In this document: positions 1 through 64,000 of the stretch, piece by piece
Numbering within the stretch: the first letter of the stretch is position 1
Layout: each line of letters opens with the position of its first letter
Assembly (NCBI GenBank): GCA_020161435.1
Contig: JAIUNV010000002.1
Span: forward strand, 310,001 to 374,000
Length of the DNA stretch: 64,000 bases
Direction of reading: 5' to 3'
From: Bacteroidota bacterium
GTDB taxonomy: Bacteria > Bacteroidota > Bacteroidia > Chitinophagales > Chitinophagaceae
Program-made: the position numbers and the translations under genes
The notes under the pieces: generated by a model
Databases searched by the model: none
The model's input: only the letters and a program-made list of their open reading frames with translations
What the model was told of the DNA's origin: nothing

Positions 1-119
1 CTGGGAATCCAGTCTTTTTTTTCTGCAGCCAATGCTTGCAGCTGGTCTCTGAATGCGGGTTGATACTCATCGGCATGTTCAACCGGGTAATTGCCCCAGT
101 TGGTGATATTGCGTTTCAT
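1..119 (-). CDS. FAD-binding oxidoreductase (DprE1-like), N-terminal fragment
   Basis: Only the first 39 codons lie in the window; the gene continues beyond position 1. The ATG is the complement of 117-119 and the peptide begins MKRNITNWGNYP, followed by an acidic, aromatic stretch. An N-terminal 'NWGNYP' is, from memory, typical of FAD-linked oxidases of the decaprenylphosphoryl-ribose oxidase (DprE1) type. The assignment is supported mostly by the neighbour: the UbiA-family gene just upstream on the same strand looks like the enzyme that makes the polyprenyl-phosphate ribose that DprE1-type enzymes oxidise. The spacing of 86 bp is compatible with one transcript. With so little sequence the family call is an inference. 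Confidence 0.55.
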   Translation of the reverse strand, partial: MKRNITNWGNYPVEHADEYQPAFRDQLQALAAEKKDWIP

Positions 120-205
120 ACTCACGGTCTCCTATGATGCATGCAGGCGTGCATGCTGTATATTTTCATCACTGCAAAAGCGTTGCTTTTGTAATGTGGT
201 AAGGG

Positions 206-1099
206 TTATTCAAAAAACGTGATGGTACTCTTAAGGTATACCAAAAAGTAAAACGAGGCACCCCAAAGTGCCATGCATATTTGCAAAAAACGATCGCCGA
301 TAAAAATGCGGGTTGGCGAACCCGAACGCTCCAATACAAATACAATTTGCAAATACCGCAGTATGCCCACCAGCACAAACAAGCAGGTATAATACAAGCG
401 ATAGGTGCCCATGCGTTGTATTACTTCGGGGCTCATGGTGTACATGAAATACGCTACCACAATGACGGCACACACCAGCGACAAACTCACGTTTAAAAAA
501 TCGAGGTTATAGCCTTTGATACTTTTGCGCATATCTGTACCCGACTTCAGTTTCAGCAAAACATCATCCCGACGCTTACCAATGGCCATAAACAGCGCCA
601 GCAAAAACACCATGATGATAAGCCACTCTGAAATGGGAACAACAGTAATAATGGAACCACCTTTTACCCGAAACACAAAGCCCACGGCAATGATAACAAT
701 GTCGAGTATCGGGATGTTTTTTAACCCTAATGAATACCCCACGTTGAGCAAAAAGTAAATACCCAACACAAACAAGAATTTCATTTTGGGATTGGCCATG
801 TATGCCAATGCAAAACCTGCAATAAGCAGCAGCGCCGCAATGGCCAATGCCATCGCAGGTTGAATGAGCCCCGCAGCCAACGGCCGCTTACACTTGGTAG
901 GATGCTTGCGGTCATCTTCACGGTCGCGGTAATCATTGAGGATATAAATGGTGCTGGCCACAAAGGAGAAGGCAAAAAAGCCCGGCACCAGCATCAGCAG
1001 TTTTTCTGTGTTGAACATTTCGCCGGCAAAAAACAGCGGTATCAACAGAAATAAATTCTTGACCCACTCTTTAGGGCGTAGCAGTTGGATGTATTTCAT
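206..1099 (-). CDS. UbiA-family decaprenyl-phosphate phosphoribosyltransferase-like protein
   Basis: A 297-residue integral membrane prenyltransferase-fold protein with about 8-9 hydrophobic segments. The first aspartate motif is NDYRD at residues 55-59, followed by DRKHP and KRPLA (63-75). A second conserved block reads FVFRVKGG and later GKRRDD. This NDxxD...DRxHPxKxxRPLA pattern is the one known for 5-phosphoribosyl-diphosphate:polyprenyl-phosphate transferases rather than for menaquinone or heme O synthases. The product would be polyprenyl-phosphoryl-phosphoribose, precursor of a polyprenyl-phosphate ribose or arabinose donor. An in-frame TTG lies two codons upstream (1105), but the ATG at 1099 is the better start. 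It is followed by the FAD oxidoreductase and faces a GT-C-like gene divergently, which fits one pathway. Confidence 0.8.
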   Translation of the reverse strand: MKYIQLLRPKEWVKNLFLLIPLFFAGEMFNTEKLLMLVPGFFAFSFVASTIYILNDYRDREDDRKHPTKCKRPLAAGLIQPAMALAIAALLLIAGFALAYMANPKMKFLFVLGIYFLLNVGYSLGLKNIPILDIVIIAVGFVFRVKGGSIITVVPISEWLIIMVFLLALFMAIGKRRDDVLLKLKSGTDMRKSIKGYNLDFLNVSLSLVCAVIVVAYFMYTMSPEVIQRMGTYRLYYTCLFVLVGILRYLQIVFVLERSGSPTRIFIGDRFLQICMALWGASFYFLVYLKSTITFFE

Positions 1100-1328
1100 C
1101 TGCAATAAAGGTTAGTACCCGAAAACTGCCGGAAACATACAGCTTGGGTGTGTAAGTGCTTGGTTTAAGTGTATGTGTAAAGGTAACGGCATCATGTAAA
1201 TAAATCATGAATAAGCGATTGTTTTTCAGTATATCTACCCAAAGCAAAAGACCTTTTGCCTTCCATCAAAACCAAACACGCTGCGTATAGGTTTACTGAA
1301 TATTTTTACGCCCTATACCCTCCTAGCC

Positions 1329-2984
1329 ATGCAACCAACCAAACTACAACGACTCCTTTTCACTTCCGACATCCTCATCATTATTGCCTTTGCATTGGTG
1401 CCGCTTTTCAGCACTTTTCCGTATCGGGTCAATATCTTCCTGTCTTGGGAAGGCGCTTACCGCATTTCGCAGGGCCAAACACCGTTTCAAGATTTTGGCC
1501 TGCCCATGGGCTATATGTTTTGGGTGGTACCTGCATTCTTTTTCAAAATATTCGGCCCCAGCCTGGTCACATTGGTAAAGGCACAAGTCTTCATCAACAT
1601 TCTGTCTGGCTTGGCTTTCAGGAGCATGCTCAAATCACTTCAGGTGCAGCCCGGACTCAGGCTGGCCGGCGTATTGCTCTTTTGTTTGTCATTTTCTTTT
1701 TTCAATTTTTGGCCCTGGTACAACCACACAGTCATCGTGTATGAATTTGTAGCATTGGCCCTTTTACTTAAAGCCATCACGAGCCAAAACAAACTCCGTT
1801 TGCTGTGGTTTGCGGCTGGTGGTGCTTTCCTGTTCATCAGCTTTTTTACCAAGCAAGATGGTGGCGGCATGGCCATTGTGATTGGCCTCGCATTGATTGG
1901 CTACGCCAGTATTGCCGATAAAAAATGGTGGTACCTGCCCGCAGCGTTGGCCGGTACAGCATTGGCAGCCGCCTTTTTCTTACTGCCCCTGCGGGGAACC
2001 GATTTTGGCTACTGGTTCAATCATGGCCAGCCACCGCACAACTCCCGGTTGTCGGCGTTTGATATTGTAGATGAATTCTTCACTAATTCGCAGTGGATTA
2101 AGTTTTACCTGTTCATCATTTTACTACTCATGCTGCCCCGTCTGCTAAAATGGAAACAACTGTGGGCCGATAAAATGATGATGCTGTTTTTCCTGCTTAC
2201 TGTGGGCATTTTGGCCGAAGCCAGCATCTTTCAAATCACCAGTTACACGCCACCCGACAACAATATTTTCTTTCACAGTTTTGCTGCTGTTTTCATTTTG
2301 CAATTGTTGGGCCAGCGCATGGCCGACCTCAATTTCAATTCAATTAAAACTATTACTGTGGTAATGGCCGGCATGCTGCTTTGGTGGAGCGGCACGTATT
2401 GGAAATACATCAACCGCATTGTAAGCAGGGCCAATAGTGGAGAGCAAACAGCCGCTGCCGCCGTGGGCAGAAACACGTACATGATTAAGTCGGACTCATC
2501 AGATGTACCCATGAGTAAATGGATTTTTTCGAACAGAAAAGGCTTTGAAAAAATTTACATGCCGCCTTCAACTGTTGAAGGAATTGAACGAGTGATGATG
2601 ATGGATGCGGTAACCAAACCTACTGACAAACCTCGTCGTATTCTCAACTTTACAGAACTGACACCGCTCATTTTGGAAATGAAATACGAACAAGACCGCG
2701 GCATTCATATTCCACTGTGGCACCACCGTGGCGTAGCCATGTTCGACAGAGAAACCAAGCTGTACACCGACCGTGTACACAATAAATACTACGATTTGGT
2801 TTTGTTTGAATACATGCCAAAGCTCAACAACTTCTTTCCATTTGAAGTACGTGACTCACTGCTGACCAACTATGAACTGGTAGATTCGTTTCATGCGCCA
2901 CGCCGCCCGACTGATACCTGGATTGAAGTGTTTGTACCAAAGCATGCCGCCAAAGACAGCAGCGCTACTTCCCCTTTACAATAA
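1329..2984 (+). CDS. GT-C-like multi-spanning membrane glycosyltransferase
   Basis: A 551-residue protein with around ten hydrophobic helices over residues 1-380 and a soluble C-terminal part. The first extracytoplasmic loop contains WEGAYRISQG followed by PFQDF. This matches the acidic-residue loop of GT39/ArnT-type GT-C enzymes, which use polyprenyl-phosphate sugars and carry a catalytic Asp or Glu there. The likely role is transfer of a lipid-linked sugar to a glycan or protein on the outer face of the inner membrane. It is divergent from the UbiA-like gene, so a polyprenyl-phosphate pentose is a reasonable but unproven donor. Its 3' end overlaps the convergent acyltransferase gene by 20 bp. 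Substrate and acceptor are unknown. Confidence 0.6.
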   Translation: MQPTKLQRLLFTSDILIIIAFALVPLFSTFPYRVNIFLSWEGAYRISQGQTPFQDFGLPMGYMFWVVPAFFFKIFGPSLVTLVKAQVFINILSGLAFRSMLKSLQVQPGLRLAGVLLFCLSFSFFNFWPWYNHTVIVYEFVALALLLKAITSQNKLRLLWFAAGGAFLFISFFTKQDGGGMAIVIGLALIGYASIADKKWWYLPAALAGTALAAAFFLLPLRGTDFGYWFNHGQPPHNSRLSAFDIVDEFFTNSQWIKFYLFIILLLMLPRLLKWKQLWADKMMMLFFLLTVGILAEASIFQITSYTPPDNNIFFHSFAAVFILQLLGQRMADLNFNSIKTITVVMAGMLLWWSGTYWKYINRIVSRANSGEQTAAAAVGRNTYMIKSDSSDVPMSKWIFSNRKGFEKIYMPPSTVEGIERVMMMDAVTKPTDKPRRILNFTELTPLILEMKYEQDRGIHIPLWHHRGVAMFDRETKLYTDRVHNKYYDLVLFEYMPKLNNFFPFEVRDSLLTNYELVDSFHAPRRPTDTWIEVFVPKHAAKDSSATSPLQ

Positions 2985-4134
2985 CAGCAAACTTGTCTTT
3001 CCATTTCAGGAACCAGCTTTCAAACCAATGGTAAGAAGCAATGCTGATGGCGAGGCTCAATGCCAGTGCCAGCAACATTTCTGCAAATGAAATACCCGGG
3101 CTGCGGCGGTCGAGGTGCAGTTTGTCAAATACCACACCAGCTGCAATAATGCCTACAAAATGCAGGCAGTACAAGCCATACGTGTACACGCCCAATTTTG
3201 AAATGCGTTTCAAGGATTGCATTTTGAACAGCGAATGTTTGCTGTAGTTCTGCTCCATAATAATGGCGCCAAACACAATAGCAATAATCAGGCGTTCAAA
3301 AACCAGCACCACAGGAATGGGTGGCAGTATGTCTTTTTTGAAAAATAAAATAGCAAAAGCCATTACATAAATACCGGCGATTACCCGTTTGGGTAAGGCT
3401 TCCCAAAACTGCATAAAGCGTTTGCTGAAAACGGCACCGTAGGCCAACAGTCCACCCCAGGCCATATCGCCAATCACAGCAAATGTGTGGAAGTAACGTA
3501 CACCGTAATCATGCTCATCATTGTTGGTGTAAAAGCTGCGGAAAATGAGTGTGCCAATAATGATACCCACCATTAGTACCGGCAGCAACCGTAGCTTGAT
3601 AAACCGAACCAAAACCGGCCAGCTCAGGTAAAACTGTTCTTCTACTGCTACTGACCAAAGCACAGAAAGAATCAATGCATCTGGCACTACGGGCCAGCTG
3701 TGCATGAAGTCGAAGTTGTTGGCCAAGAGTACATAGTACCAGATATTGGCTACTTCATCGGGCTGGCCACCCAAGGCTATTTTTATTTGTGGAAACACCA
3801 CAAAGCCTAAAAAAATACAGGCATAAAACAAGGGCCAGATGCGCAAAATACGCCGCACATAAAACTTGCCCACGTTGATATCGCCGGCAAATTCCTTTTC
3901 TTTTATCAGCAAATAAGTAATGAGAAAACCGCTGAGTACAAAAAAGAAATTCACCCCAAGATTACCATTCTGAAACAGCCCATTGGTGAGGTCATACCAT
4001 TGCGTACCCTTCAGGTTGCTGAAAATGGTTTTATTGCTATGAAACAAAAACACAACAAAGAAGGAGAAGAAACGCAGGCCATCCAGGTTGGGAAAAAAGA
4101 TTTGCGGTTTCTTTTGTGCGGTAGCATTGCTCAT
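2965..4134 (-). CDS. Acyltransferase 3 (OafA-like) family membrane protein
   Basis: A 389-residue protein that begins with the family hallmark LDGLRFFSFFVVFLFH, placing the conserved histidine in the first transmembrane helix. About ten hydrophobic helices follow, and GGLLAYG and CLHFVG segments are typical of the family. Members O-acetylate or otherwise O-acylate surface glycans such as O-antigen or succinoglycan. It is the most promoter-distal gene of the minus-strand EPS block, 16 bp after the TolC-like gene, which suggests that it decorates the polymer made by this locus. The last codons overlap the end of the convergent GT-C-like gene. Acyl donor and acceptor cannot be told from sequence. 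Confidence 0.85.
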   Translation of the reverse strand: MSNATAQKKPQIFFPNLDGLRFFSFFVVFLFHSNKTIFSNLKGTQWYDLTNGLFQNGNLGVNFFFVLSGFLITYLLIKEKEFAGDINVGKFYVRRILRIWPLFYACIFLGFVVFPQIKIALGGQPDEVANIWYYVLLANNFDFMHSWPVVPDALILSVLWSVAVEEQFYLSWPVLVRFIKLRLLPVLMVGIIIGTLIFRSFYTNNDEHDYGVRYFHTFAVIGDMAWGGLLAYGAVFSKRFMQFWEALPKRVIAGIYVMAFAILFFKKDILPPIPVVLVFERLIIAIVFGAIIMEQNYSKHSLFKMQSLKRISKLGVYTYGLYCLHFVGIIAAGVVFDKLHLDRRSPGISFAEMLLALALSLAISIASYHWFESWFLKWKDKFAVIVKGK

Positions 4135-4150
4135 ATGTGTGCAGTAGAAA

Positions 4151-4855
4151 TTAACGCAAGCCTTTAATTACGTCATCCAACGGAACGAGGATGTATTTTT
4201 CAATTTCGATACGGGCAATTTCACGGTTGCGTTGGGTATTGATTTTCTTCGTCATTTCCTCGTTGTACTTTTTCAATGCATCATTGTACGCATCTTCAGT
4301 AGCAGCACCGTTTTCAAAGTCGCTTTCTACTTTTAAAAAGTTGAGGTATTCGGCAGAAGTCGATTTGGTTTGTACATCCAACAGTGCTGAATACATCAAA
4401 AAATCTTCATAGTTTTTCAGGATGATGGCCTTGATTTCGCCATAGGTTTTTGAACGTTCCGCATGTGCAATGGCTACATTTTGCTCGGCCACCCGAATGT
4501 CTTTTGCCCGTGTAAACATCACACCCAGCGGCAATTGCAAACCGATATTGTACCGCGGAAAAAGGTTGGCCTGATTTTGTGTTGGCTGACTTCCTTTGAT
4601 AGAAAATTCATTGAGGTTACCCGTCACAATCAGCTGGTTCATGATGGTGCGTTTGGAACGCTGCAATTGTTGCTGTGCGATGATTTCATTGCGGTCGGCA
4701 ATTTCCATATCGGGGCCGGGCAGTGCCAGTTCTATCAATCGCTGACGGATGTCTTTGATAGTAGAATCAGGTCTCATTTGGGGTGATTGTGCAACAGCCG
4801 CTACACTGCTCAGCAACAATGCAATCATCAGGCAGCTATACTTTCCGGGTTTCAT
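4151..4855 (-). CDS. Secreted TolC-like (outer membrane efflux family) half protein
   Basis: A 234-residue protein with an N-terminal signal peptide (hydrophobic core LMIALLLSSVAAVAQ). The rest is mainly helical and charged, with a short beta-type stretch (YNIGLQLPLGV) and long helices rich in E, K and A. The order of helices, a strand such as IGLQLPLGV and then long coiled helices resembles one half of a TolC/OEP protomer, which normally has about 400-480 residues. Only one repeat is present, so it is probably not a classical trimeric efflux duct. It lies between the O-antigen ligase and an acyltransferase, so a role in polymer export or periplasmic organisation is possible. The function is not known to me. 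Confidence 0.55.
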   Translation of the reverse strand: MKPGKYSCLMIALLLSSVAAVAQSPQMRPDSTIKDIRQRLIELALPGPDMEIADRNEIIAQQQLQRSKRTIMNQLIVTGNLNEFSIKGSQPTQNQANLFPRYNIGLQLPLGVMFTRAKDIRVAEQNVAIAHAERSKTYGEIKAIILKNYEDFLMYSALLDVQTKSTSAEYLNFLKVESDFENGAATEDAYNDALKKYNEEMTKKINTQRNREIARIEIEKYILVPLDDVIKGLR

Positions 4856-4893
4856 AAGCGTGGAGATTTGTTTTAAAAGTAGGTAATCGGGCT

Positions 4894-6354
4894 TTACTGT
4901 TCTTCTTCCTCCCAGGCAATGTTGGGGTCATCAAACTGTTTGAGTCGTCCAATGACGGCCATCAGCGCAAAGAAAAATAAGATGCCGGGCATTTGGCCAA
5001 TGGCTATTTGTCCGTAGTGGGCTACAATTTGCGCAAACAATGCCGCCGCCATGGCGCAGTACAATGCTTTGATGGTAGGATTTCTTGACCGGTAATAATG
5101 ATGCACACATTGTTGCATCATCACAAAGTACAACAGGCACAAAATAACCAGGCCTATCCAGCCAGCTTCCAAGGCAAATTTGAGGTAGCCGCTGTCGGTA
5201 GGAAAGCCAGCCAGTTCATGCCCGGGATTGTATCGTTCGCCTTCTACCCCATTCGTAGCCAATCCGCCACCCATGGGATGCGACAGCATGTATGGCCGAA
5301 TTAATTCTCTGTTTTCATCCCGCACTTTCAGCGATGCATCGTTGGTGCCATTCATGAGGGTACGAACCCGGTTGATGGCGGCATTATTGACTGGCCCAAA
5401 TAAGATAAACGCCAATGCCAACAATGAAACCCCGGTAAAAATGAGTGTTCGTTTCTGCTGAAAATTCATGAGGATGTAAATAGCGACACCAATTGCAAAA
5501 ACGATGTACGATGTACGGGTGCCAGAATACACGGCGCCTAAAACCATGGCCACACATGCAAAGTACAACCAGCGTTTGTATGCTGCAAAAGGTTTGAACT
5601 GTGATAATACCAATGCAATAACGGCAGTATAACCCAACAAAATACCACTGGCAGCAGGGTCGCTTAAAAATGACATTTTACGGAACATGCCACCCTGATA
5701 ATAGAGTTTCACTTTGTGCGGATCACTCATGAGCCAACGGGTTTCGAAACCAAAAAAATCGAACCACTGCTGTTTGCAGGCATAGAGCCCAGCCAGCACA
5801 CACATGATGAGCCAGAACTTAAAAAAGCGAACAATTTTGGGCAAATCGTCGAGCAACAAATAAGCGATGTAATAAATAAGCAGAAAGGCGAGTACTTTCC
5901 GATAATAGAAAATAAGCCCGGACATGCTGCGCATATTGGGATTGAAAAACTCAACGAGTAAATACGCAGTGTAGATGATGAGCATGATGCTTACCGGCTG
6001 CCGTACAAAACCATCTATCTTTTGCTGCTGCACTTTTTTGCGTAGCAAAGCACTCATGAGTACCAGTACCGTTAATAATTCGGCGCCAATACCCACTGGT
6101 AAATCTGTTCCCAATACACGCCCCGGCATAAACATGATGAACGTGTAGGCAAATAGCGCATAAAAACCAAAGTAAGGATTGCCCAATACAGCCAATACGA
6201 AACCAATACCCAATGGCGCTGCTGCTACAGCCATTGCCAGCACCAGTTGGTTGGATGCCACCAGAAAAGCCACCACAGCTGTAATGGCAATTAAAACTGC
6301 TTTACCGATGAGGGTATCAATCCATGCTTTGTATGTATTTGATGCCAGTCTCAT
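4894..6354 (-). CDS. O-antigen ligase / Wzy-like polymerase family protein
   Basis: A 486-residue protein with about 11-12 transmembrane helices and one large periplasmic loop. That loop contains GHELAGFPTDSGYLKFALEAG, where His-x(n)-Asp-Ser-Gly-Tyr is characteristic of the Wzy_C/O-antigen ligase domain. A conserved arginine segment (SGTRTSY) precedes it. Proteins of this family either polymerise undecaprenyl-linked repeat units or ligate a polymer to an acceptor. In a locus with an initiating sugar transferase, a flippase and a Wzc-like protein, a polymerase role is the simpler reading. It begins 3 bp after a 34-residue membrane peptide gene. Polymerase versus ligase cannot be separated by sequence alone. 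Confidence 0.8.
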   Translation of the reverse strand: MRLASNTYKAWIDTLIGKAVLIAITAVVAFLVASNQLVLAMAVAAAPLGIGFVLAVLGNPYFGFYALFAYTFIMFMPGRVLGTDLPVGIGAELLTVLVLMSALLRKKVQQQKIDGFVRQPVSIMLIIYTAYLLVEFFNPNMRSMSGLIFYYRKVLAFLLIYYIAYLLLDDLPKIVRFFKFWLIMCVLAGLYACKQQWFDFFGFETRWLMSDPHKVKLYYQGGMFRKMSFLSDPAASGILLGYTAVIALVLSQFKPFAAYKRWLYFACVAMVLGAVYSGTRTSYIVFAIGVAIYILMNFQQKRTLIFTGVSLLALAFILFGPVNNAAINRVRTLMNGTNDASLKVRDENRELIRPYMLSHPMGGGLATNGVEGERYNPGHELAGFPTDSGYLKFALEAGWIGLVILCLLYFVMMQQCVHHYYRSRNPTIKALYCAMAAALFAQIVAHYGQIAIGQMPGILFFFALMAVIGRLKQFDDPNIAWEEEEQ

Positions 6355-6357
6355 ACT

Positions 6358-6462
6358 TTAGAAAAACAACACTTTCATGAAAATAAATAACATGGCCACT
6401 GCAATCATGGTGGTAAGAATTACTTCCAGTATGCGATCATTTGTGCTGTTACGTTGTGCCAT
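6358..6462 (-). CDS. 34-residue single-span membrane peptide
   Basis: A short open frame, ATG (complement of 6460-6462) to TAA, encoding 34 residues. A polar N-terminus (MAQRNSTNDR) is followed by one hydrophobic helix of about 20 residues ending in KVLFF. It fits between the upstream glycosyltransferase stop (6472) and the O-antigen ligase start (6354), leaving only 9 and 3 bp, as expected of a translated operon member. It has a charged cytoplasmic-type head and one membrane span. No family is recognised. It could be a small accessory subunit of the polymerase or simply a leader peptide. Confidence 0.5.
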   Translation of the reverse strand: MAQRNSTNDRILEVILTTMIAVAMLFIFMKVLFF

Positions 6463-6471
6463 ATGCTTCTA

Positions 6472-7671
6472 TTAAATTCCTGCTTTTTGCATCGCATTAA
6501 ACATAGCAGCAATGGAAGCAGCCCATGTATGCGACAAAGCAAAGGCTTTTCGATTTGCTTGCATGGCGGCATCACCCGGCTGTTGTAAATATGCGTTGAT
6601 TGCCGCTGCAAAATCTTCTTGGCTTTCCGCTGTTTTTACATAGGGTTCAAACATTTCCATAGCTACAGTTTTGGTGGCTACAATATCTTTTCCCAATGCC
6701 AGATACTCATCTATTTTTCTGGGATAATTGCCAATAGTGAGTTCATTAAGCACCTGTGGATTGATACACACATCAAAATGCTGTATATAGGCATACAAGG
6801 ATGCAGCAGGCTTAGTACCCAAGAAATGCACGTTCGGCAATTGATGCAGTATGCTGTTGCGAAATGCCTCATCTTCCGGCCCCACCAATACCAACGATGC
6901 CTTTACATGTTGAGCTACATGCTCCAGCAATTCTATCCCCAACCTTGATTGTATCAATGCGCCTGTATAGCCAATGATTGGCTTAGCAATGCCGGCCAAA
7001 TCTTCCGGACAAGGCAATGATTCAGTCTGCAAGCCACTAAAATCACAACCCTGACCAATATCGTAGCTATGCTGATTGTTTTGCTTGCCGTAATCGGACA
7101 AATACTTTGAATTGGCTACTACACAATTGGCTTTGGCCATGAGAGCAGGTTCCAGTCTTTTACCATGCTTACTGAAATACGGCTGTGCATTCAGATAATC
7201 ACGGATATAGTAAATCGTGGCTTTCACCGGCAGCAATTCATGAAGGTATTGTCCTCGAAAAAAATCATTATCGATGAGTAAGTACGGTTGCTGAAAATGT
7301 AGCTGCTGCATTCCTTTTTCAATATCTGCAGCAAGGCGCTGGTTGTTTCGTTTATTGAACCAGTCAAACAAACCTGCATGTCCAATCCAGTTGATGGATT
7401 CAAGAATAACAGTTGGTGTCAATACAAACAGGTTGGGTTGTACTTCCTCAATCAACAGGCTTCCAGATGCACGAACTTTTTTCCGTTGAATAATCTTTGC
7501 ATCCTTTCGCTGGCGAATAGCAGAAATACGATCGAGTGCCCGGTTGATGTACAACACCGGGTACTGCTTCGACAATTCCTCCGCCATGTTTTTGAAATTG
7601 CTGCCAATTTCAATATCCCAAGGCTGCAGGCCCATCATTACAAAGCTGGTATGTTGGTTGGTTGTACTCAT
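6472..7671 (-). CDS. GT-B fold glycosyltransferase (group 1 / TuaH-like)
   Basis: A 399-residue soluble glycosyltransferase. The C-terminal half has the nucleotide-sugar binding pattern of GT-B enzymes: IIGYTGALI, then LVLVGPEDEAF, and KIDEYLALGKDIVATKT where a conserved acidic residue binds the sugar donor. The N-terminal half carries DIEIGSNFKNMAEELS and NDFFRGQY. The ATG at 7671 overlaps the stop of the flippase gene in an ATGA arrangement, which suggests translational coupling. A TTG three codons upstream is a poorer start. It probably adds one sugar to the lipid-linked repeat unit at the cytoplasmic face. Donor and linkage are unknown. Confidence 0.8.
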   Translation of the reverse strand: MSTTNQHTSFVMMGLQPWDIEIGSNFKNMAEELSKQYPVLYINRALDRISAIRQRKDAKIIQRKKVRASGSLLIEEVQPNLFVLTPTVILESINWIGHAGLFDWFNKRNNQRLAADIEKGMQQLHFQQPYLLIDNDFFRGQYLHELLPVKATIYYIRDYLNAQPYFSKHGKRLEPALMAKANCVVANSKYLSDYGKQNNQHSYDIGQGCDFSGLQTESLPCPEDLAGIAKPIIGYTGALIQSRLGIELLEHVAQHVKASLVLVGPEDEAFRNSILHQLPNVHFLGTKPAASLYAYIQHFDVCINPQVLNELTIGNYPRKIDEYLALGKDIVATKTVAMEMFEPYVKTAESQEDFAAAINAYLQQPGDAAMQANRKAFALSHTWAASIAAMFNAMQKAGI

Positions 7672-9017
7672 TTTGCCCAAGCCAGTTTAGTTTTTGCAAT
7701 GCCCAACAAATATTGGTATGCATATATCATTTGCATGAATATCCGAGGTATTGATACATCAAACAAACGACGCATGATTAGCTGATTGATGATAAACACA
7801 AATGTATGAGCCGTTAGCACACCATAAGCAGCGCCTTTCAATCCAACGGAGCTGATGAACAAGTAACAGGCAATCACACTCACGGTCATCAGCACCATCA
7901 TCATGGTCATATTGATGTGTGGCTTTCCTGTTGAATCGAGCAGCGTACCAAACTGCCGCAAAAAAGGCATGAAAAAACTCACACATACACAAAGCTGCAA
8001 CAACTGCGTATAGCTGGTGTATTTTTCGCCGCCAATGAGGTATAAGAAAATTCCGGGCACTGCAATCACACACAATGCAGCAGGAATAACAATGGCCAGC
8101 CCAATGCCAACAGCACGTTCATACAAAGCACCTACTTCATTGTTTCCACCACCGGCATGCAGTGCTGCAGATTTGGGGAACAACACATCGGCCAATACCT
8201 GCGAAGGAATGTCGATAATATTGGTAAGCCTGGCACAAATACTTAATGGAGCAACCATCGCCGAAGAAATCAGCATAGAAGTCATGAAGTGGTCGGTGGT
8301 TCTGAACACAGAAGACGCAGCATTTGTACCCACAACATATTTACTGTAGTGTACAAACTTACTCACCCAAGCGGCATCCCAATGCCAGCGAAACCGGAAC
8401 ACACTATTGTGCTTCCACAGAATAAATATTGCCGATGCAAAGATGCCGGCGTTGTATGCCCAAACCAGTGCAGAGCCCGACATATCTAACCATCCGAAAG
8501 CCAGTAAAACAACGATGCTCAACGCCACTACCTGACGGATGAACAATGCATGAAATACCGGTTTGAAATTGGGATATACAGCCATGCGCCATTCAAAATA
8601 GGTGCTTACTCCTATGAGTATATTTCCGGGAATAAACCACAGCAACATTTCATTGAGGCCGGCTGCATGCAGCGGGGCTTCGATATTGAATAATGCCAGC
8701 AGCACCAATGCCACACTGGAGAGGCTTGTGATAAAAACATTGAGCCACATGGCGGCTGAATAAACGGCATCTTTTTCATCGGCTTTTGCTACATGGTAAA
8801 AGCGAATAAGGGCATTACGCACCATGCTTTGCCTGATGATTTCTATAATAGAACTGATGAGTAAAAATTGCGCCCATGTACCCAAAGAAGATTCGGTGAG
8901 TACTCTGGTAAGAATAACCGTACTGGCAATACCGAACACCAATGTACTGGCCTTAATGAGGGCGCTGTACAATCCTGCTTTGAGTGTAGAGCTGGCGGTA
9001 TGTGTATTGCTTGCCAT
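7668..9017 (-). CDS. Wzx-type oligosaccharide flippase (MATE/MVF superfamily)
   Basis: A 449-residue protein with 12 or so hydrophobic helices spread along its length and few soluble loops. The N-terminal helix contains TLVFGIASTVILTRVLTES, a segment common at the start of polysaccharide transporters of the Wzx/RfbX type. It would move undecaprenyl-diphosphate-linked repeat units across the inner membrane, for polymerisation by the O-antigen ligase-like protein encoded downstream. It starts 3 bp after the stop of the upstream acyltransferase and ends overlapping the next glycosyltransferase start, so it is firmly inside the operon. Confidence 0.85.
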   Translation of the reverse strand: MASNTHTASSTLKAGLYSALIKASTLVFGIASTVILTRVLTESSLGTWAQFLLISSIIEIIRQSMVRNALIRFYHVAKADEKDAVYSAAMWLNVFITSLSSVALVLLALFNIEAPLHAAGLNEMLLWFIPGNILIGVSTYFEWRMAVYPNFKPVFHALFIRQVVALSIVVLLAFGWLDMSGSALVWAYNAGIFASAIFILWKHNSVFRFRWHWDAAWVSKFVHYSKYVVGTNAASSVFRTTDHFMTSMLISSAMVAPLSICARLTNIIDIPSQVLADVLFPKSAALHAGGGNNEVGALYERAVGIGLAIVIPAALCVIAVPGIFLYLIGGEKYTSYTQLLQLCVCVSFFMPFLRQFGTLLDSTGKPHINMTMMMVLMTVSVIACYLFISSVGLKGAAYGVLTAHTFVFIINQLIMRRLFDVSIPRIFMQMIYAYQYLLGIAKTKLAWAK

Positions 9018-9020
9018 GAA

Positions 9021-10109
9021 TTATTGTGTCACCAATGTTGGAGCAGGTTTCTTTTCAAAGGACCATTGAAAAATCCATTGCCAGTTTTTCTTTTGTGCAA
9101 TGCTGGCCACCAACATGGGTATGAGCATGCCCAAAGCAATGCATATGAACAATAACACTGGCACGTAAGTATAGCCGATGAATTTACTGAAAACGGTGCG
9201 CACCAGCGATGCTACCAGCACATGCATTACATAAATCTGCAGGCTATACCTGCCAATGGCTGCGAAAATTTTGCCGACAGCTGTACCATTGAGTTGCATA
9301 CTTAGCATGAGCATAAACAGGCCGCCAATCTCTGCAATGAAGAAATACAATGCCGGTTGGTAATACTCAATATGGTTGGCGCTACCATGACTATTATTAA
9401 TCATCAAAAATTGATAATTAGCATATAGAAATAACGGCAGCAACAGCAATAATACCCAAGTCTTCTTTACCCATACTTCTACTGCAGGCCTAAAAATGTA
9501 TTGAGCAATCCAGCTACCCAAGGCCATAAAAATGTAGTAGTGTAAAATATCATACACAAATCCGGTTTCGATATGATACACCGTAATGGCACCAGAAGCA
9601 GCGTACAAAATAATACCCAACAATACATGTTGCCATGCTTGTAATTTGAACCAATGCGACAGCAACGCAAACAGCATTGATACATTGAACAAAGCATACA
9701 AATACCAAAACTGATCGATACGACGGGGCCTGACAATCAAATCGAAATAACTAATCCAATTACGGTCTGCATTGGTGTATTTCGACATGATGAATTGCAA
9801 TGTGATTTGCAAACAACCCCAGAGCAAAAAAGGATAGAGTATGGTACCTGTCTTATTCAACGCAAACCAACCAAAGCCTCTTTTAGCTAAGCTGGAGGCT
9901 ACAAAAATACCCGAGATCATAAAAAACAAAGGCATGCGAAAACTGAAGAACATAATGTTGGCATCTTCAAGCATGGGAAATGATTCGGTACCAAGATTTG
10001 CTCTCGACAGTCCCTCAAACACATGCCGGTATACCACCAGAATAATGGCAACACCTTTTGCAACATCTATCCACCCGTAGCGGTTCGTTTTTTGTTGAAG
10101 CGACTGCAT
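9021..10109 (-). CDS. Acyltransferase family membrane protein (second copy type)
   Basis: A 362-residue polytopic protein beginning GWIDVAKGVAIILVVYRHV, the Acyl_transf_3 signature with the arginine-histidine pair in helix 1. Roughly ten hydrophobic helices follow, with FRMPLFFMISGIF as the second conserved block. The family transfers acetyl, succinyl or similar groups to sugars. It is clearly different from the 389-residue acyltransferase at the end of the operon, so the polymer may carry two kinds of acyl substituent. It starts 5 bp after the Wzc-like gene stop and ends 3 bp before the flippase start. Confidence 0.82.
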   Translation of the reverse strand: MQSLQQKTNRYGWIDVAKGVAIILVVYRHVFEGLSRANLGTESFPMLEDANIMFFSFRMPLFFMISGIFVASSLAKRGFGWFALNKTGTILYPFLLWGCLQITLQFIMSKYTNADRNWISYFDLIVRPRRIDQFWYLYALFNVSMLFALLSHWFKLQAWQHVLLGIILYAASGAITVYHIETGFVYDILHYYIFMALGSWIAQYIFRPAVEVWVKKTWVLLLLLPLFLYANYQFLMINNSHGSANHIEYYQPALYFFIAEIGGLFMLMLSMQLNGTAVGKIFAAIGRYSLQIYVMHVLVASLVRTVFSKFIGYTYVPVLLFICIALGMLIPMLVASIAQKKNWQWIFQWSFEKKPAPTLVTQ

Positions 10110-10114
10110 GCGGC

Positions 10115-12283
10115 TTACATTTCTAACACGTCCATTTCCACTTTATTCAATACAGCGCCCAGGTAGTTTTTGCCATACTGCTGCACTCGCTGCATACTTT
10201 CAATAGCAGCAATATTCAACACATTGTTTGCTGCATGAATCGTTGCCACAGCTTCAGAGCTGGCAAGTACTTCCAGTCCGTCTACATGATATTTCAACGC
10301 AGCCACTTCAATCAATACGCAATCAAAATCTGGGTTTGATTTAGCAACTTCCAAAATCTGAGCAATGGTATCAGCAAGGCCGACGGGTGTTGCGGCGGAA
10401 GCTGCTATACCTAGTATGGATATACCTGGTACAGCAGAGTCTGTTATATGTTTTTTCAATGTAGCAGTAGAAACTGTAGTACCCAGTAATGGAGACAATC
10501 CATCAGTACCACTCAATTGTTCTGTAAGTGATGCAGAAACATAGTTGCCGTCAATCACCAATACTTTCTTACCTGCCTGCGCCATGCTTTTTGCAAGGGC
10601 AACGATTGCAACGGTTTTACCCTCCCCTCTTTCATAACTGGCCATTACAAGCGAATGCACTTTTTGCGATTGCAATTCAATACGCAACTGTTGTATGCCG
10701 TTAATGAACAATACTTTTTCAGTAGCTTTTTTCTCATTCACCGGCTCATCGAGCAATGCCATTAAGGATTGCTTTTTTAAGGGTATCAAACTCAAATTTA
10801 CCAGTGGCTTAAAACCAGCCACTTTTGCAAATTGAGATGGCGATTTGATCGAGTTATCAAAAAATGCGGACAATAGAATAATGAAGCTGATTAGGAAGAA
10901 CGTTACGATACCAGCCAAACCTGTTGTCAAAATGGTACGAGAAGATTCAGGTTTCAACGCAGGCTGCCCCATCAGTGTCTGACGGAAGTTCAATCCTCCA
11001 TCCTGCTTGTACCCTTGTACTGCCTCAAAGCGTTGTTTGAGATCGGCAAATTCTTTCGATGCAATATCAGCCTTGGCCTGTTCACGGGATACATCCACAT
11101 CTTTACCTGCTAATGAAGAAGCCTGAGCCTGATACTTGCGTATCATGCTTTCATATTCTGCAATATTTCCTTTTGCGGATGCAATGTCTGCCTCAAGTTC
11201 ATATTTGCGTTGCTGAAGTGTTTTACGCAAATCTTCATCCGGTCTTTCCACGTTATTACTTCTGCCTTTTTCAATCAGGTCTTGTTGCAGTTTTTTAATC
11301 CGTTGCAACAATGCCTGGTCATTGCCGCCTTTCGCATTGTTCTCTGCCTCGAGTGTACTTATTTGCTTACGAATTGCAACAATTTCGCTGTTGTTTCCAC
11401 CACCACTCACCGGCGGCGGCATTCTTTGCAGCTGTCCTGTTACCGATTGCAACTGCGCCATATTCCGGTTGTAGTTTCCTTTCTCATCAGCCAGTTTGGT
11501 TTCATAATCTTGCACTATACTCAATGCCGCCGAAACCGCTGCAGAAATATCTGCGGTACCCAAGCCAACTTTTGTAGATTGTAGTTTACTGAAAGTACTG
11601 TCGAACTCCTTAGCCTTTTGTTGCAGCTGCCGGTTGATTGATTCCATAGATTCGTTGGAGCGTACATTGGACAACGAATTGTAAAATCGCATAAATTCAG
11701 GACCAATGGCATTTACCACTGTAGCAGATAAAATCGGATTTTCTGACCGGTAAATGATATCAATATAATCGGTACGGGCCAATCGGTTGATGCTCAGTGT
11801 GCTCACGAAGCTTTCATAATCGTACCCATATATTTCGAGCATTTCAATCAGCTTATTTTCATCTGCATTGGCAGTTGAAAGCAAGCGAACGGAGTCAATT
11901 TTATTTTTCAGAATCTGAACGGCCTTTTCTTTGGCTATACCAAGGGCACCTACTTCTGCCTTCTCTTTTTCCGTCAAAACTTTAAATGGTTTGTCGGCAG
12001 TAAGGTCATGTTGCAGAATACGGTAAGTCATCATCCCAATTACATTGGGCGATTTAAAGGTTTCCAACACGTTGTTGAATTTTACGTCTATTTCAAAAAC
12101 GTTGAAGTCTTCCTGCAAAGCTTTCGATTGCATGGTAAGACCAGTAGAATATTGAGCACTAGAGAGATAGCTTTTCTTTTTTAAGAAGGCGTAAGAAAAA
12201 CCAATTGCGGCTGCAAGTATGGTGAGTAAGAGTACCAGCCACTTTCTTTTAGCAAGTGCCTGATAAAAAAAGATCAAATCCAT
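10115..12283 (-). CDS. Wzc/GumC-like polysaccharide co-polymerase with degenerate kinase domain
   Basis: The start chosen is the ATG at 12283 (MDLIFFYQALAKRKW), giving 722 residues; 22 upstream in-frame codons have no membrane-protein sense. TM1 lies at about residues 15-35, a long helical coiled-coil region follows, and TM2 is near 454-478. The cytoplasmic domain has a Walker A motif ERGEGKT (about 550) as in bacterial tyrosine autokinases. The usual Walker A' 'DxDxR' is replaced by VLVIDGNYV, and the C-terminus (YLGAVLNKVEMDVLEM) has no tyrosine cluster. It should therefore control chain length and export, but kinase activity and autophosphorylation are doubtful. It heads a tightly packed group of EPS genes. 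Confidence 0.85.
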   Translation of the reverse strand: MDLIFFYQALAKRKWLVLLLTILAAAIGFSYAFLKKKSYLSSAQYSTGLTMQSKALQEDFNVFEIDVKFNNVLETFKSPNVIGMMTYRILQHDLTADKPFKVLTEKEKAEVGALGIAKEKAVQILKNKIDSVRLLSTANADENKLIEMLEIYGYDYESFVSTLSINRLARTDYIDIIYRSENPILSATVVNAIGPEFMRFYNSLSNVRSNESMESINRQLQQKAKEFDSTFSKLQSTKVGLGTADISAAVSAALSIVQDYETKLADEKGNYNRNMAQLQSVTGQLQRMPPPVSGGGNNSEIVAIRKQISTLEAENNAKGGNDQALLQRIKKLQQDLIEKGRSNNVERPDEDLRKTLQQRKYELEADIASAKGNIAEYESMIRKYQAQASSLAGKDVDVSREQAKADIASKEFADLKQRFEAVQGYKQDGGLNFRQTLMGQPALKPESSRTILTTGLAGIVTFFLISFIILLSAFFDNSIKSPSQFAKVAGFKPLVNLSLIPLKKQSLMALLDEPVNEKKATEKVLFINGIQQLRIELQSQKVHSLVMASYERGEGKTVAIVALAKSMAQAGKKVLVIDGNYVSASLTEQLSGTDGLSPLLGTTVSTATLKKHITDSAVPGISILGIAASAATPVGLADTIAQILEVAKSNPDFDCVLIEVAALKYHVDGLEVLASSEAVATIHAANNVLNIAAIESMQRVQQYGKNYLGAVLNKVEMDVLEM

Positions 12284-12363
12284 GGTGGTTGGAATTTGGG
12301 TATCGGTGGTTAAGTAGAGGTATATACAGGCGGCTAAGCCACCCTTCACAGTGCATGCAATGT

Positions 12364-12412
12364 ACCATAAATTATGGTCAATGATGCAACACCAGATACA
12401 ATAATTAATTGT
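12364..12412. promoter_or_regulatory. Two palindromes upstream of the Wzc-like gene
   Basis: A 15-bp palindrome with 7-bp arms (ACCATAA-a-TTATGGT) occupies 12364-12378, and a second AT-rich near-palindrome (ACAATAATTAATTGT) occupies 12398-12412. Their centres are about 34 bp apart, in the 272-bp gap between the giant gene and the Wzc-like gene, 80-130 bp upstream of the latter. They could be operators. No convincing -7 element was placed beside them. Confidence 0.3.
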
Positions 12413-12503
12413 AAAACACGGAGTTTAGCGTACGTTGATGACTATAAAACCTACAAAAAATCCATATACACCGCCATACAAGATGATGATGAATATGGAT
12501 TGT

Positions 12504-12541
12504 AAAAAAGCAGGCAGCCTCCTAAAAAGGAGACCACCTGC
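12504..12541 (-). terminator. Rho-independent terminator after the giant T9SS gene
   Basis: On the minus strand, 14 bp after the stop codon, a 13-bp stem (GCAGGTGGTCTCC with GGAGGCTGCCTGC, three G-U pairs) encloses a short T-rich loop and is followed by six T. The strong hairpin with a U tract should end the transcript of the 7-kb gene, so the Wzc-like gene downstream probably has its own promoter. Confidence 0.85.
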
Positions 12542-12555
12542 CGTCACGCTTACCC

Positions 12556-15500
12556 TTATTCTATCTTCAATAACTTAATTGACTTGGTCACTTTGCCATC
12601 AACAATTACCCGTGCCATGTACATGCCTGGCTTGAGGCCCAAGCCTGAAACATTCATATTTACGGTATTGCCGGCAGCCATATTTGCTTTGCGGTCAGCT
12701 ATTACCATGCCGTTGGCATTGAGGAGCTGAATCTGATAGCCCTTCGCTTTTTCCAAACCAGACAGCTTGAAAGTAATTTCATTGCGGAACGGATTCGGAT
12801 AAGCAGCTACGGTTGTATTTGTAGCAACTTCAGGAGCATTCACATTCACCTTGCGGGCCTCAGTAGCGGTTTCCACTTTACCAGGTTTCTGCTGGGCCAC
12901 AGGCGGCACCATCATTACTGGCTTAGCAGGTGCTGCGGGTGCAGCTGCTGCAGAGTAACCCTGAATGATTAATCCACTCAGGAAGCCAAACTGTGCCAGG
13001 CTGTTTGTAGAAACCTCGAGATAAATTTCTCCATCGTTGGTAGGAGTAATTTCATCGATATACTCAGCACGTGAAGTGTTCTTAGAAGCATTGAGGAACC
13101 TGACACGACCATTTACGGTGTAGCTTGTAGTGAGGTTATAGTTCCAGTCGGCACTGGCGAAGAAGCCAAGGCGATACTTGAGTGACTGGTTCAAACCATC
13201 AATACGGATGAGTACTTTCTGGCCATTATCAATCCAGTAGCTACTAATCAATACTGGGTCTGGGAAAATGCCGCTGTTATTACCCGTATTCATACCAGCC
13301 CAGAATTCACCGTTGAAACTTGACACCAGATTTACGGCTACACCAGAAATGTTACCCAAATCATTGTTGAGGTTTTCATAGCGATCACCTACTTGTGGTA
13401 TCACCCTTGTATTGTTCCAAGGAGCCGGAGCAGGATACTGGTTGGTAAGGTGCAGGTAAACAATATTGCTTGGTGTAATTACTGAAGCAGCATTGCTAAA
13501 CTCTGTACCACCACCACTTACGGTAGCCCTAACTACATAGAAGTAACGAGTACTTGCAGATGCAGTGTTGTCGGTATACTTGGTGGTGTTAGCAGGCAAT
13601 GTAGCAATAAGTGCATAAGAACCGCCAGCTGTTGCTCTCCAAAGTTCATACCCTGTTTCGTTATTAGCTCTGTCTGACCAATGGAGCGATACAGAAGTAC
13701 GGGTTTCCGGAGTTGCCTTCAACGCTACAGGAGCCAATGTACCAACAGTTCCATCGTAAGATTCAATCACCAGACCATTCAGATAGCTGTATAAAGCTGT
13801 GCTGTTTTTGGTAATGGTCACAAATATTTCACCGTTTGCATCAGGTACTAAACCATTCAGGCGGGTGGTAGTATCGTTGTTGTAACGAGCCTGCATTTGA
13901 ACTGATTGTGTACCACTTGTGATGGTTGCAGATGCATCGAAACCAGCATTTACACTACCCAAGAAGGCGATATTGTACAACTTGCCAGGGGTAAGACCAG
14001 AGAACTTCACCTGCTTGCTATTGGTACTGCTTTCGTAAATAGCACTGCGGATTACTTCATCTCCAAAGGCACCGGAGTTTTCGGTAGTGATATGACCCAG
14101 ATCTGTTGTGCCAGTCCATTGTTGAACCAGAGAGAAATCGACTGTAGTCAAAGCGCCATTTTCATCACGCATGTTCTGGATGTTTTTGTTACCCATTGGA
14201 TAACCCAACAAATTGTTCCATGGTGTTGCTGCAGGCATATTATCACTTCCAAAGTTGAGGAAGATGGCTGTTGTATTCTTATCAGATACACTGATTGAAA
14301 CTGTTCTTGTTACACTTGCACCTTTATCATCAGCTACAGTTATAACGATGCCGTTATAAACACCGATATTGTCTACTGTTGGTGTAGCAGCAATGTGGTA
14401 AGAACCACCGCCGTTGTTTACCAATGTAGCAAACGCTGGCAGGTTGCTGGCCGTTACTGTCAATACATCTTCAGCATCATCAACGGCTGTAAATGGCAAG
14501 GTAGCAAGAGCATCAGTTTTTACATACAAGGTACCACCGCCGGTAATGACAGGCAGTTTATTACCAGTTGTTACTGATACAGTTGGCGTGTATGCAGAAC
14601 TACCGTTACTACCTACAGAACGAATCTGATAATAATACGTAGTGCTGCTGCTAACTGTCAAATCATCGTACGAAGTGGTATTCAAATTGGCCGCACCAGG
14701 ATTGAGCAATACAAAGTTTGCATTCGGCTCCAATGAACGGTAAATCTCATACCCTGTTTCGTTGTAAGCTACATCTCTCCAAGTAAGCTTTACACCACCT
14801 GCAGGCAACAATGCTGCTGCAAAACCCTTAGGCATTGCTGGTGCAGAACCGTCATCAAATGCTGATTCAATTTCAAGAGCATTGATGTATCCAGCCGGTG
14901 TACCAGCAGCTTTGCCCATGCTAAAGGTTACAATACCTGAAGCATCTGGCTGCACATTATCAATAGAAACTTTGTTCTGGTTATTGTTCTGTACATATTG
15001 GCTCACCGTTTGGCTACCAATAGTAAATGTAGTGGTACCATTATCAGGAGTACCAGTCCACTTACTACCTGCATAGAAACTGAACTTGTATTTCTTGGCT
15101 GGGTTCAAACCAGTTGTACGAACATTTATGGTATTTGGTGCACCAAAAATGCCGAAGTAATAGTAATCTCTGATTACTGCATCGGGATACAGCCCACTGT
15201 TATTGCCAGTTACCGGTCCTTGATCGAAGGTATTCCAGGCAGTAGTTTGGAAAGAAAGACCAACTGTTGTAGAAGCACCGGTAGTGTTTTTAAGCGCATT
15301 GGTATTTAAACCAATCACATTGTTCCATGGACTTGGTGCTACAGAAGCTTTTTGAATACTTACCAAAATGCGTTCGTTTGGAACAACCTCAGTTACTGTA
15401 AAAGATACGGGTTTTGTATCGATAGCACCGTTTGCATCGGCAACCTGTACAGTGAAGTTGTAGGTGTCACCATCAGCGTAGCCGGGTGCAACATTCAACT

Positions 15501-18500
15501 GAGCCGTACCATTACCATTATCTGTAAGAGTTACAAATGAAGGCAAACCTGTAGCTGAAATGATGAGACCAGTTTGACCATCAAGGTCAGTTGCTGAAAT
15601 GTTGAAACTACCAACTGAACCTTCCGCTACAGAACTTACTACTACAGGGTTCAATGTAGGCGGATTGTTTGCATCTACCAAAAGGGTAAAACTTCCGGTA
15701 CTTACTCCGCCATAGTTATCAGTAACTGCGTACTCAATAGTATAAGTACCCATATCACCAATTTGTGGTGATAATGAAATGCCTGCACTACCGTTGCCAT
15801 TATCTGTAATAGTTGCAAATGATGGAAGGTTTACGCCTGTTATGGTTAAGGCATCACTGTTCGGGTCTGTTGCGCTGATACTAATATTTCTTATCGTACC
15901 AAACTTCATGGTAGTATTGGCAATTGCTGTAATTACTGGTACATCATTTCCAGTTTTCGCAGAATCCTCATTACTATCACCTGCATTTCCACCTACGCCG
16001 GTTGCAACAACCTTATAGTAGTAAATAGCATTCGAAAACAGAGACGCATCGTTAAACGTAATGGTACTTCCTGTACCTGCAGCACCTGCTACAGCAGCAA
16101 TTTTGCGGTAAGTAGTATTGTTAGACAATGAACGATAAACGTCATAGCCAGTTTCATTGGTGCCATTATCAGTCCAGGTTACATCTACAGTATTACTTCC
16201 TGTAGCAGTAGCCAGCAAGTTGGTAGCAGCAGCAGGTACGGCAGGAAGAATCTGTGTAATTACATCTGAAGACTGATAGCCGTCATTCATAAGCTGTGCA
16301 ATTTCTGCGGCACTCAGGTTCGCATCAATTACCCGGAGGTCATCCATGCGGCCGCGATAGTAAGCAGAAGCATTTGCACGGAAAGCATTTCCGCTATTGT
16401 GATAACCAAGACGAGAGTTATTGGTAGTAGCAGCCACTGAGCTAAACGATAGATTAGTATTTTCAGCGGCAAGTACACCATTAACGTACATACGCAGTGT
16501 GTTACCTGCATATACCATAGCTACGTGAGACCAAGCATTGGCAGCAGTGAAGCTTGTAGAAACGGACACAGAAGTATTCGCATTAACCACAGCAGCTTGC
16601 AACTGATTAGCATTGATACGCATAGCTACACCGTTATCCGAACCACCAAAATCAAACAGCAAACGGGTACCTGTAAGCAATTCCGGACGAATCCAGAGGC
16701 TTACTGTTCTTGCATTGAAAGCTGACTTCAAGAAGTTATTAGGTCCGCTAACTTCTACCAAATCATTTGTTCCATCAAACAATATTGAATGCGTACCCTC
16801 CTGGGCAGTTGTGTTGTAAGCAGCACCATTTGTAAGTGTAATCGTATTCGCCCCCCCAGTAGCATCGGCATTGTTATTGTTCATTCTCCAACGTGCTTCT
16901 GCATAGCTAAATGCAAATGCAGATTCGCCATACTGACCAATAGCTCTTACTTTATAGAAGTAACGGGTATTGGCTGACAAACCAATAGAGTCGGTGAAAG
17001 TGGTAGTATTAGCTCCAATGGTACCAACAGTAATAAACTGGCCAGTTTTAGAAGTGCTTCTAACCACTTCGAAACCAGTTTCATTATTACTCATATCCAT
17101 CCAGTTTACCTGAACTCTATTGTGAGCCAAAGCATTTGCTCTTACACTTGCAGGGGCAATCGGAGCAACGCCAGCAAAAGGAACAGATTCATCGAATGCA
17201 GTACTTGGAATTTGCTGCCTTGCAATACCAGCAGCTGTACTTTGCCACCATACCTGCATTGATTGTCCACCACTACCCTGGAAGTAACTTATTGCAATGG
17301 GATGTAACCCTGCTGTAAGAGTGATAGTACCTGTGCGACACTGGTTGCCGTGGGCACCATCGTTATTAACTAATGCCGTGGCTGTATGGCTATATGTGCC
17401 AATATAGAGTTTGCTACCATCATCGGAGCAAGTTTCAAAAGTGTAACTACCAGCAACTGGCACTTTAATGGTACCCTCCCAAAGGAAGGCATAGTTGTTT
17501 GTCTGATTTCTCAGGGTAATATCTACGTTAGCTGACCTGCCAGTTTGCACTGGTGTAAGTGTTGCAAAATTGGGAAGTACAGTCCAGGTGCCATTGTACA
17601 ATTTGTATGATAAACCTGATGCTGCGGCCTGACCCGTAATTTGGCTACTCAAAGGAGACAGGTTGCCAGCTGCATCTCGTGCCCGAACCTGGAAGTTGTA
17701 GGTCTGGAAACCATTCAGATTGGGTACTGTAAAGTAGTTTGAGCTGGTTGTGTAAGATTTCAGTCCGTCAACAAAGATGTCGTACTTGTCTACACCTACA
17801 TCATCAGTAGATTCATTCCACTGAAGTGAGATAGAGTTTTGATTTGATGTAGTGATTACTAAGTTCTGAGGTGCATTGGGTGCACTGTCGTCCACCTGTG
17901 TTTTGCCTGTAGCTTCTGCACTATTTGCAGATGCACCATTTGCATTTACAGCACGAACGATATAATAGTAGTTGGTATTTGGATTCAAGCCCTGATCGAG
18001 GAAAGAAACCTGATCAGCAGCAGTTTTGCCAATCAGTGTGTATGGTCCCCCGGCAGTTGTACTTCTGTACACTTCAAATCCGGTTTCATTATTTACCGGT
18101 GTTGGATTATCGCTCCAATCTACCTGCATGGTTGTTTTAGAAGCTCCAAGTGCTAATAGGCCGCCTGCAGCATCAGGCAATCCGGAAACACCGTTTGCAT
18201 TTACTACAGTATAATCTGCTGAATACTCTGAAGAACAACCGTACAATTCTGTTACCCTCAACCTGTAAGTTCCTGCAGGAGCTTCAAATACTTTTGCAGT
18301 TGATACAATAGCATTATCAGACACCCTACGCCATTCGTAACCAGTATAATCTCCGGCTACAGAAAGTGGTACAGTTGTTTTACCATCAGATGCAGGCAGC
18401 ACATTGCTAAACATGCCTTGAATTTGAATTGGCGGGGTAAGTGTAGTTGGCTTAATACGCACGACTACAGGAGTAGGCGACCATGCAGACCAGTTGCCAG

Positions 18501-19533
18501 TTGCAGTGCGCCTAAACCTTGCACGATAAGTGCCATAAGTGGTTACTACCAATTTATTGGTAGTAGCACCAGGTATTACCACACCATCTTTCTCCCATTC
18601 ATAAGCAGCAAATCCTGCTGTCAATCCAAGTGTAGTATTAACAGGATCTCCGGGGCAAAATTCGCTTCTTCCAAAATATACAATAGGGTTTGCTTTGTGA
18701 ATGTTATTCATGAAAGGAACCCAGGCAGACTCTGCCCATGCGGTATTCCAACACCCGTGACCTTGGGTTGGATAACGGGTATGCACAATACTACCTCCCC
18801 TGTTTTTAAAAGAGTCAACCAATGCCACAGCCGTACCAGGTGCAGGGTTATTATCCTTATCACCTGTATACAATCGAATAGGAATTTCGAGGTACTTAGG
18901 GATACCAGGAATATAACCTAACGATGCACCACTAATAGGCTGAGCACCAGCAAATACTTTAGGGTACTCTTCAATAAACTTCCAGGCACCCTGGCCTCCA
19001 ATAGAAAGTCCATGAACCATTACGCGGTCCACATCCACTTTCACATACTTAGCCATTGAATCAACAATCTTGGCCAAGGTGGCAAAATGCGAAGAACCCC
19101 AGCCAGAGTTGTTAGCTCCAAACTGTGGGTAAATCAAAAAGCCATCGTAAGTGCCATTATTTACACGGTCTCTAAAAGTCTGACCACCATGGAGCAGCTG
19201 ATATTCGTTATCAAATGCAGAACCACGTTCGCCCAAGCCATGCAAAAAAACTGTTGCAGGATAAACCTTACCATCAGATACATTGTGCTGATAGGTTTTG
19301 GGGAACATAACCCGGAACTGAACACCCTGGAAGATGTAGCTCTTAAACTGAGATGCATCCCAGTTTACACGAGGAGTACGAACCCATTTTGTAATTCTAC
19401 TCAACGTGGGATTGGGAGGTGGACTTGCGGCATTGTAATTTACAATAGGGTCATTGGGATCAAATACACCAGCCTGACCAAATGTAACCGTGCAAGAAGC
19501 AAGGATTGTGAGGAAGAGGATTAAGCGTTTCAC
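12556..19533 (-). CDS. Giant multidomain T9SS-secreted esterase/adhesin (2325 aa)
   Basis: The protein starts at a GTG (MKRLILFLTILASC..FGQ, a signal peptide). Residues about 70-280 form an alpha/beta hydrolase: FLHGLGERGSAF, nucleophile Ser177 in GLSIGG, probable Asp225 in TGDKD and His259 in QGHG. It is likely a secreted esterase or depolymerase. Then come two Ig-like domains (282-447), FN3 domains (about 451-540 and 550-635), PA14 (638-781), FN3 (795-880), LamG (881-1089), FN3 (1098-1181) and two cadherin-like domains (1196-1379). Next are three copies of an unassigned module of about 170 residues (1386-1557, 1753-1925, 2021-2192), alternating with FN3 and cadherin-like domains. A Pro/Ala linker and a T9SS sorting domain (YPNPFRNEITFKL...) end it. 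Its place among EPS genes suggests that it binds or trims the polymer on the cell surface. Confidence 0.85.
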   Translation of the reverse strand: MKRLILFLTILASCTVTFGQAGVFDPNDPIVNYNAASPPPNPTLSRITKWVRTPRVNWDASQFKSYIFQGVQFRVMFPKTYQHNVSDGKVYPATVFLHGLGERGSAFDNEYQLLHGGQTFRDRVNNGTYDGFLIYPQFGANNSGWGSSHFATLAKIVDSMAKYVKVDVDRVMVHGLSIGGQGAWKFIEEYPKVFAGAQPISGASLGYIPGIPKYLEIPIRLYTGDKDNNPAPGTAVALVDSFKNRGGSIVHTRYPTQGHGCWNTAWAESAWVPFMNNIHKANPIVYFGRSEFCPGDPVNTTLGLTAGFAAYEWEKDGVVIPGATTNKLVVTTYGTYRARFRRTATGNWSAWSPTPVVVRIKPTTLTPPIQIQGMFSNVLPASDGKTTVPLSVAGDYTGYEWRRVSDNAIVSTAKVFEAPAGTYRLRVTELYGCSSEYSADYTVVNANGVSGLPDAAGGLLALGASKTTMQVDWSDNPTPVNNETGFEVYRSTTAGGPYTLIGKTAADQVSFLDQGLNPNTNYYYIVRAVNANGASANSAEATGKTQVDDSAPNAPQNLVITTSNQNSISLQWNESTDDVGVDKYDIFVDGLKSYTTSSNYFTVPNLNGFQTYNFQVRARDAAGNLSPLSSQITGQAAASGLSYKLYNGTWTVLPNFATLTPVQTGRSANVDITLRNQTNNYAFLWEGTIKVPVAGSYTFETCSDDGSKLYIGTYSHTATALVNNDGAHGNQCRTGTITLTAGLHPIAISYFQGSGGQSMQVWWQSTAAGIARQQIPSTAFDESVPFAGVAPIAPASVRANALAHNRVQVNWMDMSNNETGFEVVRSTSKTGQFITVGTIGANTTTFTDSIGLSANTRYFYKVRAIGQYGESAFAFSYAEARWRMNNNNADATGGANTITLTNGAAYNTTAQEGTHSILFDGTNDLVEVSGPNNFLKSAFNARTVSLWIRPELLTGTRLLFDFGGSDNGVAMRINANQLQAAVVNANTSVSVSTSFTAANAWSHVAMVYAGNTLRMYVNGVLAAENTNLSFSSVAATTNNSRLGYHNSGNAFRANASAYYRGRMDDLRVIDANLSAAEIAQLMNDGYQSSDVITQILPAVPAAATNLLATATGSNTVDVTWTDNGTNETGYDVYRSLSNNTTYRKIAAVAGAAGTGSTITFNDASLFSNAIYYYKVVATGVGGNAGDSNEDSAKTGNDVPVITAIANTTMKFGTIRNISISATDPNSDALTITGVNLPSFATITDNGNGSAGISLSPQIGDMGTYTIEYAVTDNYGGVSTGSFTLLVDANNPPTLNPVVVSSVAEGSVGSFNISATDLDGQTGLIISATGLPSFVTLTDNGNGTAQLNVAPGYADGDTYNFTVQVADANGAIDTKPVSFTVTEVVPNERILVSIQKASVAPSPWNNVIGLNTNALKNTTGASTTVGLSFQTTAWNTFDQGPVTGNNSGLYPDAVIRDYYYFGIFGAPNTINVRTTGLNPAKKYKFSFYAGSKWTGTPDNGTTTFTIGSQTVSQYVQNNNQNKVSIDNVQPDASGIVTFSMGKAAGTPAGYINALEIESAFDDGSAPAMPKGFAAALLPAGGVKLTWRDVAYNETGYEIYRSLEPNANFVLLNPGAANLNTTSYDDLTVSSSTTYYYQIRSVGSNGSSAYTPTVSVTTGNKLPVITGGGTLYVKTDALATLPFTAVDDAEDVLTVTASNLPAFATLVNNGGGSYHIAATPTVDNIGVYNGIVITVADDKGASVTRTVSISVSDKNTTAIFLNFGSDNMPAATPWNNLLGYPMGNKNIQNMRDENGALTTVDFSLVQQWTGTTDLGHITTENSGAFGDEVIRSAIYESSTNSKQVKFSGLTPGKLYNIAFLGSVNAGFDASATITSGTQSVQMQARYNNDTTTRLNGLVPDANGEIFVTITKNSTALYSYLNGLVIESYDGTVGTLAPVALKATPETRTSVSLHWSDRANNETGYELWRATAGGSYALIATLPANTTKYTDNTASASTRYFYVVRATVSGGGTEFSNAASVITPSNIVYLHLTNQYPAPAPWNNTRVIPQVGDRYENLNNDLGNISGVAVNLVSSFNGEFWAGMNTGNNSGIFPDPVLISSYWIDNGQKVLIRIDGLNQSLKYRLGFFASADWNYNLTTSYTVNGRVRFLNASKNTSRAEYIDEITPTNDGEIYLEVSTNSLAQFGFLSGLIIQGYSAAAAPAAPAKPVMMVPPVAQQKPGKVETATEARKVNVNAPEVATNTTVAAYPNPFRNEITFKLSGLEKAKGYQIQLLNANGMVIADRKANMAAGNTVNMNVSGLGLKPGMYMARVIVDGKVTKSIKLLKIE

Positions 19534-19604
19534 TTGAGAAAGGTTTTAATGAAAAAGAGTAAGAAGGTGACTAAGGAACTATTTGAATAAGGAGAAAAAA
19601 CACA

Positions 19605-20792
19605 TTACACATTTGCATCTTGAAACATCGCTGAAGGGGTTTTGGCCATGATGCGTAAGTCGTAGAAAAAACCGAAATTTCTGGAATATTCAATATCAAG
19701 ATCTACACGTTCATTCACAGACATATTTGCTTTTCCACGCTTGCTGATCTGCCATAAACCTGTAATACCAGCAGGGGCCAAAAATCTTTCAGCCCATTCA
19801 TTGCAAGTAAGCGTAGCGGCTTCATAGAGCGGCAAGGGACGATTACCAACCAAAGACATATCTCCCTTCAATACGTTCAATAATTGAGGCAGTTCATCTA
19901 AACTGGTTTTACGCAAAAAACAACCCAATCGGGTAACTCTGGGGTCGTTGTCAATTTTAAAAAATTTGGGGCCTTCACAATTGTCTGCATCACCAGCATA
20001 CTGATTGAGCTTTGCATACTCATCCAGTTTCTGATCTGCGTCTACCACCATGGTTCTGAACTTGTAAAAATTGAACACATCAAATCCACGACCAGCCCTT
20101 TTCGAAATGTAAAAAATCGGGCCCCGTGATTCGCAAAAAATGCATAATGCAATCAAAAGCATTAAGGGCATAAGAACCAACAGGGCAACAGAAGAAACAA
20201 CAATATCTAAAGCTCTTTTAAGCACCAAATCAACATCAAGCTTGTTTTGCGATTTGTGCAATTCTGCAACAGGCGCAGCAGGAACACGCAAGCCAGCTTT
20301 CATCTCCTTCATGCTGCGCAAAATTTCTGCACCAGCCATTAAAGTTTGCGCATTTTCATTTTGACTAATGACATCATCAAACAAACGGCACTTTACCATC
20401 TCGTACAGTTCATCCTTGGTAAACACACCTTCGCCTACGTAGTGATAAACGAAGGGAATTTTGCGCAGTTCCTTTGTTGCTTCCAGAAAAGCATAAAACT
20501 GGCGGAGCTCTGCAAAACGTATCCGGCCCTCATACACGATGATCTTCGGGAGTTTTACACCGGCATGTACCATCTCCAAAAGCATGTTTTTCGATTCTGA
20601 AAGAGAGTGCATCACTTTCGATTCCGGAACTATACTCCAATCATCAGAATGAAGTAAGTAACCAGGTAAGCTAATGATGAGTGCATCTAACCCACGAACT
20701 GTTTCAGAAACATGAAATGACCGATTGCCAATTGCTTTGAATTGTACCACTGGTGATACCAGCAAATTGGAATGAATGTTGTGTGTAATCAT
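19605..20792 (-). CDS. Initiating sugar transferase (WcaJ/WbaP-type) with receiver-like N-terminus
   Basis: The chosen start is the ATG at 20792 (395 residues); a GTG 17 codons upstream is possible but preceded by no better signal. The C-terminal half is a bacterial sugar transferase: a hydrophobic helix (DIVVSSVALLVLMPLMLLIA), the KFRTM motif, and DELPQLLNVLKGDMSLVGNR. It transfers a sugar-1-phosphate to undecaprenyl phosphate and starts repeat-unit synthesis. Most relatives carry extra membrane spans or none; here residues 1-170 are soluble. They resemble a response-regulator receiver fold (LDALIISLPG, then KIPFVYHY, then LFDDVIS) without a clear phospho-acceptor. It lies 128 bp after a stand-alone receiver protein, so regulation by signalling is plausible. 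Confidence 0.85.
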   Translation of the reverse strand: MITHNIHSNLLVSPVVQFKAIGNRSFHVSETVRGLDALIISLPGYLLHSDDWSIVPESKVMHSLSESKNMLLEMVHAGVKLPKIIVYEGRIRFAELRQFYAFLEATKELRKIPFVYHYVGEGVFTKDELYEMVKCRLFDDVISQNENAQTLMAGAEILRSMKEMKAGLRVPAAPVAELHKSQNKLDVDLVLKRALDIVVSSVALLVLMPLMLLIALCIFCESRGPIFYISKRAGRGFDVFNFYKFRTMVVDADQKLDEYAKLNQYAGDADNCEGPKFFKIDNDPRVTRLGCFLRKTSLDELPQLLNVLKGDMSLVGNRPLPLYEAATLTCNEWAERFLAPAGITGLWQISKRGKANMSVNERVDLDIEYSRNFGFFYDLRIMAKTPSAMFQDANV

Positions 20793-20920
20793 ACGTTTAG
20801 GGTTTGTTGGAGAAAGAAGAGGGTATTGATGAGTCGTTTGCACACTGAGCTTTTTTTTACTGAAGCGCAGTGCAGGTGTGTTAAGTCTTAGAGATGTTTA
20901 TGTCAAGGATTCATTTGTTT

Positions 20921-21286
20921 TTAACTAGCCAGCAAATTCACAATGCAACCACGCAACTTTACCGGATCAAATGGTTTTTCCATGTACATGCTGATGGTTT
21001 CTTTCGGCACAAATGATTCGATATTACCAGCATCTTTTGTAAGTACTACTATCGGAATATGCTTAAATACAATACTGTTTTTGATGTACTGCATAAATTG
21101 ATAGTCTTTAGAGTTTGTCGCCTCAGAAGGATCTATGATGATGACATCGGGTTTACCAACTTCTGAAATTTGATACAATGCGGTAGCACTGTCTGGTACG
21201 GTTACTACATCATAATCTTTCTTAAAAAGATTGTACAACAAAAGCCGGATTGGCTTCGAATTGTCGATGAAGAGAATTTTTTTCAT
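20921..21286 (-). CDS. Stand-alone response regulator receiver domain
   Basis: A 121-residue protein consisting of one receiver domain. It begins MKKILFIDNSKPIR, where the acidic pair is reduced to Asp-Asn. The phospho-acceptor candidate is the Asp of VIIIDPSEA, followed by the conserved Thr of IVVLTKDAG and the Lys of YMEKPFDP. The normal 'PxxDG' turn after the phospho-acceptor is missing. No output domain is present, so it would act by protein-protein contact in the manner of CheY or Spo0F. It sits between a membrane GT2 and the initiating sugar transferase, so its partner may be the transferase or the polymer machinery. No histidine kinase gene is in the window. Confidence 0.85.
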   Translation of the reverse strand: MKKILFIDNSKPIRLLLYNLFKKDYDVVTVPDSATALYQISEVGKPDVIIIDPSEATNSKDYQFMQYIKNSIVFKHIPIVVLTKDAGNIESFVPKETISMYMEKPFDPVKLRGCIVNLLAS

Positions 21287-21309
21287 GATAGGTAGGGTAA
21301 GGGTTTTTC

Positions 21310-22506
21310 TTAAGCGGAGAGTTTAGTTCGGGCAGATCGTTCCCAAACAGCTGACTGATTATTCTGCAAAAACTTTTTCAATCCGAAATAAACAGCCACG
21401 TTCATAAACAAGAAATAGTAGGGTACGTTTAGTATTCTATAACTGATATTCAATCGATTGAAAATCCCACCGGCAATGGCTAAAGAATAAAAAGCCACTT
21501 GAGCAATTAATAACAATTGGATAGGTAATGATGGGCTTAATAAAACAAGTAACAAATTACTCAGCAATATAACCGGCAACAAAAAAGGACACAATGCCCA
21601 ACGCAAAACCCTGTGAGAAACATATTGAAAACTGAGCATTCCAAAACGCAATGGATTCATAAGTGAAGCAAAAATTTGCATGGCTTGAAAACCGCCAGCT
21701 GCTATTCTGATTTTTCGCTTCTCTTCTTCCTTTACATTTTGCGAAGGCAATTCCTCTCCGTAAGCAGTAGGTTCGTACTTTACCAAATACCCACGTTCAC
21801 ATACGCCCAACGAAATATAGAAATCATCCAAAATAATGTTGTTGCCTACAGCCTCGTAAAGGCTTTTCCGCACTGAAAAAAGCTCACCAGCAGCACCCAC
21901 TACAGTGTGCAAATCAGAGTCGAGCTTTTTCAAGAATGATTCATACTTCCAATACAAACCTTCTTCAGCCACAGCACCAACACCAATGGCGGAAACAATA
22001 CGTTTTTCGCCACTCACACCGCCCACTTTAGGATTGGAGTAATGTTTGGCAATGTTCGCAACTGCATCTTTGTTGAGCATCGTATTCGCATCACTAAAAA
22101 TCAAAATTTCATTTGATGCATGGGCTACAGCACGATTCAATGCAGCTGTTTTACCCATTCTTGCTGGCTGATGCATGAGCTTGACCCGAGGTTCGAAACC
22201 CGAAACAATTGCAGGTGTAGCGTCATCAGAACCATCAGTAATTACTATGATTTCTAATTGTTCAGCTGGATATTGTTGCGATAGCGAATTTTCGATTTTG
22301 GCCTGAATGCAATCAGCCTCGTTGTAAGCTGCAATAATCAATGAAACGCTTGGCTGGAAAGGCTTTTCAGATAACTTATTGGCCTCAGTTTTGCCAAAAA
22401 ATTGCTTTGCCCTTACGAGTAGGTATGTAATAACACCGTAACCGAAGTAGGTGTATATCACAATAGCCAGGCTAGACCAAAGAAGTATGTGAAGAAGTGT
22501 GTTCAT
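21310..22506 (-). CDS. Membrane-bound GT2 glycosyltransferase
   Basis: A 398-residue protein with an N-terminal membrane helix and about three C-terminal hydrophobic helices (from about residue 290). The catalytic domain carries SVSLIIAAYNEADCI, IIVITDGSDDAT and IFSDANTML, the A-type acidic motifs of GT2, plus ILDDFYISLGVCERG. It resembles processive EPS synthases but has KRKIR where those have QxxRW, so it may add a single sugar. ATG 22506 is chosen because the ten codons upstream look non-coding and contain the ACCCTTAAAC motif. It is the first gene of the minus-strand EPS arm, next to the 650-bp control region. Confidence 0.8.
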   Translation of the reverse strand: MNTLLHILLWSSLAIVIYTYFGYGVITYLLVRAKQFFGKTEANKLSEKPFQPSVSLIIAAYNEADCIQAKIENSLSQQYPAEQLEIIVITDGSDDATPAIVSGFEPRVKLMHQPARMGKTAALNRAVAHASNEILIFSDANTMLNKDAVANIAKHYSNPKVGGVSGEKRIVSAIGVGAVAEEGLYWKYESFLKKLDSDLHTVVGAAGELFSVRKSLYEAVGNNIILDDFYISLGVCERGYLVKYEPTAYGEELPSQNVKEEEKRKIRIAAGGFQAMQIFASLMNPLRFGMLSFQYVSHRVLRWALCPFLLPVILLSNLLLVLLSPSLPIQLLLIAQVAFYSLAIAGGIFNRLNISYRILNVPYYFLFMNVAVYFGLKKFLQNNQSAVWERSARTKLSA

Positions 22507-23156
22507 GCGTTTAAGGGTTGCTTGCGTGGGCCACACCAGGGAAACTATTACCAGTCAGCTCATCAGCAGTAGAAGTGACAACAATAGTCACATCCACTTA
22601 CGGATGGATGGCAACGTTGGAAACCAGCATTGTGATGTCATGAGTTAAGGGTAGACAACACAATAATTTAACTTGAGTTTTAACTACAAGTAATACTGGA
22701 TAAAAAGGTAATAGAAAACCGGGTTTGGGAGAATTTTGTTGTTTAAGGGTGTTGGTTTAGGTTTTTTCTTTCGTTTAGGGGGTTTGTGATAAACATAGAA
22801 GTTTAACCACAGTTCGAAAGTACATGCAATTTGATAAAAAGCAAATTTTTTTTTGGGTTTCTCTACCAAAGTGGCAAATGAGTATACGAACCAGTCGAAA
22901 TTCATTTTACGTAGCCTTTCATTCCATATTGATAACTAGGATTTTATATAAAAACTGAATGCATCATTTATTTTTTCTACTATTTTAGCGTGCCGACTTT
23001 GTTTTACCCTTAAACCCCTTTTTACAAGTCCGTACAGGACAACCTTTGCATTTTTCTATCATAATGCATCAAAATAATTGTTCAACCTTTAATTATTGTT
23101 AGCTTCGATTTCATACCCAATAGCCGGAAACGCTTATTCATTTATCCTATCTGCTT
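22507..23156. promoter_or_regulatory. Divergent EPS control region without genes
   Basis: This stretch separates the two divergently transcribed EPS arms. It is AT-rich, with a poly-T run near 22850, and contains no convincing gene. The word ACCCTTAA(AC) occurs repeatedly: on the minus strand at 22509-22518, 22645-22652 and 22741-22750, and on the plus strand at 23006-23015. A variant (ACCCTAAAC) sits at 20795-20803 directly before the sugar transferase start. The first copy lies immediately before the GT2 start codon. The repeats may be regulator sites or a leader element. No exact promoter could be fixed. Confidence 0.5.
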
Positions 23157-24065
23157 ATGACCCACCAACCTCTCCCCTTCATTTCTATAGTCACACTCAA
23201 TTATAATCAAACACCTATTACCATTGATTTTCTAAAATCAACAGAGTTACTGAAGTTTAGAAACTTTGAAACGTTGGTGTGTGACATGGGCTCCAACATT
23301 GACCCAACGGATGAAATTAATGCCTTGAATATTCCCAATACCCGGGTGCTGCGTAGCGAAGAAAACCTAGGCTTTACCGGCGGCAACAATTGGGGCATGC
23401 GCCAGGCAAAAGGTGATTATGTGTTTATAGTAAATAATGATACCGAAGTAACGCCCGATTTGCTCGATGAACTGTTGGCACCATTTCATAGTGACCCAAC
23501 TATTGGCGTCACCTCTCCCAAAATCCGTTTTTACCATCACCCCAATGTGATTCAATATGCCGGGTTTAATGAAATCGATGTCTTTACCGGCAGAGCCTCG
23601 GCTGTAGGCAGTAAAGAAGAAGACAAGGGGCAACACGATACATCCGGCTACACTCATGGAGCCCACGGCTGCGCCATGTTGGTAAAAAGAGAAGTGATTG
23701 ACAAAGTGGGCATGTTTCCAGAGAAGTTCTTTATCTATTACGAAGAATGGGACTGGAGTAGCCGCATAAAAAAAGCCGGATACAAAATTTATTATCAAGC
23801 GACGGCACTTATTTACCACAAAGAATCCATCACCATGGGTAAGCAAAGTGCTATCAAGGTTTATTATCATACCCGAAACAGAATATTGTATATGCGCCGT
23901 AACTCCAACGCATGGCAATTCCTTTGCTTCTCTTTGTTTTTCGCATTTCTCACCTTTCCAAAAACAGTGCTGCGCTTTATAACCAACGGGCAAAAAGAGC
24001 ACCTGAAATCTTTCTGGAAAGGCATTGCCTGGAACTTCACAACATCAAAATATTCCCCCACCTAA
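23157..24065 (+). CDS. GT2 family glycosyltransferase (rhamnosyltransferase-like)
   Basis: A 302-residue soluble GT-A glycosyltransferase with a possible hydrophobic segment near the C-terminus (LCFSLFFAFLTFPKTV). The motifs are FISIVTLNYNQ at the start, NLGFTGGNNWGM, and the DxD-type FIVNNDTEV. Further along, GAHGCAMLVKREV and YYEEWDWSSRIKKAGY are typical of the dTDP-rhamnosyltransferase/WbbL-like group. It is the first gene of the plus-strand EPS arm, 17 bp before the epimerase gene. It probably adds one sugar to the lipid-linked repeat unit. The donor is not certain. Confidence 0.82.
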   Translation: MTHQPLPFISIVTLNYNQTPITIDFLKSTELLKFRNFETLVCDMGSNIDPTDEINALNIPNTRVLRSEENLGFTGGNNWGMRQAKGDYVFIVNNDTEVTPDLLDELLAPFHSDPTIGVTSPKIRFYHHPNVIQYAGFNEIDVFTGRASAVGSKEEDKGQHDTSGYTHGAHGCAMLVKREVIDKVGMFPEKFFIYYEEWDWSSRIKKAGYKIYYQATALIYHKESITMGKQSAIKVYYHTRNRILYMRRNSNAWQFLCFSLFFAFLTFPKTVLRFITNGQKEHLKSFWKGIAWNFTTSKYSPT

Positions 24066-24082
24066 ATCAAACAATCACAATT

Positions 24083-25084
24083 ATGATTACTTCATTAATT
24101 ACCGGCGGTGCTGGTTTTATTGGATCACACGTTGCAAAGCATTGCATGGATATGGGCCACAAAGTAGTGGTACTCGACGACCTTAGCGGTGGCTTCGAAG
24201 ACCATATACCCGAAGGTGCTATTTTCGAAAAAGGCAGTGTTGCTGACGCTGCGTTGGTTCAACAGCTTTTCAGCAAATACCAATTCACCTATGTTTACCA
24301 TTTGGCTGCTTATGCAGCAGAAGGTCTCTCCCATTTTATCCGCAATTTCAACTATACCAATAACCTGATTGGAAGTGTAAACCTGATTAACGAATCGGTA
24401 AAGCATAAAGTAAAGTGCTTTGTATTTACGTCGAGCATTGCGGTGTATGGCAAAGGCCAACTGCCCATGACCGAGGAAATGACACCGATACCTGAAGATC
24501 CTTACGGCGTATCGAAGTATGCAGTAGAACTCGATTTGAAAGCTGCCCATGAAATGTTTGGCCTGAACTATGTGGTTTTCCGTCCGCACAATGTATATGG
24601 CGAAAACCAAAATATTGGCGATAAATACCGGAACGTAATTGGCATTTTCATGAACCAGATTATGCAGGGAAAGCAGCTTACCATTTTTGGCGATGGTACG
24701 CAAACCCGTGCCTTCAGCTATATCGACGATGTTGCAATTCCCATTGCTAAATGTGTAGACGTTGAAGCTTCTTACAACGAAACTTTCAATATCGGCGCCG
24801 ACAAACCTTACACCGTAAATGAACTGGCAGAAGTGGTTTGTGCGGAATTTGGTGTAACACCAAACATTAACTACCTGAGTGCCCGCAATGAAGTGTTGCA
24901 TGCCTACAGCAGTCATGCTAAAGCACATAAAGTATTTGGCGCAGGCCTCAACCTGTCGTTGAAAGATGGCATTGCTAAAATGGCTTCATGGGCCCGCAGA
25001 GTGGGTGCCCGCCAAAGCCAGGAATTTGGCAATATCGAAATCACCGAAAAACTGCCCGACGGCTGGCAGGTGATTACCAAATAA
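24083..25084 (+). CDS. NAD-dependent nucleotide-sugar epimerase/dehydratase
   Basis: A 333-residue extended short-chain dehydrogenase. The Rossmann motif GGAGFIGSH is at residues 8-16. The catalytic Ser lies in FTSSIAVYG and the Tyr-Lys pair in PYGVSKYAVE. RPHNVYGENQN and GDGTQTRAFSYIDDV are the substrate-side signatures of UDP-glucose 4-epimerase-like enzymes. The chosen ATG at 24083 gives a normal family N-terminus; an in-frame extension to 23912 overlaps the previous gene and looks spurious. It supplies a nucleotide sugar (perhaps UDP-galactose or a uronic acid) to the EPS. A strong hairpin follows. Confidence 0.88.
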   Translation: MITSLITGGAGFIGSHVAKHCMDMGHKVVVLDDLSGGFEDHIPEGAIFEKGSVADAALVQQLFSKYQFTYVYHLAAYAAEGLSHFIRNFNYTNNLIGSVNLINESVKHKVKCFVFTSSIAVYGKGQLPMTEEMTPIPEDPYGVSKYAVELDLKAAHEMFGLNYVVFRPHNVYGENQNIGDKYRNVIGIFMNQIMQGKQLTIFGDGTQTRAFSYIDDVAIPIAKCVDVEASYNETFNIGADKPYTVNELAEVVCAEFGVTPNINYLSARNEVLHAYSSHAKAHKVFGAGLNLSLKDGIAKMASWARRVGARQSQEFGNIEITEKLPDGWQVITK

Positions 25085-25094
25085 ACACTTTCTC

Positions 25095-25142
25095 AAAAGC
25101 ATCAAACAACCGGAAAATGAAGACCGGTAGTTTGATGCTTTT
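25095..25142 (+). terminator. Hairpin terminator after the epimerase gene
   Basis: A long inverted repeat starts ten bases after the stop codon: AAAGCATCAAAC-ACCGG pairs with CCGGT-GTTTGATGCTTT around a loop of about ten bases, and the 3' arm ends in T. The stem is about 17 bp with one or two bulges. It could attenuate rather than fully separate the downstream GT4-methyltransferase-GT2 genes. Confidence 0.75.
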
Positions 25143-25154
25143 GCAACTACACAC

Positions 25155-26282
25155 ATGAATCAACCAATCAACATACTGCAATGCATACGCCAGGGACAGG
25201 TAGGTGGTGGCGAAACCCACTTGCTCAGCCTGATGGAAAACATTGACAGAAACAAATACAACCCCGTTGTATTGTCGTTTACAGAAGGTCCCATGGTTGA
25301 CGCACTCCGTAAAATGGGCATACACACCGAAGTCATTTACACCGAAAAGCCATTCGATGTAAGCATTTGGGGTAAAGTGGCGGCATTTGCCAAACCCTAT
25401 AAGTTTGCCCTTATACATGCACACGGCACCCGAGCTGCTTCCAACCTATTATGGACGGCCAAGAGGCAACACATTCCATTAGTATATACAGTACATGGCT
25501 GGTCTTTTCACAAAGAACAATCGCCATTGGTGTTCAATCTTCGGGTGATGGGTGAACGCCTTATTACCAATTTGTCAAGCACCAATATTTCTGTATCCAA
25601 AAGCAATCAGGAAAGCGGTCAGCAAGAAATCAGCAGTTTTCAATCAGTTGTCATTAACAATGGTATTGATCAACTCAAATTCAATCCGGCCACAGTTACA
25701 TCAACTGTTCGGCAAGAACTGAACATACCCGACAACGTAACGCTTATCGGATTTGTGGCACGTTTTACAGAACACAAGCAACCATTGTTGTTGCTCAGGG
25801 CTTTTGCAAAAGCCATAGCCCAAAATACTCAACTGCATTTGCTAATGGTGGGCGAAGGCGACCAGCGACAGGAAGGTGAAGCCTTGGCCAAACAATTGGG
25901 CATTGACACACATATAACGTTCTCCAATTTCAGATCAGATGTGCCACAGGTGCTGGCAGCCATTGATGTGTATGTACTGCCTTCTATTTGGGAAGGTTTG
26001 CCCATTGGTTTGCTCGAAGCCATGGCCATGGCCAAAGCTGTTATTGGCACCAATGTAGATGGCACCCGTGAAATCATCCGGCATACACAAAACGGTTTGT
26101 TGGTGCAAGGCGCCGACATTTCAACTTCCCTCGCAGAAAGCATTTGCCAACTGGCTGCACAACCGCAGCTTCGTGATGCATTAGGACAGCAAGCCCGTGC
26201 TGATATTATTCATGATTTTAGTGCCGCAGAAATGACCCGCCAAATTGAGCAGGTCTATCAATCACTTATTTCAAAAAACTGA
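25155..26282 (+). CDS. GT4 family glycosyltransferase
   Basis: A 375-residue GT-B glycosyltransferase. The N-terminal domain has the glycine-rich GQVGGGETHLLSLM, which binds the acceptor side. The C-terminal domain has LIGFVARFTEHKQP, LLMVGEGDQR and EGLPIGLLEAMAMAKAVIG, where the two glutamates seven residues apart are the donor-binding EX7E motif. It is probably a cytoplasmic enzyme that extends the undecaprenyl-linked repeat unit with an alpha-linked sugar (retaining mechanism known for GT4). It begins 13 bp after the hairpin and ends 13 bp before the methyltransferase start. Confidence 0.85.
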   Translation: MNQPINILQCIRQGQVGGGETHLLSLMENIDRNKYNPVVLSFTEGPMVDALRKMGIHTEVIYTEKPFDVSIWGKVAAFAKPYKFALIHAHGTRAASNLLWTAKRQHIPLVYTVHGWSFHKEQSPLVFNLRVMGERLITNLSSTNISVSKSNQESGQQEISSFQSVVINNGIDQLKFNPATVTSTVRQELNIPDNVTLIGFVARFTEHKQPLLLLRAFAKAIAQNTQLHLLMVGEGDQRQEGEALAKQLGIDTHITFSNFRSDVPQVLAAIDVYVLPSIWEGLPIGLLEAMAMAKAVIGTNVDGTREIIRHTQNGLLVQGADISTSLAESICQLAAQPQLRDALGQQARADIIHDFSAAEMTRQIEQVYQSLISKN

Positions 26283-26295
26283 AACATACCCACCC

Positions 26296-27069
26296 ATGAA
26301 AAATAATGCGCAATATGAATTCTCCCGTTACGCAGATATAAAACGCCTTCATTTTATATTGGATGCTATTCGCAAAAACATTGGCGATAGCGGCACCGTG
26401 CTCGATGTAGGTTGTGGCAATGGCGTTATCAGTCGCTTTATTGGCAGCCACGGATATAATGTATTGGGCGTAGACGTAAGCGATAAAACCATTGCCAAAG
26501 CATCGGCTTTAAACAAACTGCCAAACGTACAGTTTATGGTAAAAAGTGCAGAAGCGCTGACTGCCGAGGGCAAAACATACGACGTGGTAATTTGCAGTGA
26601 AGTGCTGGAGCACCTGAGTGAACCGACAAAGTTGCTCGCTGTGCTACACGAAGCCATTAAAGACAATGGCATTTTGGTGGTAACCGTGCCCAATGGCATG
26701 GGCCCCAGAGAAGTGTTGGTTACAAAACCTGTCATCAACATGCAGAAAAAACAGAATGCTACCTGGCGGTTTACCAACCGGGTAAAGAAACTACTTGGCT
26801 ATAGTGGCACTACCACACAATCCAGCGCCGACAACCTTGATCACATTCAGTTTTTCACCCAAAAAGATTTGGAAAAAATGGCTGCCGAAACTGGCTTTGC
26901 CATCACTGCTTTTGGCAACAGCAATTTTATTGATGATGTATTTCCATTTTCATTGGTGACCAAAAAATCGGGATTGCTGCAAAAAGTAGATGGCAAGCTG
27001 GCCGACTATCTGCCACATGCTTTGGCAGGTGGTTTTTTCACTGTCTGGAAAAAACAATCCGCAGCTTAA
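26296..27069 (+). CDS. Class I SAM-dependent methyltransferase
   Basis: A 257-residue protein with the Rossmann methyltransferase motif VLDVGCGNGVISRF (motif I), VLGVDVSDKTI (acidic end of strand 2) and VVICSEVLEHLSEP (motif II). The pattern is that of the Methyltransf_11/UbiG-like group, but the gene lies between two EPS glycosyltransferase genes, so O-methylation of a sugar or chain-end modification is likelier than quinone synthesis. An upstream in-frame start (26245) lies inside the GT4 gene and is rejected in favour of ATG 26296. Confidence 0.82.
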   Translation: MKNNAQYEFSRYADIKRLHFILDAIRKNIGDSGTVLDVGCGNGVISRFIGSHGYNVLGVDVSDKTIAKASALNKLPNVQFMVKSAEALTAEGKTYDVVICSEVLEHLSEPTKLLAVLHEAIKDNGILVVTVPNGMGPREVLVTKPVINMQKKQNATWRFTNRVKKLLGYSGTTTQSSADNLDHIQFFTQKDLEKMAAETGFAITAFGNSNFIDDVFPFSLVTKKSGLLQKVDGKLADYLPHALAGGFFTVWKKQSAA

Positions 27070-27084
27070 GACGACAACCTCCTC

Positions 27085-28314
27085 ATGCATATTTTACAAC
27101 AGGTACTTCTTTGGCTTCTTTACCTTGTGCAAGGGCTGCTGGCCTTTTATTTGGTCACACCATTGTTCATGCTGGCTGTGTATTGGGTAAGAAGAATCGT
27201 GCTGGGTAAAAACTACCGCCATCCTTTGCCCGTGTTGCACAATCGTGATTTTTCTTTTGGACTTATTATTACGGCACATCAGGACACCCGATTTATAGAC
27301 CCGCTTGTAGATTCCATTCTCAAGCAAACGCATCCTCATTTCAAAGCGTATGTAGTAGCCGATGATTGTGATATCAGCAACCTGCACTTTACTGATGAAA
27401 GAGTACAAGTACTTCGCCCCGCTCCTGCCCTGCATGCAAAAATTAAATCCATTCAATACGCATTAGATCATTTTGATGACAGCCTCGATGCTGTGATTAT
27501 TTTGGATGTAGACAGCTTGTTGCACCCCAATTTTCTGGCAGAACTGAACCGCTTTTTTCAGGCGGGCTATCTGGCTGTGCAGGCCAATTTTAAAGCCAAA
27601 AACACCAATACATCTTTTGCTAAAATGGATGCCATTGGCGACATATTCAACTTCTTCCTCGAACGCAAAATGCGTATGGACATTGGCTTTTCGGCCGCCA
27701 TTTGGGGTTCGGGCGTAGCGGTACACATTCCTTTGTACAAAGAAGTAGAGTACAAACATTTTCTTGGCGGCTTTGATAAAAAACTACAAGCCCATTTGGT
27801 GCAACGGGTACCACAAATTGGTTTTGCAGAACACGCTATTATTTATGATGAAAAAATAACGGATGGCAAGGCCTTGGAAAAACAACGTACCCGCTGGATT
27901 CATGCACAGTTTAAGTACATGAAATATGGATGGGAAGTGTTGATGACCGGCATGAAGCGATTAAATGCAAACCTCATCTACTTTGCATTGATGCTGTTGC
28001 GACCTCCTTTGTTTATGGTGGTTGGTGCTGGCTTATTCCTGACTGCCATAGCCGCATTTGTCAGCTGGACGATGTTTTTTGTGTGGGCTTCAATCATGCT
28101 GGCATTTTTTGTGGGCATTGCCGGCATTGTAGCCACACATACCAGTAACAGTGCCATGCGTAGGCATGTTTGGATGCTTCCTGCCTTTGCTTTTCGTCAG
28201 CTGCTTTCGTTGTTGAAAATAAAGCGGGCTTCTAAAAGTTTTTTGAAAACAGAACACACCAATGTAGTGTACATAGAAGAAGTGCTTGCTGCAGAAAAGC
28301 AACAAGCACTTTAA
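27085..28314 (+). CDS. Membrane GT2 of the processive type (QRTRW motif)
   Basis: A 409-residue membrane glycosyltransferase with an N-terminal pair of hydrophobic helices and two or three more after residue 290. The catalytic motifs are VVADDCDIS, VIILDVDSLLHP (DxD) and KQRTRWIHAQF. The last is the Q/RxxRW motif of cellulose, chitin and hyaluronan synthases, so the protein could polymerise sugar processively or add single residues at the membrane. It is the last gene of the plus-strand arm, with its 3' end overlapping a hairpin and facing a lipoprotein gene. Confidence 0.8.
   Translation: MHILQQVLLWLLYLVQGLLAFYLVTPLFMLAVYWVRRIVLGKNYRHPLPVLHNRDFSFGLIITAHQDTRFIDPLVDSILKQTHPHFKAYVVADDCDISNLHFTDERVQVLRPAPALHAKIKSIQYALDHFDDSLDAVIILDVDSLLHPNFLAELNRFFQAGYLAVQANFKAKNTNTSFAKMDAIGDIFNFFLERKMRMDIGFSAAIWGSGVAVHIPLYKEVEYKHFLGGFDKKLQAHLVQRVPQIGFAEHAIIYDEKITDGKALEKQRTRWIHAQFKYMKYGWEVLMTGMKRLNANLIYFALMLLRPPLFMVVGAGLFLTAIAAFVSWTMFFVWASIMLAFFVGIAGIVATHTSNSAMRRHVWMLPAFAFRQLLSLLKIKRASKSFLKTEHTNVVYIEEVLAAEKQQAL
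28280..28311. terminator. Inverted repeat at the end of the GT2 gene
   Basis: Nine-base arms (AAGTGCTTG and CAAGCACTT) with a 14-base spacer lie inside the last codons of the GT2 gene, between two convergent genes. There is no long T run, so its activity as a terminator is uncertain. Confidence 0.4.
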
Positions 28315-28317
28315 ATG

Positions 28318-28788
28318 TTATTCGCCACCAGAAACGGCGTATCGTTTCAGTGTTGTCAAACTCAACGACTCATCTTTTACCGACACTTCTTTGTATTCTC
28401 TGTATACTCCGTCCTGATCATAAAAGCCAAGGATGCAACTGTATTCAGATTTGCCGGGTTTTATCTCCACTCTCGGCTCTTTGCCCAGGTTGGGAATGCG
28501 AAGTGTATCCTCTCCTTTTACTTCCTGATACTGCATCGACAGCTTGTATTGAAAGCGATTGGGTGTTTCATACAACTGCACCCTGAAGTACCAATTGTTC
28601 AATTCGTTCGGAATCTTTTTCTCGAAACTGGCAACAGGCTTTGGATTGACGTTGTCTCTAACGAGTGACAGCGCCGTTTCGCTGGGTGCGTTGGTAGAAT
28701 CAGCTATATCCGCTGATCCGGATTGACTATTGCCGCCGCATGCAGCACAAACAATAGCAAACACAAATGGGATGGTGAGTTTCTTCAT
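28318..28788 (-). CDS. Small lipoprotein of unknown function
   Basis: A 156-residue protein with a lipoprotein signal peptide. The hydrophobic core FVFAIVCAACGG contains a lipobox (CAAC-type), so the mature protein would start at a lipidated cysteine, followed by a Gly/Ser/Asp-rich linker. The remainder has alternating beta-type strands with aromatic residues and no recognised motif. It is presumably anchored to the inner leaflet of the outer membrane or to the inner membrane. It is convergent with the GT2 gene and separated by 39 bp from the exonuclease gene, which may share its transcript. No family recognised. Confidence 0.7.
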   Translation of the reverse strand: MKKLTIPFVFAIVCAACGGNSQSGSADIADSTNAPSETALSLVRDNVNPKPVASFEKKIPNELNNWYFRVQLYETPNRFQYKLSMQYQEVKGEDTLRIPNLGKEPRVEIKPGKSEYSCILGFYDQDGVYREYKEVSVKDESLSLTTLKRYAVSGGE

Positions 28789-28827
28789 GTCTCAAAAAAA
28801 ATAAAAAAACATGAAGTGCATCAGAGA

Positions 28828-30162
28828 TTAACAATTCAGCACACACTGCTCAGGATGTGCATCGGCAAATCGAAACAACATGGCTCTTATGTATTCATTA
28901 TCGGAACAGATATGCCAGTTGAAAGCTGTACGATCAATGGGCACTATATGCTGCGGAATGGTAGCCCATCCTGTAAACAATCCTTTTTCGATGGAATACA
29001 ACACCGTGGCGGGTTCGCCTTTTTCTGTTTCGCCCCACTCGTACATCACGCAGGTGGGCAACTGCTCTTGCAAAAAATCAATGGCTGCTTCCATCTTGCC
29101 GTTGTGTTGTTCGTAATGTTCTGCCGGCTCTTGTACTTGCCCGGTTACAAACAAGAGTTGCTCGTTGATATCAAATTGCTGCATGAGTTTTCGGCCCAAC
29201 ATATAGCCTTCTTCAGAACGGTGAAAACTAGCAATGGCAGGTAAATTCTTTTTGCGTTTTTCTACGGCCAACCGCATAAATCCACGCTGGTCATGCAGGG
29301 CATACAAGCCATAGAGTTGCACCGGTCTTTTTTGGCTGCGGTTGTACAATGGCCAAATTCTTTTGATCTCCAGTTCTTCCAGCACCAATGCATGCATTTC
29401 AGTAAGGCAGGCTTTGTATTCAATGTTGTGGATGAGCCGGATGAAATCCTGCTTGCGTTTGCTACCGCTGTTGTTGGCAAAATGGCTGCGTACCCGGTAT
29501 TTCAAATTTTTAGCCTTGCCTACATACACCACTTTGCCCTGCTGGTCTTTGAAATAATATACGCCGGGACAAAATGGCAACTGATGCAATTGCTCTGCGG
29601 GCACATGCATGGGCAAATACGTATCGGGTGTTTTGCCTTTCAGAAAATGTTGCAAATGCTTTTGCTCTGGGTCGTTGGCCAGCAAATGTTCGAACAGTTC
29701 TACCGTGGCCATGGCATCACCACCGGCACGGTGTCGGTTGCTGATGTCGATACCTACACTCCGGCACAAATTGCCCAAACTATACGATGGCAAACCCGGT
29801 ACCACTTTGCGGGCATAGCGAACGGTACACAGCTTTTTTGCCTGCCACTGATAGCCGTTCATTTGTAAATGATGGTGCAGAAAAGAAAAATCGAAATTGA
29901 CATTGTGTGCCACAAACACCCGCCCTTGCAACAAACGAAAAATGCGGTCGGCTACTTCGGGAAATGTCGGTGCATCGGCCAGCATGTAATTGCTGATGCC
30001 GGTAAGTGCTGTAATGTAAGCCGGTATGTGTTGCTCTGGATTGATGAGGGTTTCAAACCGGCCTTCTACCTCGAGGCCGTTGTGCAATACGATGGCTACT
30101 TCGGTAATACCGCCACTACTGGCATTGCCTCCGGTGGTTTCAATATCTACTATGGCATACAT
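28828..30162 (-). CDS. Exonuclease (DnaQ-like) fused to GIY-YIG endonuclease
   Basis: A 444-residue fusion. Residues 1-170 are a DEDDh 3'-5' exonuclease like DNA polymerase III epsilon: VDIETTGG (Asp, Glu), HNVNFDFSFL (Asp), and HRAGGDAMATVELF (His, Asp). From about residue 200 a GIY-YIG domain follows: PGVYYFKDQQGKVVYVGKAKNLKYR, resembling the N-terminal domain of UvrC. The rest resembles the UvrC-associated region without the helix-hairpin-helix part. Such proteins are known in Bacteroidota as Cho/UvrC-like repair nucleases. It probably cuts and trims damaged DNA; its role in this species is not established. No EPS link. Confidence 0.88.
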   Translation of the reverse strand: MYAIVDIETTGGNASSGGITEVAIVLHNGLEVEGRFETLINPEQHIPAYITALTGISNYMLADAPTFPEVADRIFRLLQGRVFVAHNVNFDFSFLHHHLQMNGYQWQAKKLCTVRYARKVVPGLPSYSLGNLCRSVGIDISNRHRAGGDAMATVELFEHLLANDPEQKHLQHFLKGKTPDTYLPMHVPAEQLHQLPFCPGVYYFKDQQGKVVYVGKAKNLKYRVRSHFANNSGSKRKQDFIRLIHNIEYKACLTEMHALVLEELEIKRIWPLYNRSQKRPVQLYGLYALHDQRGFMRLAVEKRKKNLPAIASFHRSEEGYMLGRKLMQQFDINEQLLFVTGQVQEPAEHYEQHNGKMEAAIDFLQEQLPTCVMYEWGETEKGEPATVLYSIEKGLFTGWATIPQHIVPIDRTAFNWHICSDNEYIRAMLFRFADAHPEQCVLNC

Positions 30163-30221
30163 GTGCCACGAAGATAATGCTAAAGGTTTTAGTTTGTGGC
30201 TTATGCGTAGGATGAATAAAT

Positions 30222-30330
30222 GGGGACGCAGATAATGGGACGCGGATTGAAAGGATGTAATGGATTTACGCAGATGAAAAATAAACTTCGAGCCCTCTGT
30301 GTCCTCTGTGCGAAATTGTTGCCATAAAGC
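30222..30330. repeat. Dispersed intergenic repeat, copy A
   Basis: The string GGGACGCGGATT followed by GGATTTACGCAGAT occurs here. A closely similar string occurs at 47653-47698 (GGGACGCGGATT, then GGATTTTCACGGATT), and a related one at 44924-44990. It lies between the exonuclease and methyltransferase genes and has no open frame. The unit looks like a dispersed intergenic repeat, but no search was run. Confidence 0.4.
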
Positions 30331-30395
30331 GATGCAGATGAAGGGAGTGACACAACTTGGACGCCACAGGGCTCAACTGCTCGTACCCAAAAAAA

Positions 30396-31301
30396 CTAAG
30401 CTTGCTTTTGCAGCCAGTACACTTGTGAGCTGCAGGTGCCGGGGTGGCGATACGCATGCCACACGCTGCGCAATCCCGCCAAAAATGCGGCGGGCAAATT
30501 GCCTTTGCCCTGCTGGTATTGTTCGCTGAGCATGGCGATGTAAAAAGCATCAAGCCACATGGGCTGTATTTTTTTTACCACAAAACCATGCTGACGAGCC
30601 AGCACTTCAATACTGGCTGGGGTAAAATGATAGAGGTGACGCGGCACATCGTAAGCAGCCCAATGGCGGCCATATTGCTGTGCGTCTTTACTGAGGTAGT
30701 TGGGCACGGCAATCATGAGGGTTCCATCGGCTTTGAGGCAATGCTGAAAAGCATTGAGATAGCCATGCAAATCATGAATGTGTTCGAGCACATGCCACAT
30801 GGTGATGGCATCAAACTGCTGCGCCGGCATGTGGTACAATGCTGCTGGATCTTGCGGCTGCAGCTGGTATAAGCGTTGAGCATTGGCCCTTGCGGTGGCA
30901 TCGGGCTCCAGACCGGTAACCTGCCAACCCGCCTGCTGCATGGCATGCAAAAAAGCACCGGTACCGCAGCCCACATCCAGCAATTGGCCGGTGCGCCGCT
31001 GTGTCGCCCGTTGTACATCTTTCCGTTTTTTGGCCAGTGTGTAAGTACGGGCCAGCTTGTAGAGTTTGCTGATGAGGCCTTTGTCGGTATCGCTGTGCGA
31101 AATGTAACTGTCGGATTGGTAGTAAGGACCGATATGCGCAGCATCGGGTACGGACTGCGTAAACCGCACGGTACAATCGGCACATGCTGCAATGGAAAAC
31201 TGCTCGCCACTCACGGTGTAATCCTTGCAGGACATAACATGGGCAATGCGGCTGCTGCCACACACCGGACAAGAAGTATACTCAACTACAGATACAGACA
31301 T
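30396..31301 (-). CDS. Methyltransferase with N-terminal zinc ribbon
   Basis: A 301-residue protein. The N-terminus has a four-cysteine zinc ribbon, CPVCG then ACADC about 25 residues later. It is followed by a class I methyltransferase domain with LLDVGCGTGAFLHAM (motif I), VTGLEPD (strand 2 acidic end) and ITMWHVLEHIHD (motif II). Such proteins often act on sugars or lipid-linked intermediates, but a specific substrate is not visible. ATG 31301 is preferred over a TTG three codons earlier. A TACATTTG element ends 7 bp before the ATG, so the mRNA may be nearly leaderless. It is not directly linked to the EPS arm. Confidence 0.8.
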   Translation of the reverse strand: MSVSVVEYTSCPVCGSSRIAHVMSCKDYTVSGEQFSIAACADCTVRFTQSVPDAAHIGPYYQSDSYISHSDTDKGLISKLYKLARTYTLAKKRKDVQRATQRRTGQLLDVGCGTGAFLHAMQQAGWQVTGLEPDATARANAQRLYQLQPQDPAALYHMPAQQFDAITMWHVLEHIHDLHGYLNAFQHCLKADGTLMIAVPNYLSKDAQQYGRHWAAYDVPRHLYHFTPASIEVLARQHGFVVKKIQPMWLDAFYIAMLSEQYQQGKGNLPAAFLAGLRSVWHAYRHPGTCSSQVYWLQKQA

Positions 31302-31307
31302 GGTGCG

Positions 31308-31315
31308 CAAATGTA
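31308..31315 (-). promoter_or_regulatory. Candidate -7 element of the Zn-ribbon methyltransferase
   Basis: On the minus strand this reads TACATTTG, an exact match to the Bacteroidota TAnnTTTG -7 consensus. The start codon at 31301 is only six bases downstream, so transcription from here would give a leaderless or near-leaderless mRNA. No good -33 element was found. Confidence 0.4.
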
Positions 31316-31470
31316 GGATTTGAGAGCACAGAAAAAGGCAATGGCCACAGGCAAATAATGTGCGGAATTGTACAAGCCAATTTGTTGCTTACACAACAGC
31401 AGGTTTTTACATTTTATTTGTGTGTATTTGGTGTATTGCGGGCATCTGTTGCAACGACTAACGTAGTATT

Positions 31471-31482
31471 TTGCGTACGCAA
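31471..31482. promoter_or_regulatory. Perfect 12-bp palindrome before the DUF58 start
   Basis: TTGCGTACGCAA is a perfect palindrome ending five bases before the ATG of the DUF58 gene, in the space expected for promoter or ribosome binding site. It could be an operator or a small mRNA hairpin that limits translation. Confidence 0.35.
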
Positions 31483-31487
31483 TATTT

Positions 31488-32858
31488 ATGAACCATCCCA
31501 CCTGGCGCCAGCGCCTGTCATACTTCTCCCTTTTTGTACCGGTACGGCTCTATCTGTTGCTGTTTGTATTGGCCACGGCCATAGCCTGGTGGTGGCTGCA
31601 ACGCCAGTTACCTACCGATCCATCTTTTACCGGCTCCTTGTTGCAACTGCTCATTAAAGCAGCTTTTAGTGCCGTGTTAGTGCTCATTGCTTTTTGCCTC
31701 ACCACTACACTGCTGCCGTTTTTGTGGCTGGCATGGCACATCAAAAAAAGGCGGGTGCAGGTAAACATTGCCCATGCCGAAGATGGCGACGATTATGGTG
31801 GCCGTAAAATCACGATTCAAATTCAACCCTTATGGCAGCCGCTGTTTGGTTTTTTGAGATACCGTTTGTTGTACGATGGCATCAAATTGTCGCCCAAATT
31901 TTCGCTGGTGAGCAATAGCCAGCAAAAGGGTTGGTTTACTTCGCAAAAAGCCGGTTGGTATTATTGGCCTTTGCCCGCCATTCGGGAGTATGATATTGAG
32001 CAAATGCTGGTGTACTTCGAAGACCTGTTTCAGTTTTTCAGTTTCAGTTTGCGGATACCGGTGAAGCAATCTTTTTACACCAAACCCCGCCAGCGGGAGC
32101 AGGAAACAGCCATGGTGTCGCCACAGCGAACCGAGCAGGAAAACGTGCGGATAGAAGAACTGAAACGCATAGAAGGCGAATACATCAACTACAAAAACTT
32201 TGAAGACAACGACGATGTACGGCGCATTGTGTGGAAGATTTACGCCAAAAACAAAGAGCTCGTGGTACGCATACCCGAGATACTCGACCCATACGCTTCG
32301 CACATTTACATGTACACCAGTTTTTTTGACAGCCTTGGTATGGATGATAACTACCTCGTCAATACACGTGGGTTAGATCATTTCAAAATCAGCTGCTGGA
32401 GCCTGTACAGCCAGTTGCAAAAAGCGGGGCGTTTGGTAAAACTCATTCCCGACCAACTGCTGCCCAACCGCAATTTTGCGAATGCGCAGCAAGCCACGGA
32501 GTACAATTTATCGGCCAGCAACTGGCACCACGAATACGACCTGTTGAGTGTGGTACCTTCCAAAGGCCATGCATTGATTTGTTTTTCAAGCCTGAGCAGC
32601 CCGCAACAGCTGGACCAACTGCTGCAACGCCAACAACAAAAAGCGACGCTGGTGTTTGTAGAGTTGAGCAAAGGCATGCCCAAGCGGCAAATAGGCAAAT
32701 GGTTGCGCTGGATTTTTATTAAACCAGAAGGCAATTTTGAGAAACAAGGTTTTACAGAAATTGGGAAATACAGTACGCTGAAACAACTAAAAGACAATGA
32801 AGCACTGCTGCTGCAAATACTGCAAAAGCATGGTGCCGATGCATTGAGAATTGGATAA
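31488..32858 (+). CDS. DUF58 domain protein
   Basis: A 456-residue protein with two hydrophobic segments in the first 90 residues and a large soluble C-terminal part. The segment NFEDNDDVRRIVWKIYAKN is the DUF58 core, where the family has a 'GDDxRxIxW' pattern; here the first Gly is replaced by Asn. The C-terminal part would resemble a von Willebrand A-like fold. DUF58 proteins are known as partners of MoxR ATPases and transglutaminase-like membrane proteins, all of which follow here in one direction with 3, 25 and 10 bp gaps. It is probably part of an envelope-maintenance system; the biochemical role is unknown. Confidence 0.82.
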   Translation: MNHPTWRQRLSYFSLFVPVRLYLLLFVLATAIAWWWLQRQLPTDPSFTGSLLQLLIKAAFSAVLVLIAFCLTTTLLPFLWLAWHIKKRRVQVNIAHAEDGDDYGGRKITIQIQPLWQPLFGFLRYRLLYDGIKLSPKFSLVSNSQQKGWFTSQKAGWYYWPLPAIREYDIEQMLVYFEDLFQFFSFSLRIPVKQSFYTKPRQREQETAMVSPQRTEQENVRIEELKRIEGEYINYKNFEDNDDVRRIVWKIYAKNKELVVRIPEILDPYASHIYMYTSFFDSLGMDDNYLVNTRGLDHFKISCWSLYSQLQKAGRLVKLIPDQLLPNRNFANAQQATEYNLSASNWHHEYDLLSVVPSKGHALICFSSLSSPQQLDQLLQRQQQKATLVFVELSKGMPKRQIGKWLRWIFIKPEGNFEKQGFTEIGKYSTLKQLKDNEALLLQILQKHGADALRIG

Positions 32859-32861
32859 GGC

Positions 32862-35495
32862 ATGATGCAACTGAAACAATACACGTTTAGAAAAGAAGCT
32901 GCCCTGTACCTGCTGCTTGGCCTGCCGACAATTGCGGTAGTGGGCTATGCCATTTTCGAAGCCAACCAATATTTTTCTTTTTTGCAAAATGGCTGGCGCA
33001 TGCAAACACTCGAGTTTGCATTGGGCATGCTGGCGGCCTTCTCTTTGTTCCTCCGCAGGTTTCGTTTTTTACCCATCAGCTTGGTATTGCTGGCCATTGT
33101 AGCCGGCACCGGCTTGCTGGTAGAAACCCAACTCACCGGCGAAATGGACGCGTATTTCTGGAGTGTAAAATTTTATACTGCAGCATTGTTTTTTGGTACG
33201 GGCTGGATAGCAGGATACGGTTTTGCCAGGGCCCGTTTTTTCAGCGTTGTGTGGTCGGTTTTGCTGTTGGCTGCAATGGCTGTGGTAGTAGCAACCACTG
33301 CATCATTGCAAAGCAACATGGTGATAGCCTTGTATGCCCCTACTTTGGCATATAGCTTTTACATCATTTACATCAGTGAGTTGCTGCGCAACATCAACAC
33401 CCGAGAGCCGGCACTGTTTTGGAAAGTGGCCCGCCGCATGTTGGGTTTTATGGCCTTAATGATATTGCTGATAGCCGGTTTGCTCTATTGGCTGAAGCCG
33501 CAATATGAAGGCGTAGAAAAAGAATGGAGCCAGCAACAACCCAAAGAAGGCAACAACAAAGGCAGTGGCATGACGCACAACGATGGCAGCGGCACCACCA
33601 CCAACCAAGGCATGGGATTGTCGGCTTTCAACAACAAAGCCAATAAAGACTCAGTGGTGTTTGTAGCCAAACTCGACAACTTTTTTGTAGATGGCAAAAC
33701 ACCCAACCCGCTGTATTTCATCACCGATTACTACAGCAAGTTTGATATAGAAACGCAAACTTTTGAAGTAGATAGCCTGCGGCCTTTCAATGACTTGTTT
33801 AGTCCGGATGTAAGCCAGATTCCGCTGTTCTTTACCAAGCAAGACACCAGCGTTTTGTACTCCGCAAACAATGGCAGAATGCGCCGCACAGCTACTGTTG
33901 AAGTGTACAAAAAACAACTCAGTGCCAGATTGTTTACCGCTCCATCCACCGCCTATTTTGTGCAGCCGATTTCGGTACCCGATGAAAACAAAGATGTGTA
34001 CCGCAGTGCCTATCGGGCCAAGATGATGGTGAGTGAACTGAACAGCGCCTACTTTGTGTACAACCCCGCCGGTGCTCAATGGCTGGAGCAGTTTCAGGAA
34101 GAACGCTTCCGCATACTGCGGGAAGCGCCAGACTACAGCCAAACGAATGCTGCATTTATGCAGTATTATACCAGCATGCCCTATGGCGAAGAATACGACA
34201 GCATAAGAGCTCTGGCAGCAAGCATTGTAACTGAAACCGGTGCCAACACAACCGTTGATAAAGCCATTGCTATCCGTGACTTCTTTATGCGCAAAGACGA
34301 AAACGGCCAGCCAACTTTTAAATACTCCGACAACCCCGGCGTACCCGGCATTCCGAGTGCCAACAAACTCACCTACTTTTTATTCGACAATAAGAAAGGT
34401 TACTGTGCTTATTATGCAGGTGCCACGTTGTTTCTCTTGCGTTCACTCGGCATACCCAGCCGCATTGCTACCGGCTTTATGACCATTGACCGAAGCAATA
34501 AAAATCCTGGCTGGTATTGGTTTTATGAAGACCAGGCGCATGCCTGGGTGCAGGTTTATTTTCCGGGTTATGGCTGGATAGATTTTGATACCACCGTGCC
34601 CGATGCCGAACAACAACAGGCACCACAACCCGACCAAACACCACCACTGGCTACGCAAACCGCTTGGCTGGTAGCCAACGGCACTGTAGTGAGCAAAGAT
34701 ACTGCAGCTAAAAAAGTAACCATGCAATTGGAGAAGATGTTGTACTGGGACCAGCCCTACGAACTAAACCCCACACAGCCCTGGCTGATGGATGTGAGTA
34801 TGGCAAAAATTACCCACGACACCGGTGTAGTGAGCCTGAGTGCATTGGAAAAAGGCCAACAGATTGTTGCGGTTTCTTATGCCAACACGTTCAAAGAAAT
34901 TGAACCAACAGAAGCGGATAACGCAACTACATTGCTGCAACGTTTTCCGACACCAGCACCGATTGATGAAATCAAAATCATGCTGACAGAAGAAGAAAAA
35001 GCAGCGCTGGATAAACAAGCTGTGCCAGATAAACCCACCGACTGGAATGCCGTTTGGCGCAACCTTGCCATTGGCACCGTTGCCGCGATTGTATTGTTGC
35101 TGGCATTTCCCTGGCTCATTTTCCGATACCTGCGTTTGAGAGCAGCCACAGCCGGCAAGCCAGCCACTCAACAATACTGGCGTTACCTCAGCATGATGTA
35201 TTACCTGCATCAAATGGGAATTGAAAAAACAGGTTTGTCACCCGTGCAGTTTGCCCGCCAACAAGTAGATGCACAATTTGGCACACAGCTCGAAAGCTTC
35301 ATGCAGGTATATCAAAAATTGAAATACAGCAAGCAAGCACTCAACAGCCGCGACCTGGAAATAGCAGCAGCTTGCTATCCTTCTACCCTTCACACAGTGA
35401 GCAAACAATTGCCATTCAAGCATCGTTTCTCACACATGCTCAACCTGCGCCGAAGCATCAGTTTCTTTAGTAAACCATCATTATACGCATCATAA
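32862..35495 (+). CDS. Transglutaminase-like membrane protein (TgpA family)
   Basis: An 877-residue protein with about six hydrophobic segments in residues 1-210, a long periplasmic region and one more helix near 730. The periplasmic part contains a transglutaminase-like core: KKGYCAYYAGATLFLLRSLG (catalytic Cys), DQAHAWVQVYFPGYGW (His) and WIDFDTTVPD (Asp). A Gln/Asn/Gly-rich linker is present near residues 225-265. The gene starts 3 bp after DUF58 and is followed by MoxR. TgpA-type proteins are thought to act on periplasmic peptides or proteins, but the substrate is not known. Confidence 0.85.
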   Translation: MMQLKQYTFRKEAALYLLLGLPTIAVVGYAIFEANQYFSFLQNGWRMQTLEFALGMLAAFSLFLRRFRFLPISLVLLAIVAGTGLLVETQLTGEMDAYFWSVKFYTAALFFGTGWIAGYGFARARFFSVVWSVLLLAAMAVVVATTASLQSNMVIALYAPTLAYSFYIIYISELLRNINTREPALFWKVARRMLGFMALMILLIAGLLYWLKPQYEGVEKEWSQQQPKEGNNKGSGMTHNDGSGTTTNQGMGLSAFNNKANKDSVVFVAKLDNFFVDGKTPNPLYFITDYYSKFDIETQTFEVDSLRPFNDLFSPDVSQIPLFFTKQDTSVLYSANNGRMRRTATVEVYKKQLSARLFTAPSTAYFVQPISVPDENKDVYRSAYRAKMMVSELNSAYFVYNPAGAQWLEQFQEERFRILREAPDYSQTNAAFMQYYTSMPYGEEYDSIRALAASIVTETGANTTVDKAIAIRDFFMRKDENGQPTFKYSDNPGVPGIPSANKLTYFLFDNKKGYCAYYAGATLFLLRSLGIPSRIATGFMTIDRSNKNPGWYWFYEDQAHAWVQVYFPGYGWIDFDTTVPDAEQQQAPQPDQTPPLATQTAWLVANGTVVSKDTAAKKVTMQLEKMLYWDQPYELNPTQPWLMDVSMAKITHDTGVVSLSALEKGQQIVAVSYANTFKEIEPTEADNATTLLQRFPTPAPIDEIKIMLTEEEKAALDKQAVPDKPTDWNAVWRNLAIGTVAAIVLLLAFPWLIFRYLRLRAATAGKPATQQYWRYLSMMYYLHQMGIEKTGLSPVQFARQQVDAQFGTQLESFMQVYQKLKYSKQALNSRDLEIAAACYPSTLHTVSKQLPFKHRFSHMLNLRRSISFFSKPSLYAS

Positions 35496-35520
35496 CCACC
35501 CGCCAATAAAACACAACACC

Positions 35521-36507
35521 ATGGAGCAAACTCAGGCAACCGAAATGGCCATGCAGCACCTGCAACAATTGGTTGATAATATTGAAACTGTTATAAGAGG
35601 CAAACGCAACCAAATCAAATACATCTTGACTGCCTTGCTGGCGAAGGGCCATATTTTAATGGAAGACAATCCCGGCACGGGGAAAACCGTAATGGCCAAA
35701 ACGCTGGCACAAAGCATCAGCGGTGCTATGGGTGGCGATAGCAGCGTGGGTTTTAAACGCATTCAGTTTACCCCCGACCTGCTGCCGATGGACCTTATCG
35801 GTTCGCACATTTACGACGAAGACAAAAAAGAGTTCGTCTTCAAAAAAGGACCATTGTTTACCAACGTACTGCTGGCCGATGAAATCAACCGGGCATCACC
35901 CAAAGTGCAATCGGCATTGCTGGAGTGTATGGCTGAAAATCAAATCACCATTGGCGACACCACTTACAAACTCAATAAGCTGTTCTTCACCATTGCTACT
36001 CAAAACCCGGTAGAAATGGAAGGCACTTATCCGTTGCCTGCTGCACAACTGGACCGCTTCTCTATCAAAATTATTTTTGGTTATGTAGATGAAACAACAG
36101 AGTTGGAAATCTACAATAACTACTTAGGCATTGCCAACAACCTGCAGCACATTCAGCAAGTGCTGAGCATGCAAGAAATTTTGAATTTGCAAGAGCAGGC
36201 AGAGCAGGTAACGATTCACGAAGAGTTGGTGAAAGCCGTACGCAATATTGTGTGGGAAACACGCCGTCATCCCGAGATTATTCTCGGTGCTTCTACCCGA
36301 AGCGGCATCAACTTTTTGAAATGCCTGAAAGCATACGCATTGGTCAACGGCCGCACATTTGTGACCGAAGATGACATCTTCGACCTCACGATTCCGGTGC
36401 TGGACCACCGCCTGATGTATCGCAACAAAGAAGCCAAAGCCAATGCGTTGCCCGGCATCTTGAAAACAGAAATGGATCGTTTACATAAACTGCGCATTAC
36501 ACAGTAA
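35521..36507 (+). CDS. MoxR-family AAA ATPase
   Basis: A 328-residue ATPase. Walker A is EDNPGTGKTVMAKTLA, Walker B is VLLADEINRASPKVQSALLECM, and a sensor-1 segment reads FFTIATQNPVE. EGTYPLPAAQLDRFSIKI is the MoxR-specific helical insertion after it. MoxR ATPases act as chaperones that help assemble or activate vWA/DUF58 proteins. It is in the same transcript as DUF58 and transglutaminase genes, and the downstream gene encodes a secreted TPR-like protein. The start is the ATG at 35521, 25 bp after the previous stop. Confidence 0.92.
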   Translation: MEQTQATEMAMQHLQQLVDNIETVIRGKRNQIKYILTALLAKGHILMEDNPGTGKTVMAKTLAQSISGAMGGDSSVGFKRIQFTPDLLPMDLIGSHIYDEDKKEFVFKKGPLFTNVLLADEINRASPKVQSALLECMAENQITIGDTTYKLNKLFFTIATQNPVEMEGTYPLPAAQLDRFSIKIIFGYVDETTELEIYNNYLGIANNLQHIQQVLSMQEILNLQEQAEQVTIHEELVKAVRNIVWETRRHPEIILGASTRSGINFLKCLKAYALVNGRTFVTEDDIFDLTIPVLDHRLMYRNKEAKANALPGILKTEMDRLHKLRITQ

Positions 36508-36517
36508 CGTACTTATT

Positions 36518-38530
36518 ATGAAGTTGCTCATTCGTTACATATTCACTTTACAACTGCTGATGCTTATACTGAACAGCCATGCACAAAATGCTGCTGCCCG
36601 GTATGAGATAGATGCGAAGCGAATGGGCGTATCGCCAACGGAAAAAGATGCGTTGCCCAGAGGCAAGGAGTTTGTGCGCCTCGACAGCACGTATTATGTA
36701 GGCTGGATGTTTCAGGGCATGTATCTGCACGACAGATCGGCAGATGTGAGTGGTTTGCAAAAAGCATTGCCCATTTTGCGCAAATCGTTTTACCTGATAG
36801 AAAAAGATTACGGCGGTTTGCTGGCTACCATTTACAACGACCCGTACACGTACACGGTCAATAATTTGCGCTATGCCGATTATTTGAACATTGCTGGTGC
36901 ACTACGAGAAGTGTATGAAAACCTTGAAATGCCTGATAGTGCATGGTGGGTTATACAACGGGTACAAACGAAAGATTTTCGAAAAGACCATTACAGTTTA
37001 TTGTACAGCCGCATGTCGTGGCTGGTGCATCGCAATCGTTTTTATACCAAAAAGCAGTTTGCATTTTTACGCAATAGCGTGGCTGAAAATGAACAACTGG
37101 CTTTGCAGTTATGCTACGACGGTTTAGGTTTTATTGACCGCAATAAACCTAACAATGACCTTTGGTTTGGCGACTATCAAAGCATACCAGACAAACTGAG
37201 TATTTACCACAACTTATCGTTGATACATTCCTATCTGAAGAACTACGATAGCAGTGCCTATTATTATGAGCAACTGGCTGCAAACGGAAGTGTAAGCTGG
37301 AATAACTACGGCAGTTTAAAAACAGAAATGGGTGAGTTTGCGGCTGCTACTGAAATGTACAACCGTGATAAATACAAATACGGCGGCATCAAGTATTTGA
37401 TGGAGCCCTACTACTACCTGCCCACACTCCAGATATATGCAGGCAAAACCGTTGCCGCCATGGATATTGCCCGGGAAGCCATTCAATATTCCAATTCATC
37501 GCCGGGCTTTGGTTGGTACAATATTGCACTGGCAAGAAGTTATTTGTACAACGGGCAACTGGACAGCGCATGGCTCACCTTAGATAAAGCGGCACATTTT
37601 AAAGAGATTCACATTGGCACTACCCTTACACAACCTCAATATGAGTTTACCATTGGTGTATTGAAACTGATCTGGTTCGAAAAACAAATAGCAGCCACCA
37701 AGTTTCTCCACCCCAATTGGTGGTACCATCCCAAGTGGTTGTACGAAGTAGCATCGCTGCAGGCACAGCAATATGTGCATGAATATTTACTCGCCAATCA
37801 GTTGATTTTAAATCCTGAAAGAAGCCGCATTATTTACGATTTGTTTTGTGGTGAAAGCACGGTGAGTTACGATGAAGTTTTTTCACTCATGCACCGGTTT
37901 AGTCCAAGGTATTTCGGCAAGCTCATGCATGAGTATGCCAGCCTGGACCCACGGGAAAAAATCAAGCCTTACTTTAAACTATACGAAGGCCGGTTGCTAT
38001 GGACGCAAAAAAAATACCAGCAAGCTGCAGATACATACAAAACACTCACCAGTGCTGTAGTAGACACTGCCCATGAAAAACTGTTTATGGCCAGGTTGTA
38101 CGAGGGGCTGTGGGAACAGGCTGTTCGTGACAATGACGAAGCAAAAGCCATTCAGTTTCAACAGCTGCTGTTTGAGCATTATCCAACCCTTATTCCATTC
38201 AGTAACCTGCCATTTAGCATGCAGGTTCAATTCAGTGGTTTAGCAGATAAAGTAACCAACCAGGTGCAAGCAGATATCCGACAGTGTAATATTACTTCCA
38301 ATGACAACAGCAGCATTCCAAAAGCCGTAGTGCAATTCAGCAAAAAAGGGAGCAAGTACTCGGCCAATATTGATGTGTACAATCAAAAGGGCATTATTCT
38401 CTTTAGCAGAAAGCTGTTGTTTTCAACGGCCGAAAATGTGGGGGCCCAAATTGCGTTTAGCTTCTTTGGTACAGAAATTCCGCTGGAGATAGATGCCCCG
38501 GCTACTCAGGAAGCAACTACCACGCCGTAA
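36518..38530 (+). CDS. Secreted TPR-like protein of the MoxR locus
   Basis: A 670-residue protein with a signal peptide (LLIRYIFTLQLLMLILNSHAQ). The remainder has repeated helical pairs with alanine, tyrosine and leucine spacing typical of tetratricopeptide repeats (e.g. YNIALARSYLYNGQLDSAW, YFKLYEGRLLWTQKKYQQAA). The C-terminal 110 residues appear beta-rich. It starts 10 bp after the MoxR stop and is the last gene of the four-gene operon. It may be a periplasmic scaffold. No enzymatic motif was seen. Confidence 0.7.
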   Translation: MKLLIRYIFTLQLLMLILNSHAQNAAARYEIDAKRMGVSPTEKDALPRGKEFVRLDSTYYVGWMFQGMYLHDRSADVSGLQKALPILRKSFYLIEKDYGGLLATIYNDPYTYTVNNLRYADYLNIAGALREVYENLEMPDSAWWVIQRVQTKDFRKDHYSLLYSRMSWLVHRNRFYTKKQFAFLRNSVAENEQLALQLCYDGLGFIDRNKPNNDLWFGDYQSIPDKLSIYHNLSLIHSYLKNYDSSAYYYEQLAANGSVSWNNYGSLKTEMGEFAAATEMYNRDKYKYGGIKYLMEPYYYLPTLQIYAGKTVAAMDIAREAIQYSNSSPGFGWYNIALARSYLYNGQLDSAWLTLDKAAHFKEIHIGTTLTQPQYEFTIGVLKLIWFEKQIAATKFLHPNWWYHPKWLYEVASLQAQQYVHEYLLANQLILNPERSRIIYDLFCGESTVSYDEVFSLMHRFSPRYFGKLMHEYASLDPREKIKPYFKLYEGRLLWTQKKYQQAADTYKTLTSAVVDTAHEKLFMARLYEGLWEQAVRDNDEAKAIQFQQLLFEHYPTLIPFSNLPFSMQVQFSGLADKVTNQVQADIRQCNITSNDNSSIPKAVVQFSKKGSKYSANIDVYNQKGIILFSRKLLFSTAENVGAQIAFSFFGTEIPLEIDAPATQEATTTP

Positions 38531-38560
38531 GCTTTCGACGTAAATGCCTTTCGCATTCGT

Positions 38561-38568
38561 TATTTTTG
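38561..38568 (+). promoter_or_regulatory. Candidate -7 element of valS
   Basis: TATTTTTG matches the Bacteroidota -7 consensus TAnnTTTG exactly, 34 bp upstream of the valS ATG. A -33 element could not be assigned with confidence. Confidence 0.5.
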
Positions 38569-38602
38569 CGCCCCGCTGCCCGGCAGCTTACATTATATAG
38601 AT

Positions 38603-41272
38603 ATGGAACTGAGCAAAAACTTTGACCACCAACAAGCCGAAGCCAAGTGGTATCAGCACTGGCTGAACAAGCAATATTTTCACAGCACCCCCGACCATCG
38701 GGAGCCGTATACTATAGTTATTCCGCCGCCTAATGTGACCGGTGTGTTGCACATGGGCCACTGCCTCAACAATACTATTCAGGACATTCTCATTCGCCGG
38801 GCTCGCATGCAGGGCAAAAATGCCTGCTGGGTGCCGGGCACCGACCATGCCAGCATTGCTACCGAAGCCAAAGTGGTGGGCATGCTCCGCGAAAGAGGCA
38901 TTGCCAAATCTTCGCTCAGCCGCGATGAGTTTTTGAAATACGCCTGGGAGTGGAAAGAGAAATATGGCGGTATCATTTTACAACAACTCAAAAAACTGGG
39001 TTGCAGTCTCGATTGGGACCGCACCAGTTTTACCATGGACCCCGACTATTATCAGTCGGTAATTAAAGTATTCATCGACCTGTACAACAAAGGACTGATT
39101 TACCGCGGCAAACGCATGGTAAACTGGGACCCTGTTGGTTTGACCGCCTTGAGTGATGAAGAAGTCATCTTCAAAGAAATTGACAGCAAGCTGTACTACG
39201 TTACCTATCCTTTTGCCGATGGTACACCCGGTGGCATTACGGTGGCTACCACCCGCCCCGAAACCATTTTGGGCGATGTGGCCATTTGTGTAAACCCAAC
39301 TGACGAACGCTATACTGCATTTGTCGGCAAAGAAGTTATCGTGCCCATCATCAACCGCCGCATTCCCATTATTGCAGATGAATACGTGGATGCTGAGTTT
39401 GGTACCGGTGCATTAAAAATTACACCGGCACACGATAAGAACGACAACATGCTCGGCCTCAAACACCAGCTGAAAGCCATCGATACCCTCGATGCATCGG
39501 GCAAGTTTACCACCGCCGAATTGATGGAAGAAAATCCTTCGGCACAAGTGCAGGCCTACAACGGTATGGACCGTTTTGAGCTGCGCAAAAAAATTGCTCA
39601 AGACATAGCTGCACTGGGCCAATTGGTAAAAGAAGAAGATTACCGCGGACAGGTTGGCACCAGCGAACGTACCGGCGCCATTATTGAAAGCAAACTGAGT
39701 TTGCAGTGGTTCATCAACATGACTGCGTTCATGGAGAAGAACCCGCAGGTGCTGGAAGATGTGTTGAACGACACTATTCAATTTCACCCGGAGAAACTGA
39801 AGAATACCTACCGCCACTGGTTGAGCAACATCAAAGATTGGTGTATCAGCCGCCAGCTGTGGTGGGGCCAGCGCATACCGGCTTGGTACGATGCTGACGG
39901 CAATTTTGTAGTAGCCGCTACAGCAGAAGAAGCAGAATCTGCCTATCAATCACAATTCGGTCGTTCGTCGTCGGAAAGCGGTGGTCTTTCACAAGATGAA
40001 GACGTACTCGACACCTGGTTCAGCAGCTGGCTCTGGCCCATGGAAGTGTTTAAGGGCATCAGCAATCCCGGCAACGCCGATGCGAAATATTACTACCCTT
40101 CTACCACGCTGGTAACGGGTCAGGATATCATTTTCTTTTGGGTAGCCCGTATGATTATGGCCGGCTACGAATACGAAGGAAAACGTCCTTTTAAAGATGT
40201 GTACTTCACCGGCATGGTGCGGGATAAGCAGGGCCGCAAAATGAGCAAGCAGTTGGGCAATAGCCCCGACCTGCTGGGCCTTATTGATAAATATGGCGCC
40301 GATGCTGTTCGCTTTGGCATCCTCATTGCATCGCCTGCCGGCAACGATTTGCTGTTTGATGAAAGCTCACTGGAACAGGGCCGCAATTTCAACAACAAGT
40401 TGTGGAATGCCATGAAGCTGGTGAAAATGTGGGAAGGCCGCCAGGCAGACAATGCCGCACAATTGGCCGACAGCCAGTTTGCGGTGGATTGGTTTGGTGC
40501 CCGCTTGCAACAGGTGAGGCAAGAGCTCGACGGCCTCATGAGCCAGTTCCGCCTGAGCGAAGCTTTGAAAACCGTGTACTCCTTGATTTGGGATGATTTC
40601 TGCAGCTGGTACCTCGAGTGGGTGAAGCCCGGTTTTGAGCAACCCATTAGTGCTGAAGTGTACAACAAAACCGTACAATATTTTGATGAGCTGTTGGAAT
40701 TGTTGCATCCCTTCATGCCTTTCATTACCGAAGAATTGTACCACAACCTTGCACAACGCACCGACGATTTGTGCACTCATTTGTGGTCGCCTGCAGGTAC
40801 CCCCAATGCTGCACTATTGCAGCAGGGCGAACTGCTGAAGCAAGTGATTTCTACCCTGCGAGAAGCAAGGGTGAAAAACAACATCAAACCCAAAGATCCC
40901 ATCAAGCTGCACATTCAAACGGCAGTACAATCGAACTACGAAAGCATTGCTTCGGTATTGAAAAAGCAGGTGAATGCCACCGATCTTTTTTATACACAAG
41001 AAGCCGTGGCCAACACTGTGGTGGTTGCCATCGAAAGCGAAAAGTTTTTCATTGAATCGGAAAGGGAAATTGATACCGCTGCGCTGAAAGCAGAACTGCT
41101 CAAAGACCTGGCTTACCAGCAAGGCTTTTTGGATACGGTAATGAAGAAACTGGGCAACGAACGTTTTGTAGCCAATGCCAAACCCGAAGTGGTGGCCATT
41201 GAGCAAAAAAAGAAAGCCGATGCCGAAGCCCGTATCAAAACAATAGAAGAAAGTTTGGCAGCGTTAGGCTAA
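38603..41272 (+). CDS. valS: Valyl-tRNA synthetase
   Basis: An 889-residue class I aminoacyl-tRNA synthetase that charges tRNA-Val. The HIGH motif appears as HMGH at 50-53 after PPPNVTGVL, and the KMSKS motif as KMSKQ at 546-550. An editing domain lies between, with TRPETILGD near 215, and TDHAS near 88. A C-terminal anticodon-binding domain and a coiled-coil arm at the end (KKKADAEARIKTIEESL) complete the family architecture. Length is normal. The gene is followed by a small secreted protein gene 15 bp away. Confidence 0.98.
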   Translation: MELSKNFDHQQAEAKWYQHWLNKQYFHSTPDHREPYTIVIPPPNVTGVLHMGHCLNNTIQDILIRRARMQGKNACWVPGTDHASIATEAKVVGMLRERGIAKSSLSRDEFLKYAWEWKEKYGGIILQQLKKLGCSLDWDRTSFTMDPDYYQSVIKVFIDLYNKGLIYRGKRMVNWDPVGLTALSDEEVIFKEIDSKLYYVTYPFADGTPGGITVATTRPETILGDVAICVNPTDERYTAFVGKEVIVPIINRRIPIIADEYVDAEFGTGALKITPAHDKNDNMLGLKHQLKAIDTLDASGKFTTAELMEENPSAQVQAYNGMDRFELRKKIAQDIAALGQLVKEEDYRGQVGTSERTGAIIESKLSLQWFINMTAFMEKNPQVLEDVLNDTIQFHPEKLKNTYRHWLSNIKDWCISRQLWWGQRIPAWYDADGNFVVAATAEEAESAYQSQFGRSSSESGGLSQDEDVLDTWFSSWLWPMEVFKGISNPGNADAKYYYPSTTLVTGQDIIFFWVARMIMAGYEYEGKRPFKDVYFTGMVRDKQGRKMSKQLGNSPDLLGLIDKYGADAVRFGILIASPAGNDLLFDESSLEQGRNFNNKLWNAMKLVKMWEGRQADNAAQLADSQFAVDWFGARLQQVRQELDGLMSQFRLSEALKTVYSLIWDDFCSWYLEWVKPGFEQPISAEVYNKTVQYFDELLELLHPFMPFITEELYHNLAQRTDDLCTHLWSPAGTPNAALLQQGELLKQVISTLREARVKNNIKPKDPIKLHIQTAVQSNYESIASVLKKQVNATDLFYTQEAVANTVVVAIESEKFFIESEREIDTAALKAELLKDLAYQQGFLDTVMKKLGNERFVANAKPEVVAIEQKKKADAEARIKTIEESLAALG

Positions 41273-41287
41273 GCAAATACGAATCGC

Positions 41288-41794
41288 ATGAAGCATTTCA
41301 CGTTATGGATGTTCCTGATAGCTGTGCTGGGTGCTACCGGTTTGGCACAAACCAAGCCGGCAGCAAAACCCAAGCCCGCAACTGCAACGACTAAGCTCAC
41401 TGCTGCCGATACCGCTATGCCCAAAATGCAGGTACGGTTTGGTCCTTACAAAAAAGGGATGCCTGTGCTCATCAGCGATTGGAAGCTGGCGTTAAATGCT
41501 CCCTTAGTAGTAACGGACACAGCCACGGGCACCGACATGCAGGTGGTGAGTTTCCGGTTTGGCTGGCGCAAAAAAGAAGCCTCCGATGATATCAAAACCG
41601 GCAAGCGAAAAATCATTGCCAACTTTCAGGCAGTAGATGTGTACGATAGCCCACGCATACCCGAAGCATGGCAGGCCGAAATGAAAGAGTACGTGCAAAC
41701 GAAAGAAGAGCTGCTCTTTGAAGCCATTATTGTACAGCATCCCAAAACGAAAAAATTATACCAGGCACCTCCCCTGTTTTTGAAGTTGTTGTAA
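41288..41794 (+). CDS. Small secreted protein of unknown function
   Basis: A 168-residue protein with a signal peptide (LWMFLIAVLGATGLAQ) followed by a Pro/Ala/Lys/Thr-rich linker (residues 22-45), then a compact domain with MQVRFGPYKKGMPVLISDWKL and FRFGWRKKEA. The length and domain are not recognised. It lies between valS (15 bp) and a GNAT acetyltransferase gene (3 bp) and may be cotranscribed with them. Confidence 0.6.
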   Translation: MKHFTLWMFLIAVLGATGLAQTKPAAKPKPATATTKLTAADTAMPKMQVRFGPYKKGMPVLISDWKLALNAPLVVTDTATGTDMQVVSFRFGWRKKEASDDIKTGKRKIIANFQAVDVYDSPRIPEAWQAEMKEYVQTKEELLFEAIIVQHPKTKKLYQAPPLFLKLL

Positions 41795-41797
41795 GCC

Positions 41798-42289
41798 ATG
41801 CACATCCGACCTGCTACCACTGCCGACATTGCCAGCATCCAGCATTTGGCAGCCCTTGTATGGCCCACTGCCTACGCCGATATTTTATCGCCACGGCAAA
41901 TGCAATACATGCTCCACATGATGTATAGTGAGGAAGTATTGCGGCGCCAAATGACGGAAGAAGGGCATCAGTTTTTGATAGCAGAAGAAGACGGAAAAGC
42001 CATTGGCTTTGCGGGTTTTGGCCCGGTGGAGGGCAGCGAATGGAAACTGCACAAATTGTATGTGCTTCCTTTTTTGCAACAAAAAGGTGCGGGTAAAACA
42101 CTGATTACAGAGGTAGAAAATTTGGCAAAATCGCAAGGCGCCAAATCCCTCATTTTAAACGTGAATCGTAATAACAATGCGGTTGGTTTTTACCAACACC
42201 TCGGTTACCAGATTTACGACCAGGGCGACTACCCCATTGGTGCGGGGTTTTATATGAATGATTACAAAATGAGGAAAGCAATTAGCTGA
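41798..42289 (+). CDS. GNAT family N-acetyltransferase
   Basis: A 163-residue protein with the GNAT acetyl-CoA motif A: LYVLPFLQQKGAGKTLI (Q-x-x-G-x-G pattern), followed by SLILNVNRNNNAVGFYQHLGY, the motif B region. It begins MHIRPATTADIASIQHLA, typical of single-domain GNAT proteins. The acceptor (a small amine, a ribosomal protein, a spermidine-like molecule) cannot be inferred. It starts 3 bp after the previous stop. Confidence 0.88.
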   Translation: MHIRPATTADIASIQHLAALVWPTAYADILSPRQMQYMLHMMYSEEVLRRQMTEEGHQFLIAEEDGKAIGFAGFGPVEGSEWKLHKLYVLPFLQQKGAGKTLITEVENLAKSQGAKSLILNVNRNNNAVGFYQHLGYQIYDQGDYPIGAGFYMNDYKMRKAIS

Positions 42290-42328
42290 TGTGCTAATGA
42301 TATAAGCAGGCTTCTATGTATGGCCTCA

Positions 42329-42360
42329 GCCTTAACCTTAACCTTAACCTTGACCTTAAC
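42329..42360. repeat. Short CCTTAA tandem repeat
   Basis: About five imperfect copies of the hexamer CCTTAA (one as CCTTGA) lie in the 94-bp gap between the GNAT gene and the convergent membrane protein gene. The array is short and degenerate. Confidence 0.7.
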
Positions 42361-42383
42361 TTTCCCCTTTCTTCCTCTCGACC

Positions 42384-42794
42384 TTAGCCTTTCTCTTCTG
42401 TCTTCTTTGGTTTCTCATTCATACTCATCATACCAATGATCAAATTGAGAATGGAAGCCAGCAGCATGATGTAAATGCCGGGTTGTTTTTCGGGCAGGTA
42501 GCCATCGTATGAGCTGGTAAACAGCAGAAATGTGCGGATGGCAAATGCCATGGCCAACCCCGAAGCAACCAGATTGAGGCGGTACAACCAAATTTTCCGG
42601 AGAGCATGTGCAGCCAGGCCAATCAATGCCATGGAAATGAGAAAATAGGCTGGCTTGCCGTAATAGTTTTTCTCTGTGAAAAAGCCCGTGAAGAATTTTT
42701 CAATATCCGGATACCAGGTCCAGTGCATAAAGCAGGAACCAATAATGGCCAGCGATGCTGCCAATCCGAGCCAGTTTCTCCAGGTACGTTGCAT
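42384..42794 (-). CDS. Small membrane protein of unknown function
   Basis: A 136-residue protein with four hydrophobic segments (LGLAASLAIIGSCFM, YFLISMALIGLAAHAL, LNLVASGLAMAFAI, IYIMLLASILNLIIGMM) and a charged C-terminal tail. It begins MQRTWRNWLG. No domain recognised. It lies on the minus strand, downstream of tRNA-Cys and its terminator, with convergent genes on the plus strand. Confidence 0.55.
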   Translation of the reverse strand: MQRTWRNWLGLAASLAIIGSCFMHWTWYPDIEKFFTGFFTEKNYYGKPAYFLISMALIGLAAHALRKIWLYRLNLVASGLAMAFAIRTFLLFTSSYDGYLPEKQPGIYIMLLASILNLIIGMMSMNEKPKKTEEKG

Positions 42795-42850
42795 AATGTT
42801 TTGTCGTTTTTAGGCGGTTTGCCAAACAAGCAACACGCAGATATAAAAAA

Positions 42851-42870
42851 TGATTACCCGGAGGTAATCA
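42851..42870 (-). terminator. Terminator after tRNA-Cys
   Basis: TGATTACC-CGGA-GGTAATCA forms an 8-bp stem and a 4-base loop, extended by A and T flanks on both sides. On the minus strand it lies 20 bp beyond the tRNA 3' end, followed by a T run. Confidence 0.8.
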
Positions 42871-42889
42871 TTTTCATTTTTAAAGCTTG

Positions 42890-42960
42890 AGGTACCGAGC
42901 GGATTCAAACCGCTGTACGAGCTTTTGCAGAGCTCTGCCTAGTCTCTCGGCCACGGTACC
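42890..42960 (-). tRNA. tRNA-Cys (GCA anticodon)
   Basis: Read on the minus strand, the cloverleaf is complete: acceptor stem GGTACCG with CGGTACC, D arm GCC-loop-GGC, anticodon stem GAGCT with AGCTC around loop CTGCAAA (anticodon GCA), and T arm AGCGG-TTTGAAT-CCGCT. The discriminator base at 42890 is T on the minus strand, as expected for tRNA-Cys. The 3' CCA is not encoded: the following bases read CAA. Confidence 0.95.
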
Positions 42961-43164
42961 TTATTGTCAATTTCCCCACAGGTATCCCTGTTTTGGGATT
43001 GCGAAATTAGGGGAAACAAACTTTATGAAAAATTGAAAATTCAAAGTGCCGTTGTTTGCGGATATTGCAGTCGCAAAAATGGTGCACACACGGTATTCTT
43101 TTTTACCCAACGGGCACTTACTTTTTACCCCTTTGATTACTTAAAATGCCCAGTGGGTTTACAC

Positions 43165-44043
43165 ATGAAACGTATTGCTGAAAGTGAACTGATTATCAAC
43201 AGCCGTGGCGCTTTGTACCATATCGATTTACGGCCCGAAGAACTGGCCGGCACCGTGATTACCGTGGGCGACCCCGACCGAGTGGCTGTGGTAAGCCGCT
43301 ATTTCGATACCATTGAAGTAAGTCGTCAGCACCGCGAATTTGTATCTGCCACCGGTACTTATAAAGGCAAACGCATCACCGTTATCAGCAGCGGCATTGG
43401 TACCGACAATATTGATATTGTATTGAACGAACTGGATGCGCTGGTGAACATTGACCTGAATACACGAGAAGAAAAACCAGAAAAGACTTCCCTCAACATC
43501 ATTCGGTTGGGCACTTGTGGTTCGTTGCAAGCCGACATTCCCGTGGATAGCTGGGTGGCAGGTACACATGGCCTCGGCATCGACAACCTGTTGCATTATT
43601 ACGCTTTTGAACAAACCGAAGAAGAAGTGGGCCTGCTGCAGCAATTTGTAACGCAAACGCAGTTTGGCAGCCAGTTTTCGCAGCCCTACCTCGCAGCCTG
43701 CAGTGTGCAGCTGCTCAAGCATTTTGTAGAAGGCTATCATCAAGGCATCACCGTTACCTGTCCGGGTTTTTACGGACCGCAGGGCCGGGTGTTGCGCCTT
43801 GGACTGCGCAATCCGGGATTGATTGAAGCCTTTACCCATTTCAGCAGCGGTGCCCATCGCATTGCCAATTTTGAAATGGAAACCAGCGCCATTTATAGCC
43901 TCGGCCGTTTGCTGGGCCACCACTGCCTCAGCCTCAATGCCGTGGTAGCCAACCGGGTAAGCAAAACTTTCTCGTCAGATGGCGGCAAAGCCGTCACCAA
44001 CCTGATTGAAAATGCGCTGGATAAAATAGCCGCCATCGACTGA
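43165..44043 (+). CDS. Nucleoside phosphorylase (uridine phosphorylase-like)
   Basis: A 292-residue PNP/UDP phosphorylase-family protein. It has VITVGDPDRVAVVSRYFD (phosphate loop), TVISSGIGTDNIDIVLNELDAL, RLGTCGSLQADI and NFEMETSAIYSLGRLLGHH, where the FEMET segment is the nucleoside ribose-binding motif of the NP-I family. It should split uridine or another nucleoside with phosphate to a base and ribose-1-phosphate. The start at 43165 is preferred over an in-frame TTG at 42964, which begins three bases after the tRNA gene and gives an unrelated extension. Confidence 0.85.
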   Translation: MKRIAESELIINSRGALYHIDLRPEELAGTVITVGDPDRVAVVSRYFDTIEVSRQHREFVSATGTYKGKRITVISSGIGTDNIDIVLNELDALVNIDLNTREEKPEKTSLNIIRLGTCGSLQADIPVDSWVAGTHGLGIDNLLHYYAFEQTEEEVGLLQQFVTQTQFGSQFSQPYLAACSVQLLKHFVEGYHQGITVTCPGFYGPQGRVLRLGLRNPGLIEAFTHFSSGAHRIANFEMETSAIYSLGRLLGHHCLSLNAVVANRVSKTFSSDGGKAVTNLIENALDKIAAID

Positions 44044-44131
44044 CCGATGTCAGGCTTTGCCCGGCAAACATTTCATCCTTTTGTGGTTCAGATTGACTGA
44101 GCCATTTGAAAAACTGAACGACAAGCTTTTC

Positions 44132-44914
44132 ATGAACATTCATTTTTACAAGTACCACGGCACCGGCAACGATTTTGTGCTGGTTGATAACCGTGACGAA
44201 AAAATACAACTGACGACCGAGCAGGTAGCCTTTTTGTGCCGCAGGCATTTTGGCATTGGCGCCGATGGATTGATGGAACTACGCAATGCGCCTGGCTACG
44301 ATTTCCGCATGGTGTACTACAATGCCGACGGCAAGGAAGGCAGCATGTGTGGCAATGGCGGCCGCTGCCTGGTGAAGTTTGCTCACCACATGGGCATTCA
44401 CAAAAGTGAATTCAAATTCATAGCCATTGATGGCGAACACTACGCTTCTATTGAACTGAACGGTTGGGTACGCTTGAAAATGAAAAATGTGAGCAGCCTC
44501 GAACGCAATGGCAACTATGACCTACTCGATACCGGCTCTCCGCATTTTGTAAAAAGTGTAGACCGAATCACCGAACTGGATGTGGTAAGCGAAGGCCGCA
44601 GCATCCGCTACAGCGACCGCTTTAAAGCCGACGGTGTAAACGTAAATTTTGTAGAACCTCTGAGCAGTACCAAGCTCTATGTACGCACCTACGAACGGGG
44701 CGTGGAAGACGAAACCAACAGTTGCGGCACCGGCGTTACGGCAGCGGCTATCGCCAATGCCCACAACGACCGCGGCTTCAACCATGTAGACATTCGCACC
44801 AAGGGCGGCAAGCTCTATGTAGAATTTGACCGCAAAGACGATGATGTGTTTGAAGACGTATGGCTGGCAGGCCCTGCCGAAAAAGTGTTTGATGGTTTTA
44901 TTGAGCTGAAATAG
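44132..44914 (+). CDS. dapF: Diaminopimelate epimerase
   Basis: A 260-residue enzyme that converts LL- to meso-diaminopimelate for lysine and peptidoglycan. It begins HFYKYHGTGNDFVLVDN. The two catalytic cysteines are Cys73 in SMCGNGGRC and Cys198 in NSCGTGVTAAA. The internal duplication of two similar halves fits the family. ATG 44132 is chosen over an upstream in-frame start at 44057 whose peptide is atypical. It is followed by a repeat and a terminator. Confidence 0.97.
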   Translation: MNIHFYKYHGTGNDFVLVDNRDEKIQLTTEQVAFLCRRHFGIGADGLMELRNAPGYDFRMVYYNADGKEGSMCGNGGRCLVKFAHHMGIHKSEFKFIAIDGEHYASIELNGWVRLKMKNVSSLERNGNYDLLDTGSPHFVKSVDRITELDVVSEGRSIRYSDRFKADGVNVNFVEPLSSTKLYVRTYERGVEDETNSCGTGVTAAAIANAHNDRGFNHVDIRTKGGKLYVEFDRKDDDVFEDVWLAGPAEKVFDGFIELK

Positions 44915-44923
44915 GCAAAAGTT

Positions 44924-44990
44924 CGGGGGCCGCAGATTCACAGATTATCCGGATAATAATTGCCATCCCCATCTGTGAATTCGTGGCTTA
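44924..44990. repeat. Dispersed intergenic repeat, copy B
   Basis: Contains a perfect 14-bp palindrome ATTATCCGGATAAT (44944-44957) flanked by an imperfect inverted repeat (AGATTCACAGAT and ATCTGTGAATTC). The outer words resemble the other two copies (30222-30330 and 47653-47698). Confidence 0.4.
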
Positions 44991-45011
44991 TCAAAAAATT
45001 TCTTTACAGTG

Positions 45012-45039
45012 AATCCCTGCGTAAGCGGGGATTTTTTTT
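45012..45039 (+). terminator. Rho-independent terminator after dapF
   Basis: AATCCCTGC-GTAA-GCGGGGATT is a 9-bp stem (one G-U) with a 4-base loop, followed by eight T. It lies before the TonB-receptor gene and argues against a start further upstream of 45108. Confidence 0.88.
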
Positions 45040-45107
45040 GGCCATTTGCCAAACACTTTAACAGCTTGTGTGTACTGGATAGCAACACAATCATCGTCCG
45101 ATACAGC

Positions 45108-47648
45108 ATGTTTTTTCAAATGACGCATTTTCACTCCCGCTCCATCGTTAGCCGCCGTTGGTTTTTCCTGTTTGTAATGTTGTGTAGCAGCCTGTTGGCC
45201 GTGGCTCAAAAACAAACCGTACTGGTAAGTGGTACGGTGAAAGGTAGCAATGGCAAACCACTGGAAGCCGCCACGGTGTCGGTGTACACACTTGTAAAAA
45301 ATGAAACCAAGACTGATACCTTTTTTGCCGTAGGTATCAGTAATAAATTGGGTGAGTTTACGGTAAAAGCCGTGGCTTCCGAAGCCATGCAAATAGAAAT
45401 CAGCCTCATTGGTTTTACCACGGTGCTCGAACCCATTGTGTGGCTCACGGGCAGCGGCCAGCTAAAAGCCGGCAGCTACACCCTTACCGAAGCCAGCAAC
45501 CAATTGGGCAATGTGGTGGTAACCGCCAAAAAGCCGTTCATGCAGCTGGGCGTAGACCGCCGCATTTTTAATGCCGAAGCCAGCATTGTGAGCAAAGGCG
45601 GAACCGCTGTGGATTTGATGCGTACCATACCCGGCCTGAATGTGGATGTGAATGGCAACGTGCAACTGCGCAACAGCTCACCACAAATTTTTGTAGATGG
45701 CCGCCCCACTATTCTCACACTGGAGCAAATACCCAGCGACGATATTGAAAAAGTGGAAGTCATCACCAACCCATCAGCCAAGTACGATGCTGGCAGCACT
45801 GGTGGCATCATTAATGTGGTATTGAAAAAGAGCCGGCGCAATGGCATGAACGGCACAGCTTCTATTGGTGGCGGTGTTCCCAAAGTGTTCAACAGCAATG
45901 TGAGCATCAACTACCGCCAGGGCAAGCTCAACTTTTTTGCCAGCGGCAGTTACAACCGTAGCGGTGGTACTGCCATCAGCAAGGCCGACCGTACGAACAA
46001 GCAAAACGGACAAGCCAGCTCCTACTTCAACCAGCGTACCGAAAGTGACCGCAGCCGCAGGTTTACCTCCGGCCGCTTCGGGCTCGATTATTTCATGGAT
46101 GATATGAACTCTATCAGTGTGAGCCAGGGTTTTGTAGATGGTCGTTTTGGTTTTGAAGAAATACAAGACCAAAACTACTACGATGCCAACCGGCAATTGA
46201 CACAAACAGGCATCCGTTATAACAATGATTACTTTGGTTTTAAACGCCAAAACACACAGGTGAACTACCGCCGCACTTTTGCCAAAGAAGGAAAAGAATG
46301 GACGGCCGATTTCACCTACAACGGCGGTACCAATGGCGGCGCCAACGACATCAGCAACCAACTTTATTTTGCCGATGGCAATGCCAATGGCGCAGCAGTG
46401 CTGGTACGCAACGAAGGTGTGGGCAATGGCCGGCAGTACACGTTTCAAACAGACTATGTCAATCCCATCAGCGAAAACAGCAAACTGGAACTGGGAGCCC
46501 GCAGCTATCACAACATCAGCAACGATAAACTGGATGTATTTAGCGTAGCCAACAGTGGCAATACCAAACTGCCGCTGAGCAACAATTATGGTTTTAAAGA
46601 AATGATTAATGCCGTATATGGCAACTACAGCAATGCCTTGGGCAAACGCTGGAAATACCAGGCTGGTCTGCGTTTTGAATATTCAAAGTTTGATGGCGAA
46701 CTGAAAGACAGTGCCCAAAAATTTGGCTATACCTATCCCAACAAAAGCAGCGGTATCTGGAATGCTTTCTTCCCCAGTTTGTACCTCACGTACCAACTGA
46801 AAGAAGGTCACGATTTGCAAATCAATTTCAGCCGCCGCATTCGCCGGCCCAATTTCTGGCAAATCAATCCGTACACCGATATCAGCGATCCGCAAAACAT
46901 TCGCAAAGGCAACCCGGCATTGCGTCCAGAGTTTACCAACAGCTTTGAAGTAAACTACAACCGGGTGTATGAGAAAGGCAACTTTTTAATTTCGGCTTAT
47001 TATAGAAACAACACAGAAGACATCACACAATACACCGACACCATTAGTGCTGATTTATTGTCGCAATTGGGCAGCGCAGGCATCACGCCAACTGCATTGG
47101 TGTCAACTTTTATCAATGCCGACCGCACCAACCGCAGCGGCCTCGAACTCACCTGGCAGCACAAGTTTACACCGGCCTTCGACATTTCGCCGAACCTCAA
47201 TTTTCAGTACCGCGATGTAAAGGCAATTGTGAACAACCTGAACCTGAGCAATTATGGTTTTAACTGGAATGCCCGCCTGACCATGAACTATAAAATTGTG
47301 AAGCCGGAAAGTAAACTGCTCAACAATATTTCCTTTCAACTGATGGGCGAATATGAGAGCCCACGGGTGATACCCCAAGGCCGCATGAAAGCGCAGCAAT
47401 CCATGGACTTTGCTATTCGCAAAGATTTCCTGAAGAATAACGCAGGCACATTGACGTTCAATGTGCAGGATGTATTCAACAGTCGCATTATGGGTACCAT
47501 TACCGATACCGACCGTTTTTACCAAGACTCTTTTCGTCGTTGGAATGTGCGGACTATCCGCCTGACATTTAGCTATCGCTTTGGCAACAAAGACCTGCAG
47601 ATTTTCAAACGCAAAGAAGGTGGCGATGGTGAAGGCAGGGAAGGATAG
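45108..47648 (+). CDS. TonB-dependent receptor, outer membrane beta-barrel
   Basis: An 846-residue protein if the start is ATG 45108 (ATG 45120 is possible). The signal peptide is RRWFFLFVMLCSSLLAVAQ. It is followed by a carboxypeptidase regulatory-like domain (VLVSGTVKGSNGKPLEAATVSV), a plug domain (DLMRTIPGLNVDVNGNVQLR, IFVDGRPTILTL) and a beta-barrel to the C-terminus (FSYRFGNKDLQIFKR). There is no SusC signature 'GYGT', and no SusD partner, so it is more like the outer-membrane beta-barrel/siderophore-receptor branch. Its substrate is unknown. Confidence 0.85.
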   Translation: MFFQMTHFHSRSIVSRRWFFLFVMLCSSLLAVAQKQTVLVSGTVKGSNGKPLEAATVSVYTLVKNETKTDTFFAVGISNKLGEFTVKAVASEAMQIEISLIGFTTVLEPIVWLTGSGQLKAGSYTLTEASNQLGNVVVTAKKPFMQLGVDRRIFNAEASIVSKGGTAVDLMRTIPGLNVDVNGNVQLRNSSPQIFVDGRPTILTLEQIPSDDIEKVEVITNPSAKYDAGSTGGIINVVLKKSRRNGMNGTASIGGGVPKVFNSNVSINYRQGKLNFFASGSYNRSGGTAISKADRTNKQNGQASSYFNQRTESDRSRRFTSGRFGLDYFMDDMNSISVSQGFVDGRFGFEEIQDQNYYDANRQLTQTGIRYNNDYFGFKRQNTQVNYRRTFAKEGKEWTADFTYNGGTNGGANDISNQLYFADGNANGAAVLVRNEGVGNGRQYTFQTDYVNPISENSKLELGARSYHNISNDKLDVFSVANSGNTKLPLSNNYGFKEMINAVYGNYSNALGKRWKYQAGLRFEYSKFDGELKDSAQKFGYTYPNKSSGIWNAFFPSLYLTYQLKEGHDLQINFSRRIRRPNFWQINPYTDISDPQNIRKGNPALRPEFTNSFEVNYNRVYEKGNFLISAYYRNNTEDITQYTDTISADLLSQLGSAGITPTALVSTFINADRTNRSGLELTWQHKFTPAFDISPNLNFQYRDVKAIVNNLNLSNYGFNWNARLTMNYKIVKPESKLLNNISFQLMGEYESPRVIPQGRMKAQQSMDFAIRKDFLKNNAGTLTFNVQDVFNSRIMGTITDTDRFYQDSFRRWNVRTIRLTFSYRFGNKDLQIFKRKEGGDGEGREG

Positions 47649-47652
47649 ATTT

Positions 47653-47698
47653 GATGGGACGCGGATTTGCAGGATTAATAAGGATTTTCACGGATTAT
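47653..47698. repeat. Dispersed intergenic repeat, copy C
   Basis: Starts with GGGACGCGGATT and continues GGATTAATAAGGATTTTCACGGATT, matching copy A at 30222-30330 with a few substitutions. It lies just after the TonB-receptor stop codon. Confidence 0.4.
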
Positions 47699-47735
47699 TT
47701 TTAGGTAGTTGTAAAGAATATAACGTGACTTACAT

Positions 47736-47776
47736 AAAAAAAGATAGTCCCGTAAATTGCGAGGCTATCTTTTTTT
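47736..47776. terminator. Bidirectional terminator between convergent genes
   Basis: AAAAAAAGATAG pairs with CTATCTTTTTTT around a partly paired loop. Both strands have a T tract downstream of the stem, which suits the converging TonB-receptor and T9SS genes. Confidence 0.85.
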
Positions 47777-47822
47777 AGTGCTCATGCAAAAATCATTGGT
47801 AGCGTCAATATTCAATGTTCAT

Positions 47823-49325
47823 TTACTGCTTTACAACCCTCGCCTGCCAATGCTGTACACCATTGGTAATGGTTACAAAATAAGTACCGGCTGCAAGGCT
47901 TCGCACATCCAGTACAGGTTGGGCTGATGAGGTGGCGAAAACGAATTTTCCGCCAGCATCGTACACGGAAAACACCAACTTCTGATTACTGGCCGGAATA
48001 GCAAACCGCACCTGATGGCTGGCCGGATTGGGCATGGCTTGCAGGTTTGTGTTCGCTTGTGTATTTGCCAGTATCACCACATTGCTATACACAAATGCGC
48101 CATCCTCATCCAATTGCTTCAACCGGTAGTAACGTACACCAGCCTGTGCACTTTCATCAATAAACTGATATTGTCTTTTTTGCACACTATTACCTGCTGC
48201 AGGCACTTTACCAACCCGCTGATAATGGATAGCATCGGCACTTCTTTCAATGTCAAAATACCGGCTGTTGGTTTCGGTAAGTGTATGCCAGGTGAGCAAT
48301 GCCTGTTTGTTTTGCCAGCTGGCTTGCAGTGTCATGCCAGTTACGGGCAATGCATTGTTCACCGTAAAAGTATCCATGGCATACATGCTCCAGCGTTGCT
48401 GCTCATCCTTCACCCGAACAAACAAAAAATGTTGTCCGTTTGAAAGCACTGCTGGAACAGCAACAGCAAAATTGCCGACAATGGTTGGTGTAGGTGCAGG
48501 CACTGGTAAATTAGCCGCCAAGCCAATTCCGGGGTCGGTATCAATAAAATATTCGGCAGCCACAATATTGCCCGTAGCCAAGGCCGATGGCGTAATGTAA
48601 AACAGCCGCTGTGAGTACGCACCCCATACACCGTCGGCATTTTTAAAACGCAAAGCCAGCGTATGAAAGCCTTCCGACAAACCTGCCACAGGAACATCGA
48701 TTAACGTAGCCACTGTAGTACCAGGCGTAATGGTTACAGCTACAGGTGTAGCAATGCTTACTCCGGGGTCAGCATCTATCAGGTATTCACCTGCAACAAT
48801 ATTGGCTGCCGTGTTTGCATTGGTAGCCACATAAAACATCCGCTGTGAATACAACGCCCATTTTCCCGTGGCATCTTTAAACCGGATAGCCAGCGTATGA
48901 AACCCTTCACTCAAACCATTGAGTGAAATATTTAATAACGTGCTTACAGTGCTGCCGTTGCTTATAGCAAAGCTTTGTCCATTGCCCGAGCCTGGATCAT
49001 TATCAATAAAATATTCTGCGGCTGCAAGATTGCTCACGGATGAACTACCTGTAGCTAACACGTACACCAACCGCTGTGTGTATTGTCCCCAGTGGCCGGC
49101 ATTGGTTTTAAACCGCATGCTCAAACTGTGAAAGCCTTCTGGCAATGCTCCGATGGGCACACTTACTTGCTGATTGATTTGTGCAGCAGCAGTTACACTC
49201 ACCGGCACGGCATTGCCCACTCCCGGATCTTGATCGAAAAAAAACTCACCGCCGACAATGGTTTGGGCTTGAGCAGTGCCTGTCCATAACAACAGCAGAC
49301 ACATGCTAATCCATTTATATTTCAT
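47823..49325 (-). CDS. T9SS-secreted protein with four tandem ~73-aa repeats
   Basis: A 500-residue protein. The signal peptide (MCLLLLWTGTAQAQ) is followed by four tandem copies of about 73 residues (residues 23-310), each with AEYFIDxDPGxG at its start and GLSEGFHTLAIRFK...WxxYSQRLFYV at its end. A region with FN3-like features (LTWHTLTETNSRYFDIERS) and a T9SS type A sorting domain (MPNPASHQVRF...FVTITNG) follow. The ATG at 49325 is preferred over a TTG two codons before. It is preceded on the same transcript by a secreted beta-helix protein gene, 28 bp away. The function of the repeats is unknown. Confidence 0.82.
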   Translation of the reverse strand: MKYKWISMCLLLLWTGTAQAQTIVGGEFFFDQDPGVGNAVPVSVTAAAQINQQVSVPIGALPEGFHSLSMRFKTNAGHWGQYTQRLVYVLATGSSSVSNLAAAEYFIDNDPGSGNGQSFAISNGSTVSTLLNISLNGLSEGFHTLAIRFKDATGKWALYSQRMFYVATNANTAANIVAGEYLIDADPGVSIATPVAVTITPGTTVATLIDVPVAGLSEGFHTLALRFKNADGVWGAYSQRLFYITPSALATGNIVAAEYFIDTDPGIGLAANLPVPAPTPTIVGNFAVAVPAVLSNGQHFLFVRVKDEQQRWSMYAMDTFTVNNALPVTGMTLQASWQNKQALLTWHTLTETNSRYFDIERSADAIHYQRVGKVPAAGNSVQKRQYQFIDESAQAGVRYYRLKQLDEDGAFVYSNVVILANTQANTNLQAMPNPASHQVRFAIPASNQKLVFSVYDAGGKFVFATSSAQPVLDVRSLAAGTYFVTITNGVQHWQARVVKQ

Positions 49326-49353
49326 CCTCAAAAATTGATGTGTGAAAAATGGA

Positions 49354-50445
49354 TTAGTTGCTCACTTTGGCTTCTACCTGCACATTGAGTGTACCATTGG
49401 GTGCTACTGTAGGATTGAGAATATTCATTTTTGTAACCCTCGGTAATCGGCTGTTGCGGCTGTTGGCCCAGTTGGCTGTACCTGTAGCATCAAACAACAG
49501 GCCCATGTCTTTGCCATCGCTACCGCTGGCATTGGCAGGACCCGCTGCTATGGTAAAATCTAACACCGGATTATCGACCCCGTTATTAATATTGGTTTGA
49601 TCGGCCATTTGCGGGTCGAGGTTGCTGACATTGCCGCCACCATCAACGTTGTTGTTTACCGCCCAGGGCGTATTGTTGGGGGTATTAAAAGTGAGGTTGT
49701 TGTTGAATACACTGTTGCTGGCTCCTGCTGCGTTTGATTTCAGAAATACATTATTCGTTACAAGAAAATTAGAACAGGTTACAAAAACAGTCAATGATGA
49801 ATTGGATGTGTAAAACAGATTGTGATCAACCAACATGTTGGCTGTATTTTCAAAAAATCCGAAACAGCGACCATTGAGAGCATTGCGGAAAACATTGTTG
49901 CGCCAGATAAAATTGCTGAAGGTGCTACCCGACTGATTACCGTTGTCGACTCCAGAACCATTGAAGTAGTTGCCTTCGAATAAGTAGTTGCCATAGCCAC
50001 CGCCAGCAGACCCAATTCGTAAAGTGCTTTTAAATTCACAGCGTTGAATCAGCAGGTTATTAACGGGCTGCGAACCTGAAAATCCATCGGACACATTAAG
50101 TTGTCCTGTCAGCACCAATCCATTTAGTTCTGTGCCACTAGAAGAGCCATCGGCGGCTGTATTGCGGATGGTAATGCCGGCAATTTTTGCGGTTGCTGTC
50201 AACTCTTTATCGGGGGCAAAACCCGGCCCTATAATTGCCAGCTTTTTATCGGCCCAGGTAACACCTGTGTAAATAGTAGGCGAACCATGTACAAAAAGCG
50301 TATCGCCGGAAGCGGCTGCATCTATTGCCGTTTGCAGATTACTGAATTGGGCTACTGTGGCAGGATCGTTGCTTACTGTATGCACCGTGGCCAGCGCAGT
50401 GGCGGCCATTCCAAAAAAAGAAAGTGAGAGGAGAATTGCTTTCAT
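49354..50445 (-). CDS. Secreted right-handed beta-helix protein
   Basis: A 363-residue protein with a signal peptide (MKAILLSLSFFGMAATALA). The remainder has a regular beta pattern with VTNNVFLKSNAAG, FSNFIWRNNVFRN and LLIQRCEFKS, rich in Asn and Phe at periodic intervals, as in pectate-lyase-type parallel beta-helices. A DTLFVHGSPTIY segment is near the start, as in the N-terminal cap of such proteins. No T9SS sorting domain is evident at the C-terminus. It is cotranscribed with the four-repeat T9SS protein. It probably binds or cleaves a polysaccharide, but no catalytic residue is identifiable. Confidence 0.75.
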   Translation of the reverse strand: MKAILLSLSFFGMAATALATVHTVSNDPATVAQFSNLQTAIDAAASGDTLFVHGSPTIYTGVTWADKKLAIIGPGFAPDKELTATAKIAGITIRNTAADGSSSGTELNGLVLTGQLNVSDGFSGSQPVNNLLIQRCEFKSTLRIGSAGGGYGNYLFEGNYFNGSGVDNGNQSGSTFSNFIWRNNVFRNALNGRCFGFFENTANMLVDHNLFYTSNSSLTVFVTCSNFLVTNNVFLKSNAAGASNSVFNNNLTFNTPNNTPWAVNNNVDGGGNVSNLDPQMADQTNINNGVDNPVLDFTIAAGPANASGSDGKDMGLLFDATGTANWANSRNSRLPRVTKMNILNPTVAPNGTLNVQVEAKVSN

Positions 50446-50643
50446 GAGGGAAGGAATATTTAGATGGCTAAAGTACCCTCACCCCTACTCCCCAACAATA
50501 CGCCATTGGGGGTATAAAAGCATTCGATATTTCAGTTCAACTTATTCTTGATGAGATGCTTCCTACGTTAGCATGACTTCACAGGTAAGCTATAAACTTT
50601 GGAACTTGTAAACCTGTGAACTTCCCAACCTACCAACTCTCGC

Positions 50644-51138
50644 CTACACCAACCGGTGCGTTTGCTTAATAACCCCCATCACAAATACGCTTTGAATATT
50701 GCCCATGTTGTCTATTTCGCCCAACTTGTTTACATGGAAGTCGTAGTAGCTGTTCATATTTTCTGCCACAATCTTGAGCATGAAGTCGAACTCGCCGCTG
50801 ATATTGTAGCACTCCACCACTTCGGGCATTTGTAAAATGGATTGAATGAATTTGCTACCAGCTTCTTTACTGTGTTGCTTTAAGCTTACATAGCAAATAA
50901 CGGTCAGGCCTTTACGCACTTTTTCTGCATCCAGCAGGGTTACGTATTGGCGGATAACGCCGCTTTCTTCCATGCGTTTGATGCGTTCGTGCACGGGGGT
51001 GGTACTCAGGTGTATTTTCTCCGAAATTTCCTTTACAGTAATGCGGGCATTGTCTTGCAGCAACTGCAAAATGGCCAGGTCTTTGGCATCGAGCACTACG
51101 CTGTTAGTGGAATTTTCTGTTTTGTGGTTGATTGGCAT
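50644..51138 (-). CDS. Lrp/AsnC family transcriptional regulator
   Basis: A 164-residue regulator. The winged helix-turn-helix lies at about residues 16-65 (LDAKDLAILQLLQDNAR, then VKEISEKIHLSTTPVHERIKRMEESG), followed by the RAM (ligand-binding) domain with GKLTVICYVSLK-like strand and CYNISGEFDFMLKIVAENM. The ATG at 51138 is preferred over one at 51183, because the extra 15 residues match nothing in the family. It is divergent from ahcY with only 118 bp between the two starts. It may act on ahcY, sensing an amino acid such as methionine; this is inferred from position only. Confidence 0.9.
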   Translation of the reverse strand: MPINHKTENSTNSVVLDAKDLAILQLLQDNARITVKEISEKIHLSTTPVHERIKRMEESGVIRQYVTLLDAEKVRKGLTVICYVSLKQHSKEAGSKFIQSILQMPEVVECYNISGEFDFMLKIVAENMNSYYDFHVNKLGEIDNMGNIQSVFVMGVIKQTHRLV

Positions 51139-51143
51139 ATAAA

Positions 51144-51161
51144 ACAGGTCAATTGTCCTGT
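51144..51161. promoter_or_regulatory. Near-perfect palindrome before the Lrp-type gene
   Basis: ACAGGTCAATTGTCCTGT is palindromic except for one central pair. It lies 5 bases upstream of the regulator's start codon. A position in the leader of the gene suits an autoregulatory operator. Confidence 0.45.
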
Positions 51162-51191
51162 AAATATCCGTTTCTAAACGCATATTGCCTT

Positions 51192-51237
51192 TATTATTCT
51201 ACATCGTTGGAATATTATTCTACCAAATGTACTTTTG
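51192..51237 (+). promoter_or_regulatory. ahcY promoter with two phased direct repeats
   Basis: TACTTTTG (51230-51237) matches the Bacteroidota -7 consensus TAnnTTTG and lies about 20 bp before the ahcY start. A TTG at 51206-51208 is a possible -33 element. The direct repeat TATTATTCTAC occurs at 51192-51202 and 51213-51223, exactly 21 bp apart (two helical turns); the second copy falls in the promoter spacer. Confidence 0.5.
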
Positions 51238-51256
51238 CAACACTAATTTAAAAACT

Positions 51257-52582
51257 ATGTCAAGTTTAGCTTCTACTATTGACTTCAGCCTTCCGTACAA
51301 GGTGAAAGATATTAGCCTCGCAGAGTGGGGCCGCAAAGAAATCCGTTTGGCTGAGGCCGAAATGCCCGGTCTGATGGCCATCCGCGAAGAGTATGGCGCC
51401 AGCCAGCCGCTCAAAGGTGCCCGCATTGCCGGTTGCCTGCACATGACCATCCAAACTGCTGTACTCATCGAAACCCTGGTAGCCCTGGGTGCCGAAGTAA
51501 AGTGGAGCAGCTGTAACATCTTCTCTACACAAGATCAGGCTGCTGCGGCAATTGCTGCTGCCGGCGTGGGTGTATTTGCCTGGAAAGGTCAAACCATTGA
51601 AGAAGCCGATTGGTGTATTGAGCAAACCCTGTTTTTTGGTGGTGCCGATCGTCCGTTGAACATGATTCTGGATGATGGTGGCGACCTCACCAACATGGTG
51701 TTCGACAAATACCCTGAGCTCGTTGCCAACATCAAAGGCCTGAGCGAAGAAACCACAACAGGTGTACACCGCCTGTACGAACGTATGGCCAAAGGCACTT
51801 TGCCTATTCCTGCCATCAACGTAAACGACAGCGTAACCAAGAGCAAGTTCGACAACAAATACGGTTGCCAGGAAAGTCTGGTAGATGCTATCCGTCGTGC
51901 CACTGACGTAATGATGGCGGGTAAAGTAGCCGTTGTAGGCGGCTATGGCGACGTAGGTAAAGGTTCTGCCCTGTCGCTGCGTGGTGCCGGTGCCCGTGTT
52001 ATCGTTACCGAAATCGACCCCATTTGCGCCCTGCAGGCTGCCATGGACGGTTTTGAAGTGAAGAAGATGAAGGATGCTGTAAAAGAAGCCGACATTGTAG
52101 TAACTGCTTCTGGCTGCCGCGACCTCATTACCGGCGAACATTTCAAAGCCATGAAGGACAAGACCATTGTGTGTAACATTGGCCACTTCGATATTGAAAT
52201 TGATGTAGCCTGGTTGAATACCAACTACGGTCATACCAAAGACACCATCAAGCCACAGGTAGACCTGTACAATGTGGATGGTAAAGACATCATTTTGCTG
52301 GCAGAAGGCCGCCTGGTAAACCTGGGTTGCGCTACCGGTCACCCATCGTTTGTTATGAGCAACAGCTTTAGCAACCAAACACTGGCGCAAATTGAACTGT
52401 GGACCAACCACGCCAACTACGAAAACAAAGTGTATGTGCTGCCCAAGCACCTCGACGAGAAAGTAGCCCGCCTGCACCTGGCCAAAGTGGGTGCTGAGCT
52501 GGACGAATTGACCGACGCTCAAGCCGAATACCTCGGTATCAGCAAGGTTGGTCCTTTCAAATCAGACATGTACCGTTACTAA
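51257..52582 (+). CDS. ahcY: Adenosylhomocysteinase (S-adenosylhomocysteine hydrolase)
   Basis: A 441-residue NAD-dependent enzyme that splits S-adenosylhomocysteine to adenosine and homocysteine, keeping methylation running. It has [19 protein letters not shown] and [16 protein letters not shown] (substrate domain), and a Rossmann motif GGYGDVGKG near residues 228-236. The C-terminus is KSDMYRY, the conserved tail with a Lys and Tyr that complete the neighbouring active site. The start at 51257 fits the family; an earlier in-frame ATG at 51185 overlaps the promoter. Divergent from an Lrp-type regulator. Confidence 0.97.
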
Positions 52583-52602
52583 GCTAATTATCAGCTACAA
52601 TC

Positions 52603-52640
52603 AAAGCCCGTTACTTTTTTGGTAACGGGCTTTTTGCTTT
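52603..52640 (+). terminator. Rho-independent terminator after ahcY
   Basis: AAAGCCCGTTAC pairs exactly with GTAACGGGCTTT (12 bp) around a T-rich loop, and the stem is followed by T. It begins 20 bp after the ahcY stop codon. Confidence 0.9.
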
Positions 52641-52737
52641 TAGACTGGTGCAAGAAGAGGTTAAGACAACGCATTACTTCGGTAGGCTATTTGAAGTAGA
52701 AATGCATACTTTTAAGTGGTCATCACTACCGTTCCTT

Positions 52738-53346
52738 ATGAAAAAGTCTTCCATTATCGTTTTGGTAAACCTGCTGCTTGGCTTAATTGCCCAAGGTCAA
52801 TTTAAGTATGGTTTAAAAGCAGGCCTGAATGTGGCGAATCAAACGAAGAACATGTCCATTCCTCAAGTGCCGAACACCATTCAAAATACCAAACCAATGC
52901 CGGGTTATCAATTGGGCGGTTTCGTAAAAGCAACGCTTTCAAAACACTTATCGCTTTCTGCCGAACCTGCATTTTCTGTTGTTGGCGCAGGTATGACTTT
53001 GCTAGACGACAATTTGAAAAGCTATAATGTTCGTGAAAAAATCGGGTATATAGAATTGCCATTAATTCTTCAATACAAATTGCAGCAACTCTATTTCGGA
53101 GCAGGTCCGAGTGTTGGTGTCAAAGTCTTTTCCAAATTATCAGGTTTTGAAAACCGCAGTTTTGATATTACCCATTACAAGGCTTTCGATGCAGCGGGTA
53201 ATGTGGTGGTTGGTTATGCCTTATCAAAAAAAGTTGACCTGAATGCCCGGTACAGCCATGGTTTTACAAACTTGATCAAAGACCCGGGTAATGCAACCAC
53301 CAAAAACAGGTTTTTCAATCTTTCGGTTTTCTTTTATCTGCAATAA
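52738..53346 (+). CDS. Outer membrane beta-barrel (PorT-like) protein
   Basis: A 202-residue protein with a signal peptide (SSIIVLVNLLLGLIAQGQ) followed by FKYGLKAGLNVANQTK, the start of the small beta-barrel family common in Bacteroidota. The strands GYIELPLILQYKL and LYFGAGPSVGVKV and a C-terminal aromatic residue (FFLQ-like end) fit an eight-stranded barrel. The chosen start 52738 begins the signal peptide; a longer frame starting at 52648 has an unlikely N-terminus. The role is unknown. Confidence 0.8.
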   Translation: MKKSSIIVLVNLLLGLIAQGQFKYGLKAGLNVANQTKNMSIPQVPNTIQNTKPMPGYQLGGFVKATLSKHLSLSAEPAFSVVGAGMTLLDDNLKSYNVREKIGYIELPLILQYKLQQLYFGAGPSVGVKVFSKLSGFENRSFDITHYKAFDAAGNVVVGYALSKKVDLNARYSHGFTNLIKDPGNATTKNRFFNLSVFFYLQ

Positions 53347-53484
53347 CCATTTCTATTTTCTTGATGCCGTTGCACCTATTTCACTGGCAACTCCTAAAGA
53401 ATTTTGAAGTAAGTTCATAGTCCTCCAAACTACCCATAATCATTCGGCAGTTACTCACTTACCTTTAGGTAATAAAGCAATTGT

Positions 53485-53985
53485 ATGCACATTCGCCCCG
53501 GTCAGTTTTTGCTGAGTACGCCCTTGCTCGATGATACTTTTTTTGAGCAAACTATATTGGTCATTACAGAAGTGAATGACGATGGATGCATTGGTTTCAT
53601 CATCAACCAGCTGCATGGCCGTATGCTCAACGAGTTGGCTGAATTTCGGCAGGGCCCGGCACAACCCTTGTACAATGGTGGCCCTGTACAAAGCGACATG
53701 CTGTATTGCCTTCACTCCCGCCCCGATGTCGTGGCCAACAGTTTTACCATTTGTGAAGGTCTGGCTACGGGTGGCGATTTTGCAACCGTTGTTTCTTTAC
53801 TAAAGGCGGGCAAACTCAGTAGCCACGAAGTAAAATGTTTGATTGGCTATTGTGGCTGGGATGCTGGCGAACTGGAAGCCGAAATTGCCGAAGGCAGTTG
53901 GCTATTAATTGAGGCCCCTGTTGCCAAAACATTTGCCAACGACGTACAAACTATATGGCAGCTATGGCAGTCCCAATATCGCTAA
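53485..53985 (+). CDS. YqgE/AlgH family protein
   Basis: A 166-residue protein. It begins MHIRPGQFLLSTPLLDDTFFEQTILVI, followed by GCIGFIINQLHGRMLNEL, YNGGPVQSDMLYCLH and CLIGYCGWDAGELEAEI, all hallmarks of the UPF0301/AlgH family. It is a little shorter than the usual 180-190 residues. The molecular role of the family is not established. It is expressed on its own between a barrel gene and a frameshifted T9SS gene. Confidence 0.92.
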   Translation: MHIRPGQFLLSTPLLDDTFFEQTILVITEVNDDGCIGFIINQLHGRMLNELAEFRQGPAQPLYNGGPVQSDMLYCLHSRPDVVANSFTICEGLATGGDFATVVSLLKAGKLSSHEVKCLIGYCGWDAGELEAEIAEGSWLLIEAPVAKTFANDVQTIWQLWQSQYR

Positions 53986-54033
53986 AACCCTTGTGTGCAT
54001 TAAGTTTCCATTAATTACTCACTGTAATGATTT

Positions 54034-54064
54034 GCGGGGTATTTGGTGCAAAAAGGCGGGGTAT
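54034..54064. promoter_or_regulatory. Direct repeat upstream of the frameshifted T9SS gene
   Basis: GCGGGGTAT occurs at 54034-54042 and again at 54056-54064, 22 bp apart, about two helical turns. They lie 30-60 bp before the start codon at 54096. Confidence 0.3.
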
Positions 54065-54095
54065 ATTCACCGCACCTTAATTTAAATACCCTCCT

Positions 54096-55342
54096 ATGAG
54101 AAAACCTTTACTTTTTGTGATGGCACTTAGCTTGCTGTCTTCTTTGAGCTTTGCACAATCTATTTCCTTGCTGGCCGGCAGTACGTACACGCAAAATTTT
54201 GATGCGTTATCCAACACTGCTGGTTCTACTACAAACAATCTTACCATCAATGGTTGGTATATGACCGAAACAGGTGGCGGTGCCCGGGATAATGAACAAT
54301 ATGCAGTAGATGCAGGCGGATCAAACACTGGCGACACTTACAGTTATGGTGCTGCCGGCACTACAGAAAGAGCACTTGGCGGCTTAAGAAGTGGAACGCT
54401 GATACCAGTTATCGGCGCTTCTTTTACCAACAACACAGGCATTACCCTTACCTCTATTACCATTAACTACACCGGTGAGCTTTGGCGTTTGGGAACTGCT
54501 TCCCGTACCGATCAATTAGATTTTAGCCTTAGTTTAGATGCATCATCACTTAGCACAGGCACTTGGCCTGACATCAACAATCTTGATTTTGTAACCCCAA
54601 ATACTGCAACTGCTGGTGCCAAAGATGGCAATGCCGCAGGCAACCGTACTGCCATCAGCTTTACCATTACCGGTTTGAGTATTGCCAATGGTGCAACTTT
54701 CTGGATTCGCTGGTCGGATGCAGACGCTACTTCAGCCGATGATGGTTTGGCGGTAGATGATTTCAGCCTTTCCACCAACGCTTCTATTTTACCGGTGAGC
54801 CTCAGCCATTTTGCTGTAGCCCGTGAGAAGCAAACGTATTAGCCAACTGGGCCACCACTACCGAAAGCAACAGCAAGCAGTTTGAATTGCAGCGCAGCAG
54901 CAATGGCAGCAGCAACTGGAACACCGTAAGCACGGTAGCAGCCAGTGGCAACAGCAATACTTTACGCAGCTACAAAGCGGTAGATGCTACACCAATTAAT
55001 GGTACAAATTTCTATCGTCTGAAAAGTGTAGACCTTGATGGCAGCTTTACATACTCTGCTGTGCAGCAGGTACAGTTTGCAGCAACTACGGCATTGTGGG
55101 TGCGTATTTACCCCAACCCTGCCAGCCATACTCTGCAAGTACAGCTTGGACAGCAAGAAGGTTTCAACGGCCGCATACAAATTAGCAATGCTGCAGGTCA
55201 GGTACTCATTAGCCGCCAAATGAATAGCAGCAATGGCAACTTAGCAATTCCTATTCAGCAGTTGCGTGCCGGCTTATACACTTTGCAAGTGCAAGATGGC
55301 ATGCAGGCAAAACCTACCACACTAAACTTTGTGGTACAATAA
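54096..55342 (+). pseudogene. T9SS-secreted protein broken by a one-base frameshift
   Basis: The first frame (54096-54842, 248 residues) has a signal peptide (LLFVMALSLLSSLSFAQ) and a beta-rich domain ending ILPVSLSHFAVAREKQTY-stop. The next frame, re-read from G54836, continues VLANWATTTESNSKQFELQRS, the expected continuation of this common pattern, and then an SV-type linker and a T9SS sorting domain (YPNPASHTLQVQLG) to 55342. One missing G (ACGGTA to ACGTA) would explain it; no slippery heptamer is seen in the zero frame. Hence this is either a mutation or a sequencing error. The intact protein would be about 414 residues. Its function is unknown. Confidence 0.8.
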
Positions 55343-55735
55343 GCAGCATCAATCATTAGGATTTGGCAAAAGGGTATTGGTACATGGTGCCAAAACCCTT
55401 TTGCTTTTTGTGCTTGAACCTATTGCTACGCAACACAATGCCGTTCATCAAAGCATTCCAGGCAAGAGCAATGAAATGAGGATTGAAGTATGGCTGCTGA
55501 CTGAGATCAACACAAAACCGCTTACGCATACGATTGCGCAAATAAAGTAGTGTTTTGACCGAAGGATTTTTTACCCGCATCAATGTGGCTCCGCGGCATT
55601 AAAACCCAATGTTTTAGGGCGTTTTAGAAAATTTGTTTTACTATATTTTCTTATTAATTACAGTACGGTGCAGGACAGTGTAGGAAAAGGCCGTTTTTAC
55701 TTTAACATTCGATTTTAACCCAACACAACTGCCGT
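55343..55735. other. Intergenic stretch before susC
   Basis: A 393-bp gap that holds the terminator at 55366-55410 and no convincing gene; two short frames read on both strands across it give no recognisable protein. A direct repeat GTTTTAG-ggc-GTTTTAG lies at 55613-55629. The susC promoter should be in the AT-rich part near 55630-55690, but no clear TAnnTTTG element was found. Confidence 0.4.
55366..55410 (+). terminator. Terminator after the frameshifted T9SS gene
   Basis: GCAAAAGGGT pairs with ACCCTTTTGC (10 bp, with an additional TTGG/CCAA inner stem) and is followed by TTTTTG. Confidence 0.75.
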
Positions 55736-58700
55736 ATGAAAAAAATTCCGTCTGCACGATGGGGGTTCCTCCTCTGCATGCTGGTGGGGAACTTTGCACC
55801 TGCATTGTATCCCTTCTCCACTGCACAAGCGCAAGAAGCTACCCAACAAACTATTTCGGGCAAAGTAGCCGATGAAACAGGAAAGCCGTTACAAGGCGTA
55901 ACCATTACCATTAAGGGAAGTACCAAGGGTACACAAACAGATGCTTCGGGCCTGTTTACACTTACTGGCCTCACTGGTACTGAAACACTAATGTTTTCAT
56001 ACGTAGGCTTTGCTGCACAAGAAGTATCTATCGCCGGTAAAACCTCTCTTACTATTTCGCTGTTGCAAGATGCCTCAGCACTGAATGATGTGGTGGTTGT
56101 AGGGTATGGTACCCGTAAGCGTACAGAAGTTACAGGTGCTACTTCATCGCTTACCGGCGAAAAACTGCGTTCTGTTCCTTCTACCAATATCACACAAGCC
56201 CTGCAGGGCCAGGTGCCGGGTGTATTGGCTACTGCCAACTCATTTCGGCCGGGTGCAGGCAGCACCATTCGCATACGGGGCAACCGTTCGCTGAGTGCAT
56301 CAAACGAGCCGCTGTATGTGGTAGATGGATTTCCGGTGAGCTACACCATCGACGACATGAACCCGGCAGATATTGAAAACATTGATGTGTTGAAAGATGC
56401 ATCAGCAACTGCTATTTATGGTGTGCGTGGTGCTAACGGTGTTATTCAAATTACCACCCGCAAAGGCAAGGCGGGTAAAACATCTGTTAACTATCAAGGC
56501 AGCCGCTCTGTAGAACAAATCATTCGTCCATTACCCATTTTTAACGGTGCAGAGATTGCTGACTCTTGGCGGCAGGCGTTTTTTGCCGACAGAAGCTATA
56601 CCCGTACCCGTGGTGTAGCCACTGCATCCAATCCATTATTTTACTACCCCACTGCTCTCAATGACATTGCGTTGTTCAGAGATCGTTTTGGTAGTATAGA
56701 GCAATGGAACGGCATAAAAGATGCTTACACATGGCGGGTGTACGACCCTGCTAATAACGTGTTTATTGCGCAGCGCCGGGCAACCACTGCAGAAGAACGT
56801 GCCTTGATGACCAACCTGGGTATTACATCTCAGATAGACAGTATAGACATGTACGATCCGTCGAAAGTACGTAGCTACGACTGGCAAAATAATGTTGGCC
56901 TTCGCCACGGCACAACCGATAACCACAGCGTAAGTGTAACCGGTGGAACAGACAAATTCAAATCGTCGCTCAACCTTGGGTATTTTAAGCAAAAAGGCAT
57001 TGAGTATGCACAAGACTATACCCGATATACTGCGGGCACCAGTGTTGATTTTAAGCCTACCAAGTTTTTAAACTTTGGTACCAGCATGAGCTACATACAT
57101 GCTATTACCAACAGTAGCACCAGCTCCTATGCCAATGCTTCTGGCATGATTCCATTGGTAGAACCATATGACAGTAACGGTAACTGGATTATGTTTCCCA
57201 ACCGCGACCAGCAAATCATCAACGCTATTAACGACCGCAACACCGTGTTTGACCAAACAACAGCCAACCGGGTGTTTGGTAACATTTACGCAGAGCTTAC
57301 ACTGCTGAAAGGATTGAAGTTTAAAACCATGTTTGGTTTAGACAGAAGAAATTCTATCCGTGGTCAGTTCAACGGCGCACAATCATCGATAAGATTGGGT
57401 AGTGCGGCCAATGCTACACAAACCACCAACGAAGCCAGCTCATGGGTGTATGATAATATTTTAACTTACAACACCCGTATTAAAGATGACCACAGCATCA
57501 ATGTAACCTTGTTGCAGGAGCTACAAAGTCTCAACCGCAGCAGCTCACTTACCATGTCGGCCAACAATCTGATTTTTGAACAACAAAAATGGTACTCGCT
57601 GCAGCGCAATACAGATGCCACTGTTACAGGCAATGGCACCTACTCTGCATCTCAATACCTGTCGTACATGGGCCGTGTAGAGTATGGTTACAAAGGAAAA
57701 TATCTGGTAACCCTCAGCAATCGCTACGATAATTCATCAGTACTGGCCGAAGGCAACAAGGGAGCGTGGTTCCCATCGGCATCAATAGCGTGGCAGGTAG
57801 ACCGTGAAAGTTTTTTCATGAACCAAAACCTGTTTAGCAGTGCCCGTTTCCGTATGGGTTATGGCCGAGTGGGCAATGCATCAATCGATCCTTATCAAAC
57901 AGCAGGACCACTTGGATTTACCAACTACAACTGGGGAAACGGAACAGCTGCCATAGGCTCTGCTCCTACTACGTTTGCTACACCTAACCTTACCTGGGAA
58001 AAAACAGCTACCACTAATATCGGGTTGGAATTTGGTTTGCTGAAAGGTCGCATCAGTGGTGTGATTGATATGTACAGTTCTAAAACAACCGATCAGTTGC
58101 AAAACCGCACCATACCAGCAGCCAATGGGGTAAGCAATGTGTACTTCAACCTGGGCGAAGTAAGCAACAAGGGCATTGAAATTGCGCTGACAACTCAGAA
58201 CATTATCCGGCCTAATTTTCGCTGGACAACCGACTGGATGTTTACCGCCAACAAAGAAAAAATTGTTGACATAGACGGAAGTGGAAACAGCAACTTTGCC
58301 AACCTGTGGATATTGGGTCAGCCATTACAAGTGTATTGGGGCTTTCAAAAAGATGGCATATTCCAATACACGGATACAGCAGCCAAAGGTTCACTGCCTT
58401 CTATTTACTGGGCCAAAAATGGTCGTAACAACAACAACTACCAGCCGGGAAGAATTAAGATTGTGGATGCCAATGGCGACAGCTCATTCAGCCCAGCCGA
58501 CCGTATCATACTGGGCTCACACAATCCAAAATTCATAGCCAGTATCGGAAATACATTTACGTATAAAAACTGGGAGCTGAATTTTCTGGTGTACTTCCGT
58601 GTAGGTGGTATGTATCGTGTGCCACGTCCGGGTTTGGTTGGTCGTTATCAGTCGAACAAAGTAAATTACTGGACACCTTCTAACCCAAGTAATGAATACC

Positions 58701-59008
58701 AGCAGCCAACACAAACAAGTGATATACCGCTCAATTGGGAAGCCCTCACTTACCGTGAAGCAACACATGCACGGGTAAAGAATATTACGCTTACCTATCG
58801 CTTACCACGTGCTGTAGCCCAAAAGGTATTTATGAATAATGCGGCTGTGTATTTCAGTGCAGTGAATCCCATTTTATTTCATGGTGCCTCAGATTACGAT
58901 CCGGAAACAGTGCCGTACCGTGAGTTTCCCGGTACCACTACCAATCAGGTTGGACCTACTTCATACAGCTTCAGAAGTTATGTAGTAGGTGTAAGGGTTG
59001 ATCTGTAA
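55736..59008 (+). CDS. SusC/RagA-type TonB-linked outer membrane transporter
   Basis: A 1090-residue protein. The signal peptide (FLLCMLVGNFAPALYPFSTAQAQ) is followed by a carboxypeptidase-like domain (ISGKVADETGKPLQGVTIT) and the SusC hallmark VVVGYGTRKRTEVTGATSS. The plug has NITQALQGQVPGV and PLYVVDGFPVSY, and the barrel ends with RSYVVGVRVDL. It imports oligosaccharides, peptides or other ligands together with the SusD-type lipoprotein encoded 23 bp downstream. No enzyme or sigma/anti-sigma gene is next to it, so the substrate is unclear. Confidence 0.96.
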   Translation: MKKIPSARWGFLLCMLVGNFAPALYPFSTAQAQEATQQTISGKVADETGKPLQGVTITIKGSTKGTQTDASGLFTLTGLTGTETLMFSYVGFAAQEVSIAGKTSLTISLLQDASALNDVVVVGYGTRKRTEVTGATSSLTGEKLRSVPSTNITQALQGQVPGVLATANSFRPGAGSTIRIRGNRSLSASNEPLYVVDGFPVSYTIDDMNPADIENIDVLKDASATAIYGVRGANGVIQITTRKGKAGKTSVNYQGSRSVEQIIRPLPIFNGAEIADSWRQAFFADRSYTRTRGVATASNPLFYYPTALNDIALFRDRFGSIEQWNGIKDAYTWRVYDPANNVFIAQRRATTAEERALMTNLGITSQIDSIDMYDPSKVRSYDWQNNVGLRHGTTDNHSVSVTGGTDKFKSSLNLGYFKQKGIEYAQDYTRYTAGTSVDFKPTKFLNFGTSMSYIHAITNSSTSSYANASGMIPLVEPYDSNGNWIMFPNRDQQIINAINDRNTVFDQTTANRVFGNIYAELTLLKGLKFKTMFGLDRRNSIRGQFNGAQSSIRLGSAANATQTTNEASSWVYDNILTYNTRIKDDHSINVTLLQELQSLNRSSSLTMSANNLIFEQQKWYSLQRNTDATVTGNGTYSASQYLSYMGRVEYGYKGKYLVTLSNRYDNSSVLAEGNKGAWFPSASIAWQVDRESFFMNQNLFSSARFRMGYGRVGNASIDPYQTAGPLGFTNYNWGNGTAAIGSAPTTFATPNLTWEKTATTNIGLEFGLLKGRISGVIDMYSSKTTDQLQNRTIPAANGVSNVYFNLGEVSNKGIEIALTTQNIIRPNFRWTTDWMFTANKEKIVDIDGSGNSNFANLWILGQPLQVYWGFQKDGIFQYTDTAAKGSLPSIYWAKNGRNNNNYQPGRIKIVDANGDSSFSPADRIILGSHNPKFIASIGNTFTYKNWELNFLVYFRVGGMYRVPRPGLVGRYQSNKVNYWTPSNPSNEYQQPTQTSDIPLNWEALTYREATHARVKNITLTYRLPRAVAQKVFMNNAAVYFSAVNPILFHGASDYDPETVPYREFPGTTTNQVGPTSYSFRSYVVGVRVDL

Positions 59009-59031
59009 GCAAACCTTCTAAATTAATTTTC

Positions 59032-61011
59032 ATGAAAAAGCATTTGAAATATACCTCCTACATGTTGGTTGGCGCAGCATTGCTCGTCTTTACCTCTTGC
59101 AAAAAATTTATTGAAGAAGAACTGGTAACAACGCTTACCGAAGACTACTACAAAACCGACAACGGACTGGAAGATTTGGTAAAATCCGCCTACGCTCCTT
59201 TGCAATGGAAGTTTACTGGTGAACAATCGTACTGCATGTACAATTTTGGTACCGATGAATTTCGGGAGGGCGACCAGTTTAACAACGTTCGTTACAACGA
59301 TTATGATGCCAACCTTAATGCCAATGATGCCTTTGTAAATGGATTGTGGATCAACAACTATTCAGGCATTCGTCGTTGCAATCAGGGCATTGATTTAATC
59401 AGCAAGTTTGATGACCCTACGTCAATAGTATTAGGCACTACTGCTCAAAAAAATCTGCGTATTGCAGAGTTGAAAGCCCTTCGTGCATTTTACTACCTGC
59501 AGTTGGTGCAGCAGTTGGGCGGTGTGCCATTGGTCACTACTGTTCCTACCGATCCACAGTACGAATTTCCAAGAGCAAGCATCGAGCAGGTGTACAATCA
59601 AATCATGACCGATTTTAAAGAAGCTGGTCCTGCTTTGCCCTGGCGGTACACCGGCGCCGACCGTGGCAGAGCTACCCGTGCCATGGCCTATCATTTTATG
59701 GCCAAAGCCTACCTTACCCGTGGCAGTGCTGTAACCGATAAGCGTGGCCAAAAGCCAACAGATATGGACAGTGCCGTGTACTATGCAAATGAAGTAATCA
59801 CCAGCAGTGGCCATGCACTGGAAGCCGATTATGGCAACTTGTTTAATGCATCATATCCCGACGGGGTTATTCCACAATTGGGTGAAAACGGATCTGCTCC
59901 TTTGAGCAGTAAAGCTAAACTTGATGCCAACAATGCCAGCAATGAAATCATTTTTGCTGCACAGTTTAGCAGCAACCTGAACCTGGCCACCAATACCAAC
60001 AACCAAACGCATTTGTTTTATCCTACACAGTACGATGCTGGTATGCCAGGCATGACCCGTGATTTTTTCAATGGCCGTCCTTTCCGCAGGTTACGCCCTA
60101 CAGATTACAGCATCGATATTTTTGATAAGGTAAATGACTCTCGTTTTTTCAAAACATTTCAAACGGTGTTTTACAGAAACGTAGCTTCCAACACAGGCCT
60201 TGCTGTATGGACTGCTGCTAATGCCCCTACACCAAGTTTAGTAGGAAGACCACGTGTAGGTATTGGTGATACAGCTGCGTTGTTTATTGTAAATCCGAGG
60301 TCGAATCCTGTGTTGACAACCGACATCAGCAGAATGCGTTTCTATGCCATTTATGCCCGCTATAAAACTACCGCTCCCGGTGGCGCAATTACCGAAGATT
60401 TCTCAAACAACAAGTACCTAACCATGTGGAAGTTTGCGGATCCTGTACGCTTAACCAACACCAACAACGAAGCCCGTGGTATACGCAATGGTACATTTGC
60501 CCGCCTTGGCGAAACGTATCTGATAATTGCAGAAGCACATGGCAGAAAAGGCGATTATTCCACTGCACTCACATATGTAAATGCATTGCGCAATCGTGCA
60601 GCATACAAAACCAACGAAGCCCGCAGTCCGCAAATATGGCAATACCTCGGTGGTGCCAATACACTTAATGCAACGGCTGCCAGCAATCAGGCCACAACTG
60701 ATTTGTTTACTACCAATGCAGCCAGCGAAATGTATCCTGCAAATGTGACATCAACTCCAGACAGGTTCATTCATTTTATATTGAATGAAAGAACCCGTGA
60801 GTTATGCGGCGAATTTTATCGTTGGGAAGATTTGGCCCGTACAGAAACCTTGTTCGACAGAACAAAACTGTACAATCCAGATATCAGTCCATCGTTTGCA
60901 ACATTCCATAAACTAAGGCCAATTCCTTACTTGCAAATGATTGCACAAACAGTAAACGGCAAGCCTATGTCAGCTGCAGATATGGCGGCCTATCAGAACC
61001 CCGGATATTGA
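59032..61011 (+). CDS. RagB/SusD family nutrient-uptake lipoprotein
   Basis: A 659-residue lipoprotein. The signal peptide ends in LVFTSCKKF, placing the lipidated Cys at residue 23. The N-terminal region LTEDYYKTDNGLEDLVKSAYAPLQW is the SusD-like helix start, and IAELKALRAFYYLQLVQQLGGVPLV plus YLIIAEAHGRKGDYSTAL are TPR-like parts. The C-terminal block LNERTRELCGEFYRWEDLARTETL matches the RagB/SusD family. The protein is longer than many SusDs (about 500-600). It forms the surface lid of the SusC-type channel. Confidence 0.95.
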   Translation: MKKHLKYTSYMLVGAALLVFTSCKKFIEEELVTTLTEDYYKTDNGLEDLVKSAYAPLQWKFTGEQSYCMYNFGTDEFREGDQFNNVRYNDYDANLNANDAFVNGLWINNYSGIRRCNQGIDLISKFDDPTSIVLGTTAQKNLRIAELKALRAFYYLQLVQQLGGVPLVTTVPTDPQYEFPRASIEQVYNQIMTDFKEAGPALPWRYTGADRGRATRAMAYHFMAKAYLTRGSAVTDKRGQKPTDMDSAVYYANEVITSSGHALEADYGNLFNASYPDGVIPQLGENGSAPLSSKAKLDANNASNEIIFAAQFSSNLNLATNTNNQTHLFYPTQYDAGMPGMTRDFFNGRPFRRLRPTDYSIDIFDKVNDSRFFKTFQTVFYRNVASNTGLAVWTAANAPTPSLVGRPRVGIGDTAALFIVNPRSNPVLTTDISRMRFYAIYARYKTTAPGGAITEDFSNNKYLTMWKFADPVRLTNTNNEARGIRNGTFARLGETYLIIAEAHGRKGDYSTALTYVNALRNRAAYKTNEARSPQIWQYLGGANTLNATAASNQATTDLFTTNAASEMYPANVTSTPDRFIHFILNERTRELCGEFYRWEDLARTETLFDRTKLYNPDISPSFATFHKLRPIPYLQMIAQTVNGKPMSAADMAAYQNPGY

Positions 61012-61038
61012 TAGAGGTTTTTTTCTCATACATGCAAG

Positions 61039-61068
61039 AAGTTGTCTCTCCGGAGGCAACTTTTTTTA
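61039..61068 (+). terminator. Rho-independent terminator after susD
   Basis: AAGTTGTCTC and GAGGCAACTT form a 10-bp stem (one G-U) with loop TCCG, followed by seven T. Confidence 0.88.
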
Positions 61069-61159
61069 TTTAACCAAATGGCTATAAGACAGAAAAGAAG
61101 AATTTAAAAAAGAAAACAGCGCACATTTATGCTACAGATGAATTCCATTTCACAAAGCA

Positions 61160-61621
61160 TCACAACACCATTTCAATACCATCTTTCGCATTTGCCCAAA
61201 AGGCATCTAAAGCAATTAATCGTGGTTTAAAAAAAGAAATAATGGCAGGCCAATCTTCTTTTTTAAAAACATTTACCGCTGGCAGTACTATAAATATTCT
61301 TGACTGCTCAATACCGTATTGGTTGCTGTAGTTTGCTTCCCAGTTCCATGGTTCTCCTGTTTCAGCTTCCAGCATTTTTTTCATCATCAGTACTTGTTCA
61401 AATACTAGCTGACGGATGACTTCATCTGGAAAAGCGATTTCAATACCAATTGACGCTTCACTTTTGCTGGCATGCATTCGTATGAATACATCCTTGATGC
61501 CGGTTTTGTAGTTGAGCCAATTTACTTTCTCCTTCCATATACTGGGCACAGGTTTCATGTACTGGCCAAAACTTGTCCAGAAAGCGGTTGTAATAGCAGA
61601 AGCTTCTTGTTTGGTGTACAT
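61160..61621 (-). CDS. DUF4268 domain protein
   Basis: A 153-residue soluble protein that begins MYTKQEASAITTAFWTSFGQYM and continues KVNWLNYKTGIKDVFIRM and IEIAFPDEVIRQLVFEQ. This is the pattern I know as DUF4268, a domain found in nuclease-associated and stand-alone proteins in many bacteria. No catalytic residues can be assigned. It lies downstream of tyrS on the same strand, separated by a strong terminator, so it is probably expressed separately. Confidence 0.8.
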   Translation of the reverse strand: MYTKQEASAITTAFWTSFGQYMKPVPSIWKEKVNWLNYKTGIKDVFIRMHASKSEASIGIEIAFPDEVIRQLVFEQVLMMKKMLEAETGEPWNWEANYSNQYGIEQSRIFIVLPAVNVFKKEDWPAIISFFKPRLIALDAFWANAKDGIEMVL

Positions 61622-61653
61622 GGTTTAAAAAATAGACAGCTCGTTTTACGGAT

Positions 61654-61687
61654 GCAAAAAGCCGGCACAATGGTGTCGGCTTTTTGC
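61654..61687. terminator. Terminator between tyrS and the DUF4268 gene
   Basis: GCAAAAAGCCGGCAC pairs with GTGTCGGCTTTTTGC (15 bp, one G-U) around AATG. It lies 19 bp after the tyrS stop codon on the minus strand, and T runs on both strands make it bidirectional. Confidence 0.85.
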
Positions 61688-61705
61688 AGCAATGATGTGA
61701 CATAT

Positions 61706-62995
61706 TCACATTACCTGCAATAGAAAATAATTGCGTTTTCCTTTTTGTACCAACAGGTATTTGTTGTGCAGCAGTTTATCCATTCCTATAATCGCATCGG
61801 GGCCGTCAAGTTTTTGTTTGTTAATGCTTACACCACCACCCTGTAAGGTTTTGCGGGCCTCGCCCCTGCTGGGGAAAATGCCCGAATCGGCCAGCAAACT
61901 CACGGCATCAATACCGGCTTCTACTTTGGCTCTTGCTATTTCGTGGGCTGGTACACCTTCCATTACTTGCAGCAGTTGTGTTTCAGACAACGACAAGATG
62001 ACTTCTGTTGTAGCGTTGCCAAACAAAATTTCAGAAGCCTGTACTGCAAAGTCATACTCCTGGCGGCCATGCACCAACACGGTAATTTCTTCTGCCAGCT
62101 TTTTTTGCAGCAGGCGCTGGTGCGGTGCTTCGGTATGTGCTGCAGTCAGGCTTTCAATCTCTTCCTTGGGTAAAAAGGTAAAAATTTTAATCCAGCGAAC
62201 GGCGTCTTCATCGCTGGCGTTGAGCCAAAACTGATAAAACTGATACGGACTGGTACGGCCGGCATCCAGCCACACGTTGCCTTTTTCCGTTTTACCAAAC
62301 TTGCCGCCGTCGGCCTTGGTAATGAGGGGGCAGGTAAAGGCAAAAGCTTCGCCTTCGCCATTGGTCATGCGGCGAATGAGCTCCGTACCGGTGGTGATAT
62401 TGCCCCACTGATCGCTGCCGCCAAACTGTAGTTTGCAGCCTTCATTTTTGTACAAATGGTAAAAATCGTAGCCCTGCATCAGTTGGTAAGCAAACTCGGT
62501 GTAGCTGATGCCGGTTTCACCTTCGATGCGTTTACGAACACTGTCTTTAGCCATCATGTAGTTTACCGTCAGGTATTTGCCTACATCTCTCAAAAAACCA
62601 ATAAAGCTGATGTCTTTAAACCAATCGTAGTTATTTACTAGCTTGGCAGCGTTTGCCTGTGTAGCATCGAAGTGTAAAAAACGGCTGAGTTGTGCTTTGA
62701 TGCCCGCTATGTTTCGCTGCAATGTTGCTTCGTCCAGCAGGTTACGTTCATCACTTTTACCCGATGGATCGCCCACCATACCGGTAGCACCGCCAATGAG
62801 TGCCACGGGTGTATGGCCGGCCCTTTGCATGTGCATGAGCAATAAAATGGGTACCAGGCTTCCTATGTGCAGGCTTTCGGCTGTGGGGTCGAATCCTACA
62901 TACCCCGTGGTGGGTTCTTTCAGCAGTTGTGCTTCGGTACCAGGGGTAATATCGGCCAGCATGCCTCTCCAGCGCAGTTCTTCTATCAAATTCAT
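61706..62995 (-). CDS. tyrS: Tyrosyl-tRNA synthetase
   Basis: A 429-residue class I synthetase that charges tRNA-Tyr. The HIGH-type motif is HIGS at residues 43-46 after DPTAESL. The KMSKS loop is the TyrS variant [27 protein letters not shown] and [11 protein letters not shown] are tyrosine and tRNA-binding blocks. A C-terminal S4 domain follows ([18 protein letters not shown]). Length and order are normal for the bacterial enzyme. Confidence 0.98.
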
Positions 62996-63023
62996 GAGCT
63001 AAATCTCTTTTTTAAATGGTAGG

Positions 63024-63031
63024 CAAAAATA
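63024..63031 (-). promoter_or_regulatory. Candidate -7 element of tyrS
   Basis: On the minus strand this is TATTTTTG, an exact TAnnTTTG match, 29 bp before the tyrS start codon. A clear -33 element was not found. Confidence 0.5.
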
Positions 63032-63160
63032 GCCGATGCATGGCATTGGCACTAAGAAATTGATTATTAAGGAAAAACAATGTTCAACGGTTAATTCGAT
63101 CCACACATATTACAGTTACTCGTAAAGCCACCGTATCTTTATAATCTGTTCTCAATTCTC

Positions 63161-64000
63161 ATGAGGAAATTTTACTGCATACTAACCCTCTGGTGCTTAG
63201 TCACCACGGTGAATGGTCAGTCTTTTCGGAACGAATGGATAGACTATAATAAAACTTATTTCAAATTTCCGGTGGCTGAAACCCGGTTGTACCGCATACC
63301 ACAGGCTGCTTTGGCTGCTTCAGGTTTGGGAAGTGTACCAGCACAGGATTTTCAGCTGTGGCGAAATGGAGAGGAAGTGCCATTGTACACCACACAGGCT
63401 TCGGGCCCGCTTGCCGCCGATGGCTACATCGAGTTTTATGGCAAAATGAACGACGGCTACCCCGACACTGAGCTTTTTGCCAGCCCTGCTGATCAGGTTG
63501 ATCTTGACCGGAGTTACTTTTCTGATACAGCTTGGCTTTACCTTACTGTAAATGCGGGTAAACCGAACTTGCGCCTATTAGCTGCCCCCAACAATGTTGT
63601 TGGTACAAATCTGCCTGTTGAAGCTTTTTTTATACATCAGCAAAAGTTTCATTCAGATTATCAATGGAACCATGGCGCTGCTTCCGTTGTTGCAGGTCAA
63701 GCAGTCAGAGGATCGTTATTAAACGGAGGTGAAGGCTGGGCTTCTCCATCGTTTAACAATTACTATGTACAAAATTTTACTGTTGCAATACCTCAACTTC
63801 AAACTTCATTACCCGGAAATACAATTGAATTTTCCTACTCAATGTCGGGTAATTACCACAAAGACAGAAAGGCCTATGTACTATTGAATGATTCGCTGGT
63901 AGCCCGACCATTTCTTAGTGGTTACCAAATGATTTGGGACACTGTTAAAGGTATTTCTTCATCGGTTATCAGAAACAATGCGCTGGCATTTACAATGGCA
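63161..64000 (+). CDS. T9SS sortase PorU-like protein, N-terminal part
   Basis: The open frame runs from ATG 63161 to the window edge (280 codons, no stop). A signal peptide (YCILTLWCLVTTVNGQ) is followed by FRNEWIDYNKTYFKF and LYRIPQAALAASGL, then FQLWRNGEEVPLYT and DGYIEFYGKMNDG. This is the N-terminal pattern I associate with the PorU/PorU2 sortase of the type IX secretion system, which cleaves the C-terminal sorting domain of cargo. The caspase-like catalytic domain would lie beyond the window. The call is consistent with several T9SS cargo genes here, but is based on recall of the family only. Confidence 0.7.
   Translation, partial: MRKFYCILTLWCLVTTVNGQSFRNEWIDYNKTYFKFPVAETRLYRIPQAALAASGLGSVPAQDFQLWRNGEEVPLYTTQASGPLAADGYIEFYGKMNDGYPDTELFASPADQVDLDRSYFSDTAWLYLTVNAGKPNLRLLAAPNNVVGTNLPVEAFFIHQQKFHSDYQWNHGAASVVAGQAVRGSLLNGGEGWASPSFNNYYVQNFTVAIPQLQTSLPGNTIEFSYSMSGNYHKDRKAYVLLNDSLVARPFLSGYQMIWDTVKGISSSVIRNNALAFTMA

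Follow-up and report, generated by a model that had tools for sequence, protein, structure and literature searches.

A giant esterase with a T9SS sorting domain in a Chitinophagaceae EPS locus: a candidate O-deacylase of the cell's own polymer

Why would a gene cluster for making EPS encode an esterase of 2325 residues, and whose ester bonds would such an enzyme cut? The question arises from a 64,000-nucleotide stretch of DNA from a member of the Chitinophagaceae (the window). A preliminary description of it proposed a surface protein that both binds and de-esterifies the polymer, perhaps removing acyl groups added by two acyltransferases. As a whole, that interpretation is partly supported. 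We put the probability at roughly 0.6 that the protein is an EPS O-deacylase exported through the T9SS and able to bind the polymer as well, a reading in which activity, substrate, binding and location are all predictions.

The giant esterase gene was said to lie between the Wzc-like and initiating transferase genes and to run in their direction. It does, with all three on the minus strand; the preliminary description gave no strand for the gene, and its coordinates and length are exact. The locus reads as follows:

2965..4134, minus strand: acyltransferase-3 (a)
4151..4855, minus strand: outer membrane efflux-type protein (OEP), 234 aa
4894..6354, minus strand: Wzy_C polymerase/ligase
6472..7680, minus strand: group 1 glycosyltransferase
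7668..9017, minus strand: Wzx-like flippase
9021..10109, minus strand: acyltransferase-3 (b), next after wzc in most relatives
10115..12349, minus strand: Wzc-like polysaccharide co-polymerase/tyrosine kinase
12556..19533, minus strand: giant T9SS esterase gene, 2325 aa, GTG start
19605..20843, minus strand: initiating sugar-phosphate transferase
20921..21286, minus strand: response-regulator-like protein, assigned by eye, conserved beside the initiating transferase
21310..22536, minus strand: GT2 glycosyltransferase, in relatives often adjoining the esterase

Gaps of 206 bp and 71 bp separate the giant esterase gene from the Wzc-like and the initiating transferase genes, respectively. Downstream come both acyltransferase-3 genes, Wzx, Wzy_C and OEP, and the annotated neighbours are EPS genes. 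The OEP-family outer membrane protein has only 234 residues, is not an obvious Wza, and is kept in relatives. In the open-access literature we found no account of such an EPS/esterase operon in Chitinophagaceae, nor of the giant esterase protein family, an absence that is weak evidence.

Could so long a reading frame be an accident? Homologues of about 1,800-2,800 aa match it end to end in many Chitinophagaceae and dN/dS over the whole gene is about 0.07, which places the ORF far from chance. Consensus identity among 37 homologues stays at about 0.5-0.6 over most of the length; the variable parts are the LamG domain (occupancy 0.69) and the region preceding the tail. The architecture is conserved and no loose mosaic, and end-to-end conservation rules out a chance or mosaic ORF. 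Tandem DNA repeats were looked for and none was found, and nothing speaks for any of the plus-strand ORFs within the gene. A search for related loci returned a single near-identical contig.

The second question is whether the protein is an enzyme. The relevant features are these:

18679..19446, minus strand: alpha/beta-hydrolase (EstA-like) domain, residues 30-285
19003..19005, minus strand: Ser177, nucleophile in GLSxGG, invariant in 61 of 61 homologous domains
18853..18855, minus strand: Asp227, catalytic acid, invariant in 61 of 61 and aligned to an Asp of EstA
18757..18759, minus strand: His259 in an HxxW motif, invariant in 61 of 61

Pfam gives the hydrolase domain a weak Peptidase_S9 match; its match to EstA (PDB 3doh) reaches 2.7e-14 with one sequence and 2.4e-27 with a profile of the family. 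The solved structures nearest to it are annotated as esterases. Of the triad first suggested, Ser177, Asp225 and His259, the serine and histidine stand, but residue 225 is Asp in only 3 of the 61 domains and must give way to Asp227. G101-E102 and W262 are likewise invariant, among homologues that are mostly about 40% identical. In the esterase domain dN/dS falls below the whole-gene average, at 0.036 against L035 and 0.026 against L138. Because the triad is invariant and purifying selection is strong, the domain is very probably an active enzyme, as judged from its sequence. An AlphaFold2 model of the domain, made from two near-identical rows (the window and L035), had a pLDDT of 36, too low for interpretation. 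The giant esterase missed two NCBIfam cut-offs for PHB/PHA depolymerase (37.4 bits where 150 is required, and 27.2 where 107.85 is).

Most of the protein lies beyond the hydrolase domain, in a chain of modules:

17632..17874, minus strand: best FN3 module, residues 554-634, with more FN3 modules elsewhere in the protein
17236..17505, minus strand: PA14 domain, residues 677-766, in 19 of 20 homologues
16297..16776, minus strand: LamG-3 domain, residues 920-1079, optional (8 of 20 homologues)
15676..15948, minus strand: cadherin-like/Big_9 module, residues 1196-1286
14848..15378, minus strand: PWNN repeat 1, residues 1386-1562
13747..14274, minus strand: PWNN repeat 2, residues 1754-1929, modelled as a malectin/CBM-like beta-sandwich
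12946..13470, minus strand: PWNN repeat 3, residues 2022-2196

Pfam bears out the Ig-like, FN3, PA14, LamG and cadherin-like modules and the T9SS tail that had been assigned alongside the hydrolase: it reports fn3 in four stretches, PA14, Laminin_G_3, Cadherin_5/Big_9 and Por_Secre_tail. The three PWNN repeats, of about 176 aa each, are an addition to the preliminary description, and no convincing match to them was found by sequence in Pfam or PDB. One repeat was modelled with a pLDDT of 74 as a malectin/galactose-binding-like beta-sandwich (moderate confidence). The best VIA Z scores of this model were 10.6 for the C-terminal domain of Bacteroides uniformis beta-glucuronidase 2, 9.6 for CBM61 and 8.6 for human malectin. 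Among 39 relatives, strong PWNN matches are confined to giant esterases, with weak ones (1e-12 to 1e-16) in other large ORFs. A carbohydrate-binding role for the beta-sandwich modules, and with it the word 'adhesin', is only a guess, since it rests on one fold model of moderate confidence. In genome G039, a 347-aa ORF adjoining wzc (L127:11059-12102) matches only the C-terminal PWNN and tail; it is a possible remnant of a giant esterase.

Where would the enzyme act? Two features at the ends of the protein bear on its location:

19477..19533, minus strand: Sec-type signal peptide, residues 1-19, assigned by eye
12565..12801, minus strand: T9SS type A sorting domain, residues 2245-2323 (TIGR04183, 31.5 bits, cut-off 23)

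The N-terminus is Sec-like (VKRLILFLTILASCTVTFGQ), and the family consensus begins MMK...AQ. At the other end, PF18962 (Por_Secre_tail) scores 30.8 against a cut-off of 27, and 17 of 20 homologues carry a T9SS tail. The genome encodes SprA, the one T9SS part covered by the search (2355.7 bits, cut-off 200). From these signals, the cell surface or the matrix is the most likely location of the protein.

Does the giant esterase belong to EPS production, or is it there for something else? We labelled simple ORFs with home-made models in 195 Chitinophagaceae genomes, where several loci end at contig edges. Esterase matches below 1e-20 occur in 51 genomes, mostly in ORFs of 1,800-2,800 aa. Wzc comprises a high-scoring subtype, present in 44 genomes, and other types. 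The preliminary description had offered co-occurrence with EPS genes as a point on which it might fail; the count supports it, since 41 of the 44 Wzc-subtype genomes encode the esterase (G076, with a homologue cut by a contig end, included). Both genes are present in 41 genomes, only one in 11 and neither in 143, and eight genomes have the esterase without the Wzc subtype (Fisher 2e-30, uncorrected for phylogeny). At the level of genera, the sole phylogenetic collapse, the esterase is found in 26 of 26 Wzc-subtype genera. Gene order agrees: wzc lies directly downstream of 33 esterase genes on the same strand, typically after 20-400 bp. In some other genomes the two genes are 12-20 kb apart and point in opposite directions, and acyltransferase-3 genes occur in that region too. 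Giant esterase genes form tandem pairs in G021, G006 and G107 (L037 + L038; L040 + L041; L051).

Several genomes also carry extra esterase copies at a distance from EPS genes, and the family as a whole is thus not confined to EPS loci. Such copies speak for an enzyme that is primarily a scavenger, de-esterifying plant or fungal polysaccharide from the environment and sitting in the EPS locus by chance or for co-regulation; feruloyl and acetylxylan esterases among the weak PDB relatives point the same way. Against this, the wzc-adjacent position is conserved, with acyltransferase-3, in 33 genomes at about 40% protein identity, and the presence or absence of the esterase follows the Wzc subtype. 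For the copy in the window, that conserved position disfavours a stand-alone food-polymer enzyme, the outcome that the preliminary description regarded as fatal to it. We consider the scavenger the least probable of the readings weighed here.

The partners of the esterase suggest what it might remove. Acyltransferase-3 is encoded within the stretch fetched in 32 of the 33 wzc-adjacent esterase loci (weakly in L046); the remaining locus, L124, is cut by a contig end. In G030, where the esterase is linked to wzc over a longer gap, no acyltransferase-3 was found within its 17.7 kb contig. Esterases outside wzc loci, without this Wzc, can still be flanked by acyltransferase-3, as at L058, L071 and L132. 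Among loci with other types of Wzc, the home-made models found acyltransferase-3 in 1 of 26, as a weak match at the locus edge. These models overlook divergent acyltransferases of this family (Pfam alone picked up two in family f8), and the control loci were therefore rechecked with Pfam. Acyltransferase-3 was not among the 25 commonest families in their 102 unlabelled ORFs, which leaves room for about two cases at most; the listing includes two MBOAT acyltransferases. One genus, g36, varies in this respect. G035 has both esterase and acyltransferase-3, and G127 and G194 have GT2-Wzc-Wzy-OEP with neither, according to the models and to Pfam on the larger unlabelled neighbours; the two absences are probably one event. 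Since relatives keep the giant esterase in the same place beside acyltransferases, the enzyme probably trims the cell's own slime, not food. The acyl group could, however, be placed on a lipid or an intermediate instead of the polymer.

The association with acyltransferases fits equally well with a different chemistry. Serine esterases of EstA-like fold can transfer acyl groups. The protein might then be a transacylase, or form an ester link, that fastens itself or other T9SS cargo to acylated EPS, and its role would be matrix anchoring, not trimming. A long protein with many binding-like modules, conserved from end to end, would suit an anchor. No transferase-specific sequence feature was found, however, and the closest solved relatives bear the annotation of esterases. 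We judge anchoring to be improbable.

The association of the esterase with a second protein is new here. Two further genes of the window are involved:

206..1105, minus strand: UbiA family, decaprenyl-phosphate phosphoribosyltransferase-like (NF008978, 220 bits, cut-off 207)
1329..2984, plus strand: 551-aa hydrophobic membrane protein, with a phylogenetic profile nearly that of the esterase

The esterase also tracks the 551-aa protein, which has no match in Pfam, NCBIfam or PDB. The two share 45 of the 195 genomes, with exceptions of 2 and 4 (Fisher 6e-37, uncorrected for phylogeny), and in many genomes their genes lie apart. In ten loci that we read, the 551-aa protein is encoded beside UbiA, DprE-like genes and HAD. 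Seven of the ten include an esterase-like ORF: six of these ORFs measure 633-654 aa and one 2,260 aa. At L148, L149, L150, L152, L153 and L156 the cassette stands apart from the EPS locus and holds the conserved ORF of about 633-654 aa, together with large unlabelled ORFs of about 700-800 and 1220-1245 aa. The window's genome has the DprE-like cassette and the EPS locus joined. Across positions 206-1105 and 1329-2984 of the window and L140:2-12106, just left of the window, UbiA, DprE1-like, DprE2-like and HAD genes form a cassette with the 551-aa protein. Two more esterase-like large proteins, of 1092 and 1493 aa, are encoded next to it, just off the window.

The cassette resembles the mycobacterial decaprenyl-phosphoryl-arabinose pathway, an assignment that is tentative because both DprE1 (452 against 500) and DprE2 (196 against 250) score below their NCBIfam cut-offs. 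It suggests a decaprenyl-phosphoryl-pentofuranose input to the polymer. We found no description of a DprE1-type pathway in Bacteroidota EPS in the open-access literature, where absence is weak evidence.

Might the esterase then serve this cassette? It might act on a different acylated glycan of the envelope, for instance a glycolipid that contains arabinofuranose, or on the sugar that anchors T9SS cargo, and the EPS locus would be shared because the precursors are shared. The tight co-occurrence with the 551-aa protein favours such a target, as do the UbiA, DprE1 and DprE2-like genes and smaller esterase-like ORFs beside that protein. Yet in most genomes the giant esterase is coupled to wzc/wzy and not to that cassette, and four esterase-positive genomes lack the 551-aa protein. 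This reading is unlikely, if slightly less so than anchoring.

Giant esterases of this kind also occur outside the Chitinophagaceae. We surveyed about 395 genomes of the phylum and 395 of the class; there, families other than the Chitinophagaceae mostly have stand-alone esterases of 240-300 aa. Family f8 is an exception: G373, G240 and G334 encode ORFs of 2,300-2,570 aa with the esterase domain, and giant esterases in f8 are found in polysaccharide loci, adjoining acyltransferase-3. The G373 locus has two giant esterases with an initiating transferase and glycosyltransferases, and acyltransferase-3 after the esterases. Between its two giant esterase genes lies one for a PorP/SprF-type T9SS membrane protein (L141:8559-9926). 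One of the two giant esterases, a 2549-aa f8 T9SS protein (L141:10228-17877), combines EstA-like and GDSL lipase domains with PKD, FN3 and PA14. G334 brings together giant esterases, acyltransferase-3, the DprE1/DprE2/UbiA/HAD set, the 551-aa protein, OEP, Wzy and Wzx. It is conceivable, though we would sooner bet against it, that the Chitinophagaceae share an EPS system with one or more other families of the Bacteroidia. In such a system a mycobacteria-like decaprenyl-phosphoryl-pentofuranose donor of the DprE1/DprE2 type and the 551-aa protein, as an undescribed membrane transferase, would yield an arabinofuranose-containing, O-acylated exopolymer, which giant T9SS esterases of a family dedicated to this task would remodel outside the cell.

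How would the O-deacylase that we favour work? Acyltransferase-3 enzymes would put O-acyl groups on the polymer or its repeat unit, and the esterase would leave through Sec and T9SS for the cell surface or matrix. There its successive PA14, LamG and malectin-like PWNN modules could hold it on the exported polysaccharide. The EstA-like domain would then hydrolyse those O-acyl esters outside the cell. Acylation within the envelope and de-acylation outside it would together determine how charged, sticky or soluble the matrix is. If this is right, a one-operon pair, acyltransferases inside and a T9SS esterase outside, governs the acylation of a Bacteroidota exopolymer. It would offer a genetic handle on matrix stickiness and tie T9SS export to EPS chemistry. 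It would also give testable functions to a large protein family, an undescribed PWNN repeat and a 551-aa membrane protein family.

Several known systems resemble parts of this scheme. EstA of Thermotoga maritima (PDB 3doh), the best solved sequence relative, shares the alpha/beta-hydrolase core, GLSxGG and the aligned Asp; its solved chain is a 380-aa esterase, whereas in the window the domain stands at the N-terminus of a 2325-aa T9SS protein encoded in an EPS locus. T9SS type A cargo, like the giant esterase, has a C-terminal Por_Secre_tail and an N-terminal Sec signal, but the tail is a generic delivery signal and says nothing about the substrate. RbmA of Vibrio cholerae is encoded with the vps genes. 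It is a secreted matrix protein with two FN3 domains and no enzyme, and it binds the EPS of its own cell (PMC5605196). Likened by description and not by sequence, as another FN3-containing secreted protein, RbmA may serve as a precedent for an FN3 matrix protein that binds its own EPS. In Klebsiella pneumoniae, the secreted esterase KpACE strips O-acetyl groups put on the capsule by WcsU, an acyltransferase encoded in the cps locus; KpACE came to light through its upregulation, not as a fixed operon member (PMC11556721). The giant esterase differs in being embedded next to wzc, giant and T9SS-exported. Compared by role and not by homology, KpACE and WcsU would provide a working precedent for an acyltransferase-esterase pair.

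Follow-up and report, generated by a model that had tools for sequence, protein, structure and literature searches.

The 64,000-nucleotide stretch of Chitinophagaceae DNA analysed here (the window) carries the gene for a giant protein in which a putative secreted esterase, three modules of a predicted malectin-like fold and a T9SS tail are combined, and in many relatives this gene recurs beside genes for making and acylating a polysaccharide. The repeat, the fold, the triad, the T9SS tail and the gene pairing are all supported computationally, and the recurrent setting in loci for acylated polysaccharides is a more interesting result than the fold of the module. The giant protein probably trims or holds the sugar coat of its own cell rather than taking part in the digestion of food. 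The fuller reading, a T9SS-exported surface esterase that removes or adjusts ester groups on the acylated polysaccharide of its own cell, with the polymer held meanwhile by the three modules, is in our estimate about evenly poised.

The gene, an open reading frame for 2325 aa, lies at 12556..19533 on the minus strand, and all domain coordinates below are on that strand. Its product has an N-terminus that resembles a signal peptide by eye, and an alpha/beta-hydrolase (esterase) domain at residues 41-290 (18664..19413) that is supported by phmmer, profile, conservation and a structural model. Pfam and NCBIfam describe a hydrolase-like N-terminus, FN3 domains, a PA14 domain (residues 677-766, 17236..17505; PF07691, 44.4 bits against a cut-off of 24), a laminin-G-like (Laminin_G_3) domain (residues 920-1079, 16297..16776; PF13385, 82.3 bits against 27.6), cadherin-like/Ig domains (PF17892, the best of three cadherin-like stretches being residues 1196-1286, 15676..15948) and a T9SS sorting tail. 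The tail is a type A C-terminal sorting domain (residues 2245-2317, 12583..12801) that exceeds the cut-offs of both PF18962 (30.8 bits, cut-off 27) and TIGR04183 (31.5, cut-off 23), and by the latter the protein classes as T9SS cargo. In the best 5 of 16 matches, phage records aligned to the giant protein only in its FN3/PA14-like parts, each covering 6% of the query. No description of the module or of the giant protein was found in the open-licence literature, which is not proof of absence, and the one annotated relative met here, in a Flammeovirgaceae plasmid record, is named solely by its PA14 part.

The original prediction placed a repeated module at residues 1386-1557 (copy 1, 14863..15378), 1753-1925 (copy 2, 13759..14277) and 2021-2192 (copy 3, 12958..13473), and our results bear this out. 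The three copies match each other in pairwise BLASTP at 25% identity (E 4e-17), 26% (E 8e-21) and 33% (E 1e-20), and these real pairs score 60-71 bits, compared with a maximum of 28.1 bits when 300 shuffles of each copy were searched with all three. A module profile of 114 rows, made up of the three window copies and 111 copies from loci within L005-L078, found the same three stretches strongly (E 1e-52 to 1e-59), with the next-best match in the giant protein, inside the C-terminal tail region, at E 2e-4. The alternation of the modules with FN3 and cadherin-like/Ig domains was likewise seen with Pfam. The shared core that had been described holds overall, but copy 2 reads TTENSG and GD where the core was given G-x-NSG and PD, and copies 1 and 3 follow the C-terminal Y-L-x-G-L-x-I-E only approximately. 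Conservation across copies that are about 30% identical is centred on PWNN, TGNNSG.YPD and individual Y and N residues.

The module had also been said to be unrecognised, and the profile searches agree, as no Pfam family claims the three copies and the 114 copies have no consistent match in Pfam or NCBIfam. Pfam and NCBIfam searches of the whole giant protein assigned nothing to the three modules, and when the 114 copies were scanned singly, the commonest family was GH36C (13 of 114, best E 0.007). FN3 and GH36C were rejected as the identity of the module, the matches being weak, below cut-offs and limited to a short stretch. A search of PDB sequences with the module profile gave fibronectin-type fragments only (best E 0.18). 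The malectin families (PF11721/PF12819) are absent from the whole-protein Pfam listing at E 1 and from the 25 most-hit of the 55 families met by the 114 copies, and no protein in 61 genomes of the phylum matched PF12819 above its cut-off. By hhalign, the module reached a probability of 0.7% (E 0.078) against 21 Chitinophagaceae members of PF11721 and of 0.2% against the AGA-YXIM_GBD family PF21254, the latter a small alignment of 7 members, and the F5/8C control showed no link either (0.3%).

Structure gave a clearer picture of the module. AlphaFold modelled copy 2, with the 114-row alignment, as a beta-sandwich at very high confidence (pLDDT 97.5, pTM 0.92), and the nearest solved structures are malectin-like. 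In the VIA comparison, where Z differences under 1 are ties, the best of the 993 PDB chains aligned was the malectin-like domain of ANXUR2 (Z 12.6, 150 aligned, 2.8 A, 15% identity), together with the YxiM N-terminal domain (Z 12.4, 138 aligned), residues 716-886 of the Bacteroides uniformis beta-glucuronidase (Z 12.3) and FERONIA (Z 12.2). Human malectin gave Z 9.8, and many carbohydrate-binding modules (among them CBM36, 35, 4 and 61) stand in lower rows at Z 8-9. Foldseek alone returned low TM-scores, about 0.4 in the top rows, and the VIA comparison was needed for the fold matches. The earlier guess of a malectin-like beta-sandwich thus stands for the fold, on a confident model and malectin-like top matches, but not for a profile link to Pfam Malectin, which hhalign put at the 0.7% given above. 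On the strength of the model, the fold of the module is very probably malectin-like. We regard the module as a malectin-like (galactose-binding-type jelly-roll) beta-sandwich family that is not covered by Pfam or NCBIfam, and it merits its own domain family.

The module family is also found outside this genome. Matches were found in 39 of 147 genomes of the window's family (E 1e-4), 6 of 198 across the class (E 1e-6) and 10 of 296 across the phylum (E 1e-15); G080, the only further member of the genus among the family's genomes, has no module copy. A scan of a genome collection by two motif patterns gave 117 confirmed stretches, the best 80 of which, in 75 loci, were kept, and for both these reasons the locus sample leans to close relatives. 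The 113 module-bearing ORFs, many of the shorter ones cut by locus ends, have three matches in 80 cases, two in 29, one in 3 and five in 1. Chitinophagaceae and Cytophagales relatives mostly have three copies at the same spacing, and 66 ORFs in loci L004-L078 have three full copies. When 99 copies from 33 of these 66 ORFs were placed in a tree, it showed 4 changes of position label, compared with a mean of 47.1 after shuffling; copy 3 forms one clade (support 95/96), and copies 1 and 2 are imperfectly clustered (4 and 3 changes, with some long branches). Because the copies separate by position in the tree, the triplication is taken to be old.

Several further occurrences of the module were met. 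Five loci (L012, L022, L038, L050 and L064) each have two module-bearing frames, apparently tandem duplicates. The source genome holds two divergent relatives of the module (L153 and L154; C5:227798-228292 and 230672-231175) that are 81% identical to each other, in a frame of 1833 residues with PKD repeats, an alpha/beta-hydrolase and a GDSL esterase domain in the stretch read, so that the module family is found again on an esterase protein. A remoter relative (L155; C2:304228-304719), about 5.3 kb before the start of the window, lies in a protein with PKD repeats and a T9SS tail. Two loci are titled Beijerinckiaceae (L069) and Thalassovita (L035) yet are of Bacteroidota type, and these are probably mis-binned contigs.

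In our judgement, it is fairly probable that the modules bind glycan. Sugar binding does not follow from a malectin-like fold, since the plant ANXUR domains show no detected binding: the excerpted text of PMC6038381 reports that no binding of diverse oligosaccharides was detected for ANXUR1, a close relative of the top match ANXUR2, and that ANXUR domains have not kept the canonical sugar surfaces. This would suit modules that serve as structural spacers or protein-protein contacts, lifting the esterase off the surface with no sugar bound, as would their alternation with FN3 and cadherin-like spacers. However, the W, PWNN, NNSG and PD positions are conserved in copies that are only about 30% identical, and the three positions have been kept over a long history, which is more than a spacer needs; we consider the spacer reading unlikely.

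The catalytic domain was found in all 69 proteins longer than 1500 aa, a set that excludes shorter ORFs and comprises the window's own protein and 68 others from loci L004-L078. The L004 protein is the window's or nearly so, with a 100% identical module, and so almost duplicates it in this count. The putative triad residues S177 (19003-19005), D227 (18853-18855) and H259 (18757-18759) are 100% conserved in the alignment. The nearest solved structure is PDB 3doh (phmmer E 3.7e-16; profile E 3.7e-33), and the model of the domain (pLDDT 92.7) aligns to it by VIA with Z 26.5 at 26% identity. An alpha/beta-hydrolase fold with Ser-Asp-His makes the domain a predicted CE1/EstA-type enzyme, and the matches of the esterase profile include CE1 enzymes. 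Feruloyl and acetylxylan esterases both match the model at Z of about 19-20, so that these matches do not point to one natural ester. A reading as PHB depolymerase was rejected, with 27 bits for TIGR01840 against a cut-off of 107.85.

The giant gene belongs to a Wzx/Wzy-type exopolysaccharide or capsule locus, all of whose genes named here are on the minus strand. Directly upstream lies an initiating bacterial sugar transferase (19605..20843; PF02397, 201 bits), and on the same side are a family 2 glycosyltransferase (21310..22536; PF00535) and further glycosyltransferases. Directly downstream comes a Wzc-type chain-length/kinase gene (10115..12349; Pfam Wzz, CbiA), then a membrane O-acyltransferase of the AT3 type (9021..10109; PF01757), a Wzx-type flippase (7668..9017; PF13440/PF01943), a group 1 glycosyltransferase (6472..7680; PF13692), a Wzy/O-antigen-ligase-type polymerase (4894..6354; PF04932), an OEP family protein (4151..4855; PF02321) and a second AT3 acyltransferase (2965..4134; PF01757). 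The initiating sugar transferase, Wzx, Wzy and Wzc thus occur together by Pfam, as in a Wzx/Wzy-dependent locus, and this recurs in relatives. At the edge of the locus, a plus-strand frame at 1329-2984 encodes a 551-residue protein that matches no Pfam family (threshold E 0.001), and a homologue of it lies downstream of the giant gene in L012.

Among the relatives, 46 of the 75 loci hold at least two homologues of nine such polysaccharide genes. In 39 of the 68 loci whose flank is 2 kb or longer, the giant gene is followed on its own strand by a Wzc homologue, at a median gap of 95 bases, and none was found there in the other 29; the source genome has a single match to the window's Wzc. An AT3 gene follows on that strand, no more than 4.5 kb downstream, in 46 of the 66 loci whose flank is 4 kb or longer, as judged by a profile from 11 AT3 proteins, 9 of them from the same loci, with Pfam confirming those 11 and not every further match. 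The pairing persists after thinning by esterase identity, at 11 of 15 loci (<50%) and 19 of 27 (<60%). Only 7 AT3 genes occur in the 4.19 Mb of the source genome, two belonging to the polysaccharide cluster, and by our own arithmetic an AT3 gene would therefore fall by chance within 4.5 kb on one strand in well under 1% of cases. AT3 is directly upstream of the giant gene in three loci (L016, L023, L070), about 6 kb downstream in three (L045, L053, L069) and on the opposite strand in four (L064, L071, L075, L078); in 10 of the 66, no AT3 match was found in the fetched flank (L006, L014, L021, L028, L030, L054, L055, L057, L065, L066).

In loci that lack Wzc, the gene beyond the downstream end of the giant gene was identified with Pfam, and AT3 was found in 9 of 14 (L007, L012, L025, L035, L048, L060, L067, L068, L072), a count of one gene per locus that leaves out a second, more distant gene in L048 and four upstream genes that were scanned. 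The other five have a GMC oxidoreductase (L016), an HGSNAT-type acetyltransferase (L065), a histidine kinase (L028, where the giant gene is near this kinase and a glutamate synthase), a glycosyltransferase (L075) and a PA14-FN3-hydrolase protein (L061). The last, L061:9226-12720, is open at the locus end and is a possible paralogue. In the Flammeovirgaceae plasmid record, a PA14 protein that matches the module is directly followed by an annotated acyltransferase. Directly upstream of the giant gene in L057 lies a gene for PorP/SprF, a T9SS membrane protein (L057:73-1608).

This setting bears on whether the giant protein is instead a digestive enzyme, with modules that bind plant or fungal polysaccharide from the environment and an esterase that frees this of feruloyl or acetyl groups. 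Many Chitinophagaceae degrade plant matter, and the resemblance to feruloyl and acetylxylan esterases and the CE1 matches noted above would fit such an enzyme. However, the gene stands with Wzc, Wzx, Wzy and AT3 in a locus for biosynthesis and not for degradation, and there is no glycoside hydrolase or SusC/D-like gene among the neighbours scanned, and we hold a digestive role to be improbable. Less probable still is a main role as surface adhesin or gliding-type filament, with only regulation shared with the polysaccharide genes. The T9SS tail, PA14, LamG, FN3 and cadherin-like repeats do resemble surface adhesins and L057 has its PorP/SprF gene, but the invariance of the esterase triad in all 69 long proteins suggests that catalysis is under selection.

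We return to the reading of a surface esterase that acts on the coat of its own cell. AT3 enzymes are described in the excerpted text of PMC9558356 as acylating surface glycans, exopolysaccharides included. With the gene adjoining an O-acyltransferase and a polysaccharide export set, the polymer of that set is the simplest target for the esterase; that this is the actual target is, in our judgement, an even call. The membrane AT3 protein would esterify the polysaccharide repeat with acyl groups, probably acetyl, and the acylated polymer would be exported. The giant protein would leave the cell through its T9SS tail, its three modules, and perhaps also PA14 and LamG, would hold the polymer, and the esterase would remove or adjust ester groups, thereby tuning or tethering the coat. 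We infer the ligand to be the cell's own polysaccharide, and likewise infer the substrate, the type of ester and the direction of the reaction. Exopolysaccharide retention and remodelling at the surface of soil Bacteroidota is poorly known, and a giant T9SS esterase conserved in a synthesis locus would connect the export of the polymer with its decoration by esters and its retention at the surface. More tentatively, and with the balance somewhat against it, the protein may be the first member of a class of systems that tailor surface polysaccharides, in which three copies of an uncatalogued malectin-like module, fixed on a T9SS-displayed esterase, are paired with AT3 so that the same cell esterifies its own polymer during export and edits it outside while holding it on the surface.

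Compared with known systems, the modules share by model comparison the beta-sandwich fold of the malectin and malectin-like domains (PF11721, PF12819; CAZy family CBM57), but are marked by PWNN and TGNNSG.YPD where malectin has NCGG and D..G..W. The fold is also common to the AGA-YXIM galactose-binding domain (PF21254; PDB 2o14), with no link found by hhalign. In 3doh, a Thermotoga maritima esterase, and in the CE1-type esterases, the likeness is to the N-terminal catalytic domain of the giant proteins; unlike these, the matched chain of 3doh shows no sign of a T9SS tail or of the module triplet, and the polysaccharide-locus setting is, as far as tested, specific to the giant proteins. There is also a parallel in gene organisation to the AT3 surface-glycan systems as described in the excerpted text of PMC9558356, where a membrane acyltransferase gene likewise adjoins one for a hydrolase-fold protein acting on acyl groups, but the partners named there are SGNH proteins (PatB, ape3-like) or IcaB, whereas here the partner is a T9SS surface protein of 2300 residues.
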